Shown: piece after piece, positions 1 through 56,345 of the stretch
Layout of the letters: every line of letters starts with the position of its first letter
Numbering within the stretch: position 1 is the first letter of the stretch
Assembly (NCBI GenBank): GCA_903910705.1
Contig: CAIWAN010000085.1
Span: 1 to 56,345 of the forward strand
Reading direction: 5' to 3'
Source: an uncultured Candidatus Marinamargulisbacteria bacterium
GTDB lineage: Bacteria > Margulisbacteria > Riflemargulisbacteria > GWF2-35-9
Length of the DNA stretch: 56,345 nt
The notes under the pieces: generated by a model
Seen by the model: the letters and a program-made list of their open reading frames with translations, nothing else
Database searches by the model: none
What the model was told of the DNA's origin: nothing
Made by a program: the position numbers and the translations under genes

Positions 1-1
1 A

Positions 2-208
2 GATATCCTCCGGTTAGAACTATTTCTTGAGGAAATAGATCATATTGAAAATAAAGAATATGATGAAAAAGTTGATACTTTGCCCAGCAATGACCGATAT
101 TTTAATGAATACGTTGCACACGATGTGCCTATATATGTCATTCAAAATCAAAAATTTGTGAAATTTTATGGTAACTTCAAGCGATATATTTATTATGTAC
201 TACTATAA
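2..208 (+). CDS. 3' end of an unidentified CDS truncated by the window edge
   Basis: Open frame from base 2 (DILRLELFLEEIDHIENKEYDEKVDTLPSNDRYFNEYVAHDVPIYVIQNQKFVKFYGNFKRYIYYVLL*), ending in TAA at 206-208 and overlapping the next gene start. Confidence 0.5.
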   Translation, partial: DILRLELFLEEIDHIENKEYDEKVDTLPSNDRYFNEYVAHDVPIYVIQNQKFVKFYGNFKRYIYYVLL

Positions 209-1577
209 ATTAATTAGCCTCAACCAAAGTCAATCTCAGCAAGGACTATCATTTAACTTAGCCACAGGCAATTTAATTGAACTTAATGGTAAACGTGTAT
301 CGTTAGGAGTGGTTCCAAATCAAACAAAATCTAATTTGGCTTCCAACGAACTTCCAGATATTGTTGTGATCCCTGAGTACTTTATAGGCAATATTAGTCT
401 CATGGGAGTTTTCTTTTTGGCAGTGATGTCGAGTGCTCAAAAAAAGACTCCTATGACAATTGTAGTTACCGACAAAATTATGAAGGAGCGGTTAATAACT
501 TATATGGAAGAAGGATTCCGTCCAAATATTATGAAACATTTAGATACGCTTAATATTTCAGAGGAGGATCGTGTTTTTTTAAAAAATGAGTATGAATATT
601 TTGATCAAGCAGAACGGTCTGTGGATGAAATGATGACAATCATAACGATGGAAGATTGTGACCTCGATATAAAAAGGGAGGGTGCCGATTATTATATCGG
701 AGGGAGAAAATACTTCACAAGCGACATCAAACCAATAGATATTGGCGGGCTCAAACCGTTACCTCCTTGGACGCCGACATTTGGAGTTCTGACTGTTGGG
801 AATACATCGGGAGCTTATGGACATGCTCCTGCAACAAATCTCATTGTTAGATATAATGCAGAAGAAACCTCAAGGTCGCTATGGATAGACTGCGGTCCAC
901 AAATGAGAGAACTTGCTATGTCTGCTGGAGAAAATATTGAGTCTATCGATTTAGTTCTCACACATGGACACGAAGATCACGACGTTGGAATTTGGGACTT
1001 ATTACTAGATCAACGGTGTAAACGTATAAACCTTATTACTCATCTGATTTATGCCGATTCATTTTTTAAAAAAGCTAAAGCCCTTAATTTATTAGATAGA
1101 GCAAAAGAAAAAGTGATATTAACTGAACTATCCCCTCGGAATGCAACATCATCACAAAGAACGACACTTCAAATTCATGGGTTAAACATACAAGCAGAAT
1201 GGGCTGTTCATGGAATGCCCACTATTTCTCTAAAAATTCAAAAAGACGGGAAAACCTTTATTTATACTTCTGATACAGCCGTTTCCAGCGAAAGAATATC
1301 AACCTTATTAAAATCAGGTGCAATGACTGATAAGCGAGTCCATCAACTTCAAGATTTTTTTATGATTCCTCATTGTGATCTTTTCATCGAAGAAATGGGC
1401 GCTATGCTTCTTGACGGAGAGCATCGAGGGGGCGTTAACCATAATAATTCCCTTGATACCATTAAGCCGAATCATATCGGAATCCATCGTGTTGTCCATT
1501 GGAACGCTGCAAACAAAGATATGATTCCCCCAACAATCAAGGCACCCTATATGGAACCAATTACAATCATTCACTAA
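168..1577 (+). CDS. Metallo-beta-lactamase fold hydrolase with a ~170-aa N-terminal extension (start may be 195)
   Basis: Motif LVLTHGHEDHDVGIWDLL (HxHxDH), later FIYTSDTA and NHNNSLDTIKPNHIGIHRVVHW. Confidence 0.75.
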   Translation: MVTSSDIFIMYYYKLISLNQSQSQQGLSFNLATGNLIELNGKRVSLGVVPNQTKSNLASNELPDIVVIPEYFIGNISLMGVFFLAVMSSAQKKTPMTIVVTDKIMKERLITYMEEGFRPNIMKHLDTLNISEEDRVFLKNEYEYFDQAERSVDEMMTIITMEDCDLDIKREGADYYIGGRKYFTSDIKPIDIGGLKPLPPWTPTFGVLTVGNTSGAYGHAPATNLIVRYNAEETSRSLWIDCGPQMRELAMSAGENIESIDLVLTHGHEDHDVGIWDLLLDQRCKRINLITHLIYADSFFKKAKALNLLDRAKEKVILTELSPRNATSSQRTTLQIHGLNIQAEWAVHGMPTISLKIQKDGKTFIYTSDTAVSSERISTLLKSGAMTDKRVHQLQDFFMIPHCDLFIEEMGAMLLDGEHRGGVNHNNSLDTIKPNHIGIHRVVHWNAANKDMIPPTIKAPYMEPITIIH

Positions 1578-1812
1578 TCATTTCACTCACTACTCTTAAA
1601 AGTGGCTCACTTTTACATGAGCATATGGCTCAAATTTGTGCGGACAAAATTACCAAATGTATTAATTTCACATATTTTATATGTTAAGAGTCTGATATAT
1701 CACAAAATCCATATAGTCTAAGGTTGCTGAGCCGTGTATAATTACGGTCGAAAAACAAACCCCGCATTCACCACAATTTGCAATAGTGAAGGACGGGTTA
1801 AGGAGGAAAAGA

Positions 1813-4602
1813 ATGGGTAAGCAGGTATATTTTTTTGGTAATGGAAAGGCAGACGGTCACGGAACAATGAAGGATCTTCTCGGCGGTAAAGGGGCAGGCC
1901 TTGCAGAGATGACGAATTCTGGCGTTGCTGTCCCCGCAGGGTTTACCATCACAACAGAAGTTTGCGATGCGTTCTATAAAAATGACAAAAAGATGCCTGC
2001 TTCACTGAATGACGAAGTCGAAGAGCATATCACCAAGCTTGAAGCGTCAATGGGCATGAAGCTCGGCGATGCAACGAATCCGCTTCTCGTTTCAGTTCGT
2101 TCAGGGGCTCGTGATTCGATGCCCGGTATGATGGACACGGTGCTTAACTTGGGAATCAATGACCTCGTGGTTGAAGGACTTATCAAAAAGACAGGCAATG
2201 CTCGTTTCGCATGGGACTCCTATCGTCGTTTTATCCAAATGTTCTCGGATGTTGCGATGGACGTCAGCAAGCACCTTTTCGAGGAAGCGCTTACCGAAGA
2301 AAAACACAAACTCGCTGCCAAATTAGGCCGAGATAAAAGTGATGTAAAGGATACGGATCTTTCAGCGAATGACCTTAAAGAGCTTGTCACTACATATAAA
2401 GCTATTTACAAAAAAGCCAAAGGCGAAGATTTTCCTCAAGACCCTCGCGTTCAGCTTTGGGCCTCGATCGGTGCCGTGTTCAATAGCTGGAACAATGAGC
2501 GCGCGATCGTTTATCGTCAAAAGTACAGCATTAAAGGTCTTCTAGGGACAGCTGTTAATGTTCAAGCGATGGTTTTTGGTAACATGGGTGACACCTCGGC
2601 TACTGGGGTTTGTTTCTCTCGTAACCCAGCCAATGGCGAGAATCTGTTCTATGGTGAATTCCTTGTTAATGCACAAGGCGAAGACGTGGTTGCGGGTATT
2701 CGTACCCCACAAAAGATATCGCTAGAGTCGTCGATCGAGTGGGCTGAGACCAATGGTATCAGTGAGGCCGATCGTTCTGCTCAGTATCCTTCTCTCGAAG
2801 AAGTGATGCCCGCGGCTTACAAGCAGCTGATCGCTTACAAAAACAATCTTGAAAAGCATTACCGTGATATGCAAGATATGGAGTTCACCATTCAAGAAGG
2901 TAACCTCTACATGCTTCAAACCCGTAATGCTAAGCGCACCGGCTTTGCAGCCATTAAGTGTGCCGTTGATATGGTTAAAGAAGGCATGATCTCTGAGAAG
3001 GAAGCGGTGCTTCGTGTTAACGCTGATCAACTCAATGAGATCCTTCGTCCTGTTTTTGAACTCAAGGACAAAGAACAGGCCAAAGCAGATGGCAATGTCA
3101 TTGCTCGTGGTCTCAATGCAGGTCCAGGTGCCGCATGTGGTCAAGTTTATTTCAGTGCAGCGGATGCCGTTGAAGCAGCCGAGAAGCGTAATGAAAAAGT
3201 TATTTTGGTTCGTATCGAAACAACGCCTGAAGATATTAAAGGTATGATCGCAGCCGAAGGTATTCTGACGGCTATGGGTGGGGCGACCTCGCATGCGGCT
3301 GTTGTGGCTCGTCAGCTCGGCACGGTTTGCGTTGCCGGTTGCGGAAAGCTCAACATCGATTATGCAAAACAGCAATTGTCGGTGGGTAACGTTGTCGTGA
3401 AAAAAGGTGAATTCCTTTCTATCGATGGATTTACGGGTGAAGTGATCGTCGGTAAGATCAAAACGATCCCTTCCGAAGTTCTTCAAGTTCTGCTTGAGAA
3501 AACCCTTAAGGCGTCCGAATCAGAGCTTTATCAAGAATATGAACTCATTATGAAATGGGCCGATGGGTTCCGCACGATGGTAGTTCGTACCAATGCCGAT
3601 CAACCCGATCAAGCTGAGGTCGCGCGTATTTTTGGTGCTGAGGGTATTGGTCTTTGCCGTACCGAGCACATGTTCTTCGGTGGTGACCGCATTAAATCTG
3701 TTCGTGAGATGATCCTTGCCAGTGATACCGCCGGACGTGAAAAGGCCTTGGCTAAACTCCTTCCGATGCAGAAAGAAGACTTCGTTGGGCTTTTCGAAGC
3801 GATGGATGGACTTCCTGTGACGATCCGTTTACTGGACCCCCCGCTTCATGAGTTCCTTCCTCACCAAGTGACCGAAATGGCCGAACTAGCTAATGAGATG
3901 GGCGTTTCGCTCGATATCGTTAAAGCAAAAGTTCAGTCCTTGCACGAATTTAATCCGATGCTCGGTCACCGCGGTTGCCGCCTAGGGATCACGTACCCCG
4001 AGATCTATGACATGCAATTCCGCGCCATTATTTTGGCCGCGATCGACATTAAGAAGAGTGGCAAGGATATCGTTCCTGAGATCATGATCCCCTTGGTGGG
4101 TGACGTGAAAGAGTACACGATCCTTCGCGACAATTGTGTTGCGATCATCAAAGAAGAGCTCGCTAGAGCGGGTGTGGCGATCGAATACAAGATCGGGACG
4201 ATGATCGAGGTTCCTCGTGCGGCACTGACTGCAGACGCGATCGGTGCAGAGGCCGAGTTCTTCTCCTTCGGAACAAATGATCTCACGCAGATGACGTGCG
4301 GTTTTAGCCGTGACGATTCGGGTAGTTTCCTTGGTGAATACGTTGAAAAAGGTATTTACGATCAAGACCCCTTCCAAGTCCTCGACCAAGTGGGCGTGGG
4401 CGGTTTGATGCAGATCGCCATCGAAAAAGGGAAGAGTGTTCGTAAAGATATTAAGCTTGGCATCTGTGGTGAGCATGGTGGAGAACCGACAACGGTCGAA
4501 TTCTGTCACCGTATTGGCCTCAGCTATGTCAGTTGTTCTCCTTATCGTGTTCCGATCGCTCGTTTAGCAGCGGCTCACGCAGCGATAAAAGACCTCAAAT
4601 AA
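1813..4602 (+). CDS. ppdK: Pyruvate, phosphate dikinase
   Basis: Full-length PPDK motifs (GGKGAGLAEMTNSGVAVPAGFTITTE, GGATSHAAVVARQLG, GICGEHGGEP). AAGGAGG RBS just before ATG 1813, favoured over the 1786 start. Confidence 0.97.
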   Translation: MGKQVYFFGNGKADGHGTMKDLLGGKGAGLAEMTNSGVAVPAGFTITTEVCDAFYKNDKKMPASLNDEVEEHITKLEASMGMKLGDATNPLLVSVRSGARDSMPGMMDTVLNLGINDLVVEGLIKKTGNARFAWDSYRRFIQMFSDVAMDVSKHLFEEALTEEKHKLAAKLGRDKSDVKDTDLSANDLKELVTTYKAIYKKAKGEDFPQDPRVQLWASIGAVFNSWNNERAIVYRQKYSIKGLLGTAVNVQAMVFGNMGDTSATGVCFSRNPANGENLFYGEFLVNAQGEDVVAGIRTPQKISLESSIEWAETNGISEADRSAQYPSLEEVMPAAYKQLIAYKNNLEKHYRDMQDMEFTIQEGNLYMLQTRNAKRTGFAAIKCAVDMVKEGMISEKEAVLRVNADQLNEILRPVFELKDKEQAKADGNVIARGLNAGPGAACGQVYFSAADAVEAAEKRNEKVILVRIETTPEDIKGMIAAEGILTAMGGATSHAAVVARQLGTVCVAGCGKLNIDYAKQQLSVGNVVVKKGEFLSIDGFTGEVIVGKIKTIPSEVLQVLLEKTLKASESELYQEYELIMKWADGFRTMVVRTNADQPDQAEVARIFGAEGIGLCRTEHMFFGGDRIKSVREMILASDTAGREKALAKLLPMQKEDFVGLFEAMDGLPVTIRLLDPPLHEFLPHQVTEMAELANEMGVSLDIVKAKVQSLHEFNPMLGHRGCRLGITYPEIYDMQFRAIILAAIDIKKSGKDIVPEIMIPLVGDVKEYTILRDNCVAIIKEELARAGVAIEYKIGTMIEVPRAALTADAIGAEAEFFSFGTNDLTQMTCGFSRDDSGSFLGEYVEKGIYDQDPFQVLDQVGVGGLMQIAIEKGKSVRKDIKLGICGEHGGEPTTVEFCHRIGLSYVSCSPYRVPIARLAAAHAAIKDLK

Positions 4603-4612
4603 GCTCCTCAGT

Positions 4613-4674
4613 TACCATTCACCCTCTCCATGAAAATGGAGGGGGTGCCCTGAGCGGAGTCGAAGGGCGGGTGA
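4613..4674 (+). repeat. Dispersed two-hairpin element, copy A (divergent)
   Basis: TTCACCC-TCTCCATgaaaATGGAGG-GGGT-GCCCTgagcggagtcgAAGGGC-GGGTGA: outer stem with two inner hairpins. Confidence 0.65.
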
Positions 4675-4677
4675 GTC

Positions 4678-6399
4678 ATGGTTGAAGAAGCGATCATTCA
4701 CCAGATCAAAGAGCGGACCGATATCGCAGACACCATCGGTCAGTATGTCACGCTAAAACGACGCGGCGGCAACCTTCTCGGCCTGTGTCCCTTTCATAAC
4801 GAAAAATCCCCTTCCTTTACGGTCAATACAGCCAAAAATATTTGGCATTGTTTTGGTTGTGGAGAAGGCGGAAATATTTTCCAATTTATCATGAAGATCG
4901 AAAATCTTTCCTTTCCCGAGACCCTTAAAATGCTCGGAGAGCGAGCGGGTATTGCTATGGCCGACCTGATGGGCGGCAAAGAACACCGAAAAGAAGAGGG
5001 GTTATTTCAAATCCTGCTTGAGGCTCAAGGGATTTACCGAGAGCTTTTGTCGCATGCTCGTGCTCAAGAGTATATCAAAAAACGAGACCTTAACGAGGTG
5101 TCCATCAAAACGTGGAACATCGGGTATACGGGGCCCAAAGGGCAATTTATCGCTAGTCGATTTAAAGGACGTTACTCCGAAGACCTGTTGGTTTCATCCG
5201 GTTTGTTTATCAGTACGCCGAATGGGTTGATAGATCGGTTCCAAGATCGGTTAATGTTTCCTATTCTTGACCTGCAAAGCCGAGTGGTGGGGTTCGGAGG
5301 CCGTACACTAGGGGATGACTCTGCCAAGTATATCAACTCTCCCGAAACACCCGTTTATCATAAAAGCAATTTTTTATACGGGCTCGCCCAGACGAAGCAA
5401 GATGTAAAGACCGAGGGTTGTTTGATCCTTGTCGAGGGTTATATGGATGCCGTTGGCCTTCATCAAGCGGGTATCAAGCCTGTAGCCGCGGTATTGGGGA
5501 CAGCGCTGACGATCCCTCAAATTAAACTTGCCGAGCGGTTTACTGATAAAGTATTCCTTTGCTTTGACGCGGACGAGGCGGGGCGAAAAGCTGCGCGACG
5601 AGCGGCTGAAGTCGTGCCTCATACCAAAGTCGAACTCCGAGTGATTCGCTTGAAAGACGCGAAGGACCCCGATGAGTTCGTTAAAAAGTTTGGCGCAGCG
5701 GCCTTTGATCTAGCCAAGGAAGATTCGTTGCCTTTGCTTCGATTCTTGGTTGAAAGTGCGTTAGAGCAGATCGGCCCTATCGAGAAAGCGTTCTCGTGGT
5801 CGGGTGAAGACAAAGCCCATGTGGTCAAAGAGGTCAAAGCACTGCTTGCTGGTCAAGATGAGATCGTGAAGTCCGAATATGTGACATGGCTCGCTAATAC
5901 GCTGCACGTGGATGCTGACTTGATCAAAAATCGATTTTTTTCTTACGGGTCGCTTCGGGTGAATGTCGGCACCTCGTACACGGGAACCCCCAAACAGGAT
6001 AAATATCATAAATTGGAGCGGGGGATACTTGGGATTCTATTATCGGAAGTCACGTTACGAGCGGATTACCTCGATCAATTGCCAGAGGATGATATCGAGG
6101 ATGTTGACCATAAGAAGATCATCCATATTTTACGCTCACAGCCGACCGCCTTATTGGAAGACTTAATGAATACCGTTGAGGCTGATTTGTCAAAAAAAAT
6201 GGCAGATTTGGTCATGATCCTCCATGTCGCTGACCGAAAACTATTCTTGGAAGAGTCCTTAAACGCCCTGAGGAAGCGGATTAGAGACCGAAAGATCGAC
6301 GCGATCAAACAAACAATAAAACAGCTTGAAAAACTGGGCGATTTTGATAAACTAACACAAGCCCAGAATGAACTCTCCAAATTGAAAAAAATCCTATGA
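4678..6399 (+). CDS. dnaG: DNA primase
   Basis: CHC2 zinc finger ([29 protein letters not shown]), TOPRIM ([23 protein letters not shown]). Confidence 0.96.
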
Positions 6400-6409
6400 G
6401 ACCCCAACT

Positions 6410-7423
6410 ATGACCGATGATGTAATTCTCGTTTCTGACCCCATCCCTAATGATGCTGATTTGATCGATATTCTGGATAAAACCGATGTTGGTCTTGATG
6501 ATATTGAGGTCGAAGTGACCGAAGAGATCGAGGTCACGGCTGAGGAGATCGAAGAGATCGAGGAAGAGATCGCCGAAGGGCCGTCGGGAGACCGTTTCGA
6601 TTCGATCAAGGTTTACCTTAAAGAGATCGGTCGGATCAAGCTGCTTACCACCGCTGAAGAGCTTGAAGTCGCTCGCAAAGTCCAAGACGAGCACGATGAA
6701 GAAGCGAAAAAGGTTCTCATTCGCGCCAACCTGCGTCTCGTTGTCAGTATCGCCAAACGCTATAATGGTCGCGGTCTTTCTTTTCTTGATCTTATCCAAG
6801 AGGGTAATATCGGCCTCATGAAGGCCACCGATAAATATGACTATACCAAAGGGTATAAATTCTCGACGTACGCGACGTGGTGGATCAGGCAAGCCATTAC
6901 TCGCGCTATAGCCGATCAATCTCGATCGATACGACTTCCGGTTCATGTGGTTGAGACGATCAATAAAATGAAAAAGATCACCAAAATGTTCGTTCAAGAC
7001 AATAAGCGAAAGCCCACCGAGGAAGAACTTGCCGAGCTGAGTGAATACCCCATCAGCAAGATCCGTGAATTGGTCAAGATCAGTCTGCTGCCCATTTCGC
7101 TAGAAAGCCCTATCGGGGACGATGATAGCAATAATCTGTCTGATATCGTCGAGGGTGATTCGTCAAAGAACCCCGAAGAAAAGGTGCTCGCTGATCTATT
7201 GCGGGAGGATCTCGAAAAAGTGCTCAATACCTATCTTACCGAACGGGAGCAAATGGTCATTCGTCTTCGGTTCGGTATGCATGACGGGATGCCTCGGACA
7301 CTTGAAGAAGTCGGGCATGTTTACAATGTAACCCGAGAGCGGATCCGCCAAATCGAATCCAAAGCGCTCGAGAAACTTCGCCTGCATACCAAAAACAGCC
7401 ACATGGCGTCGTATATCCTCTAA
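6410..7423 (+). CDS. rpoD: Primary RNA polymerase sigma factor (short, acidic N-terminus)
   Basis: Regions 1.2-4.2: [83 protein letters not shown]. Confidence 0.95.
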
Positions 7424-7499
7424 ACTCATTAAAAAAATTAGGTAAATATAAGTGGAATCTCACGAAAATTCCACCGATAGATTGGATGTGTGAGCAATC

Positions 7500-9437
7500 A
7501 TGAATACCAAACAAGAAAGAGGCGTTGACGATATGAATAAGAAAATCATTGCAGATGTGGCTGATGCGCGAGAAGTAGTTGCAATAAAAACTTATAATGA
7601 AATTTGCTCAGCATACGATGTAGGGTTAACTGAAACCGCTAAGCTTATAATCGAAAAAAAACTCCCTAGCCTCGAAGAATCAGTAAAATATTTAATAGAT
7701 ATGTATCACGATAAGAATGTTAATCCAGAGAATTTTAGCCAACCTGAAATGAGTGAAATTCTTGTTAATGGTAAAGTCATTCTATCTCAAGAAAGGCGGC
7801 TTGAAATTATTGATTTATTCTCAAATATTCAAGACGTCTATTGTAATGACGAGCACAAGCTATCACAACATGAGAATATTGCTTTTCAAATCCTTTCTGT
7901 ATTAAAATTGTCTGCTTTTGCTGCAGCGAATGAAATATACGAGAGAATCAAAAGTGGAAGTATTGACCCTTGGAGTAAAATTAAGAAAATAATTAATTTT
8001 GCCGGAACCGCCAACCCTCTCCATTGGGCACATCTGGTGTCTATGCTTCAATCAGTGGCATATTCAATAGAGGCGAATAGAATTGATGTTGTTGCTCATA
8101 TATACGATTTTAGAAAAATTGACCCAGAAAACCCGAATGACATGGCAGCCTTTATTAATCGATACTATGTTGCTAAAGAAACGCTAAAGCCTTTTGGATC
8201 AATCTATGGGTTTAATGATCTGGATACAAAAATATATAATCGACTATGCGAATTAGCCGACCAAGGACTCGAGGTAATAAACTATGTCTTGGATCCTTCT
8301 GGTTATTTTGCAACTGATATTGTTGTAAAAGATCGAAACGGTAATACTTCTCAATTGCCTACGACAGAAGCGAATGAAGTTCTTCGCTATGCACCAGCTG
8401 ATGGTGAATCAAAGTTAGCTTATATGGTTGCTCAATTCGAAGCGGGTGTGCCAGCTTATTTAGCCCATTTTGCTGGAGATGATCACTATAATATATGTGA
8501 CACGCACAAGAACCTATTACGATTAATGATGGATTCGATTGGTAAAGTCGCTTTTATTGTTAAGCGTTCCAAAACGGAGCTAAATTCGGTCTTCAATTCC
8601 GGAATTCATCAGGTTGCAGCCCTCTTCAATGTTCGCAACAAGAAAAATATTGATAATATTAAATTGTTGAGACAGTTTGGCTATTTTGTTTTGGGTTTGG
8701 AAGAAGCCTTAATGGATCCAAAGAAAATAAAGAAAGCATATTCTGCGAATAACTCACACGGCCTTACCGTCCTTGAGAAACAACGAATTGAAGATCGTCG
8801 TGGTTTTATTGAAAGGAATATGGATTTATTAACTTTCAGATTGAAAGATAGTTATATTTTATCAATGCTTAACGATATCAATGAGGATGAAATAGCTGAA
8901 AGAGCTGTTTTAAGAAATGTCGATGATTCAACTGATATTTTGCAATTTACTATTAACGATTTTATCGATTCTTCAGGAGTAGATATTCAGGATGTGAAAG
9001 ATCAAATTATTAACATAAAGGGTGAACTTATTACTGCGTTAAATGTAAGTCGGGATGAATTCGATAAACTGATCCCTGTTAAAGCAAGGGAGATAATGCA
9101 GGTGATATTGGATATTGAAAATACGAGTAGCCATGAAATAGTCATCAAAGCAATATGTAACGCACTCGGAATAGAGCTTACTACTAATTTTGCCACCGTT
9201 CAGCATTCGTCAACATTTGGTCGAAATTTTTTCAAAGGCATTCCAACGGAACCATGGGCTGCTTTATTCATCCCTGTTTCAACGCTTAAGATTATATTTA
9301 ATGACTTACTGTCAAAATCTGGGGATGCTCCTTATGATCAATTAGCCAGAGAAACCTATGACATTAATAAAGGAATCAATGAGCAAGGTTCAGCCATTGC
9401 TAAAATTGCAGAAAAGCTTGGGATTCGTATAAACTAG
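7500..9437 (+). CDS. Large uncharacterised protein with a nucleotidylyltransferase (NadD/CoaD superfamily)-like motif
   Basis: NFAGTANPLHWAHLVSMLQSV resembles the G-x-x-N-P-x-H-x-x-H motif; AHFAGDDHYN may match the downstream GxDx motif. Rest not recognised. Start could be 7533. Confidence 0.6.
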   Translation: MNTKQERGVDDMNKKIIADVADAREVVAIKTYNEICSAYDVGLTETAKLIIEKKLPSLEESVKYLIDMYHDKNVNPENFSQPEMSEILVNGKVILSQERRLEIIDLFSNIQDVYCNDEHKLSQHENIAFQILSVLKLSAFAAANEIYERIKSGSIDPWSKIKKIINFAGTANPLHWAHLVSMLQSVAYSIEANRIDVVAHIYDFRKIDPENPNDMAAFINRYYVAKETLKPFGSIYGFNDLDTKIYNRLCELADQGLEVINYVLDPSGYFATDIVVKDRNGNTSQLPTTEANEVLRYAPADGESKLAYMVAQFEAGVPAYLAHFAGDDHYNICDTHKNLLRLMMDSIGKVAFIVKRSKTELNSVFNSGIHQVAALFNVRNKKNIDNIKLLRQFGYFVLGLEEALMDPKKIKKAYSANNSHGLTVLEKQRIEDRRGFIERNMDLLTFRLKDSYILSMLNDINEDEIAERAVLRNVDDSTDILQFTINDFIDSSGVDIQDVKDQIINIKGELITALNVSRDEFDKLIPVKAREIMQVILDIENTSSHEIVIKAICNALGIELTTNFATVQHSSTFGRNFFKGIPTEPWAALFIPVSTLKIIFNDLLSKSGDAPYDQLARETYDINKGINEQGSAIAKIAEKLGIRIN

Positions 9438-9535
9438 TCGGGGTATGCCCCCCCCAATCTAGCACCGTTTATCGTTGACGACTATTGGGGTGGATGGTAA
9501 TATACCGCCATCAAATTCTCCACCGAGGTGACCTT

Positions 9536-10891
9536 ATGAATAAGTGGCTCCGTTATGGTATTCTTGCGCTCAGTTTGATGACATTCCTCGTTTTTTCAGG
9601 TTGTTCGAAAGCAAGTAAAGCCGGTGCCTCTAGCAAAACCACCGAAGTGACCCTGTGGGTTATGCCCAATTCCTTAGAGCCCGTGAATGATCTCGAAAAG
9701 GTGCTTGAAGGGTTCTACAAAACACATCCCAATATTAAAATTAAAATTACATCCCTTGATTGGGGCGCAGCTTGGGTTCGCATCACAACGGCCGCGGTTT
9801 CGGGTGATGCGCCTGACATCGTTCAGCTTGGAACAACATGGGTTGCGGCTATTAGTTCGATGGGTGCGCTTAGTGATCTAACGGCTCAGGTCAACACGAT
9901 CGGTGGAGCGTCACATTTCCTTCCGTCCATCTGGAAAACCTCTAGCATTGAGGGCACAAACACTGTAACGGCCATTCCATGGTTTGTTGATGCTCGCGCT
10001 ATGTATTACCGTACCGATGTCTTTAATAAATTAGGCCTTACGAAAGCTGATCTTTCTACTTGGGCTGGATTCCAAGCCGCGCTTGAAAAGATCAAAAAGG
10101 CTGACCTGACGATCGATGGTAAGAAAGTGTCTCCTCTGGGTATCCCTGGTAAGAATGACTGGAATGTAGTTCACAATTTAGCACCTTGGATATGGAACGC
10201 AGGTGGGGATTTCCTCAGCAGTGATTACAAGAAGAGTTTCTTAAATACCTCTGAAACGGCTGAAGGCCTTGCTTATTATATTAGCCTCGTAACGAAAGGT
10301 TTTGTGACACGTGCTTGTTTAGAGAAAAATACCGCTCAAATTGAGAACGATTTTAATAATGGGACATTCGCGATTATATTTGATGGTTCCAATGAGCTTC
10401 GTGGTTTGACAACGTCACCAGAACAGGGGGGGGCCGCGGACACTTATGTAGCGAAGCGTTTTGATATCGCTCCTTATCCACAAGGCCCCAAGGGTAAATC
10501 GACGTTTGTCGGTGGCAGTAATCTCGCTATTTTCAAAGGATCGAAGAACAAAGAAGCCGCGTGGGAAGTCCTAAAGTATCTCACGAGCAAAGAAGCTCAG
10601 GTTGAATACTGCAAACGAAGTGGGTTTATGCCGGCAGCCGTCGAGGCCTTTGATGATCCTTACTTTACCGAAGACAGTCGTCGAGCCATTTACAAAGAAG
10701 CAGTTAAAGATGGCCGTGCGTACCCCAGCGTTCCTTCATGGGGTCTTATTGAACCTATCTTGGCTCGTCGTTTTGGGATCATGTGGGATTATGTTCTCGA
10801 AGCCAAGAATGGTTTCGGGGTTGTCGAGATCAAAAAGCTCCTTGCGCTTGCGGATAAAGAAGTTGTGTCAATTTTAGAAAAGAATAAGTAG
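9536..10891 (+). CDS. Sugar ABC transporter extracellular solute-binding lipoprotein
   Basis: Lipobox LVFSGC; SBP family 1 features (TEVTLWVMPNS, VVSGDAPDIVQLGTTW, FVGGSNLAIFKGSKNKEAAWEVLKYLTS). RBS GAGGTG upstream of ATG 9536. Confidence 0.92.
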   Translation: MNKWLRYGILALSLMTFLVFSGCSKASKAGASSKTTEVTLWVMPNSLEPVNDLEKVLEGFYKTHPNIKIKITSLDWGAAWVRITTAAVSGDAPDIVQLGTTWVAAISSMGALSDLTAQVNTIGGASHFLPSIWKTSSIEGTNTVTAIPWFVDARAMYYRTDVFNKLGLTKADLSTWAGFQAALEKIKKADLTIDGKKVSPLGIPGKNDWNVVHNLAPWIWNAGGDFLSSDYKKSFLNTSETAEGLAYYISLVTKGFVTRACLEKNTAQIENDFNNGTFAIIFDGSNELRGLTTSPEQGGAADTYVAKRFDIAPYPQGPKGKSTFVGGSNLAIFKGSKNKEAAWEVLKYLTSKEAQVEYCKRSGFMPAAVEAFDDPYFTEDSRRAIYKEAVKDGRAYPSVPSWGLIEPILARRFGIMWDYVLEAKNGFGVVEIKKLLALADKEVVSILEKNK

Positions 10892-10902
10892 CTCGATACA
10901 TT

Positions 10903-11850
10903 ATGGCGACAATCGAGCAACGACCGCGTAATTATTATTACAAAAAGTATCGCATTGCGTATGCATTCATAGCCCCCACCTTGATAGGGATGATCATCAT
11001 GCATTTCATCCCTATTTTGCAGGGGATCTATATGTCCTTTTTGAGCCTGAATAATTATACGCTTAGTCAATATTTGGGTGCGCCAATGGTTTGGTTCCAA
11101 AATTACTATGATGTTTTGCTTAATCCCAGTAGTCCGATCCGTATCGGGTTATTGCAGTCCGTTCGAAATACCATTATTTACACGGTTCTCGTTACAACAG
11201 GGCAAATCGGCCTTGGAATGATCGTTGCGTTGATGTTGAATCTTGAGTTCCCCGGACGATCATTTGTCCGTACGCTCTTCTTATTCTCATGGATCGTTCC
11301 GACCTACGTAACCGGTATTTTGTGGGGCTTTATGTGGCAACAAAGCATCGGGATCATCAATATCATCTTAGTTGACTGGCTGCATCTGCTCCCAACGAAG
11401 CCTTTTTGGCTGGTCGGCCCTAATACGATTTGGGCTATCATTGTTCCGACTATTTGGCGTTATTGGCCGATGTCGATGATCATGTTGTTAGCCGGACTTC
11501 AGAATATTTCCGCCGAACTTTACGATGCGGTGAAAATTGATGGGGCTAATCGTTGGACAGCTTTCTGGAAGATCACATGGCCGCTTCTTCGTCCTGTCTG
11601 GATGATCCAAGTGTTGTTCGGTATGATCTACAATGTCTACTCGTTTAACATTGTCATCATGATGTTTGGTAATGGGGCAGGGTTCCCTGGTGAATGGGGC
11701 GACTTGATGATGACCAATATTTTTAGAAATTCCTTTATGCGATGGGATTTTGGTGTGGGCGCCGCGACCTCGGTCATTTTGTTGATGTTCATGATCATGG
11801 CTGTCAATATTTGGTTTAGATTCTATAAGAAAGCCGAGGAAAGCGTCTAA
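10903..11850 (+). CDS. Carbohydrate ABC transporter permease, MalF-like
   Basis: Multi-TM, EAA loop ELYDAVKIDGANRWTAFWKITWPLLRP. Confidence 0.92.
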   Translation: MATIEQRPRNYYYKKYRIAYAFIAPTLIGMIIMHFIPILQGIYMSFLSLNNYTLSQYLGAPMVWFQNYYDVLLNPSSPIRIGLLQSVRNTIIYTVLVTTGQIGLGMIVALMLNLEFPGRSFVRTLFLFSWIVPTYVTGILWGFMWQQSIGIINIILVDWLHLLPTKPFWLVGPNTIWAIIVPTIWRYWPMSMIMLLAGLQNISAELYDAVKIDGANRWTAFWKITWPLLRPVWMIQVLFGMIYNVYSFNIVIMMFGNGAGFPGEWGDLMMTNIFRNSFMRWDFGVGAATSVILLMFMIMAVNIWFRFYKKAEESV

Positions 11851-13667
11851 TGACTCCAAAACGCTGGTTAACCTATTATCAGGCAGAGCGAATAAAAAAA
11901 GTCGGCTTCATTGCTTTCATGTTGGTTCTCTTGGTGATCAATTGTTTTCCCATTTTCTGGATGGTTTTTAGCTCCTTAAAAAATAATAACGATATTCTTA
12001 GTGGTAATGTCGGGTTTAGTCGTGTCCAGAAAGATGTTTATTCTTTCTTTACGGACAAAAATGGCATTTATGTTTTCTCCATCGATGGGTCCATTTCAAA
12101 GTATAACCCTAACGATAAAAAGTTATTGGCTCATGTCACGGTCAAAGGGCAGGATGTTAATTATGCAAAAGACTCACACTATTTTTACCTAGCGAATTCT
12201 AATACAGGCATAGCCAAGATCGATCGAAATTCGTTAAAAGTTGTCCTTCAAACCCCTGCGCCGGTTAAGGGGTATGATACCAATAAATTTGGAAATGTGT
12301 CCGTTGAGGCTAGTGATAACAATCTTTACTACAGCGTCGAAATGGCGGGAATTCGTAATATCTATGTCTACGATAAGGACGCTCTTAAGTTAAAGCGCAT
12401 CATTCAGTTACCGATCAATGAAGACAGCATGATCCGATCGTTTAGCTTAAAGGCGGGGCAGCTTTACATCGGTACCGATACCGCCTTATTACAATTTGAC
12501 CTCGCTAAAGACAAGATCGTTCGCAAGGTCGATCTGGGTAAAGACTTTTATCCGTCCGGTATAGAGAAGGTTGTTTCTATCGAAGGGACTAAATTACAAC
12601 TTCTGACCCAATATAGTTTATTCGTTATCGATCTATCGGTCCAAAAGATCTCTCAAAAACTCAATTTTGGCATGAATCGTTTTGACGATGGATTCATCAA
12701 AGACGGTAATCTATGGATCGCTAATCCTGATGGGATCACCATTGTTGATATAAAGACCCAGAAAATATTGTCTCAGCAGGGTGGGCTTATTCGTGAATTA
12801 AAAGATGGCGTGAAGATTGATCCTCAAGCCGGTTACACCAGCCATGAGGTCAGTTCGGTGGCTTTGTATGGTAATGAACTATTGCTGGGCGCCTCTTACG
12901 GACGCGTTTCGTTCCTTCGTATTGGCGACAAGGCGCCTTATTACGATTTTCAGCTTCCCAAGGGTTACCGATTAGTGAAATGGTCTAATTATAGCGACCT
13001 CTGGAAGAATATCGACTTCGGACTGTATCTTCGAAACAGTATTATTATCAGTGGGTTTACGATGTTGTTTGCGATGATCTTAGCGACATTCGCTGCCTAT
13101 GCGTTGGTTCGATATAATTTTAAAGGAAATCGTGAGTTTGGTATCGCCATTCTATCGACGCAAATGATCCCTCAAATTATGTATCTGATCCCCTTGTTTA
13201 TCATGTTCAAATGGGTAACGGATGTGACGGGCATTCAGATCAAGGGAACGTTTACGGGGTTAGTGTTCATTTATACCGCTTTTTTTGTTCCGTTCTCTAT
13301 TTGGATCCTTCGAAGTTTTTTTGCAACCATTCCCGTTGAGCTTGAAGAGTCGGCCCGTATAGATGGGTGTAACGGATTTCAAGTATTCTGGAAAGTGAGT
13401 CTACCCTTAGCTATCCCAGGTATTATTGCTACGGGGATCTATGTTTTTCTGTCAGCATGGGATGAGTTAATGTTTGCGTGGGTGCTTACCAATGGACAAA
13501 CCATGACCATTCCTATCGGTATTCGTTTGTTTGTCGGTAATTTTCAGAATCGATATGATCTGATGATGGCAGCGGCTACGGTTGCCACTGTGCCGGTATT
13601 AGTGTTATTCTTTTTGTTGCAAAAGCACATTGTAAAGGGGTTAACAGCTGGGGCCGTGAAAGGATAG
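11850..13667 (+). CDS. Carbohydrate ABC transporter permease, MalG-like, with inserted beta-propeller-like domain
   Basis: N-terminal TM (VGFIAFMLVLLVINCFPIFWMVFSSLK) and C-terminal permease with EAA loop ELEESARIDGCNGFQVFWKVSLPLAIPG, separated by ~320 aa of propeller-like repeats (about 11997-12945). Confidence 0.9.
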   Translation: MTPKRWLTYYQAERIKKVGFIAFMLVLLVINCFPIFWMVFSSLKNNNDILSGNVGFSRVQKDVYSFFTDKNGIYVFSIDGSISKYNPNDKKLLAHVTVKGQDVNYAKDSHYFYLANSNTGIAKIDRNSLKVVLQTPAPVKGYDTNKFGNVSVEASDNNLYYSVEMAGIRNIYVYDKDALKLKRIIQLPINEDSMIRSFSLKAGQLYIGTDTALLQFDLAKDKIVRKVDLGKDFYPSGIEKVVSIEGTKLQLLTQYSLFVIDLSVQKISQKLNFGMNRFDDGFIKDGNLWIANPDGITIVDIKTQKILSQQGGLIRELKDGVKIDPQAGYTSHEVSSVALYGNELLLGASYGRVSFLRIGDKAPYYDFQLPKGYRLVKWSNYSDLWKNIDFGLYLRNSIIISGFTMLFAMILATFAAYALVRYNFKGNREFGIAILSTQMIPQIMYLIPLFIMFKWVTDVTGIQIKGTFTGLVFIYTAFFVPFSIWILRSFFATIPVELEESARIDGCNGFQVFWKVSLPLAIPGIIATGIYVFLSAWDELMFAWVLTNGQTMTIPIGIRLFVGNFQNRYDLMMAAATVATVPVLVLFFLLQKHIVKGLTAGAVKG

Positions 13668-13676
13668 GGTTGTCCC

Positions 13677-16600
13677 TTGATTAAAATTAGACGTATTTTA
13701 ATTGCTGCAACAACGGCAATGGTTGTTATCCTTATTCTTCTCTCCTTGCATTCATGTTCAACCTTTTCTGAGACTAAAAAGCAAATCGAACAGTCTCGAA
13801 AAGAAACAATAAGTATCCTTCGTTCTTCTTGGAACCATTTCAAAAATCGTCAAGGATTTCAAGGTGACTGGTGGTCTGAAAAATTTAAGCACCCTAAAAT
13901 GATTATGGATGATGGTCGTCCTAACGCCTTTATGGATAGTGGGGACCAAGATCTAGATGGTGTCGCGGATATCAATTGGTCTGACCCTAAACAACCCTTT
14001 GAGTTAGCAGCTGTGAGTGAATCAGCGTCCTATGCCATGCTTCGAGCTATTTGGATGAAGGATAAGAAAACCTTCGACAAAATATGGCGATGGACAAAAG
14101 ACAATCTTCAGCATAGTCAGATCCAATGGGTCTATTATTTCAAAGATATAAAGAGTCTCGAGAATGGTTGGAAAAAAGTCGATGACCTAGGCATAGAGCG
14201 TGACCATTTATTTGCCTGGCGCTGGACTCCAACGATTGCCGAACGTGATCGAAAAGGGGTTAGAGAAGATGGGATTATGTATTACCGATGGCAGCAACCA
14301 ACAAAGGGGCATAATCCAAATGAACCTTGGCGTGATGGTTGGGATGCTGCATCTGATGCTGATCAAGATATTGCGTTAGCCTTGATATATGCGGATGCCT
14401 TGTGGGGAAGCAAGCCTAAAGATATTCATTTTGATTATGCTTCTAATGCCAAGCAAATATTGAAAGATATTTGGAAGAAAGAAACCTATATTAAAAATAA
14501 TTATCGCTATTTAGCAGGTGGGCCCGGTATGCAATCGATCGAACCTGGATACTTGTCCCCGTTTAGTTATCGTGTTTTCGACGATTTTGATCCTGACCAT
14601 AGTTGGTTAGACCTAGTCGATTCATCCTATCGAGTCTTTAATGATGCCTCTATTGCTAAACTTTCAAATATTACCTACAAAACGGGCCAAGTCCAGAGTG
14701 AGAATCCGTTCAAACATCAACGATGGCCACGAGCAAATTTGATGCCTGATTGGGTGGCGATCAACAAACAGGGCAAGGTGGTGGATGGAGTCGAACGTCA
14801 AGAACCCGAGTTCGGAACCGATGCCTTCAGGGCCTTGTGGCGTATCGCGGTTGATTATGAATGGAACAAAGATCCTCGCGCCGAGACCTATCTAAAGCCC
14901 AAAAGTCCCTACGGTCCTTTTGATTTTCTTCATTTCCGCATGAATGATCGTCGAGGGGACTGGAAGCTAACCAAGAGTTACAACGAATCCAAACGTTTAG
15001 CCTCTGTTTATGAGCATAATGGAGCCTATAATTTATACGAAACGAATTATGAGCCTTCGATTAAGGTCAAAAATCGAATTGAAGATGCGAATAATTCTCG
15101 AGCGAATGCGGCACAGTATGGCGTCTATTTGTCTTTTTTTTGGTCCTCCTATCTTGCCGATCCCAATCAAAAATCTGCATCGATGGTGCAAAAGTTAGTG
15201 AGACCACTGATCACACCTGAGTTAAATGGATTTAGTCAGCGCGCCTATGTCGTCCCTCCAGATAAATTGAAAACGGAGTCACCTCAGAATATTGCTAGGC
15301 AAACCCCTCTTGATAAACGAAATCCTCGAGCGGAGATAGGTTTGCCCTATAATGAAACGGATGGTTGGTTATGTGAAGATTCTGCTGGTACCTATTGGAC
15401 ATTGTTCGATCATTCCGAGTGGAATAGTCAAATGGACTATTTTAGTAATACGTGGGCTTGGTTCGGGCTTGCCCAGTTTGCGGGGGTCATTAAAAACTTT
15501 TATACAACCAAAAACTTAAAACCTATAGTGAAGGGTTTGGATGTCTATTTGGATCGAGATTGTGATTTTAAGGCACTGGATTCGATCAGCTCTGAAGCAT
15601 TTTATATTCTTGCTTGGGGAAAAGATCGCAATCCAAAACACCGTGATTATTTTTATATGAAGATCGACTCCACGCAAAAAGGAGCAACGCCCATTTATGT
15701 AAAAATGGTGGAGACGTCGCAGTCATCAGGTAAATTCAAAGGAACCGTGTTTGTGGGGCTTGATAGCAGTGATGTGGATGATCGTATTGCAGGAAGTGTC
15801 GGAAAATACGTGGGAATTCAAGTCGTTCATCAACCCAATTACAAGAAACGTTATCGTATTGGGCAGATTATGTTAAATAAAATAATTGAAGATTTTGAGG
15901 ATGGTTCGCCGTTTGACTCAAATCCTATGGCGTGGTGGACGGATGCATTAAAACCCAATTCAGGAAAACCCAATTTCACGGTTGGGAAAGATAAAGGTAT
16001 TTATATTTGGCGTGACGAGAAATGGCATATACGATTCTTAGGGATTAAGCCGGATGACGTTTTTTCGGGGATGATCTTGACGGATGGACTTGTTCAGTCA
16101 GCTCAGTCAGTTGGGGTTCATACGGCAGATCAATTCCAACCTTTAAAAAAGTCCATTAACTTTACTTATGTTGAGAATAAAACGATGTCAGGTATTGACT
16201 TTACGATCCAAGGGAAATACGTCATTTTTGATATAAAGTATAATGGGAATTATCAACCCGATGCTTTTATGATTGGGAGCCACGGGGATTCTGCCTTTGG
16301 AGCCCCCCTTATTTTAAAGAATCAAGGCGAAACGGGAACCTATAAACTAAGTATCAATAAACAAAAAGCGGTTAATTCTCGATATTCACTTCAAATTGAT
16401 AAGACCTATATCGGCAAACCCTATCCCTATTTGGGGGGCGTATTGATCAATCAAGACCACATGGATTGGACAAAATATGATGAGATGTCTTTTGATCTAT
16501 ATCTTGAGAAAGATGTCGGTCCGATCCGTTGTGATATTCAGGATGCCAAGGGGACCGTTGCCATTCTGAATGAATATAATCCTTGGAGTGAGCTTAAAGG

Positions 16601-19600
16601 CCCCGGATGGTATAAATGGCGCTCCAATACGCCATTAGGTTTGGCGGTGAATGCAAATTTAGTCCAACCTTTCTCCATTCGTGATCGAGGTTGGTGGAAA
16701 GGATGGTCTTTTGATGAGAGTCGAAATGTTGATCGAACAAAAGAAATTGACCTCTCAAACATCCGAAATGTTATGTTTTGTGTTCATGGAGGAGCCGAGG
16801 ATTCGTCTAAGATCCTGATTGATAATTTGACCTTGGATCGGATCAATTATAATTATGGGGTTCATCCTCCTTGGTCGATAAAAAAAATCAATCTTTACGG
16901 TGATGACAATTATTTAAACCGTCTCGACCCGAGATTGCCTATTCGTCAAGAAATGGTGTACGTAGAGATTGCCGGCATTGACCGATCCCCCTCTACGATA
17001 GATAAGTTTCGGCTCAAACTTGAAACGAGCGATCAATTTCCTGGCTGTCGTCCTATTGTGATCGATGTTGTGGAAACTTCAGAGCGCTCTGGAATTTATC
17101 GGGGGTACTTTAAGGTTGGTATTCAAAGTGACCCAGCCCATAACGTTGTTGGCGCAGCAGAAGGACAATCGATAACGATAAAGCCTTTGATGACAACCGT
17201 TACGAGCAAAACACTTAAAGTGGGTTCATTTAAGATCTCAACGGTCATTGATCGTTTTGATGATCTCTCTGCTGGGCAATATCCAGGGTCATGGTGGGTA
17301 GATACCCTTGATCCTGCGTCCGGAAGACCCATTTACCCCGCTGGATTTAAATTGGGCTACTTTATATGGAAAGAAGACGGTGTTTGGCGAATTCGATTTA
17401 GTTCCGATCAAAAGCAACATCGATTTTCGGGGGTATTGAAATCTGATGGTGATATAAGCCTCACGAATCAACTTAAACAAAAAGGGGATGAGATCTCTCA
17501 GGTTTCCCCGACCGAAATAAAGTTTAATACGGTTGAAACTTCAGCTGAAGATGGGTTTGATTTTAAAACATCTGCAAAATATGTCGAGTTTGATATCCTC
17601 ATCGATGGCATGAAATATCCCTACCTTGTTTATGTGGGTGCCAATGATTGGAATAAGGCCTATTCCCTTCCTTTTACGATAATGAATGTCGGGAAAACGA
17701 AGTCGTATGAACTCAATGTCGTGGACAAGCTTTCTGTGTCTCCGCCCAATTCAATGCAGATAAAAAAGAACTATTTTTCGAAACTCTTTCCCTATGTTGG
17801 AAAGTGGGGGCTGAGTGGAGAGTTAATGCGTTGGAATGAGCAAGACGAGTTTTCTATGTGGGTTTATCTTCGTGAGGATGTTGGAAATATTCGCGTGGAT
17901 ATTGAAGATGTAAATCGTCAATCGGCGGCTATTCATGAATATGATCCATGGGATCCTAAGCGTGGCGCTGGTTGGTATAAATGGACCTCCGCTCATCCTT
18001 CAGGTATTGCTCTCGCCGAGAGAAAAATTGATTTCAAGAACCTTAAAGATCGTCAATTCTGGACGGCGTATAATACCCATTTAGAACGAAATGAAGATGT
18101 GTCACGACGTATTAAGCTGGACAAGATCCTCAATATTGAGGTCTGTGTCGGATCAGGTGAGAAACGAGATGCTCTTATCAATGTCGATGATCTGTGTTTG
18201 CTTCGTCCCAATCGTCATATTGGAGGAACCAGTCCAAAACGAGTTGAGAAGGTTGTGCTTTTTAGTGACCCCCCATATAAGAAAAAGATTACCAAGGAGA
18301 TAAGGGATCAAGACGTTTACGTCGAATTGGTCGGCATTGATGGGGATCGAAATGCCCAAGATAATGTTTTTTTAGAGGTGAAGACCAATGATAAATCGGC
18401 CATTATCAATAAAATTACAGTTCCGCTAAAAGAAACGGGGGTTAGTACGGGGATCTATCGGGGTGTTTTTCATATTGGTTTAGATTCAGATGAGCAAGAC
18501 GATATTATCGCGGCCCCTTGGCATAGCCAAATCATCCTCTCATCTGTAACGGATATCCCTTTTGAACGAACGTTTGACGTGGGTTTGATCAATTTGGTGC
18601 ATCTTGTGGATGATTTTAAAGATGGCAAGATCGATGATAAGTTCCCCGTTTCGTGGTGGGTCGCTGGCGATACGCCAGAAGCCCGATCTTACAAGCTCTC
18701 AACCACAAAGGTCGGGACTCAGTATGCTATGAGAGTCAATAAAAGGGTTAATTGCGACCTTTACCCCTATTTTGGAGCATGGGGACTTCGAGGTGAAGTG
18801 GCTAACTGGCGTGAAATGGAAGATTTTATGATGACGGTCTATCTAGATAAAGATCCTGGAGAGATCCGTGTTGATATTCAAGATGATAAGGGGCATATGG
18901 CAGTCCTGAGTGGCTATAATCCTTGGGATGCGGCGAAAGGGGCTGGGTGGTATACCTATAATTCGAGTACAGGGATCGGTCGGGATTATAAGAATGGTTT
19001 GTTGGATCTGACCCAAATTCGAAAACGATCGTTTTGGATGGGCTGGGATCCGACTGTCCAGCAGTACGGCGATGTGACAAAGACCTTTGATTTCAGTCAT
19101 GTCCAAAATGTCCAATTTCTGGTTGATGCTGAAGGTCAAACGAATAAATCTTTTGTAGTGGGGCGCGTTTATGTGACGAATTGGAATTATCATTTGGGAA
19201 AATCAGCGCCGCGATCCATTTCTCGACTGGCTCTGTATTATGATCCGAATTATTCGATCGAGATCCCCAAAAAGGGCTCAATATTCTTTAAAGAAAATTT
19301 TGCCCAGATCATCGGCATTGATAAAGATCCCACACGGGTTGATGTTTTTCCTGCTGCTATAGCTATTTCAAATGGTCGGGGGCATTATCAAGTAAAGACT
19401 CAGTTTAAAGAGACCGATATCAACAGTGGCGTGTATCGCGCAGGATTTGATCTGAATGCTTTTTTTAATCCCTCTGATGGAACCACTCCAACAGCAGGCA
19501 ATACGGTCCAAGTCATCGTGACTGCGAAAGATCATTCGGGAACATATATCATCAATTCACTCCAGCCATTTGAGCTGAAACGTTTAAAACAACTTCAGCA

Positions 19601-19730
19601 TGAAAAGGGGCTAAATACCGCGGGTCGTAAACTTCATTGGCCATGGATCATTATTGTGGTCGCATTACTTTCCTCGATGACGTTCTATTTGTATGGAAAA
19701 AATGATGAGCAAGACGAGGAAGCCGCTTAA
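13677..19730 (+). CDS. Membrane-anchored GH8 glycoside hydrolase with repeated CBM/Ig-like modules (2017 aa)
   Basis: VSESASYAMLRAIWMKDKKTFDKIWRWTKDNL and ASDADQDIALALIYADALW fit the GH8 signature. Repeated modules from ~15882. C-terminal TM WPWIIIVVALLSSMTFYLYG. Confidence 0.88.
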   Translation: MIKIRRILIAATTAMVVILILLSLHSCSTFSETKKQIEQSRKETISILRSSWNHFKNRQGFQGDWWSEKFKHPKMIMDDGRPNAFMDSGDQDLDGVADINWSDPKQPFELAAVSESASYAMLRAIWMKDKKTFDKIWRWTKDNLQHSQIQWVYYFKDIKSLENGWKKVDDLGIERDHLFAWRWTPTIAERDRKGVREDGIMYYRWQQPTKGHNPNEPWRDGWDAASDADQDIALALIYADALWGSKPKDIHFDYASNAKQILKDIWKKETYIKNNYRYLAGGPGMQSIEPGYLSPFSYRVFDDFDPDHSWLDLVDSSYRVFNDASIAKLSNITYKTGQVQSENPFKHQRWPRANLMPDWVAINKQGKVVDGVERQEPEFGTDAFRALWRIAVDYEWNKDPRAETYLKPKSPYGPFDFLHFRMNDRRGDWKLTKSYNESKRLASVYEHNGAYNLYETNYEPSIKVKNRIEDANNSRANAAQYGVYLSFFWSSYLADPNQKSASMVQKLVRPLITPELNGFSQRAYVVPPDKLKTESPQNIARQTPLDKRNPRAEIGLPYNETDGWLCEDSAGTYWTLFDHSEWNSQMDYFSNTWAWFGLAQFAGVIKNFYTTKNLKPIVKGLDVYLDRDCDFKALDSISSEAFYILAWGKDRNPKHRDYFYMKIDSTQKGATPIYVKMVETSQSSGKFKGTVFVGLDSSDVDDRIAGSVGKYVGIQVVHQPNYKKRYRIGQIMLNKIIEDFEDGSPFDSNPMAWWTDALKPNSGKPNFTVGKDKGIYIWRDEKWHIRFLGIKPDDVFSGMILTDGLVQSAQSVGVHTADQFQPLKKSINFTYVENKTMSGIDFTIQGKYVIFDIKYNGNYQPDAFMIGSHGDSAFGAPLILKNQGETGTYKLSINKQKAVNSRYSLQIDKTYIGKPYPYLGGVLINQDHMDWTKYDEMSFDLYLEKDVGPIRCDIQDAKGTVAILNEYNPWSELKGPGWYKWRSNTPLGLAVNANLVQPFSIRDRGWWKGWSFDESRNVDRTKEIDLSNIRNVMFCVHGGAEDSSKILIDNLTLDRINYNYGVHPPWSIKKINLYGDDNYLNRLDPRLPIRQEMVYVEIAGIDRSPSTIDKFRLKLETSDQFPGCRPIVIDVVETSERSGIYRGYFKVGIQSDPAHNVVGAAEGQSITIKPLMTTVTSKTLKVGSFKISTVIDRFDDLSAGQYPGSWWVDTLDPASGRPIYPAGFKLGYFIWKEDGVWRIRFSSDQKQHRFSGVLKSDGDISLTNQLKQKGDEISQVSPTEIKFNTVETSAEDGFDFKTSAKYVEFDILIDGMKYPYLVYVGANDWNKAYSLPFTIMNVGKTKSYELNVVDKLSVSPPNSMQIKKNYFSKLFPYVGKWGLSGELMRWNEQDEFSMWVYLREDVGNIRVDIEDVNRQSAAIHEYDPWDPKRGAGWYKWTSAHPSGIALAERKIDFKNLKDRQFWTAYNTHLERNEDVSRRIKLDKILNIEVCVGSGEKRDALINVDDLCLLRPNRHIGGTSPKRVEKVVLFSDPPYKKKITKEIRDQDVYVELVGIDGDRNAQDNVFLEVKTNDKSAIINKITVPLKETGVSTGIYRGVFHIGLDSDEQDDIIAAPWHSQIILSSVTDIPFERTFDVGLINLVHLVDDFKDGKIDDKFPVSWWVAGDTPEARSYKLSTTKVGTQYAMRVNKRVNCDLYPYFGAWGLRGEVANWREMEDFMMTVYLDKDPGEIRVDIQDDKGHMAVLSGYNPWDAAKGAGWYTYNSSTGIGRDYKNGLLDLTQIRKRSFWMGWDPTVQQYGDVTKTFDFSHVQNVQFLVDAEGQTNKSFVVGRVYVTNWNYHLGKSAPRSISRLALYYDPNYSIEIPKKGSIFFKENFAQIIGIDKDPTRVDVFPAAIAISNGRGHYQVKTQFKETDINSGVYRAGFDLNAFFNPSDGTTPTAGNTVQVIVTAKDHSGTYIINSLQPFELKRLKQLQHEKGLNTAGRKLHWPWIIIVVALLSSMTFYLYGKNDEQDEEAA
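15882..19570 (+). repeat. Three tandem protein-level modules in the GH8 protein (about 15882-17239, 17240-18600, 18601-19570)
   Basis: Each begins IEDFEDG../VIDRFDDLSAG../LVDDFKDG.. with WW..D, shares PYLG/PYVGKWGLSGE/PYFGAWGLRGE, (I)RVDIQD..A.L..YNPWD..KGAGWY and ends in an Ig-like IGIDRxP...ETxxxSGIYRGxFxxG segment. Confidence 0.85.
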
Positions 19731-19736
19731 TCCTTA

Positions 19737-20516
19737 ATGGAAATCCTTCAAAATGATTCGATACAAGTAGGGGTATGCCCCGAAAAAGGGGGGCGGATAT
19801 TTTCTCTGTCCTTTTGTGGTGGGGATGACCGATTCTACCATGCTGCCCACGTTGAGACCTCAACCGGTTGGAATAACTGGGGGGGGGATGTTTTGTGGGT
19901 TGCACCCCAATCAACCTGGGGATGGCCACCGCCTCAAGAATGGGAAACGGTTCTTTGGGATATGTTGCCCGATGATGAGGGCGTATTGCTTTTATCAGGA
20001 CTTTTTCGTGGGACTCAACTGCAACGACATATCGATTTCGAAGGGACAAATACTGTTCGGGTAGTGAATACGCTGCGTGCGATCAGTGAACCCTGTGATT
20101 GGGGGCTTTGGAATGTGACACAGCTCCCTGTAGAAGGAGTAACCGTATCGACAGCGTGTGATAGCGCCATTCATGTTTTTGAATATCCACCCGATATTGA
20201 TCTAGCGACCTTAAGACAAGCTGGTTGCCTGTCAGGTGAGAGTTCGATTGTTTTATCCTCGATCATCGACGCCCCTGATTATAAAGTGGGCTGGTATGAT
20301 CCTGTTGGGCAGACGACGATCCACTATCCAGATGGGGTAAAGCTCATCAAACAGTTCGAATTGCAACCCAAAGCGGCTAATTATCCTCATGGGGGAAATG
20401 TGGAGTTCTATCGCTGCAAACAGTATCAAGAGGCTGAGATTGGTTGGTCTCGGGTCAAACTAAAGCCCGGTGAGTCGGTCTCTGTGACACAACGTTTTAC
20501 CTTGGTCAAAGAATGA
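19737..20516 (+). CDS. DUF4380-like / galactose-mutarotase-like fold protein
   Basis: GGRIFSLSF, NNWGGDVLWVAPQSTWGWPPPQEWE. Confidence 0.6.
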   Translation: MEILQNDSIQVGVCPEKGGRIFSLSFCGGDDRFYHAAHVETSTGWNNWGGDVLWVAPQSTWGWPPPQEWETVLWDMLPDDEGVLLLSGLFRGTQLQRHIDFEGTNTVRVVNTLRAISEPCDWGLWNVTQLPVEGVTVSTACDSAIHVFEYPPDIDLATLRQAGCLSGESSIVLSSIIDAPDYKVGWYDPVGQTTIHYPDGVKLIKQFELQPKAANYPHGGNVEFYRCKQYQEAEIGWSRVKLKPGESVSVTQRFTLVKE

Positions 20517-21331
20517 GCTTTGGTTTTATTCCCTTAGCCAGTAGCAGTAAGGGCAATGTGACCTTGATCGAAACGCCCCAAACACGGGTCGTGGTTGATA
20601 TGGGAATCTCCTTTAAACGTTTTCGAAAAGAATTAGATGCTCACCATATCAGTTTAGCAACGATCGACCGGCTCTATATTACCCATGCCCATGCTGACCA
20701 TATGTCAGGGCTAGAACAGTTTATGCGTCAAACCAACATCCCTGTGTTTACTCGTCGCAAGACCCTTGAAGTCCTACGACGAAAATTTTCTGCATGGTCG
20801 TTTGATCTGGATCGAGTCGAATTGATTGCTGACCCTGTTCACCAACTCAACGACTTGGTGATCCGCTATTTTAGATTGCCCCATGAAGGGTGGAGCGACA
20901 AAACAGATGATGATACCGGCGACCATATTGGGTTTGTGTTTGAGTGGAAGGGGCAGAAACTTTCATTTATGACAGATTGTGGTCATCTTACCGAGGGAGT
21001 TAAACAGCTCATTAAAGCCAGTGATGCCTATCTCATCGAGAGTAACTATGATGAAGATCTGCAAATGGCATCGAGTCGGGCGTGGATGCTTAAAAAACGA
21101 ATTATGGGGGCTCACGGGCATCTGAGTAACAAACAAACCGCACAGTATTTGGCGGAATTGATCGACCCGACGCTTACAAAACGAGTTTTTCTTGCCCATT
21201 TGAGCGCAGAGTGTAATACGCATGAACTCGCCAAACAAACGGTTTTACAGGCCTTAACGGGGCATTATAAAGATACGGCGATGCCGATTGAAATTCACAC
21301 CCTGTTGGGGCAGCGCTACCCAGTGGTATAA
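20513..21331 (+). CDS. MBL-fold exonuclease/hydrolase, WalJ (YycJ)-like
   Basis: PLASSSKGNVTLIET, ITHAHADHMSGLEQFM, LIESNYDEDLQ, GHLSNKQTAQYLAEL. Confidence 0.85.
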   Translation: MSFGFIPLASSSKGNVTLIETPQTRVVVDMGISFKRFRKELDAHHISLATIDRLYITHAHADHMSGLEQFMRQTNIPVFTRRKTLEVLRRKFSAWSFDLDRVELIADPVHQLNDLVIRYFRLPHEGWSDKTDDDTGDHIGFVFEWKGQKLSFMTDCGHLTEGVKQLIKASDAYLIESNYDEDLQMASSRAWMLKKRIMGAHGHLSNKQTAQYLAELIDPTLTKRVFLAHLSAECNTHELAKQTVLQALTGHYKDTAMPIEIHTLLGQRYPVV

Positions 21332-21339
21332 TACGCATT

Positions 21340-22680
21340 ATGGCAGAACTCGATCGAAAGATACCCCCACAAAATATTGAAGCTGAGCAGTCTGTCCTAG
21401 GCGCCATTCTCATCGATGCCGATGCGATGCATCGGGTGGTGTCCATGCTTCATCCCGAGTATTTTTATAAAGATGCCCATCGCCTTGTATTTGTGACTAT
21501 GCTTGAGTTAGCAGAGCGCGGTGAGCCGATCGATCTGGTCACCTTGACCGAAAAATTGCGAACAAAATCAGAGATCGAACGAGTAGGGGGCGCCTCCTAT
21601 TTAGCCGACCTTGCCGATTCCGTTAGCACCTCAGCGAATATCGAGTACTATGCCAAAATTGTTGAAGAGAAAGCGTTACTGCGTAAACTTATTTCGGCGG
21701 GGTCCGAGATCGTCGAAAGTGCATTCAGCGAGACTCAAGAAACGGAGCAGATCCTCGATCAAGCCGAACGTAAACTGTTTGAGATCACTGGAAGTCGTCA
21801 TCAAAAAGGGTTCACTCATATCAAAAATATTCTCGAAGATGTAATGGCTGACATCGAACGGATGTCGGATACAGAAAGTGGATTGTTGGGTATCTCGTCA
21901 GGCTATGTCGATTTAGATCGTTTTACCTCAGGGTTCCAGCCGTCAGACCTCATTATTGTTGCGGCCCGACCGAGCATGGGAAAAACAGCCTTATGCTTGA
22001 ACTTTGCGGCCGACATCGCTATTCGTCAAAAAAAGACAGTCGCCATATTTAGTTTAGAAATGTCCAAGGAGTCCTTGGTTCAACGTCTGCTTTGTGCCGA
22101 TTCGGAGGTCAATTCGAACCGGATCCGAACGGGCAACTTAAAAGATCAAGACCTCAAACGGATCACTCGCTCGCTCGGTCGGCTTGATGAGGCCAATATC
22201 TATATCGATGACACTCCCTCCATTTCGGCTATGGAGCTTCGGGCTAAAGCCAGACGAATTAAAATGGACAAAGGGCTCGATATTATCATCATCGATTATT
22301 TGCAGCTAATGACCGGATCGCGTTCGAAAGACGGGAACCGAAACCAAGAGATCTCCGAGATCAGTCGTTTATTGAAGTCCATTTCTCGTGAATTGAATGT
22401 TCCGCTTATCGCGTTGTCACAACTGAGTCGTGCCGTCGAACAACGCACGGAGAAGAAGCCCAAACTGAGTGACCTTCGGGAATCGGGTGAAATCGAGCAA
22501 ACCGCCGATTTGGTCATTTTCGTTCATCGAGAAGATTACTATGAAATGCAGAATGTCCCCACCAGTTTAACCGAACTCATTATCGCCAAACATCGAAATG
22601 GGCCTACAGGTATGGCCGAAGTGCTTTTCCTTAAGGAGTTTACGAAGTTTGTTCCCAAAGAGAACAAGCTCGATGCTTAG
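21340..22680 (+). CDS. dnaB: Replicative DNA helicase
   Basis: PPQNIEAEQSVLGAILID, RPSMGKTALCLNFA, IIIDYLQLMTG, ALSQLSRAVEQR. Confidence 0.97.
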   Translation: MAELDRKIPPQNIEAEQSVLGAILIDADAMHRVVSMLHPEYFYKDAHRLVFVTMLELAERGEPIDLVTLTEKLRTKSEIERVGGASYLADLADSVSTSANIEYYAKIVEEKALLRKLISAGSEIVESAFSETQETEQILDQAERKLFEITGSRHQKGFTHIKNILEDVMADIERMSDTESGLLGISSGYVDLDRFTSGFQPSDLIIVAARPSMGKTALCLNFAADIAIRQKKTVAIFSLEMSKESLVQRLLCADSEVNSNRIRTGNLKDQDLKRITRSLGRLDEANIYIDDTPSISAMELRAKARRIKMDKGLDIIIIDYLQLMTGSRSKDGNRNQEISEISRLLKSISRELNVPLIALSQLSRAVEQRTEKKPKLSDLRESGEIEQTADLVIFVHREDYYEMQNVPTSLTELIIAKHRNGPTGMAEVLFLKEFTKFVPKENKLDA

Positions 22681-24142
22681 AGCGCTTATCCTTCTCTTGG
22701 TTTTGTCGCTCTCATGGGCAGCCTATGATGTGACGTCAAATGCGTTTGATCTCGATATCTCCACCAATATCTTAGTTCTTTCGGGGGATGTCTTAATGGG
22801 GACGACTGGTTATGTATTTTCGGCGCCGATCTCTCGGATCGATATCGACAATCAGTGCATCTTTATCTCTGAATCCTTTAAGATAAAAAATAAGGTTCAA
22901 ACCATCAAAGGGACCTGCCTTGAAATTGACAATAAGGCATCCGTGTTAACCGCCAATGAGCTGAATATGAGTTTTCAAAAATACAAAGTGAGTGGACGTA
23001 ATGTCCGTGCAGGCAGCAGCTCGATCAGAATGAATAAGGTATTCATTACTTCTTGTAAAGGAACCCCCCCCGTCATTTTATTAGACAGTGATGAAGTCGT
23101 GCTCTATCCTCAATGGGGTTTTTTGGTCGCCTTTAATTCGATCTTAAACGTGAAGGGCATCCCCATCTTTTATTTCCCTGCTTATTTTATGGGGGATAGA
23201 CGTCAGGATCTTTTCGCGCAGAACCACTTGATCCCCGAGTTCGGGTCAAGCCCCCGAGAGGGTGGTTTTGTTAAAGAAGATGTTCCTTATTATATTAATG
23301 AATCAAATCATGGGGCTGTTCGTATTGCCTATATAGAGGCGCTTGGAATGCAAATCGGGGCGACTCACTATATGATGTTCCAAGATGGGCAGTCTCACGC
23401 ATCAGTTGCGGCCTATTACTCGCCAAAAAGATGGCAGGGGCATGTCAGCTATCGAACGGCTCTTTTTAATGACTTCCAACGCGAGCAGGATGCCTTAGGA
23501 TATTTGTTCAATTCGGGGATCGTATCCATTCGTCAGAGCAATGCTTATTTGACGGTTGGTTGGCACGAGAGTGAGCTGATCAATAATCAATATGTTACGC
23601 AAAAGCCTCGAATCGCGCTAGAAACCGTTCTGGGTATCACCGATCAAGATAATATTAACGTAAGTGTCGAACAATCCAATGTTTGCGAGAATCAGTTAAC
23701 GGACAATCAGAAAACAGCATGGACAGCCTCTTGGCAAAGCGCTTATCCCACCGGATGGGGCGTTCTCAGTCAACAGTTGAGTTGGGTCTCAAATGTTTAC
23801 GGTTCCACATTCCACCATCAGCGACTGGCTCAAAACTGGGCACTTACCCTTCCGTTCGAGGGCTGGTCTGTGGCAACGGACTATGAACATCTGTACGCCT
23901 ATTCGGGGGAATCTCCGTTCCTTTTCGACCAATATCAGGTTGATCCCTATGATAAGATCGGACTCGCTCTCAAGATTGAATTGGGGCTGTTTGATCTCGA
24001 AACGAAATGGCGACGTCGAGTTGGGCAGGACTATGACTATTCGCGTCGGTTCCAATTATCGTTGCCTTATGAAAAATGTCTTGAGTTTTCTGTGTTTTGG
24101 GAAGATGTGGATAAGGTCATGGGCGTTGAGGTTCGACTATGA
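22673..24142 (+). CDS. LptD/OstA-like outer-membrane protein
   Basis: Signal peptide from ATG 22673 (MLRALILLLVLSLSWA), OstA-like N-domain (NILVLSGDVLMGTTGYVFSAP), LptD-like FNSILNVKGIPIFYFPAYFMGD, then beta-rich C-terminus. Confidence 0.72.
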   Translation: MLRALILLLVLSLSWAAYDVTSNAFDLDISTNILVLSGDVLMGTTGYVFSAPISRIDIDNQCIFISESFKIKNKVQTIKGTCLEIDNKASVLTANELNMSFQKYKVSGRNVRAGSSSIRMNKVFITSCKGTPPVILLDSDEVVLYPQWGFLVAFNSILNVKGIPIFYFPAYFMGDRRQDLFAQNHLIPEFGSSPREGGFVKEDVPYYINESNHGAVRIAYIEALGMQIGATHYMMFQDGQSHASVAAYYSPKRWQGHVSYRTALFNDFQREQDALGYLFNSGIVSIRQSNAYLTVGWHESELINNQYVTQKPRIALETVLGITDQDNINVSVEQSNVCENQLTDNQKTAWTASWQSAYPTGWGVLSQQLSWVSNVYGSTFHHQRLAQNWALTLPFEGWSVATDYEHLYAYSGESPFLFDQYQVDPYDKIGLALKIELGLFDLETKWRRRVGQDYDYSRRFQLSLPYEKCLEFSVFWEDVDKVMGVEVRL

Positions 24143-25107
24143 GTGCTAAAACGCATTTACGTTTGGTTCAAGCCGACCAACTTATTCGGTCGGGGGCTTT
24201 CCCCAACTGTCAGGACTTGATGCGCCACTTAAATGCGTCGGAACGAACGGTCCTTCGTGATATTGATGCCCTAAAGGAAACCTATCAGGCTCCGATAAAA
24301 TATTCCAAACACAAAAATGGGTATTATTACACCGATCCCCATTATTCCCTTGATAATGTGCCGTTGACGGAAGGTGAGTGGGTCGCTTTGTTGATGGTTC
24401 GTCCTCTATTAGAAGCCTATCGTCACACGCCCTTTTATTCTGATCTAGAGAGTGTATTCCTTAAGCTAAGGCAAGTGTTACCCGATTTTGTAGAGTTAAA
24501 GGGCAAAGACCCCATGTCCGTATCGATCGATATGTATGAATCGCTTCATGTTAATCAGCGTGAGGTCAGGGTGTTTAGCCATTTGGCGGGTATTTTGTCT
24601 GGCATGAAAAAGGCCAAGATCGATTATAAAGAAAGTACCGATAAAGTGAGCGTATTAACCGGTAGCCCTCATAAGCTAACATTTATGAATGGCGTTTGGT
24701 ATCTCGTTTTTACGATGGACGAGAGTCCCATTCCCCGTTTTCTTCAAATTCGACGGATTCACAAGGTTCGTCAACTCAAAGAGACAGCGGTTCCGATGGT
24801 TGACGCCCCCAATGCCCCCGCTGCTTCTTTGTGGGTGTCTCCGTTACCCCAAACACCTGACGGCATTAAAGTCCGTGCCCGTTTTATTCCCAAGATAGCA
24901 CAGCAGGTTGCCGAGCGATTAGAGGGAAGCACGATCAATATGGAATTCGGCCCCAAGAACGAGTTGCTCGTTGAGTGGCTGACGCAGGATCCCGATAGTC
25001 TCTATCATTGGCTACTTTCCTTTGGCCCACAGGTCGAAGTCCTTGAACCGCTTGCTTTTCGCTCACGGATGAGAAAAGACCTCGTGGCCATGGTCACCGT
25101 TTATTAA
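24139..25107 (+). CDS. WYL-domain HTH transcriptional regulator
   Basis: Winged HTH (LMRHLNASERTVLRDIDALKETYQAPI) plus WYL-like region (VLTGSPHKLTFMNGVWYLVFTM). Confidence 0.85.
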   Translation: MSAKTHLRLVQADQLIRSGAFPNCQDLMRHLNASERTVLRDIDALKETYQAPIKYSKHKNGYYYTDPHYSLDNVPLTEGEWVALLMVRPLLEAYRHTPFYSDLESVFLKLRQVLPDFVELKGKDPMSVSIDMYESLHVNQREVRVFSHLAGILSGMKKAKIDYKESTDKVSVLTGSPHKLTFMNGVWYLVFTMDESPIPRFLQIRRIHKVRQLKETAVPMVDAPNAPAASLWVSPLPQTPDGIKVRARFIPKIAQQVAERLEGSTINMEFGPKNELLVEWLTQDPDSLYHWLLSFGPQVEVLEPLAFRSRMRKDLVAMVTVY

Positions 25108-25121
25108 TTCGAAACGAGTAT

Positions 25122-25152
25122 AAAAAAAGCGAGGGATTAACCTCGCTTTTTT
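25122..25152. terminator. Bidirectional Rho-independent terminator between the WYL regulator (+) and rpsT (-)
   Basis: AAAAAAAGCGAGG-gattaa-CCTCGCTTTTTT: GC-rich stem with A-tract/T-tract usable from both sides. Confidence 0.9.
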
Positions 25153-25180
25153 AAAATCATAATGGGGAAAGGAACTAAGC

Positions 25181-25522
25181 TTATTTCTTAGGGGTTGTCT
25201 TTTTAACCGCTGTCGCTTTTTTCGCAACGACTTTCTTTTCTTTGACAGGAGCAACAACCGCAACAGCGGCTTTGTTGATCTTTTTAGCTAAACGGCTTTT
25301 GAGACGCGCCGCTTTGTTTGCATGAATGACGCCTTTTTGCTCGACCGTGTCGATAGCCTTGTAAGCAACGGAAAGTGCTGCAGGAGCAAGCGTTGCATCT
25401 TCGGTTAGGGTGACATGGACTTTCTTGATAAGGGTCTTCATTTTGGACTTTTGACCCACATTACGATCATGGGCTGTTTGGGACTTTTTGATTCTTTTAA
25501 TGGCGGATTTAATATTTGCCAC
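25181..25522 (-). CDS. rpsT: 30S ribosomal protein S20 with a basic Ala/Lys-rich C-terminal tail
   Basis: MANIKSAIKRIKKSQTAHDRNVGQKSKMKTLIKKV...HANKAARLKSRLAKKIN. Confidence 0.95.
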   Translation of the reverse strand: MANIKSAIKRIKKSQTAHDRNVGQKSKMKTLIKKVHVTLTEDATLAPAALSVAYKAIDTVEQKGVIHANKAARLKSRLAKKINKAAVAVVAPVKEKKVVAKKATAVKKTTPKK

Positions 25523-25590
25523 GGACTACACCTCTTTCATCATATTCAGAAAACAAGCGGTATCATAGCAGAAACCGCGCCGCTCAGCAA

Positions 25591-26322
25591 TCACAAAACT
25601 GAGCCTTCTCCATCCTCATCGACCGTATCTTCGATCGAATAATTATCATAATGAGGGTGTTTTAGTTTTCGAATATCGCCGGTAACGAGATAATTGACGC
25701 GTTCGCCGATATTTTCGACATGGTCCCCGATGCGCTCCAAGAAGCGTGTGATGAATAGCAGATAGATGCCCGAGCTTATGGTGCCCTCATTGGGGTCTGT
25801 TTTCATGTCCTCAATGTAGCGTTGAAAGAGGTTGCGTTGTAGGTCGTTGATCTGTTCGTCGATGGCGAGCGTTGACTTAACAAGGCGAATATTGCGTTCT
25901 TTTAAAGCCACCATAATTTGATCGATCATTTGTCGTAGCAGCAGCGTCATTTCGGTAAGCGGGACAAAATGCGTGAACTGTTTTAGGGTGATGACCTTTC
26001 GGGTCTTTCGGATGATCTTTCGAATATGGTCGCCAATCCGTTCTAAGTCCATGCTCATTTTAAGGATGCAGATAATGGTGCGCAGATCAACGGCCATGGG
26101 TTGTTGAAGCGCGAGCTGCTCCATACTCAATTTTTCGATTGAATACTCAAGATGGTCTAGCTTGGCTTCTTCTCGAAGCAGCTTATCCATGATATCGGCG
26201 GATAGTTCGTGGGTTCGATAGACCGCAATCAGTTGGGTCATGAGATCATAAATAATCGTCCCCATTTCTTGAACCATGGCTTCCGCTTCATCTAACTTGG
26301 CGTGAAAATTATCGCGTGTCAT
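25591..26322 (-). CDS. phoU: Phosphate transport regulator PhoU
   Basis: MTRDNFHAKLDEAEAMVQEMG; RTIICILKMSMDLERIGDHIRKI; ITRFLERIGDHVENIGERVNYLVTG. Start at internal Met matching PhoU N-termini. Confidence 0.94.
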   Translation of the reverse strand: MTRDNFHAKLDEAEAMVQEMGTIIYDLMTQLIAVYRTHELSADIMDKLLREEAKLDHLEYSIEKLSMEQLALQQPMAVDLRTIICILKMSMDLERIGDHIRKIIRKTRKVITLKQFTHFVPLTEMTLLLRQMIDQIMVALKERNIRLVKSTLAIDEQINDLQRNLFQRYIEDMKTDPNEGTISSGIYLLFITRFLERIGDHVENIGERVNYLVTGDIRKLKHPHYDNYSIEDTVDEDGEGSVL

Positions 26323-26335
26323 TGTGTGCTCCTTT

Positions 26336-27112
26336 CTATCCGAACCGACCGGTAATATAGTCGGTTGTTTGCTTATGTTTGGGGTTGGTAAAAATATTCT
26401 TCGTGATACCGAACTCGATGAGCTCGCCAACACGACTTTCATCGGTGTTAAAGAATGCCGTGTAGTCAGAGATCCGAGCGGCTTGTTGCATATTATGGGT
26501 CACAATAATGATCGTGATCTCTTTTTCCAACTCGCGCATCAAGTCCTCGATCTTAAGGGTAGCGATCGGGTCAAGGGCCGAACACGGCTCGTCCATCAGG
26601 AGAACATCGGGTTTAACCGATAAGGCTCTGGCGATACACAGACGTTGCTGTTGTCCCCCTGATAGAGAGAAGGCGCTTTGGTCAAGCTTGTCCTTTACTT
26701 CTTCCCACAGGGCGACTTTCTTTAGGTAATGTTCGACGAGATCGGTAAGGGTCGATTTGCTTTTCTCGCCATGGATCTTGGGGCCGAATTTAATGTTCTC
26801 CGCGATCGATTTGGGGAAAGGATTCGGCTTTTGAAACACCATGCCTACCTGTTTTCGAAGCGATACAAGGTCAATATCGGCTGCATAAATATCCTTGCCC
26901 TTGAGAGTGATCTGTCCTTCATGTTTCGTTTTGGCAAGCAGCTCATTCATTCGATTGAACGCGCGGATATAGGTCGATTTGCCGCATCCCGACGGGCCAA
27001 TGATGGCGGTAATGTGGTTTTTGTGGATAGGCAGCGAAATGTGTCGAATGGCCCATTTTAGTCCATAGGCCAAACTAAAGTCCCTCGATTCCATTAAGAT
27101 GGGGATGGTCAT
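26336..27112 (-). CDS. pstB: Phosphate ABC transporter ATP-binding protein
   Basis: [53 protein letters not shown]. Confidence 0.97.
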
Positions 27113-27969
27113 GTTTGTTGTCCTTTCTGGTAGGTGTAGCGAATAAGGGAGGCAATGATGTTCAGCCCCAGACTGAGCATAATGAGAACGGCTGCCGTCG
27201 AATAGGCGATGCCTCGAACGCCGTCTATATCATGGTGTTGTGTCGACATGATGTAGAGATGGTAGGGGAGTGCCATAAACTGACTGTTAAGCGATAGGCT
27301 TGTTTCGGGTAGAAAGAAGGCTACACCCGTAAACAGGATCGGTGCGGTCTCTCCCATGGCGCGAGAGATGCCCAAGATGACCCCTGTCAGAATGCCGGGC
27401 ATCGCGACCGGAATGACATTCTTTCGAAGCACCTGCCATTGGGTCAGCCCCAAGGCAAACGCTCCATCGCGATAGCTCGCCGGAACGTTGCGAAGCGCCT
27501 CTTCGGACGCAGCGATAATGACGGGAAGCGACAATAATCCCAACGTAAGTCCTGCGCTCAGAACACTGGTGCCAAAGTTCATGGTTTTGACAAAGATGGC
27601 CAGTCCGAACAAACCATAAACGATCGAGGGAACGGCGGCTAGATTGCGGATAGAGAGGCGAATAAGGCGGGTGTAGGCATTATCCGAGGCGTATTCATTT
27701 AAATAGATGGCGGTGAAGACGCCAAAGGGTACGGACATGACCGCCGAAATAAGGGTGACATAGATCGTTCCGACCATGATGGGGAAAATGCCGCCTTTGG
27801 TCATCCCATCGGTGGGATTTTGAAGGAGGAAGGACAACGATAACGTGCCCGCACTGTTATAAAAGACGATGCCGAGAATGACCATAAGGCAAAGGAACAC
27901 GAATCCAAAGGAACCCCCCAGAAGGCCGTAGGTTAGTTTCTCAATAAGCGGTTTTCGAAGCGAACTCAT
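27109..27969 (-). CDS. pstA: Phosphate ABC transporter permease PstA
   Basis: [22 protein letters not shown]-type [30 protein letters not shown]. Confidence 0.96.
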
Positions 27970-28856
27970 GCCCCTGCCTTTCGTTTGGCTGCGCGAACCA
28001 TTTTGTCAGCGACGAGATTAATAGAAAAGGATATCAGGAATAAATAGAGTCCTAAGGTGAATAGGGCGTAATAGGGCGTTGTATCATAGGCGACTTCGCC
28101 CATCTCGATGGCGATCGTTGAGGTGATCGTTCGCACAGGGTCAAAGATGGAGTGAGCGATCTCGGGGACATTCCCGCACGCCATGAGTACCGCCATTGTT
28201 TCCCCAATAGCCCGTCCCATGCCGAGCATGATCGCTGAGAAAATGCCGGAACGAGCGGCGGGTAGCACCACTTTAAAAATGGTTTCGAGTCGGGTGGCAC
28301 CGACTGCGAGCGAGGCGAATCGGAAGTCCTTGGGAACAGCGGCAATAGCGTCCTCGGAAAGACTAATGATCGTGGGCAGCACCATGATCGAGAGCATAAG
28401 GCTGCCGTTGAGGACATTCAGCCCATTATTGAGATGGAATATTTTCGCTAACAACGGCCCCACCATGACGAGACCAATGAATCCGATGACCACGGAGGGG
28501 ATGCCCGCCAATAATTCCACCGCTGGTTTAAGCAACACGCGAAGGGGGCGGGGGGCGATCTCGGAAAGGAATAGGGCACATAAAAGACCGATAGGGACCG
28601 AGATGAGCAGCGTCAGTCCCGTGACAAAGAACGAGCCCCATAGGATAGACAGAATGCCGTAATATTCGCCATCCCAGCCCGTTGGGTTCCAGTTAGCTGA
28701 GAGCCAAAAATCCTTCCACGAGACGTCTTGATAAACGGGCAAACTCTCTTTGAGTAAGAAGATGCCCATGAAGAGTACCGTGACAATAGCCAACCCACCG
28801 GTCAGTTGAAAGACCTTTCGCATGGTTTTGTCGGCTAAATGGTTTAGTTTGATCAT
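27966..28856 (-). CDS. pstC: Phosphate ABC transporter permease PstC
   Basis: ELLAGIPSVVIGFIGLVMVGP, GMGRAIGETMAVLMACGN. Confidence 0.96.
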   Translation of the reverse strand: MIKLNHLADKTMRKVFQLTGGLAIVTVLFMGIFLLKESLPVYQDVSWKDFWLSANWNPTGWDGEYYGILSILWGSFFVTGLTLLISVPIGLLCALFLSEIAPRPLRVLLKPAVELLAGIPSVVIGFIGLVMVGPLLAKIFHLNNGLNVLNGSLMLSIMVLPTIISLSEDAIAAVPKDFRFASLAVGATRLETIFKVVLPAARSGIFSAIMLGMGRAIGETMAVLMACGNVPEIAHSIFDPVRTITSTIAIEMGEVAYDTTPYYALFTLGLYLFLISFSINLVADKMVRAAKRKAGA

Positions 28857-28915
28857 ACCGAGCTAACTTTACTGACTTTGCATAACGGTATCATGTTCAG
28901 AATATGACGATTATA

Positions 28916-29626
28916 TTACAAATAACTCTTTAATGTTTCATAAATCGGATGTTTTCGAATGCGCCCAAGTGCTTGTTCGCGGAGCTGTCGAACGCGCTCT
29001 CGACTGATCCCTAAGTTGCGACCGATCTCGGCGAGAGGAACATCCGTTTCGTTAGTGAACCCGAAGCTTTGTTCAATAATGAATCGTTCTTTGACGGGCA
29101 GAATGCGCAGTGCCACTTCAAGGGCTTCGCTTTTGCCTTCCTCATCGATCTCGGTTTGATAGTCAAGCGCCTTGTGGTCTTCGATATTAAGGGGAAGGTC
29201 ATCACTGGCAACGATGGCATCGAGCGAAAGGGTCTGTTTTTCAAGTTGTTGGTAATAGTCGATCTTATTTTGCGCAATGCCGGTCGCCACCGCAATTTCA
29301 CGATTAGAGGGGGCCCGATGTTCCTCGGTCATGAACTGGGTAATCATCTTCTTGATCTTTCGGATACATTCAAGGGCGGTGGAAGGGATACGAACCGGAC
29401 GGTTGAGTTTGTTGAATCCTTGTTGGGTGGCTTGGTTGATCCAGAAGGCGGCGTAGGACGAAAACTTTGTCCCCCGATTGGCTTCAAATTTTTGTGCCGC
29501 ACGTAAAAGACCGATGCAGCCATCCTGAACAATATCTTGAAAATAGGCATAATCGTAACGGCGTGCGTAGGAACAGATCAGCCCCATATTTTCACGGACC
29601 AAAACGTCGGTTGTTCTTGTATTCAT
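28916..29626 (-). CDS. Second sigma-70 family RNA polymerase sigma factor
   Basis: YFQDIVQDGCIGLLRAAQKFEANRGTKFSSYAAFWINQATQQG, ISRERVRQLREQALGRIRK. Confidence 0.93.
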   Translation of the reverse strand: MNTRTTDVLVRENMGLICSYARRYDYAYFQDIVQDGCIGLLRAAQKFEANRGTKFSSYAAFWINQATQQGFNKLNRPVRIPSTALECIRKIKKMITQFMTEEHRAPSNREIAVATGIAQNKIDYYQQLEKQTLSLDAIVASDDLPLNIEDHKALDYQTEIDEEGKSEALEVALRILPVKERFIIEQSFGFTNETDVPLAEIGRNLGISRERVRQLREQALGRIRKHPIYETLKSYL

Positions 29627-29812
29627 AGCGAGTCCCCCTTATTCGAGAATAGTGAATAAAGAGATGGCGATACTTAAAGAAAGGGGATTTTCCGACAAGC
29701 GGTCCAAATCTCCGGCCATCTCGTTTCTATCGAGCTTTTCACCTCCATGACGAATGTCTTATGGAGTTAGTGTGCCCACTTTATGGAGAGTTAAACATCG
29801 ACAGAAACGGGT

Positions 29813-32224
29813 TTACCCTAACGTGACCTCAACGAGATGTTCTTTTTTGTCATTAAAGAAGGGCGCGATGTTGCCAACGATCGGCTTTCCATCGACGTCC
29901 ATTGATTTAACACCTTGATTGACACCGTTTGGGTTCTTGACGTTGATGATGTAGGTCGCCCCACGAAACACGCGTTTGACCGAGAATCCGCTCCACTCTT
30001 TGGGAATACAGGGATTAACCGCAAGGCCTGTATAGGTAGGTTGAACGCCAAGAATGTGTTTGGTCGCTGCTTGATACGTCCAAGACGCTGTCCCCGAGAG
30101 CCAACTATTGCGACCGAGCCCGAACTGTGGATGCTCGTTGCCTAAAATGTTTTGAGGGTAAGAGTAGGGCTCACATTCGAAAATATCGATGATATCATTT
30201 TTGGTCGCTGGGTTGATCTGTTGATAATACTCAAACGCACGATTCCCGTGACCGAGTAAGGTTTCCGCGATCATGCACCAAGGGTTGGTGTGCAAGAACA
30301 CGCCGCCGTTTTCTTTGGCACCGGGTGGGTATGTCGTGATGCCGCCTTTGCGACAATCAAACCCGTTAAAGCCCGGCCAGCTGAGTTTGATACCATACTG
30401 GGTGTTGAGGTGTTTGTTGACAGAGTTCATGGCTTTCTCTGCTTTATCTTGTGGGGCAACCCCAGACAAGACGGCCCATGACTGGCTATTCACATAGATC
30501 TTGCCTTGCTCATTTTTAGCCGACCCTAACGGGGTGCCATCTTCTTCAAAGTAACGGACATACCAGTCGCCGTCCCACGCACTGGTGTTGACCGCGTCTT
30601 TCATCTCGTTGAAATGTAGGCGATAGACCTCGGCTTGTTGGGTGTCTCCGAGCGTATCCATCAATTCGATGACATCACTAAGGGCCTTCGCATATTGATT
30701 CGCAACAAAGAGGCTCTCGGCGTTACCTTTTAAATTAACGGTATCATTCCAGTCCGCAAATCCGAGCAAGGGGAGTCCATGACTGCCTTTATGGGTATGG
30801 GTGAATTCAAGTGCGCGTTTGAGATGGTCAAGAACCGTCCCTTTTTCGCGCTTATCGAGGTCGACATTCTTTTCATAGTAGGTAATCTCTTTTTTCAGGA
30901 GATCAAGGTCGCCGGTCTCTTTTAAATACGTGCAAACCGCAAGGACAATCCAAAGATGGTCATCGCCATAAAACTTGTGTCCATGCTCTTCACGAGAATC
31001 ACCTTCGTTGGCCTCAAGGGTCGATGCGAAGAATTGGTGCATGGCCGAACCGTCAGCTTTTTGGACGCTGAGGATCTTTTCCATCAGTTCAAGCCCTTCC
31101 GCTGGCATATGGGCCATCGTTCCCATCACATCTTGCGAACTATCTCGAAAGCCAAGTCCGCGGCCGCCAAATCCCAATTGGTAAAGGGAAAGATCTCTTG
31201 ACCAGTTTTTGGTGGTGTGACATTGACGAGGATTATGAATATTGACCATCGAGTTGAACGAGGCATCCGGTGTTTCGACTTGAAGGGTAGCCAGATACTC
31301 ATCCCAGAAAGCTTTCAGGGCATCAAACGCCTTGTCGACTTTTTGCGGGTCTCGGAAAGAGTTAATGGACTTCATGGCTTCATCGAGGGTGGCTTCTTGG
31401 CCAAGTTGCGTAATGATGCGCTTGGTCTCACCGGGGCGAAGCGTTCCAAGGGCATGGAGCAGAGCGCTAATATTATCCGCGCGACGTGCTTCATAGTTGG
31501 AGAGATGCGCCTTTTGGAGAGCTAACGGGTTTTTCCACGTGCCATATTCATTGTCACCCAAGAACTGTTTCCGGTCGGTTTCCCAAGAATCCACAGGGGT
31601 ATTCGAGGTGAAATAATTAACAGCGGTATCTCGCTTCATGAAGGCGTATTGCTTGTGAATGACCTGTCCATGTTTGTCGGTTATCGCATCAACCGTCATG
31701 GTTTGAGGCACCCAATCCGCGTTAGTGAATTGCTTTAACGCATCAAAGTGGCTGTATTCAACAACAGGGATAACGTCGAGGGTAACGGGCTCTTTGCTGA
31801 TATTGGTGATCTCGATATCGCGAATGACCACGTTGCTGTTATGGGGGACAAAAATCGTGACTTGGGTGCGGATGCCATAGAACTCAGAAATGATGCGTTG
31901 ATACGAAAGCCCAACATGGCATTCGTATTTGGTGTACTTGTCGAGGGTCGGGACGAAAAAGGGAGAGAACACTTTGTAGCCCGTTTTCTGATGAATACGG
32001 ATATAGAGTGTTTCGCCTTTAAAGTCAGAGCTAGGGAGCTGAGGAATATATTTGGTGATGCGATTGAGAGCAGGGTCGCCCTTGCAAATAATGGAGCCAC
32101 CCGTATGGTCGACGATCCCCCCAAACTTGAGGGTGCCGACATAGTTTACCCATTTGACCGGAGTCTTTGGGTCGGTAATGACATATTCACGGTTCGCATC
32201 ATCAAAATATCCATATTTTCCCAT
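29813..32224 (-). CDS. GH94-family glycoside phosphorylase (cellobiose/chitobiose phosphorylase-like)
   Basis: GKYGYFDDANREYVITDPKTPVKWVNYVG N-terminus; LSNYEARRADNISALLHALGTLRPGE; GFGGRGLGFRDSSQDVMG; GFADWNDTVNL. Confidence 0.85.
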   Translation of the reverse strand: MGKYGYFDDANREYVITDPKTPVKWVNYVGTLKFGGIVDHTGGSIICKGDPALNRITKYIPQLPSSDFKGETLYIRIHQKTGYKVFSPFFVPTLDKYTKYECHVGLSYQRIISEFYGIRTQVTIFVPHNSNVVIRDIEITNISKEPVTLDVIPVVEYSHFDALKQFTNADWVPQTMTVDAITDKHGQVIHKQYAFMKRDTAVNYFTSNTPVDSWETDRKQFLGDNEYGTWKNPLALQKAHLSNYEARRADNISALLHALGTLRPGETKRIITQLGQEATLDEAMKSINSFRDPQKVDKAFDALKAFWDEYLATLQVETPDASFNSMVNIHNPRQCHTTKNWSRDLSLYQLGFGGRGLGFRDSSQDVMGTMAHMPAEGLELMEKILSVQKADGSAMHQFFASTLEANEGDSREEHGHKFYGDDHLWIVLAVCTYLKETGDLDLLKKEITYYEKNVDLDKREKGTVLDHLKRALEFTHTHKGSHGLPLLGFADWNDTVNLKGNAESLFVANQYAKALSDVIELMDTLGDTQQAEVYRLHFNEMKDAVNTSAWDGDWYVRYFEEDGTPLGSAKNEQGKIYVNSQSWAVLSGVAPQDKAEKAMNSVNKHLNTQYGIKLSWPGFNGFDCRKGGITTYPPGAKENGGVFLHTNPWCMIAETLLGHGNRAFEYYQQINPATKNDIIDIFECEPYSYPQNILGNEHPQFGLGRNSWLSGTASWTYQAATKHILGVQPTYTGLAVNPCIPKEWSGFSVKRVFRGATYIINVKNPNGVNQGVKSMDVDGKPIVGNIAPFFNDKKEHLVEVTLG

Positions 32225-32245
32225 TACGTGTTCTCCTTATTTGTT

Positions 32246-33430
32246 TTACCAGCTTGGTTCGATACAGGTCGCACCGAACTTGCTTTGTCCATCTTTGGCA
32301 CCCTTCATAAAACTAGCGTTCGTCGCATGACGAATACGCGCATACGTGAAGAACTTTGAAAGCGGCTTTAAGGTCAACACCGGCCAGAAATATCGGGCTG
32401 TAAAGACCACGAAAATGAGCGCGAATAATTCGAAAGCAAGCGTCAAAAAGGCGGCGTCAACGACACCCACCGATACATTCGCCAGACTAAACATCACCAG
32501 CAATAGCAATGTAATCCACATGCTCCAGAAGGAAGAATGCATGACATGGTAGTTGCCGATATGGATGATGCCTTTGCGGTACCAAGGGATATTGAAGCAA
32601 ATGCCAGGTTTCTTTCCGGCTTGAATAACAAATTCGAGGACTTTTTTGTCGCTGTGTTTAGAAATAAGGAGCGGATGACCGTAGCCATAACCGTACCATT
32701 GCTTTTTAAAGCTCTTCATATCGACGCGGTGCATGTGTTTGATGACGGATTCTTTGGAGAAATAAAGCACAAATCCGGCGCGCATAATGCGAAGCGAGAA
32801 ATCCACATCTTCACCGGTGGGCTCGTCCCAGAACTCGCCACCAATGGCATCGATGGCTTTCTTGCTGACGCAGAAATTAGCGGTGGCGAAGAAGGGGCTG
32901 TAATCGCCACCATTCACTTCATGAGGCAACCATTTGCTGACGGTAGGCATATAGCCAGACTCGGTCAACCCGCAGCGTCCGACAGGGGACAAGAAGCGAA
33001 CTTGCTCGCAGTAGTTCTCGGTAAAATTATCGGGTTCGACACGAAGGGTCAGCACTTCGCCACCTACGCCACCGATTTTGGCATCCTTTTCAAACGGAGC
33101 GACGATCTGGTATGCCCAGTCTTTATTCGGAGCGCAGTCACCATCAGTAAAGAGCACATAGTCGCCGGTGACGATCTTGATGGCCGCATTGCGTGCATGA
33201 CCCGGTGATTTACAGTTGGGCACTTCGACTAATTTGATGAAATCGTGTTTCTTTTGGAAGTCCTTAATGATCTCAACGGTTTTGTCGGTACTGCCACCAT
33301 CGCCGAGGATGATCTCCATCTTGTCGAGCGGGTAGTCAATGTTGAGAAGGTACTCGAATGTCGTCTTTAGGGTGCGATCTGCATTGCGGACCGGTACGAT
33401 AATCGAGATCTTGGGTTCAAACTTAGCCAT
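32246..33430 (-). CDS. Family 2 glycosyltransferase with C-terminal TM segments
   Basis: KISIIVPVRNADRTLKTT, ILGDGGSTDKTVEI, DGDCAPNKDW, TGEDVDFSLR. AAGGAG upstream of ATG at 33430. Confidence 0.92.
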   Translation of the reverse strand: MAKFEPKISIIVPVRNADRTLKTTFEYLLNIDYPLDKMEIILGDGGSTDKTVEIIKDFQKKHDFIKLVEVPNCKSPGHARNAAIKIVTGDYVLFTDGDCAPNKDWAYQIVAPFEKDAKIGGVGGEVLTLRVEPDNFTENYCEQVRFLSPVGRCGLTESGYMPTVSKWLPHEVNGGDYSPFFATANFCVSKKAIDAIGGEFWDEPTGEDVDFSLRIMRAGFVLYFSKESVIKHMHRVDMKSFKKQWYGYGYGHPLLISKHSDKKVLEFVIQAGKKPGICFNIPWYRKGIIHIGNYHVMHSSFWSMWITLLLLVMFSLANVSVGVVDAAFLTLAFELFALIFVVFTARYFWPVLTLKPLSKFFTYARIRHATNASFMKGAKDGQSKFGATCIEPSW

Positions 33431-33475
33431 AAAAAAACTCCTTTTTCTGTGAGATTTGCAAACCATGTCACTATA

Positions 33476-33526
33476 CGAAACAAGCCTTTTATCGTCAAGG
33501 CGTTGAAAAGTGCGACGAGGTCAATT
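33476..33526. repeat. 51-bp direct repeat, left copy
   Basis: CGAAACAAGCCTTTTATCGTCAAGGCGTTGAAAAGTGCGACGAGGTCAATT, identical to 42117-42167. Confidence 0.95.
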
Positions 33527-33545
33527 TTGGGCACGTGCCCAAAAT
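33524..33545. repeat. 22-bp perfect palindrome
   Basis: ATTTTGGGCACGTGCCCAAAAT is its own reverse complement. Confidence 0.95.
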
Positions 33546-33582
33546 CTTTAGGTCTTTCCAATGGCCGCTCATTGTAGCTACC

Positions 33583-33991
33583 TCATGTGTTAGAAAATAT
33601 GGATACAAAATGGGCTGTACAAGGTGCCACGGGCACTCTCACCAATATGGACGAGATGCGACAAAACAAACTCATCCGTACCCACTCTGATGAGGTTTTC
33701 TTTGAATAAATAGACGTGAGTTTGTTTAGAACTTCCTTTTCCGCTTGGATAAGTTTCAAATGCTCGTCACACACCTTACGAGAGATATGAAGTCTTGCAT
33801 ATGACTCTGCATCCAAAACAGAAGCGGGGGCAATGATTGGAGATTTGTTTAGTTGAATACCTTTGACACGAATTCGCTTCTCATACGTCTAATGATTCAT
33901 CGGTTCGGATGCACGCGAATTGAGCAATGCGATCTAACTGGGGATTGATGCCGAAGGTCTCCAGATCGTAGAAGAGGAAGGTATTTGTCAT
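33583..33991 (-). pseudogene. sbcB: Exonuclease I (SbcB) remnant: N-terminal 36 codons then C-terminal fragment in another frame
   Basis: MTNTFLFYDLETFGINPQLDRIAQFACIRTDESLDV* (33991-33881), followed out of frame by YEKRIRVKGIQLNKSPIIAPASVLDAESYARLHISRKVCDEHLKLIQAEKEVLNKLTSIYSK, which resembles an internal ExoI segment. Confidence 0.75.
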
Positions 33992-34980
33992 GTTTTGGGT
34001 TTCTTCAGCTTTTTAATATCGGATTCTAACTCATTTAGGTTTTGTGATTTTTCAAACGTCCTTTGAGCTATCCGATACCGCTCTAACTCTGCTTCTGATT
34101 TTTCTAGAGCCATTGTATGGCTCACATTACCAGCGTGATTTAATAACTCTCTACCGTTCAGTTGTAAAATAGTATCCAAACGCTTTATCCAATCGCTCAT
34201 GTACATGGGGGTTTGTTGAAGAGCCATTGTCTCAGCAAAGGCTAAATACTGCTCGACCAATAATCCCAAGAGCTTTATCTCTTCTTCATTTAAGTAGTTT
34301 TTTGCAATACTCACGTCCGATTTCTTGATTGAAACGACATTCTTTTTATCGAACGATTGCATCCCCAATAAGGGCAAACTCGCATCAACTCGGCGGTAGA
34401 CTAATTCGGCCGCCGTTTGCTGACTAATGGCCCACAGCAATTTATTCTGTACCACCTTAAAGAATTCGAGGGTCTTTTCAGCTTTGGGGTCATAGTCAAT
34501 GCTTGTGGTATAAATGTCTTTTATTTTCTGATAGAAGAATCGCTCCGAAAGACGGATTTCACGAATACGTTCCTGTAATTCGGTGAAGTAATTCATTGAA
34601 CTACCTGACTTAAAGCGCTCATCATTCAGAGAAAAGCCTTTGATAATATATTCTTTAAGCCGTTGGGTGGCCCAAATACGAAACTGTGTGCCTTGAGCTG
34701 ACTTTACACGATATCCGACAGATATAATGACATCCAGATTATAGTAATGATGGGCTTTTTGTTGAAATTCGGAATTTCCGAATTTCTTCATGGTTGCGTC
34801 TTCTCGCAACTCGTTTTCTTCGTAGATATTTTTGATATGCTCGTTTATGGTTGATTTTGCTTTCCCAAACAATAATGCCAGTTGGTCTTGGGTTAGCCAT
34901 ACGGTTTCTTCTTCTAAGCGGACATCAATTTTGATATTGCCGTCAGGGTTTTGGTAGATGAGAATTTCGCTATTATTCAT
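33988..34980 (-). CDS. rhuM: RhuM family protein
   Basis: IKIDVRLEEETVWLTQDQLALLFGKAKSTINEHIKNIYEENEL, YYNLDVIISVGYRVKSAQGTQFRIWATQRLKEYIIKGF. Confidence 0.9.
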   Translation of the reverse strand: MNNSEILIYQNPDGNIKIDVRLEEETVWLTQDQLALLFGKAKSTINEHIKNIYEENELREDATMKKFGNSEFQQKAHHYYNLDVIISVGYRVKSAQGTQFRIWATQRLKEYIIKGFSLNDERFKSGSSMNYFTELQERIREIRLSERFFYQKIKDIYTTSIDYDPKAEKTLEFFKVVQNKLLWAISQQTAAELVYRRVDASLPLLGMQSFDKKNVVSIKKSDVSIAKNYLNEEEIKLLGLLVEQYLAFAETMALQQTPMYMSDWIKRLDTILQLNGRELLNHAGNVSHTMALEKSEAELERYRIAQRTFEKSQNLNELESDIKKLKKPKT

Positions 34981-35083
34981 TTTTTAGTTTTCTCCGATTG
35001 GGTTTATTTTTACCATACCCAGTCTTCATGCAGGAAAACTGGGCAATCCGGTCTAGTTGGGGATTAATGCCAAAGGTAGTGTT
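34973..35083 (-). pseudogene. sbcB: Second fragment of the SbcB N-terminus between the helicase and rhuM
   Basis: Reverse strand NTTFGINPQLDRIAQFSCMKTGYG..., matching TFGINPQLDRIAQF.C in the other remnant; stop overlaps the rhuM start. Confidence 0.7.
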
Positions 35084-36696
35084 CACTCCCTCAACCCCAA
35101 CACTGGCTTATAAAACTGTCCAATCCACACTTTGGAAGTAGCAATTATTCCTTGTGCAATAAGCGAATCGATTTGTTCACAGACATCCTCCTGAGTATCG
35201 CCTCGCAAGGCTCCGTAACTCTTAAGTTGGTTGTGCTTATTCTCAAAGATTTTTTTGTTCTTACTACCCATTAAGATACCAGAAATATAGAGTTTTCCGT
35301 AAGGAATGCTCAGCTCATTGATACAGGCAACAACAGACGTAGCATATTTATCGATTGTTGGTTTGCCACTATCCAGATTATCTTCATGAATGATTTTGTC
35401 TTTGACTAGCTCCCAAAAAACATCCAGTTCTTTGTTGATGATAATCTCATGTTGGGCAATAGCATTGAGCATAAAGATACCCTCATACGTTCTGCATCGA
35501 CTGAGGGCGACATAGAGTTGCCCAGGTGCAAAGGCTGAAACGGCCGTATCTAAAAGGACTCGGTCATAGGTCTGACCTTGGCTTTTGTGAATGGTAATTG
35601 CCCAGCCAAGCCGAACGGGCAACTGCTTAAATTCACCAGTGACGTCCTCTTTAATGGCCTCGTCGACCACTTCATATTTGAGTCGCTGCCACGTTTGATA
35701 GGCCACTTGGAGTTCGGCATCCTTGCAAAGAACAACGAGGTGTTTCGCTTCGATTGCTTTAATAATTCCGATATCCCCATTCACCCATTGCCTCGCTTCA
35801 TCGTTCTTAATAAAAAGGACTTGAGCACCCACTTTTAACCTCAATACTTTTTCGGTGGGATAGTCTCCCTCTGGGAAGTCGCCACTGATCTCAGCGGTAA
35901 ACTCATGTTCCGAGGAAGGGAGCTTGGCGAGACGCTCCTCATTGTGTTTGGTTGCCAGTTTATTGGTGGTGGTTAGCGTGATATACGGTTCGGGAATGGA
36001 TGCTTTTGAGGCGACAATCCGCTTATCGAGCACCTCGCCTATCTTGTCACCATACTCATAGACACGAATGTTGTTCAGCGACTCAACCCATGCTTCGTCC
36101 TTTTGGCGATAAACCGTTGAGAGCTCAATGACGTTAAGTTGATCTGACTCTGTTATTTCCTTAAACACCCGTGAGTTAAAAAAATAGTGCCCTTTGTAGT
36201 TGTTTTGCTTAAAAACGATTTCTTCTTCTCGTCTCACCACCGGAGGAAGTTGATAAATATCCCCAACCATCATGACTTTGACGCCACCAAACGCAACATC
36301 AGACCGGTTTCTGTTTATGCGTAAGGACCTATCAATCCCATCGAGAATGTCTGCGCGAACCATCGAGATTTCATCAATGATGAGCAGGTCGATCTTTTTA
36401 TAAACCCCTGTTTTCTTTGCTTTTGAAATATGGGTAACATCAATAAATCGTGGCGGAAATTTGAAGAAGGAATGTATCGTCTGTCCACCGACATTGATAG
36501 CAGCGATCCCCGTTGGCGCGACCACAACCCATTTGTTTTTGTAATGTCGCTTCAGGTAGGCGATAAACGTCGATTTTCCTGTGCCGGCTTTACCATGGAT
36601 AATGATCGACTTGTTGGATTGCTCAAGGATTTTAACAATCTTTTCAAACGAAGTGGTGTCAATATTTGTCTGAACCACAGGCTTTTGTTCAAACAT
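35083..36696 (-). CDS. PIF1/RecD-like SF1 DNA helicase
   Basis: Walker A HGKAGTGKSTFIAYL, Walker B LLIDEISMV, AITIHKSQGQTYDRVLLD, LYVALSRCRTYEGIFML. Confidence 0.9.
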   Translation of the reverse strand: MFEQKPVVQTNIDTTSFEKIVKILEQSNKSIIIHGKAGTGKSTFIAYLKRHYKNKWVVVAPTGIAAINVGGQTIHSFFKFPPRFIDVTHISKAKKTGVYKKIDLLIIDEISMVRADILDGIDRSLRINRNRSDVAFGGVKVMMVGDIYQLPPVVRREEEIVFKQNNYKGHYFFNSRVFKEITESDQLNVIELSTVYRQKDEAWVESLNNIRVYEYGDKIGEVLDKRIVASKASIPEPYITLTTTNKLATKHNEERLAKLPSSEHEFTAEISGDFPEGDYPTEKVLRLKVGAQVLFIKNDEARQWVNGDIGIIKAIEAKHLVVLCKDAELQVAYQTWQRLKYEVVDEAIKEDVTGEFKQLPVRLGWAITIHKSQGQTYDRVLLDTAVSAFAPGQLYVALSRCRTYEGIFMLNAIAQHEIIINKELDVFWELVKDKIIHEDNLDSGKPTIDKYATSVVACINELSIPYGKLYISGILMGSKNKKIFENKHNQLKSYGALRGDTQEDVCEQIDSLIAQGIIATSKVWIGQFYKPVLGLRE

Positions 36697-36701
36697 TAGG
36701 G

Positions 36702-39700
36702 TTATGAAACCTTGTCGAAGTTAATGGGGGGCAACGCCTTTACAATATCGACGGTTTGAACACTGAGATGGATGACGCTGAGCAGTAAATCCAAAATATA
36801 GCGGGGCTTTTCGACTTCCTTAGCCCAATCGTTAGGGTCATTCTTGATGCCACTGTCTTTGTCGGTTGTGATTTGATAGCGTTCCATAATCCAGTCAATC
36901 GCACTTTTTCCATTGACGATGTATTCATAGGCTTTGTCAGGGATATGGCTAATGGTGATGTGGCTGTTATAAAAGATGGTGTCCTTTTGGCCTTTTTTTG
37001 GATAGCGCATCTTTTCAACCCAGTAATTACCCGATTCATCGTCATCGACAACCACCTCGGGGTACGGGGCAACAGATTCATAATTAAGATGAAGATCGGC
37101 GAGTTTGCGGCCTGCTTTGCTAAACGCCCAAAAGTCTCGGACATCCTCAACAAGCGGAAGACGTGGCAGCATTTTCTTTAAATCATTGGCAAAGGTTTCA
37201 CGATAATCAGGGCTATGGAGGATGCCATAAACATAATAGAAAATATCCTCTTTGCTAATTTGGGTGCCATAGGTCTTATGGGCACGTTCAAAGATAAAAT
37301 CCGAAACACCATCCCGCCGAATATAACCACTCTCACTGGGTTTATCAAATAAAGTGAGTATTTGGGAGGGCTGTTCCTCATAGTAGTAAAGAGGAAAGCA
37401 TTGCCCATTGAATTGAAGCTGAACATCTGGGATACAACTTGTTAATATCACGGAGAAATCTTTACTTCCGCCAATGCCTGATACACAAATGACAAAATTC
37501 TTTGTAGTGACTGTTGGAAAAAACTCTTTCATTTGTCCCCGACGATGAATCATTTTATCTCCAGAATATAAGTTCTGCTTAAAAAATGGACGATAAACAC
37601 CAGTCAAAATACTGTTAGGTTCAAACTTTACAATATTTCCCCTCTCCAAATTTGAAATTAGACTACTGGTCCAGCTAATTATTTTTGAATCAGTATTAAC
37701 AAAGTCCTTTGTATCAAGTTTTGAACTTTTTAATTTCGTTTCCTTATAATCAGCCACTTGTTGATTGAAAAAAGAAACCATATTCTCCATGTTTTTCTTA
37801 AGGGTATTCTTTAAAGAGTTATAAACCCATACGTCTCGACCCGTTTCGTTTCCTCTTGAATTAACTACAAAGAATGACGAAGTCTTGGCATCAAACTTCT
37901 TTTCAGATTCAATAGGTATAAACATTTCAAAAGAGCTATTTCGGAGGCTTATCCAATCGCCCTCATTATTCGGTTCCAGCACTTTCCACGACAAACCACT
38001 ATTATTAACGGATCTTGTTTTTTTTATGATTTCGAGTTTTTCTTCTCGGCTTAGGTAATCCCCGATATCATGATAGTGAATCGTTGCCTTTGTGTTTGTT
38101 TTATGGGGATTCTTGACCAATAAGGTTATCGAAATAGGGGTTCTTGAGCCTCCACCAAACACATTCCCTGCCTCTTTTTGCCTAAGAGCACCGCTTGTTC
38201 TTGCATTCCCACGCAAATTAAACACCCAAATACTACTAAATTCTGTTTCAAGACACTTTCGAAAACCATCCGCACTATTTCCATCCAACCACGCCCCATT
38301 CGAAACGAAACAAATAATGCCGCCATCTTTATCTAGGCGGTCCGTACTCCAACGAAAGGCTTTAATGTATGCATCATAGAGTGATTTATTAAGCCCAGCT
38401 TTTGATTCTTTTGCATAAGTTTCAGCAATTCTACTACCTAATTTAGGGTAAGATTGATTCTGTGCATTATCATTCGCACTTTTTTGACCAATAGAATACG
38501 GGGGATTGCCCATAATGACGCGAATAGGTGCCTTCTTTTGTGCGACCACCCGCTCCGAATTTTGTGGAAATATTTCCGACATCAACGCATCGGTGCCATC
38601 GGTTTCACCCAGTTGAAAGGTATCCGTTAAACATATCCCATCAAAGCTCTTGTATTCACTATCTGAACCCATGATGTCATGGTAGGCATTCTCAATATTG
38701 ACGGCAGCAATATAATACGCGAGCAACACGATTTCATTCGCATGAAGCTCATGGGTATATTTTCGTTGCAGGTCTTTTTTATCGATCAACCCACTTTGAA
38801 GCAACCGCGTAATAAACGTCCCCGTCCCAGTAAACGGATCAAGAATATGAACATTCTCATCACTGATACTGCGCCCAAACTCTTGCTTTAGGACATCATT
38901 CACCGAATGAACGATAAAATCGACCACCTCAACCGGCGTATAAACAATGCCCAACTGCTCCACCATTTTTGGAAAGGCGGTTTTGAAAAACTTATTATAG
39001 AGCTCGATAATAATGTGTTGCTTGCCTTCCGCATTATCAATGCCTTCGGCACGCTTACGGACCGAATCATAAAACTTATCCAAAGTCTCGGTGTCTTTTT
39101 CAACAACCTGCGCTTCGAGTTTATCAAGGATGGTCTGCATACTAATTGAAATGGGATTGTTCTTTACAAAGGAATACCCCTCGAACAACGCCTCAAATAC
39201 GGGTTTGGTAATGATATGCTGGCCTAACATTTCGATGGCCTGTTGCTGCGTTATGGAGGGATTGATATTTTGTTGCAACCCTTTCAAGAACAAGCTGAAC
39301 GCGTGTTTATGCTCTCCCTCATTTTCTACTATATGTTGAATCCGTTCGATTTGCCGCTCGGCAATCTCGGCAACGCTTTTGGCCCATTGTTCCCAATACA
39401 GTCGATCGCCCACCTTTTGAACCATCTTGGCATAAACAACGCTTTGCAGTTCTTCAAATTCAAGGCGCATTTGTTTAGTCACTTCTTTTTGTTTATGCTC
39501 TTCGCTCGGATTAACCGGAACCGCGTCGCCATTCTCATCAAAGGTATAATCGGGCCTGCCGACTAGGATATTGTCGGGCTTCTTGTGATTGAGTTCGATC
39601 TTATTCACGGTGGCATTAAAGCGGTCATCATGGGCACGTAACGCGTTCAGGACCGTCCAAACGACACGATATCGCTCATTGTTATCCAATGCTTTGTTAG

Positions 39701-41579
39701 CCTCGACTTCGTTTGAGACCAAAACCGGAATGATGATATAGCCATACTTTTTATTCGGCGATCGTCTCATGACACGCCCGACGGATTGAACCACATCCAC
39801 TTGAGAATTTCTGGCGGACAGGAACAGAACCGCATCAAGGGAAGGAACATCAACACCTTCACTTAAACAACGGACATTGGTAAGGACTCGGCATTCCTGG
39901 CTGTCCTCTTTTAACCAACCCATGAGCTCGTCCCGTTGGGGAGCCGACATCGTCCCATCAATGTGCTTTGAGCCGACATGCACCATTTTCTCTTGCTTTT
40001 CAGGTGGCAACTCGTTGATATAGAGGGTGCTCGTTTCGTTAAAGCTATCTGTAATGTTTTTACTGCTCGCAATGCTTTGGCAGAAGGCAACGGCTCGCTT
40101 CATCGGGTCAGGGTCGCTGTCCTTTATTATTCCTTCATCGCCTAAGATTTGCTTTGATAAGGCATTGATGCAGCCAATCAATTTAGAGGCATCATCGGCA
40201 TTAATTTCTTGATTGTCTTTATTCGCAATCATCCGTTGAATCGAGGGGGGAACGTCTTTATCGCTAAGGGTCAGAATCAGGACTTTGTAGTCGGCAAGCA
40301 AGTCTTTTTCGACCGCTTCACCAAACCCAATTCGATAAATCTCTTCGCCATAAATACCAACATCATCCATTGAGCAAAGGATGGCCTCATTCATCGCCGC
40401 TTTGCTTTTGCTGTCATCGCTGTATAGTCGTGGCGTTGCGGTCATATATAATCGCTTCTTGGCTTTAATAAAGCTATCATCATGGACTTTGATAAACGCC
40501 GACTCATCATCTCCCGATAGGGTCACGCCTGTTGTACGATGGGCTTCATCGCAGATAATGAGGTCAAAAATACCGTCCATTTCTTGTGAGGCTGTCATTC
40601 GCTTTTGTGTTCGAGAAATAACCTCGATACTTTGATAGGTAGAAAAGACGACGGTTAACCCTTTTCTTCCCTTACTTTTGATATGCCGAAATTGGGAAAT
40701 AATATTTTCGACACTGGTACTCGCGGGCAACGCCAAATCAATTACACTAAAGGCATCGATATCGGGGTTTTTGTGTTTCTTTCGAGACACCTCGGAGTCG
40801 GAGCATATGCAGATCGCATTAATGGGGTCGTGGGCATCCGCACACCATTCCCGAAGCGTTTGGCCCAAAAGCGAGATCGAGGGAACCAGAAAAAGAATGA
40901 GGCCCTTTCCATCGGTTTCATTCTCTGCGATCCGAAGTGACGTGAAGGTTTTTCCTGTTCCACACGCCATAATCAGTTTTCCGCGGTTCGACGTGTTGAA
41001 GTGTTTATTGGCTTCGTTCAAGGCCGTAAGCTGGTGAGGTCGCAATTGCTTCTTAGCAACCCGAGATGGTTCACCAAAGATTCCGGCGTCTAGCTTCTCC
41101 CAATCAACCGATGCATCCTGTAAATTGTGGAGGTTAATTCTATTGAAGGGAGGGTTTTGATTAATGATTGCTTCAGCCGCATTCGCCCCCCAGTTATTGG
41201 TGGTGGAGATCCATAGCCGACACGCAAATCGTGTTCGCTCTCCCTGCTCATTCTTAAATTCTCGGCTCGATGTAGCAAGGAAAGAATCTAAACTTCGTTT
41301 ATCAATCGTTGAATCGGCTTGGTAACACTTGCATTGCACCGCCCAGTACTCACCATCAAACGTAAGTGCAACTAAATCGATCCCCGTATCTTGCCCGCCG
41401 AGTTCACTTCTTGCAGGGAATTCACTCCACAGCCAAACGGTTTTGATAAGAGGGGTATACGTTGGGTCTGTCAGCAGGAAACCCTGCATTAACCTTTCGA
41501 ATCGATCCCCTTTGTCAGCCTGTGAAAAAGAAAGTTTGCGATGCTTGTCTAGGATTTGGTTAAAGCTCATGAATACCAA
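36702..41579 (-). CDS. Type ISP-like single-chain restriction-modification enzyme (Mrr-like nuclease, SF2 helicase, N6-adenine MTase, putative TRD)
   Basis: Nuclease GGQDTGIDLVALTFDGEYWAVQCKCY; helicase ACGTGKTFTSLRIA, IICDEAHR, VGRVMRRSPNKKYG; MTase HILDPFTGTGTFITRLL and VIMGNPPYS. Confidence 0.92.
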   Translation of the reverse strand: MVFMSFNQILDKHRKLSFSQADKGDRFERLMQGFLLTDPTYTPLIKTVWLWSEFPARSELGGQDTGIDLVALTFDGEYWAVQCKCYQADSTIDKRSLDSFLATSSREFKNEQGERTRFACRLWISTTNNWGANAAEAIINQNPPFNRINLHNLQDASVDWEKLDAGIFGEPSRVAKKQLRPHQLTALNEANKHFNTSNRGKLIMACGTGKTFTSLRIAENETDGKGLILFLVPSISLLGQTLREWCADAHDPINAICICSDSEVSRKKHKNPDIDAFSVIDLALPASTSVENIISQFRHIKSKGRKGLTVVFSTYQSIEVISRTQKRMTASQEMDGIFDLIICDEAHRTTGVTLSGDDESAFIKVHDDSFIKAKKRLYMTATPRLYSDDSKSKAAMNEAILCSMDDVGIYGEEIYRIGFGEAVEKDLLADYKVLILTLSDKDVPPSIQRMIANKDNQEINADDASKLIGCINALSKQILGDEGIIKDSDPDPMKRAVAFCQSIASSKNITDSFNETSTLYINELPPEKQEKMVHVGSKHIDGTMSAPQRDELMGWLKEDSQECRVLTNVRCLSEGVDVPSLDAVLFLSARNSQVDVVQSVGRVMRRSPNKKYGYIIIPVLVSNEVEANKALDNNERYRVVWTVLNALRAHDDRFNATVNKIELNHKKPDNILVGRPDYTFDENGDAVPVNPSEEHKQKEVTKQMRLEFEELQSVVYAKMVQKVGDRLYWEQWAKSVAEIAERQIERIQHIVENEGEHKHAFSLFLKGLQQNINPSITQQQAIEMLGQHIITKPVFEALFEGYSFVKNNPISISMQTILDKLEAQVVEKDTETLDKFYDSVRKRAEGIDNAEGKQHIIIELYNKFFKTAFPKMVEQLGIVYTPVEVVDFIVHSVNDVLKQEFGRSISDENVHILDPFTGTGTFITRLLQSGLIDKKDLQRKYTHELHANEIVLLAYYIAAVNIENAYHDIMGSDSEYKSFDGICLTDTFQLGETDGTDALMSEIFPQNSERVVAQKKAPIRVIMGNPPYSIGQKSANDNAQNQSYPKLGSRIAETYAKESKAGLNKSLYDAYIKAFRWSTDRLDKDGGIICFVSNGAWLDGNSADGFRKCLETEFSSIWVFNLRGNARTSGALRQKEAGNVFGGGSRTPISITLLVKNPHKTNTKATIHYHDIGDYLSREEKLEIIKKTRSVNNSGLSWKVLEPNNEGDWISLRNSSFEMFIPIESEKKFDAKTSSFFVVNSRGNETGRDVWVYNSLKNTLKKNMENMVSFFNQQVADYKETKLKSSKLDTKDFVNTDSKIISWTSSLISNLERGNIVKFEPNSILTGVYRPFFKQNLYSGDKMIHRRGQMKEFFPTVTTKNFVICVSGIGGSKDFSVILTSCIPDVQLQFNGQCFPLYYYEEQPSQILTLFDKPSESGYIRRDGVSDFIFERAHKTYGTQISKEDIFYYVYGILHSPDYRETFANDLKKMLPRLPLVEDVRDFWAFSKAGRKLADLHLNYESVAPYPEVVVDDDESGNYWVEKMRYPKKGQKDTIFYNSHITISHIPDKAYEYIVNGKSAIDWIMERYQITTDKDSGIKNDPNDWAKEVEKPRYILDLLLSVIHLSVQTVDIVKALPPINFDKVS

Positions 41580-41721
41580 GTATAAGGGAAAATACTTATT
41601 TAAAGAAGCAACAGCATTTAAGACGTAAGAACAAGTCCTTTAATTTATGTTCCTCTAACCCAACACAAAAACGACATCATTTCAGACTGGACGGCCTCCC
41701 GTTTTTCTGGTTTTCCCGTGG

Positions 41722-41782
41722 GCCCATATTTCAACGTGGTTTAGAGCCTATGGCTCTAGGCTCAAGGAGGCAAAATATGGGC
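41722..41782. repeat. Nested inverted repeat (10-bp outer arms, inner hairpin)
   Basis: Outer arms GCCCATATTT...AAATATGGGC; inner AGAGCC-TAT-GGCTCT at 41743-41757. Confidence 0.8.
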
Positions 41783-42018
41783 AGTAGTTCAGTTCGACAA
41801 GCTCACTGCAAGCTTGGCTCACTACGAGCAAAAAGCAGTGCGTGTGTAGCAGTGGCGTCATCGGTGACGCAAAAGTTTATTGGCGTTATCGGTTCTCGCT
41901 CGCTCCCGCTTGAGTGGGCGGCACAGTTCGCGGTACATTAATTTCAGTCTCTCTCCGTCACCGCAAATGTTTGAGACGAGACTGAGCCTAGAAAACCACT
42001 CTTACCAAAACCAAAAAA

Positions 42019-42060
42019 GCCTCCCCTCGATCAGGGGAGGTGCCGAAGGCGGAGGGGTTC
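42019..42060 (+). repeat. Dispersed two-hairpin element, copy B
   Basis: CCTCCCCTCGATCAGGGGAGGTGCCGAAGGCGGAGGGGTTC. Confidence 0.75.
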
Positions 42061-42147
42061 CGTGTCGCCCTCTATATCCGTGTCTCAACGGAACGTCAGG
42101 CCAACGAGGGCGATGCCGAAACAAGCCTTTTATCGTCAAGGCGTTGA
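42061..42147 (+). pseudogene. N-terminal fragment of a serine recombinase (resolvase/invertase)
   Basis: Frame from 42061: RVALYIRVSTERQANEGDAETSLLSSRR*, containing the catalytic-serine motif YIRVST; no start codon, short, ends in stop. Confidence 0.8.
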
Positions 42148-42167
42148 AAAGTGCGACGAGGTCAATT
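42117..42167. repeat. 51-bp direct repeat, right copy
   Basis: Identical to 33476-33526. Confidence 0.95.
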
Positions 42168-42188
42168 GTGGGCACGTGCCCACAATTG
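42163..42188. repeat. 26-bp perfect palindrome
   Basis: CAATTGTGGGCACGTGCCCACAATTG. Confidence 0.95.
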
Positions 42189-42211
42189 TTTTAGATATTT
42201 CGGCCCTGTCA

Positions 42212-42233
42212 ATTGTAGAGACGTCTCTACAAT
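42212..42233. repeat. 22-bp perfect palindrome
   Basis: ATTGTAGAGACGTCTCTACAAT. Confidence 0.95.
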
Positions 42234-42346
42234 CTTTAAGGTCTTTCCAATGGTCGCTAATCGCTTGCTGCCGCGCGCGCTCGCTTGGCTTCGAGCCCCA
42301 GTCATCATCAGAGTTTTGGTGTTGAAAGAGAAGTTGAACGTCTTCG

Positions 42347-42423
42347 TGGTGGGCGGTGGGGGGCTCGAACCCTCGACCCCGTGCGTGTGAAGCACGTACT
42401 CTAGCCAGCTGAGCTAACCGCCC
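42347..42423 (-). tRNA. tRNA-Val (anticodon CAC), CCA encoded
   Basis: Reverse strand GGGCGGTTAGCTCAGCTGGCTAGAGTACGTGCTTCACACGCACGGGGTCGAGGGTTCGAGCCCCCCCACCGCCCACCA: paired acceptor stem, anticodon loop TTCACAC, T-loop TTCGAGC. Confidence 0.93.
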
Positions 42424-42447
42424 TTGAAAGTCGCATCATTATACAGT

Positions 42448-42468
42448 CCTTCCCTCACCAAGGGAAGG
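42448..42468. repeat. Dispersed hairpin element, copy C (partial)
   Basis: CCTTCCCTcaccaAGGGAAGG directly downstream of the peptidase stop. Confidence 0.65.
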
Positions 42469-42469
42469 C

Positions 42470-43552
42470 TCATGCCTCCGCAATGACCGCCAAAAGAAAC
42501 TCCGTTGCTTTGACCATATCGGATATGTTGATCGTCTCCTCGAGAGTGTGAACCTTATTCATCCCGCTCGCGATGACAGCGGTGGGGATGCCAAAGACGT
42601 TGAAATAGTTGGCGTCACTTCCACCGCCTGTGGCTTTTAATAACAGAGGGACATCGGTTCGCTTGGCCGCGCGGGTACAGAGGTCAATAAGAGTTGTGTT
42701 TTGGCTAATGTCAAAGCGATTATACTCGCGTGTCGAGGTAAAGATCACGTCGGCTCCAACGGAACGAACCTCTCTGTAGAAAATGGCTCTAATTTTTTCG
42801 ACCAGATAGGTCAGCTTGTCCTCATCGTGACTTCGGGCTTCCCCTTGAACGGTCACTTCGGCGGGGATGATATTGGTGGCGACGCCTCCGCTGATGATAC
42901 CAACATTCGAGACCGTCTCGTCGTCGATGCGCCCGAGGGGCAGGGCGGCGATGGCTTTACTCGCTGCCACGATGGCATTGATGCCCTTTTCGGGTTCGAT
43001 CCCTGCATGGGCGGCCTTACCTTTGATAGTGGCCGTAAACTTTTCATGAGAAGGCGCTTGTGTGACCACCGTGCCGATGGCTCCATCGGTATCAAGGACA
43101 AACCCAAAGTCTGCTTTTAGCGAGGATAGCGCCCGCACGCCTTGAACGCCGATCTCTTCCTCAACAGAAAAAGCGAGGATCAATGGGGGGTGAGGAAGCG
43201 CGGTTTCTTTTATAATATGGATGCCTTCGAGGATCTCGGCAATACCCGATTTATCATCGCCGCCAAGGATCGTCGTCCCATCTGAAGTAATGACGTCACC
43301 GTTCACCACGGGTACAACGCCACGCCCAGGTTTGACAGTATCCATGTGTGCGGATAATAGCAGGGTCGGCCCTTGCTTCGTCCCGTCGATGCGGACGATG
43401 AGATTCCCTTTGGGGTCGATCTGGGACGCAAACCCAAACGGGGCGAGCTGGTCGAGGATGTAGGCTCGGACGCCGTCCTCATTACCCGATTCGCTGTCGA
43501 TTTTAACGAGATCAAGGAAACGATTGACCAGTCGGGTGTTGTTGATGGACAT
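42470..43552 (-). CDS. M20-family peptidase (PepT-like)
   Basis: LLLSAHMDTVKPG, ILGGDDKSGIAEILEG, FSVEEEIGVQGVRAL, ATGGGSDANYFN. Confidence 0.9.
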   Translation of the reverse strand: MSINNTRLVNRFLDLVKIDSESGNEDGVRAYILDQLAPFGFASQIDPKGNLIVRIDGTKQGPTLLLSAHMDTVKPGRGVVPVVNGDVITSDGTTILGGDDKSGIAEILEGIHIIKETALPHPPLILAFSVEEEIGVQGVRALSSLKADFGFVLDTDGAIGTVVTQAPSHEKFTATIKGKAAHAGIEPEKGINAIVAASKAIAALPLGRIDDETVSNVGIISGGVATNIIPAEVTVQGEARSHDEDKLTYLVEKIRAIFYREVRSVGADVIFTSTREYNRFDISQNTTLIDLCTRAAKRTDVPLLLKATGGGSDANYFNVFGIPTAVIASGMNKVHTLEETINISDMVKATEFLLAVIAEA

Positions 43553-43554
43553 GA

Positions 43555-45690
43555 TTAAAACCTCCTTAAACGCGCAAGTCGCAGCGAATTAAGAATGACA
43601 CTGACCGAGCTTAGGCTCATGGCTAGACTCGAAAAGCTGGGTGGGAGGAGGCCGAGCATCGCCAACGGGACGCCGATCAAATTATACGCAAAGGCCCATG
43701 CCAGATTTTGTCGAATGATCTTTAACGTGCGACGTGCTTGGGTTAGGGCGATGATGACGCCTTTGGGGTCGTTATTTAACAAGACCATATCGCCGGTCTC
43801 TAGGCTGACTTGACTCCCCGAGGCCATCGCGATCCCCAGATCTGCTTGAGCAAGTGCCGCGCTATCATTGAGACCATCTCCTACAAAGACAACCCGTTTG
43901 CCGGTCGCTTGTATCGCTTTGATATGGTCCGCTTTTTCGGTGGGAAGAATATCCGCAATAACATGACGAATACCCGCCAGATCGGCGACTCGTTTGGCAG
44001 CGTCAGGATGGTCACCGGTTAGGAGCGTCGAATCGATGTGATGCTTTTTAAGCCACGACACGGTTGAGGCAGCACTGGGTTTGATGGGGTCGTCAAGAAT
44101 AAAACAGCCCATGATGGTATGTTGACTCGAAAACCATAGTGGTGTCCCTGTTTCGAGTGGTTCGGACAAAAGGGTCACTTTTAACTCAGCAAGGAGTTTG
44201 GTGTTACCTAGCCCAATGGCTTCTTGGTTATAAACCCCCGTCAACCCTTTGCCACCGAATTCTTTGATCGATTCCACTGAGGCGATGGGGATATCGTGGG
44301 GTTGGGCATAGTCGATAACTCCTTTCGAGTAAGGATGATGAGAGGCTATCGCAAGACCAGCCGCCAGCGAGATCCAGTTGTCGTCACCGGACATGGAGTG
44401 GACATGAACGACGCGAGGCTTTCCCGTGGTGAGGGTTCCGGTTTTATCCCAAACAACGGTGTCGATCGTCTCGGCGCGTTGCAAGGCCTGCGCAGACTTG
44501 ATCAAGACGCCCTGTTTGGCAGCCGTTCCCGTTCCGACCATCACCGCGATAGGGGTGGCTAGTCCCATGGCGCAAGGGCAAGCGATCACCAACACCGAGA
44601 CAGCATGCAGCAGCGCGGTGGAAACCGATGCACCCAAGAGAACCCATAATCCCCCCGTCAAAACACTCAGGACGATAATGGTCGGGACAAAGACCGCCGA
44701 CACCTTGTCGACGAGGTCTTGGATCGGGGCACGGCTAGACTGAGCCTCATCGACGGCCTGAATGATACGTGAGGTCAGACTTTCATTCATAGCTTTTTCG
44801 ACGACAAGATCAATGGTTCCATCAAGAACGATCGACGATGACCACACCGTGTCGCCCTTGCTGACGGAGACGGGGACACTTTCACCTGTAATGCCTGACA
44901 CATCCAGATGGACGCTGCCCGCCGAAACATGCCCGTCGAGTGGGACTTTATCGCCGGCTTTTAGGCGAATGATCTGCCCGATTTTGATTTCATCTAAGCG
45001 TCGCGACGTGACGTTATCTGGCTCTACGACTAGCGCCTCTTTGGGCATCCCCTCAAACAACATCGACAAAGCTCGACTAGCCACTGCTTTCGAGCGGGAC
45101 TCTAAATATTTGCCGAGCAGGATAAAGGTAATGATCGTATTGGCCCCCTCCAAAAAGGAATGAAACGGTTGGCCCACGGCAAACAGCACCAAGCTCGTGA
45201 CCAGAGCGGTCAGTGACCCAATAGAAATAAGACTGTCCATATTGAACTGCCCATGAAGGAGCTTCTTGATAAAGTTCAAGTGGAACGAATAGCCCGCCCC
45301 GAGAACGACGAGCCCTGCAAGGCTCAGCATCAACGCATCGACAAGCATGGCAAAGGAAGCAGGGATAGCGGCATGCCATGGCACGATCATCATTGATAGA
45401 ATCGGTAAACTCAGGATAAACGCGATCCAAAATCGTCGAAGCAACGGTATTGATGATGAGGCGAGGGTGTCAGTGTTGTCAGCAGCTACGCCATAGCCAA
45501 TGCTTTTAAGGGTAGAGATGATCTGCTCTCTGGTGAGGGTGTCGGGCTCGTAGGTGAGGCTTGCTTTTTGGGTGGCGAGATTGACCCTAACGTCCGCGAC
45601 CCCCGCTAATTTTTGAAGCGTCCGCGTAACATTCGCCGAGCAACTGGCACAGTGCATGCCCTCGATAGAAAGCGTCTCATGAGTCAACAT
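43555..45690 (-). CDS. copA: Copper-translocating P1B-type ATPase
   Basis: HMA motif GMHCASCSANV, CPCAMGLATPIAVMVGTG, DKTGTLTTGKP, HHPYSKG, VGDGLNDSAALAQADLGIAM. Confidence 0.94.
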   Translation of the reverse strand: MLTHETLSIEGMHCASCSANVTRTLQKLAGVADVRVNLATQKASLTYEPDTLTREQIISTLKSIGYGVAADNTDTLASSSIPLLRRFWIAFILSLPILSMMIVPWHAAIPASFAMLVDALMLSLAGLVVLGAGYSFHLNFIKKLLHGQFNMDSLISIGSLTALVTSLVLFAVGQPFHSFLEGANTIITFILLGKYLESRSKAVASRALSMLFEGMPKEALVVEPDNVTSRRLDEIKIGQIIRLKAGDKVPLDGHVSAGSVHLDVSGITGESVPVSVSKGDTVWSSSIVLDGTIDLVVEKAMNESLTSRIIQAVDEAQSSRAPIQDLVDKVSAVFVPTIIVLSVLTGGLWVLLGASVSTALLHAVSVLVIACPCAMGLATPIAVMVGTGTAAKQGVLIKSAQALQRAETIDTVVWDKTGTLTTGKPRVVHVHSMSGDDNWISLAAGLAIASHHPYSKGVIDYAQPHDIPIASVESIKEFGGKGLTGVYNQEAIGLGNTKLLAELKVTLLSEPLETGTPLWFSSQHTIMGCFILDDPIKPSAASTVSWLKKHHIDSTLLTGDHPDAAKRVADLAGIRHVIADILPTEKADHIKAIQATGKRVVFVGDGLNDSAALAQADLGIAMASGSQVSLETGDMVLLNNDPKGVIIALTQARRTLKIIRQNLAWAFAYNLIGVPLAMLGLLPPSFSSLAMSLSSVSVILNSLRLARLRRF

Positions 45691-45730
45691 TCCGTTCCTC
45701 CACGGTTATTTTAACATGGATGCTATAATT

Positions 45731-45812
45731 CAGTACGAGCTGTCGGGGCAGTGGGTTATGAAGCGCGCCCGCCGCCAAGCGTGGATTGACAACGATCTTT
45801 CACGGGTATAAT
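45731..45812 (+). repeat. Duplicated tilS 3' tail, also carrying a promoter-like sequence
   Basis: 45731-45786 matches 47342-47397 with one or two differences; its frame ends ...RRQAWIDNDLSRV*. TTGACA at 45786-45791 and TATAAT at 45807-45812. Confidence 0.85.
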
Positions 45813-45834
45813 TTAGTTGATAAGAGGTGTTCTG

Positions 45835-46002
45835 ATGAAAGGGATTCAATACGTTATTTCAAATCAAGGTAAACGAAAAGCCGTTCAAATTGATCTATCG
45901 GTTTGGGGACAGCTTTGGGAAGATTTTCAAGATGTCGCCGTTAGCAAGTCAAGAGAAACTGAACCCCGAGTAAGTTGGGATTTGTTGAAAAATTCAAAGT
46001 AA
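45835..46002 (+). CDS. Antitoxin-like small protein paired with RelE-type toxin
   Basis: 55-aa ORF MKGIQYVISNQGKRKAVQIDLSVWGQLWEDFQDVAVSKSRETEPRVSWDLLKNSK directly upstream of the toxin; RBS-like GAGGTG. Confidence 0.75.
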   Translation: MKGIQYVISNQGKRKAVQIDLSVWGQLWEDFQDVAVSKSRETEPRVSWDLLKNSK

Positions 46003-46009
46003 TAAATAA

Positions 46010-46264
46010 GTGTTTAATATCGAATTTGTAAAATCAGCGGGGAAAGAATATCTTGCGCTTCCAAAGATAGTCCAGTCAAGGATCGAAAAAGGGATCGATG
46101 CTTTGCGGTTTGATCCCCATCCAGTTGGATCGAAAAAACTCCAAGGTCATACCCATCTATTTAGAGTGCGAGTTAGTGATTATCGTATCGTTTACTCGTT
46201 AGACGAGACAGCGCAACTCGTAACCGTGACTCGAATTCGTCATCGAAAAGATGTTTACCAATAA
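46010..46264 (+). CDS. RelE/ParE-family toxin
   Basis: FNIEFVKSAGKEYLALPKIVQSRIEKGIDAL...KKLQGHTHLFRVRVSDYRIVYSLDETAQLVTVTRIRHRKDVYQ. Confidence 0.92.
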   Translation: MFNIEFVKSAGKEYLALPKIVQSRIEKGIDALRFDPHPVGSKKLQGHTHLFRVRVSDYRIVYSLDETAQLVTVTRIRHRKDVYQ

Positions 46265-46450
46265 ATCGCGTTTCGAGCTATTTAGGTGTCCGATCTGTCG
46301 TTAAAATTGTGGCAAGTTGTATTGCTTCTCCCGCTAATAATCCTTCCATCGCATATTCATAAGCAAGTTTATAGGCCCTAATAACAGATTCAATATCCCA
46401 AAAGGCATTCGTTGTTCATCGAAATATTGTGGTATAATTTCGCGCACATC

Positions 46451-47464
46451 ATGATAAACTTGATTTCCCTCTTTAACCCCTCACTCCTTCCCCCAAATGA
46501 AAAATTCGTGATGGCTTTTTCGGGTGGGGTGGACTCGACGGTATGCCTTGATGTGCTGTGCCAAAACCGCCCCGACCTTAATATTTTTGCCTACTACCTC
46601 GACCATAGCATTCGTCCCGATGTGCAGGTAGATATCGACCATGTGACTACGTTTTGTGCGCAAAGAAACATCCCTATTTTGATCGACCATGCTGATATTC
46701 CTGCCATCGCCAAAGCGCAGAAACAAAGCCTCGAAGAAGCGGGGCGACATGTTCGATATGAACGCTTGCTAGCCCATGCTTTGCATTGTGGGGCAACCTC
46801 GATTGTGACGGCGCATCATGCCGGCGACCAAACCGAGTCGATTTTGATGCAACTCTTAACGGGGGCGTCTGGCCTTCGCATCGGGATCAATGAGGTCGCG
46901 GATATGTCAAAAGGGATACGACTTGTTCGCCCGATGCTAGGGGTGACGAAGAACGATATTTTGCTCTATGCGGACGAGCATCGATTGATGTTTGTCGATG
47001 ACAGTACGAATGAAAGTCTTGATTTTGTGCGCAACAAACTGCGAAACGTCCTCTTGCCGATGATCGAGCAAATGATCAATCCTCGTGTCGACAAGGCCCT
47101 CGCTCGCTTCAAACAACATAGCGACGACATGACGGGACTTCTCGATGCTCGATTAGATGAAAGTTGGCCGCAAGTGGTGGTCGAGGGTCGGCTGCGCGTT
47201 CGTCGATTACTGATAGAGTCGCGTTTCCTTCAAACCGAGATCCTGAAACGATATCTTCGCGAGTCGTGTCCCGAGTATCGACTGACCTACGACCGCGTGC
47301 AAGAATTGCTCGACTTTGTTATCGCGGATCGCCCCCCTGCACAGTACGAGCTGTCGGGGCAGTGGGTGATGAAGCGCGCCCGCCGCCAAGCGTGGATCGA
47401 AAATATCCTTCCCTTAATAAGGGAAGGTGGCTCGCGAACAGCGAGACGGAAGGGTTTTCAATAA
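46451..47464 (+). CDS. tilS: tRNA(Ile)-lysidine synthase
   Basis: VMAFSGGVDSTVCLDVL (SGGxDS), ILIDHADIPAIAKAQKQSLEEAGRHVRYERL, TAHHAGDQTESILMQLLTG. Start 46451 (ATGATAAAC reading) favoured over 46412. Confidence 0.92.
   Translation: MINLISLFNPSLLPPNEKFVMAFSGGVDSTVCLDVLCQNRPDLNIFAYYLDHSIRPDVQVDIDHVTTFCAQRNIPILIDHADIPAIAKAQKQSLEEAGRHVRYERLLAHALHCGATSIVTAHHAGDQTESILMQLLTGASGLRIGINEVADMSKGIRLVRPMLGVTKNDILLYADEHRLMFVDDSTNESLDFVRNKLRNVLLPMIEQMINPRVDKALARFKQHSDDMTGLLDARLDESWPQVVVEGRLRVRRLLIESRFLQTEILKRYLRESCPEYRLTYDRVQELLDFVIADRPPAQYELSGQWVMKRARRQAWIENILPLIREGGSRTARRKGFQ
47408..47458 (+). repeat. Dispersed two-hairpin element, copy D, within the tilS 3' end
   Basis: CCTTCCCTTaatAAGGGAAGGTGG-CTCGCgaacaGCGAG-ACGGAAGGGTTTT. 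Confidence 0.85.
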
Positions 47465-48411
47465 TGGCTATGCTTGCCGATCGGCTCAAAAAACGGTTTC
47501 AACATCTCAAAAAATGGGCGCGTCGCTCAGACGTGACGTGCTTTCGCGTGTACGAGCGCGATATCAATGAATATCCGCTCATTATCGACTGGTATGCGGG
47601 CGATGTCATTGTCTGGTTCTATGACCGATATATCGACACTAGCGAAGCGGATCGAACGCTCTACATCGAAGAGGTTGTGGCCGAGATATTTAATGGGCTG
47701 GGTGTCACGACGGATAACATCTACCAAAAGTATCGTTTCCGTCAAAAAGGCGAACGAAAGTATCAACGCCTCGAACGTTCTCACGTCATCAAAACGATCG
47801 AAGAACAGGGCCTCAAGTTTGAGGTCAACCTCTCGGATTTCCTCGACACGGGACTCTTCCTCGACCACCGTCCTTTACGGGCCAAGGTGCGAAGCCTTTC
47901 AGCGGGCAAGCGGGTCCTCAATCTGTTTAGCTACTCGGGTTCCTTTTCGGTTTACGCTAGGGCAGGGGGGGCAAAAAGTACCATTACCGTCGACTTAAGC
48001 ACCTCCTATCTCGATTGGGCTAAACGCAATTTCGCCCTCAACGGGTTTGCCTCTTCCGTTGACGACCAGTTTATTCAGGGCGATGTTCTCCGATACCTAG
48101 AGCGAGCTGTTGCCCATAGTGTGCGGGTGGATATTATTGTTTGTGACCCGCCGACGTTCAGCAATTCCAAGCGAATGGATGATGCCTCGTTTGTGGTCGA
48201 CCGAGATTACCCTGCTTTGATCGCCCAATGTGAGCATTTGCTTTCACCGGGCGGCATCCTGTTTTTTAGTAACAATTCTCGTCAATTCCAACTCGATGTG
48301 TCGCTGCTTCCCACCAACATGACGGTCACGGATATTTCACCCAGCACCATCCCCGAGGATTTCCGCAATCAAAAAATCCATCGTTGTTGGCAAATGGTAA
48401 AGGCTCTATAA
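47464..48411 (+). CDS. Class I SAM-dependent rRNA methyltransferase, RlmK-like (RlmKL C-terminal half)
   Basis: VTCFRVYERDINEYPLIIDWY, DFLDTGLFLDHRPLR, VLNLFSYSGSFSVYARAGGA, CDPPTFSNSKRMDDASFVVDRDYPALI. Confidence 0.88.
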   Translation: MAMLADRLKKRFQHLKKWARRSDVTCFRVYERDINEYPLIIDWYAGDVIVWFYDRYIDTSEADRTLYIEEVVAEIFNGLGVTTDNIYQKYRFRQKGERKYQRLERSHVIKTIEEQGLKFEVNLSDFLDTGLFLDHRPLRAKVRSLSAGKRVLNLFSYSGSFSVYARAGGAKSTITVDLSTSYLDWAKRNFALNGFASSVDDQFIQGDVLRYLERAVAHSVRVDIIVCDPPTFSNSKRMDDASFVVDRDYPALIAQCEHLLSPGGILFFSNNSRQFQLDVSLLPTNMTVTDISPSTIPEDFRNQKIHRCWQMVKAL

Positions 48412-49028
48412 TGACGGCCATGGCTATCGATTTTGCCGAAGGGCTTATTCCTGTTGTGGTTCAGAGTGCGAATACCGGCAAGGTCTTAATGCTCGCGTAC
48501 GCTAATGAGGCCGCGCTTGAAGCGACAAAGAAAACGGGTTTCGCGACCTTCTATTCTCGTTCTCGCAAAGAGCTTTGGGAAAAGGGTGCCACCTCGGGCA
48601 ATCGTCAAAAGATCGTCGATATTCGCTTTGACTGTGATGAAGACTCGCTGCTTTACCTCGTCGACGAAGCCGGTCCTGCCTGTCATACCAATAACGAAAC
48701 CTGTTTTTATCGAAGCCTTTTAGGTGACGATATTTCAAAGCCCGCCCGCTTCGAGGTTTTCTCTGCTCTCTATAAAAAGATCGAAGGCCGCAAGAACGCC
48801 GACCCGAACGAGTCGTATGTCGCCCGCTTATTCCAAAAGGGCACCGATAAAGTGGTCCAAAAAATTGGAGAAGAAGCGACCGAAACCGTCATTGCACTCA
48901 AAAACGATGACCATGGTGAAAAGGTGCTCGAATCCAGTGACCTCATTTTCCACCTCCTCGTCGGCCTCGTCGACCAAAACGTCCCGCTTTCCGACATCGA
49001 AGACGAGTTACTGAAGCGGTATAAATAG
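48411..49028 (+). CDS. hisIE: Bifunctional phosphoribosyl-AMP cyclohydrolase / phosphoribosyl-ATP pyrophosphatase
   Basis: VLMLAYANEAALEATKKTGFATFYSRSRKELWEKGATSGNRQ, DEAGPACHTNNETCFYRSL, then KVVQKIGEEATETVIALKN. Confidence 0.95.
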   Translation: MTAMAIDFAEGLIPVVVQSANTGKVLMLAYANEAALEATKKTGFATFYSRSRKELWEKGATSGNRQKIVDIRFDCDEDSLLYLVDEAGPACHTNNETCFYRSLLGDDISKPARFEVFSALYKKIEGRKNADPNESYVARLFQKGTDKVVQKIGEEATETVIALKNDDHGEKVLESSDLIFHLLVGLVDQNVPLSDIEDELLKRYK

Positions 49029-49030
49029 TC

Positions 49031-49741
49031 ATGCGCACCATTGCCGATTGTCATATCCATACCGTTGCTAGTCAGCACGCGTATTCAACCATTACCGAGT
49101 ATTGCCGCCATGCGTTTAAGACCGGACTCAAAATTGTCGGGGTAACCGACCACGGCCCTGCGATGGTGGATGGACCGCACGAGTATTATTTTCTCAACCT
49201 TCGCATTTTGCCTCGCCAACTCGAAGGCGTAACCCTCCTACGGGGTGCCGAGCTTAATATCATCGATGATTCCGGCACGCTCGATCTTCGCAGTCACATT
49301 CTGACCGATCTCGACTATGCCATTGCCAGTTACCATAACGGGGTTTTTCCTTACTATTATACCTCGCAGCAACTCACGCAAGGCTTCCTCAAAGCGATGG
49401 ACGAACCCAAGGTCAAGATTTTGGGACATCCCGACAATCCCCGCGTTCCTATCGACCAAGAAGCGGTTCTCCTTAAAGCCAAAGAAAAGGGCATTCTCAT
49501 CGAGGTCAACAACGCATCCTACGGCTATATTCGCCCAGGGTCTTACGAAGAGGGCACCAAACTCTTGACCCTCGCCAAAAAGATCGGCAATTCCATTATC
49601 ATCAACTCCGACGCCCATTTCCATGAGGATGTCGGCAAGGTTCCACGAGCCCTGCAGTTGGTTAAAGACGTTGATTATCCCGAAGCATTGATCGCCAACT
49701 TAAGTGTTGAACGAATGAGGGAGTTTTTCGCCGATGTTTGA
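49031..49741 (+). CDS. PHP-domain phosphatase (YcdX-like)
   Basis: DCHIHTVASQHAYSTITEYCRHA, GVTDHGPAMVDGPHEYYF, INSDAHFHEDVG. Confidence 0.9.
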   Translation: MRTIADCHIHTVASQHAYSTITEYCRHAFKTGLKIVGVTDHGPAMVDGPHEYYFLNLRILPRQLEGVTLLRGAELNIIDDSGTLDLRSHILTDLDYAIASYHNGVFPYYYTSQQLTQGFLKAMDEPKVKILGHPDNPRVPIDQEAVLLKAKEKGILIEVNNASYGYIRPGSYEEGTKLLTLAKKIGNSIIINSDAHFHEDVGKVPRALQLVKDVDYPEALIANLSVERMREFFADV

Positions 49742-50810
49742 CGTCTTTATTACCACGAATGGCCCAGGTGAGATCGCCACATGGGTCACACCGGTCGTAA
49801 AAGAATTAAAAAGTCGCCGTGATGATATTCGTATTTCCCTATTCATTCAGCCGTGCCGATTTGCTACGGGCACCGAAGAAGAGATCGCCCATAACATTCC
49901 CGAGATCGACTATGTTTTTAGGACGACGGACTTTAAAAAGCGCTTGATCCATCTGCCTTTTCATCATTCCAAAAAGGGTGTCGTTATTTTTCTGGGTGGC
50001 GACTTGTTCTCCGCATTGCTTCTAAAGCTCCGTTATGGATATAAAGCCATTGCCTATACCGAGGGCGACCAAAGCTGGAAGTTTGCCTACGACGCTTTTT
50101 TGACCCGAGATGTTGACGGGGACTTGATGTATGCCTACTTTGAACACACCGATATCGACGAGGCTATGGTTCGCACGCTTCGTCGAAACACCAACATCGT
50201 TTTCTTTCCGGGTAGTCGCCCCGAACAGTTCAAGTATTTGTTCCCGCTTTTTCAGCGCGTTGCACGGTTTATCCCGCCGGAGTATACCTGCTTGTTTAAT
50301 GTCTCTTCCTTTATCCCTGATGCGATGATCGAAGAGTATACGCTTGACCATCAAGCTCCCCTCAAGCTTTACAAAGGGAAAAGCCCCGAGTTGATGAAGT
50401 CGGCCGAGCTGGCGGTGACGATTCCAGGGACGAATAATATCCAACTCGCTTATTTAAATATCCCCTCCTTGATCGTCTTCCCCTTTAACTATCCCGAAGT
50501 CGTTCAGTTCAAGGGACTGCTTGGGGCGATCATGAATCTCCCTTTCCTTAAGACCACCGGAAAAAAGTGGTTGCTTGGTTATCTCGACAAAAAAGTCAAA
50601 TTCACTTCGCTCGTGAATGTTAAAGAAAAGAAACTCATCTTTCCTGAGCTTCGAGGAACGCTGAGCGAAGAACAGATCGCGACCGAGATCACCGCGCAAA
50701 TAAAGAATTATTCACAACTTAGAGAAATCCAAAAAACCTTGTCAGCACTGAATAAAAAATCAAGCGCTCTCGATTTGATCTGCTATAAAGTAAAGGAATT
50801 CTTGGATTGA
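49734..50810 (+). CDS. LpxB-like (lipid-A-disaccharide synthase superfamily) glycosyltransferase
   Basis: ITTNGPGEIATWVTPVVKEL, VFFPGSRPEQFKYLFPLF, LAVTIPGTNNIQLAYLNIPSLIVFPFN. Confidence 0.7.
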   Translation: MFDVFITTNGPGEIATWVTPVVKELKSRRDDIRISLFIQPCRFATGTEEEIAHNIPEIDYVFRTTDFKKRLIHLPFHHSKKGVVIFLGGDLFSALLLKLRYGYKAIAYTEGDQSWKFAYDAFLTRDVDGDLMYAYFEHTDIDEAMVRTLRRNTNIVFFPGSRPEQFKYLFPLFQRVARFIPPEYTCLFNVSSFIPDAMIEEYTLDHQAPLKLYKGKSPELMKSAELAVTIPGTNNIQLAYLNIPSLIVFPFNYPEVVQFKGLLGAIMNLPFLKTTGKKWLLGYLDKKVKFTSLVNVKEKKLIFPELRGTLSEEQIATEITAQIKNYSQLREIQKTLSALNKKSSALDLICYKVKEFLD

Positions 50811-50815
50811 AAAAA

Positions 50816-50939
50816 TGCACCCTTTCGTCACCGCTACTTGCGGTGCCACCCTCCCTTGGTAAGGGAAGGATGTTCTGGTTGAATCTATTTTTCCTTCCCT
50901 TGCTAAGGGAAGGTGCCCTAAAAGGGCGGAAGGGTGCAT
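50816..50939. repeat. Inverted pair of the dispersed two-hairpin element (copies E-left and E-right)
   Basis: TGCACCCTTTCGTC-ACCGCtacttGCGGT-GCCACCCTCCCTTggtAAGGGAAGG, then CCTTCCCTTgctAAGGGAAGGT-GCCCTaaaAGGGC-GGAAGGGTGCA. Confidence 0.85.
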
Positions 50940-50942
50940 CCC

Positions 50943-51647
50943 ATGAAACTCGTTTTTGACATTGACGGCGTCCTTATCGATACCCAAAAGTCCTACCGCC
51001 ATGCCATCAAGCAAACCGCACAGCATGTCTTGAGGCATGCTGTCCCCATGAAGCTCATCGACGAGATCAAGAGCCTTGAGGGCATGAATAACGACTGGGT
51101 CGCCACGCATGCGTTGATCAATCGATTGCTCCCGCCAACCATGAAGCCGATTGCTTTTGCGGTGATAAAAGATTACTTTCAGTCTATCTATCTCGGGCCC
51201 AAGGGCTTATGGAAAAAAGAAACGCTGATCTTTTCTCGCGAGCAATTGCAACGACTCTTCGATTCGACAGGGCCGCTTTCTATCATCACCGGTCGCACCT
51301 TTGATGAAGCCGATTTTGCCTTGCACCACTTTGGTATCCGTGAGCTTTTTGATTCGATAACCTCGGTTGAGTCGCAGCCAGAGCCGATGGATAAAAGTGA
51401 CATTCGCCTCTTGGCGCAGGTTCCGAACATTCAGACCTTTGAAAAAATACTCTACTTCGGCGATAATGTCAGCGATCTGCAATTGGTTCAAAATGCTCGG
51501 CGTCATTATCCCATTGAGTCGGTGTGGTTTACAAAAACACTCGGTTCAATGAGCGGAAGGTATGTTAAACAGATCAAACAAACCTATGCGCCAGACTATA
51601 TCGTAAAAACCTCACAAGAGGCCTTAAGCCTCGTGATCAATTATTAA
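50943..51647 (+). CDS. HAD-superfamily phosphatase
   Basis: MKLVFDIDGVLIDTQKSYRHAI, LSIITGRTFDEADFALHHFGI, KILYFGDNVSDLQLVQNARR. Confidence 0.85.
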   Translation: MKLVFDIDGVLIDTQKSYRHAIKQTAQHVLRHAVPMKLIDEIKSLEGMNNDWVATHALINRLLPPTMKPIAFAVIKDYFQSIYLGPKGLWKKETLIFSREQLQRLFDSTGPLSIITGRTFDEADFALHHFGIRELFDSITSVESQPEPMDKSDIRLLAQVPNIQTFEKILYFGDNVSDLQLVQNARRHYPIESVWFTKTLGSMSGRYVKQIKQTYAPDYIVKTSQEALSLVINY

Positions 51648-51659
51648 AGGAGTCAGACT

Positions 51660-53306
51660 GTGAAATTAACCCAAACCCGCGAATGGAAATCTTTGGAATT
51701 AGACGCCAAACAATGGATAGACGGACATCAACGCATCGAATCGTTATTTGTTTCGCAGCCGGAGCGACTCGCGCACTTTTCGTTTGAGTTAGACGGCCTC
51801 TTTGTTGACCTCTCCAAAAATTCAATCACAGCCTCGACACAGACCCACCTCAATCAATTAGCCGCTGCGAGCGGGGTAGAGGCTTATCGAGATAAGATGT
51901 TCAAAGGTGAAAAGATCAACCTCACCGAAGGACGTTCCGTTCTACATATCGCGCTTCGAAACATTGCCTACAGCAAAGGTGTTTATCGTGCTGTATCGCC
52001 GATTGTTGTCGAGGGAAAAGATGTCATGGTGGGGGTGGTCGACACACTCAACAAGATGGGACACTTTACCGAAAAAGTTCGCTCAGGTGAATGGAAGGGT
52101 GCAACAGGGAGATCGATCAAGACGATCGTAAATATTGGGATCGGCGGGTCAGATCTAGGCCCGAAGATGCTCGCTCGTGCGCTGACACCTTACATACAAG
52201 ACGGGTTGAGTATCAAATTTGTCTCGAATGTCGATGGAACGGATATGGCCGAGACGCTAAACGGACTCGACCCCGAAACGTCATTGTTTATTGTTGCCTC
52301 CAAAACCTTTACGACCCAAGAGACCATGACCAACGCCGAGACCGCCAAACGATGGTTCTTAAAGACTCACAACCCCGCTGATATCGCCAAACATTTCGTT
52401 GCCGCCTCTACCGCGGAGACGTTGGTATCTGCATTCGGGATCGACACCGCCAATATGTTCCCGTTTTGGGATTGGGTTGGGGGTCGGTATTCGTCACCTT
52501 CTGCTATTGGTTTGCCCGTGATGCTGGCTATCGGCCGCGACCATTACGCTGAGTTGCTGTCGGGGTACCACCTCATGGATCAGCATTTCCTGAATACCCC
52601 TCTCGAAAAGAATATTCCCGTTCAAATGGCGTTGACGGGGATCTGGTATAACAATTTTATGAATGCCGAATCCATCGCCATCCTTCCTTACGACCAAACG
52701 CTGGAGCACTTTGCCGCTTATTTCCAACAAGGCGACATGGAGAGTAACGGGAAATATGTCAATCTTGCCGGTGAGCGCATTACCGATTATCAAACGGGCC
52801 CCATTGTTTGGGGTGAACCAGGAACCAACGGTCAGCACGCGTTTTATCAGTTGATCCATCAGGGTACGAAGCTGATTCCTGCCGACTTTATTGGGATGGT
52901 CAAATCTCATCACCCCGAAGGCGACCATCATGTCAAATTAATGGCGAACTTCTTTGCTCAGACCGAGGCCTTGATGTGCGGCCTGTCAGCCGAGACGCTG
53001 CGCAAGCAAGGCTGCCCCGAGTCCCTGATCCCACACCGAACGTTCGAGGGAAATCGTCCCACCAACTCTATTTTGATCAACGAACTAACCCCCCAAACCT
53101 TGGGGATGCTCGTTGCCCTATACGAACATAAGATCTTTGTGCAGGGTGTAATTTGGCAGGTTAATTCGTTTGACCAATATGGGGTCGAGCTGGGCAAAGT
53201 GGGCGCGAAGGCGATCTTGTCAGAACTGGAAAATAATAAAGTCGGGCAGCATGATGCCTCGACGACAAATTTGATGGAGCGGTTCTTACGTAAAGGGACC
53301 GAGTAA
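51660..53306 (+). CDS. pgi: Glucose-6-phosphate isomerase (GTG start)
   Basis: [67 protein letters not shown]. Confidence 0.97.
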
Positions 53307-53308
53307 TC

Positions 53309-55039
53309 ATGGTGAGTCGATGGGAAGCCGCGATCGCGCTAGGCAATACCCTTAACGATCAAACACATACTCCGCAAGCTGCTGCCGAAATGGTCGATCA
53401 GATCCAACACATTCGCGAAGAAATGGGGCAACGTGCCCTTACGAGTGTCAAACCCACCACGGTTGTTTTTGGAACATCGGGATGGCGTGGCAAGATAGGC
53501 GAAGACTTTACGGTTTTGAATGTCGCCAAAGTGACGCGTGCCATCATCGACATGATGCGAACGGACGACTTCCTTCAGACGAACGGCTACCCCAATTTCT
53601 CGCTTGTACAGCAGAAGGGCATTCTTGTTTTTCGGGACAATCGCTACATGGGCGATGTGTTTATGGATGTTGCAATGAAAGAACTCTTTGCCGCTGGTAT
53701 TAAACTTTTCGACGCAGGCGAATGCCCAACAGGTGTCGGGTCAGCCTTAGTGACTGAGCTAGGTGTTGCGGGGTCGCTTAATTTTACCCCGTCTCATAAC
53801 CCGATGGACTATGCAGGGCTGAAGTTTAACCCTGCCGATGGGGGTCCAGCGGATACCGTTCTGACCAATCGGATCATGAAAGAGTCCGAAAAATATATGC
53901 ACAGTCCCTTCACACCCTCTGCTGAAACCTATACTAAAACAACGATTAATGCGGCCGAAATGTATATCCAATATCTCGATAAACAGTTCCGTTCAGGGCA
54001 GGGGCTTATTGATGTAACTTCGATCCGACAGTTCTTGCTCGCCAAGAAGGCTGAGCTGTACATCCTTATCGATAATATGCACGGGGCGTCACGGGGTTTT
54101 ATCGAAGCGATCCTCGGAGAGTCCGTTATAGCCGAGCTGATGCAGGCCGGTTCTATCGCGTTTCTTCATACGGATACCGATTATGCCTTCCATGGTGTAA
54201 AGCCCGAACCTTCACATAAGAACCAAGCCCCCCTCATCCAAAACGCCCTCAATAAAGTTCAAACCGAACCAAAGCGTTCTGCCTTGACCTTAGTGGTCGC
54301 GTTAGACCCCGATGCCGATCGTATTCGGTTAGGGACAGCCTTTGCGGATATCGATATGAATAAATTTGGCGCGATCGCATATGGCCACTTACTGAAACAG
54401 GGTTTTCTTGCCCCTGTTGCAACAACGTTGCCATCCTCCAAGTTCGCCATTGCTATCGCCAAAAAGGCGGGGCAAAGCACCTACGAAGTGCTAGTCGGGT
54501 TTAAGTGGTTTCGTCCGTTAACCGATGCGCTTGTCAAATACGAAGAGTCCGATGGCATCTCGTTTCGGGGTCACACCCTCGAAAAAGATGGTATTGCGGG
54601 GTTCTTGATGGCGTTACAGGTGATGAAAGATCAACAAAAGGATATTGCGGCGTTCTATGCACAGCTCCAAACCGAGGTGGGCTACTATTACCCAGAAAAA
54701 GCGGGGCATGATGTGACGGGTATATCCATCGAGTCTTGGGTTCAGCTTCGCAAAGATGTTCAAGCCGATATCACCACTACTTATAAGATCGGGGATGTTT
54801 TCACGATCGGCGATACAAAGAAAACGATTGTCTCAACGCGCACCGAAGATGGCCTCATGATGGTCTTTGACGATAATAGCTGGATTTTGGTCCGCTCCTC
54901 AGGGACAGAACCCAAGTTCCGCGTCTACTTCGAGATCACCAGCGACACGCCGCTCCCCCCCGATGTGCTAGCCAAAATAACCGCCGATTATAAACAAACA
55001 GGGTTAGAAATCCTAAGCCGTTCGCTTTCGAAGTTATAG
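53309..55039 (+). CDS. Phosphoglucomutase/phosphomannomutase
   Basis: VFGTSGWRGKIGEDFT, FTPSHNPMDYAGLKFNPADGGPA, VALDPDADRIRLG, WILVRSSGTEPKFRVYFE. Confidence 0.95.
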   Translation: MVSRWEAAIALGNTLNDQTHTPQAAAEMVDQIQHIREEMGQRALTSVKPTTVVFGTSGWRGKIGEDFTVLNVAKVTRAIIDMMRTDDFLQTNGYPNFSLVQQKGILVFRDNRYMGDVFMDVAMKELFAAGIKLFDAGECPTGVGSALVTELGVAGSLNFTPSHNPMDYAGLKFNPADGGPADTVLTNRIMKESEKYMHSPFTPSAETYTKTTINAAEMYIQYLDKQFRSGQGLIDVTSIRQFLLAKKAELYILIDNMHGASRGFIEAILGESVIAELMQAGSIAFLHTDTDYAFHGVKPEPSHKNQAPLIQNALNKVQTEPKRSALTLVVALDPDADRIRLGTAFADIDMNKFGAIAYGHLLKQGFLAPVATTLPSSKFAIAIAKKAGQSTYEVLVGFKWFRPLTDALVKYEESDGISFRGHTLEKDGIAGFLMALQVMKDQQKDIAAFYAQLQTEVGYYYPEKAGHDVTGISIESWVQLRKDVQADITTTYKIGDVFTIGDTKKTIVSTRTEDGLMMVFDDNSWILVRSSGTEPKFRVYFEITSDTPLPPDVLAKITADYKQTGLEILSRSLSKL

Positions 55040-56292
55040 GTGGTAGAGGGCAAATCATAAATATAGATTGGAATCTTTCTAGTAATGGTCTCAATAAGTT
55101 CATCGGGGACATAATAAACCTTGCCTTTCTCAATGGTTGATTTTACGTAGACGACTTCAATTCCAAGTAATCGAATTGCTGGAATATCGACTAAAAAAAC
55201 AGAGTCTTCGGCGACGATAAGATGGGTAATGTATTGGGATGCTTTATGGTTCAGATCCCCATATCGATTGCACCCTGCTGTGATACTATTTATGTAATCC
55301 AAGGCGCTATAATTGGCTGTTTATCGGTCATTTTCTCCATTTAAAATAAGTATCTTCGAGTTTTGTTTATTTGCAATACATTCCCCGACTCCTTTTGCGA
55401 TAAGTGAGGCGATAATACTAGTAAAGGTTGATCCCATGGAATAAATTAATGTTCTATTCTCAGATAGGTCATGTAAGACATCGGGGTCAGCATTGATTTC
55501 GATAGGGTTATTTAATTGATTGATGTAAAAAATCTTTTCAATAGGAGATATCAACGGTTGATCAAAATTTTTGTCAACAAATTCACCCGGATGAGATATT
55601 TCGTTTTGTCCATAAATAGTCGAACCATTGGCAAGTTTTGCGGCAATTGATATGGGGCTATCGGTTTCACAAATGGGCAGTACTTTTATTGTGTCAGGGA
55701 TGAGAGACAAGTTTGAAAAAATAGCGATTGGTATCTTTAGTCCGTGGAAAAACAGTCGCATGCCGGTAAAGTATAAGTTGCCAAGTGAGGCATCGGAAAA
55801 ATTAAATTTGTTATCATCGGCTCTATTTTGTGATTCTTTTTTTAGTCGTTCATCCTCTAATAGCTCAAAGAATCGGTGAATAAACCCTTTTTCTAAACGC
55901 GAAATTCCTGTCCATAGTGTTGAGGTGCCGTTTAGAATATCCTTCCATTCATAAAATGCATCCTCTGAAGATTCCTTAGTTAGTCTGTGGTCTAATAGTG
56001 TTTTAACGGCCTTTGATTCAGGGGTGACATAGGTTGCCAGTCGATTAAGTCTTGATCGAATATCTCCGATTGAGGGGCCTCCAAAAACATTTATTATCTT
56101 TCTGGAACTGCCACCATTGTCTGAGATAGTGTGAATGTAGGTTACTTTCTGTGTTACTGCATTCATGGCACTAACCATACTGTTCCAAGCTGTTCCCCCT
56201 GTCAAAATAGTATAACGATGCTCCTTCATGGAAATTATTTTTGGGTGTGTCATAGTTATATATCGTTTATAAAAACAGAGTATTGCAAGCAA
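54988..56292 (-). pseudogene. YvcK/CofD-like gene interrupted by one in-frame TAA (55321-55323)
   Basis: YTILTGGTAWNSMV, HTISDNGGSSRKIINVFGGPSIGDIRSRLNRLA; after ILNGENDR[TAA] the same frame continues TANYSALDYINSITAGCNRYGDLNHKASQYITHLIVAEDSVFLVDIPAIRLLGIEVVYVKS. Confidence 0.75.
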
Positions 56293-56345
56293 AAGTATTA
56301 TTCATGATGTTTGGGTTGGAAATACACCAAATTCTTTCATTGTAA

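Follow-up and report, generated by a model that had tools for sequence, protein, structure and literature searches.

An uncultured Candidatus Marinamargulisbacteria bacterium, from the little-known phylum Margulisbacteria, encodes a 605-aa protein that serves a CUT1 sugar importer as its MalG-type subunit and that carries, between its first and second transmembrane helices (TM1 and TM2), an insert modelled as a complete seven-bladed beta-propeller. Importer permeases are mostly seen as plain helix bundles, the P2 domain of E. coli MalF being the textbook exception, and in ordinary MalG/SugB proteins the TM1-TM2 loop comprises tens of residues and holds no inserted domain. The gene lies on contig CAIWAN010000085.1 of assembly GCA_903910705.1, a genome of 2.2 Mb that is 97.7% complete, and all coordinates are those of the window, the whole stretch of 56,345 nt that was analysed. 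The permease and its main parts are the following.

11850..13667, + strand: MalG-type permease with an inserted beta-propeller, 605 aa (open reading frame, Pfam, PDB, AlphaFold2)
11901..11972, + strand: TM1, residues about 18-41 (hydropathy; helix 9-42 in the AlphaFold2 model)
12027..12959, + strand: predicted seven-bladed beta-propeller, residues about 60-370, in the extracytoplasmic TM1-TM2 loop (AlphaFold2, Foldseek, HTCS profile match, block missing in insert-less orthologs)
12975..13664, + strand: MalG permease core, residues 376-605 (PDB 7cad_B, E 1e-35)
13329..13421, + strand: EAA loop, residues 494-524, IPVELEESARIDGCNGFQVFWKVSLPLAIPG, of which 499-524 read EESARIDGCNGFQVFWKVSLPLAIPG (sequence; kept in 17 of 17 homologs)

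The preliminary description had read this frame as running uninterrupted from a canonical first transmembrane helix, through a long stretch of short repeated strands, to the remaining MalG helices with an intact EAA loop, and each of these elements was found: a single open frame without internal stops, TM1 where hydropathy and the model place it, and a complete core. Upstream, the MalF-like gene shares one base of its stop codon with the start codon of this frame. A frame error joining two separate genes, which had been named as a possible objection, and an assembly chimera were both rejected because the fusion is repeated across many genomes, insert and permease sharing an open frame in 37 of the 95 genomes searched (29 genera). 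Residues 376-605 match MalG/SugB (BPD_transp_1, E 7e-18; 7cad_B, E 1e-35; 2r6g_G, E 8e-25) and align end to end with the core of the MalG and SugB chains in the PDB, including the EAA loop, which is the ATPase-facing motif, and the C-terminal GLTAGAVKG. PF00528 scores 65.5 bits against a curated cut-off of 26.4 and is the sole family above cut-off in a Pfam scan of the whole protein. The CUT1 MalG trait of a short TM1-TM2 loop is absent, a propeller of ~310 residues standing there; this trait is usual for the family and not defining, and the protein is filed as a MalG variant. The TM1-TM2 loop is assigned to the outside of the cytoplasmic membrane from the topology known for MalG and from the positive charge of the N-terminal tail.

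The fold of the insert emerges with its relatives. Searches with the single sequence give propeller hints below threshold only, such as Reg_prop at 15.8 bits against a Pfam cut-off of 20.4, whereas a profile built from 17 full-length relatives reaches E-values down to 1e-27 against PDB propellers of Bacteroides hybrid sensor kinases (3ott, 4a2l, 3v9f). Among 24 relatives scanned singly, the PorZ N-propeller was found in 13, PQQ_2 in 7 and Reg_prop in 4, besides the permease, and all non-permease families were propellers or domains of that repeat type. AlphaFold2, run with 24 sequences, predicts 28 strands in seven groups of four over residues 63-368, with a pLDDT mostly of 85-95; the membrane part is modelled at about 30-75, too low to fix how the propeller is set over the pore. 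The top 50 Foldseek matches are propeller proteins (BamB, BtuG, WD40 and designed propellers). Taken together, the PDB profile matches, the scan of relatives, AlphaFold2 and Foldseek rule out a chance likeness to propeller strands. The earlier suspicion of a propeller-like domain between TM1 and TM2 was thus borne out by both structure prediction and profile search, and of the segment first proposed, residues 50-370, the fold stood while the boundary moved to about 60-370 (12027-12959). The predicted blades are listed below.

12036..12140, + strand: blade 1, residues 63-97, with invariant D79-G80 (AlphaFold2 and conservation)
12156..12254, + strand: blade 2, residues 103-135 (AlphaFold2)
12297..12407, + strand: blade 3, residues 150-186, preceded by a loop with conserved D143/K146 (AlphaFold2 and conservation)
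12432..12533, + strand: blade 4, residues 195-228, missing in half-size forms (AlphaFold2 and profile alignment)
12567..12662, + strand: blade 5, residues 240-271, missing in half-size forms (AlphaFold2 and profile alignment)
12687..12779, + strand: blade 6, residues 280-310, missing in half-size forms (AlphaFold2 and profile alignment)
12855..12953, + strand: blade 7, residues 336-368, with G351 invariant and R352 conserved (AlphaFold2 and conservation)

That the best PDB propeller matches belong to hybrid two-component sensors suggests one role for the domain, namely that it binds or senses oligosaccharide as a transceptor and reports the substrate to the importer or to a regulator; the Foldseek match to BtuG, whose propeller structure was determined with cobalamin bound, points the same way. 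We consider this role improbable. The likeness to sensor propellers may only mirror fold-level motifs, and the loops are poor in what a sugar platform usually needs: the most conserved loop positions (D79, G80, D143, K146, P235, G351 and similar) are polar or glycine, no conserved aromatic residue was found in the propeller loops, and the 322 residues of the window insert include a single tryptophan, although this is a mild argument. A regulator of WYL type is encoded at 24139, but the operon yielded no identifiable sensor kinase, and histidine kinase and response-regulator domains, sought in the window protein, are absent, the permease domain alone following the propeller. Loop conservation gives the linker-bearing face no clear advantage over the other (difference 0.18 bits, permutation p 0.05), which counts against the dock proposed below.

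Within a genus the propeller diverges far more quickly than the permease, at 84% amino acid identity compared to 98% for the core, a pace that would suit a weak or changing partner no less than a dedicated dock. Its dN/dS between two congeneric species is about 0.04, a rough figure with dS saturated, and indicates strong purifying selection on the full propeller.

The question of whether the insertion is a conserved, clade-specific architecture can be answered from the survey of homologs. A full-length profile finds the full form in ~30 of 75 Margulisbacteria genomes, with the same insert boundaries across the phylum; a half form in six, perhaps eight, which lacks profile positions 185-327, corresponding to blades 4-6; and an insert-less form in ten, which lacks positions 57-367, the whole propeller. 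Within the 95-genome sample, the insert segment was found in none of the 20 genomes from outside Margulisbacteria. Outside the phylum, a diverged insert occupies the same site in Fibrobacteria (L044, L046, L064) and in Fibrobacter intestinalis (L088:7663-9831), whose 740-aa frame holds a larger insert of about 470 residues; the Margulisbacteria insert profile finds these Fibrobacterota inserts at E-values of 4e-30 to 7e-11, compared with 0.9 for the best of 150 shuffled controls. In the phylum of L044, as sampled, long MalG frames of this sort were seen in about 8 of 81 genomes. A sequence on a 2.9-kb contig labelled Clostridia (L030) groups with Margulisbacteria and may be misbinned, and a plasmid search with the insert gave zero matches. 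The long MalG frames read in distant phyla mostly owe their length to open frame or a gene lying upstream or to added N-terminal helices, and among the frames read outside Margulisbacteria and Fibrobacterota only two are of a comparable kind, L145 with an insert and L139 with an N-terminal helical extension. The latter (L139:96-1844, - strand) is a 583-aa MalG homolog with an added N-terminal transmembrane helix and a helical, coiled-coil-like region before the core.

The history of the insert was traced on a tree built from the permease core alone, with the insert excluded. The half and insert-less forms of Margulisbacteria make up one clade (support 100/96) nested among the full forms, and forcing all insert-less forms, from Margulisbacteria and other phyla, into one clade is rejected (AU p 0.0015). 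In the half form blades 4-6 are deleted exactly, and in the insert-less relative the propeller is excised exactly, leaving an ordinary MalG of 289 aa. Given this nesting and the exact three-blade deletion, the series reads as a loss from seven to four to no blades in one subclade, the tree alone being compatible with gain as well as loss. The model of the half form contains 16 strands in four groups, at a moderate-to-low confidence that leaves a closed ring of four blades uncertain, and this form might represent a small propeller of a new sort. Because it has been removed stepwise and exactly in one subclade, the propeller is a modular, dispensable add-on, and the same stepwise loss indicates that it is unnecessary for transport as such. 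The subclade without a propeller retains the same type of binding protein, which counts against a docking role.

Clean loss of this kind, together with the fast evolution of the domain relative to the core, would also suit a nearly neutral passenger, an old self-folding insertion that is tolerated and is being lost. This is very unlikely, since dN/dS is low (see above), about 30 genomes keep the domain with certain positions invariant, and Fibrobacterota possess it in diverged form.

The operon runs from a sugar-binding lipoprotein through MalF and MalG to a giant GH8 protein, and the genome encodes one MalK-type ATPase (OB_MalK). The relevant neighbors are as follows.

9536..10891, + strand: MalE-like substrate-binding protein (SBP), an extracellular sugar-binding lipoprotein (PF01547, E 3e-39; lipobox FSGC after the ATG at 9536; the open frame is listed from the TTG at 9485)
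10903..11850, + strand: MalF/UgpA-like permease of ordinary size, 315 aa (PF00528, E 6.5e-16; UgpA/MalF models)
13677..19730, + strand: giant GH8 glycosidase, secreted and membrane-anchored, 2017 aa, with C-terminal CBM-like repeats (PF01270, E 7e-20; N- and C-terminal hydrophobic segments)
29813..32224, - strand: GH94 cellobiose/cellodextrin-type phosphorylase (PF17167, E 2e-130)

Genes for GH8, GH26, GH26-CBM9, CBM11-like, GH48-like and GH94 proteins lie near MalFG in related loci, and the recurrence of GH8, GH26, CBM and GH94 neighbors suggests that the cargo is probably beta-glucan or cello-oligosaccharides (PMC3079729). The GH94 phosphorylase is the probable intracellular user of the imported sugar.

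Such neighbors also suggest that the propeller could be a scaffold that keeps at the importer the secreted glycanases or CBM proteins, GH8 in the window and GH26-CBM9 or CBM11-like proteins in other loci, and channels their products to it. Outside the Termititenax clade, almost every Margulisbacteria locus has a GH8, GH26 or CBM gene adjoining MalFG, with GH8 beside the propeller-MalG in L024, L025, L026 and L032; in the window the GH8 gene starts 9 bp after malG and its product has a hydrophobic segment resembling an anchor at its C-terminus; and the top Foldseek matches include BamB, a propeller that acts as a scaffold. The linkage with enzymes, however, does not need the propeller, because the insert-less forms (L052-L063) retain GH26/CBM neighbors, and conversely the seven loci of the Termititenax clade and the Fibrobacteria loci have the propeller without such neighbors. 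Scaffolding is therefore doubtful, and we would give it little weight. A narrower association of the propeller with GH8 rather than GH26 neighbors was also discarded, the instances not being independent on the tree and L028, L030, L057 and L093 breaking the pattern.

The same loci offer several further observations. In WOR-1/Saganbacteria loci (L036, L031, L033, L048, L054 and others) the SBP gene lies apart from malF-malG, and its place upstream of malF, or a nearby position, is often taken by a GH8 or GH26 gene. The propeller as a substitute for the SBP, considered for those loci without an adjoining SBP, was ruled out by an ortholog elsewhere in every such genome checked; overall, an SBP ortholog was present in 15 of 15 genomes checked. 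WOR-1 also has separate CBM11-like genes (about 225-250 aa) beside MalG, whose DNFEDG/DDFESG start resembles the repeats of the window GH8. Certain MalF-like frames, L006 (435 aa) and L016/L059 (about 450 aa), contain an extra 120-130 residues in mid-gene with hydrophobic segments, for example after GIINIILYDYLKIH, a stretch that the window MalF does not have. Elsewhere in the window, 7500-9437 encodes a 645-aa protein with a nucleotidyltransferase-like motif, NFAGTANPLHWAHL, and no Pfam match at E 0.001; 22598-24142, a listed frame overlapping the end of dnaB, encodes 514 aa that match LptD weakly (E 4e-6), which hints at an outer membrane; and 35083-41579 (- strand) holds a Type ISP restriction-modification enzyme (1625 aa) beside a PIF1/RecD-like helicase with an RQC domain (537 aa).

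The most economical explanation, and the most likely one in our analysis against its rivals of sensing or capture and glycanase scaffolding, would be a docking platform. The role offered in the preliminary description, a docking or sensing module, thus stays plausible. In E. coli, residues 70-72 of MalG contact MalE (PMC3150292), and their putative counterpart can be placed in the window protein.

12984..12992, + strand: segment 379-381, putative counterpart of E. coli MalG 70-72 (residue 392 aligned with MalG 83; ungapped extrapolation)

This segment lies some ten residues beyond the last propeller strand. The propeller is joined at either end to helices that would stand at the outer mouth of the importer, and the domain would lie only a few residues away from the counterpart of the MalE-contacting stretch of E. 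coli MalG; from these two points we infer that the propeller sits beside the landing site of the SBP. It may serve there as a fixed dock that positions the sugar-loaded SBP, and perhaps anchored glycanases as well, over the pore, much as the P2 domain of MalF does but on the other subunit. The dock would raise efficiency or add a partner while remaining outside the transport cycle, the latter because one subclade shed the propeller in steps. For the full proposal, a docking platform beside the entrance of the binding protein that is no part of the transport cycle, in an importer of beta-glucan or cello-oligosaccharides, we see roughly even chances. It is a more tentative idea, and one we hold with some doubt, that this is an importer with a covalently fused propeller receptor at its mouth, capturing or holding the SBP or polysaccharide fragments, for which nature supplies a deletion series of seven, four and zero blades.

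The Margulisbacteria propeller, its diverged Fibrobacterota version and the apparently unrelated insertion of Thermotogales suggest that the TM1-TM2 loop of MalG has served repeatedly as a place where accessory domains are grafted. The role of the propeller is testable by swapping the natural forms, since the seven-, four- and no-blade series occurs in close relatives and the architecture is present in the cultured Fibrobacter intestinalis. A literature search for a MalG or ABC importer with a beta-propeller, with most subscription journals outside its coverage, returned no relevant paper; we thus found no published version of a MalG with a propeller, while a large insertion at the site is already known from Thermotogales. 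Of the objections named in the preliminary description, the only one with some substance is an earlier account of the architecture: the site has its precedent (PMC2246101), with an insertion of an apparently different kind.

Comparison with known systems places the protein among several relatives. MalG and SugB (2r6g_G, 7cad_B) share with it the whole permease core, the EAA loop and the C-terminal tail, but lack a domain in the TM1-TM2 loop. The propellers of Bacteroides hybrid two-component sensors (3ott, 4a2l, 3v9f; Reg_prop) are similar in the sequence profile of their blades (E 1e-27), whereas the window protein has one seven-bladed propeller, in a transporter subunit and without a kinase. 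Thermotogales MalG1/MalG2 carry, at the same site between TM1 and TM2, a hydrophilic region of ~500 aa that is clade-specific and of unknown function, for which the 2008 study found no relatives and named no fold (Noll et al. 2008, PMC2246101). An 868-aa MalG from another phylum (L145:612-3215, + strand), with a TM1-TM2 insert of ~600 residues that looks helical and charged and not like a propeller, is probably of this type; its insert is unmatched by the Margulisbacteria insert profile and has no Pfam propeller, so that the Thermotogales region, which is larger than the window insert, is apparently unrelated to it, as judged on this presumed representative. The P2 loop of E. coli MalF, described in PMC2246101, moves around and near MalE (PMC3150292, PMC8134467) and, in MalFGK2, is likewise a large extracytoplasmic domain on a CUT1 permease; however, P2 lies between TM3 and TM4 of MalF, measures about 180 residues and is no propeller, whereas in the window the domain stands between TM1 and TM2 of MalG, and the 315-aa MalF partner, unlike that of E. 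coli, has no loop of P2 size.
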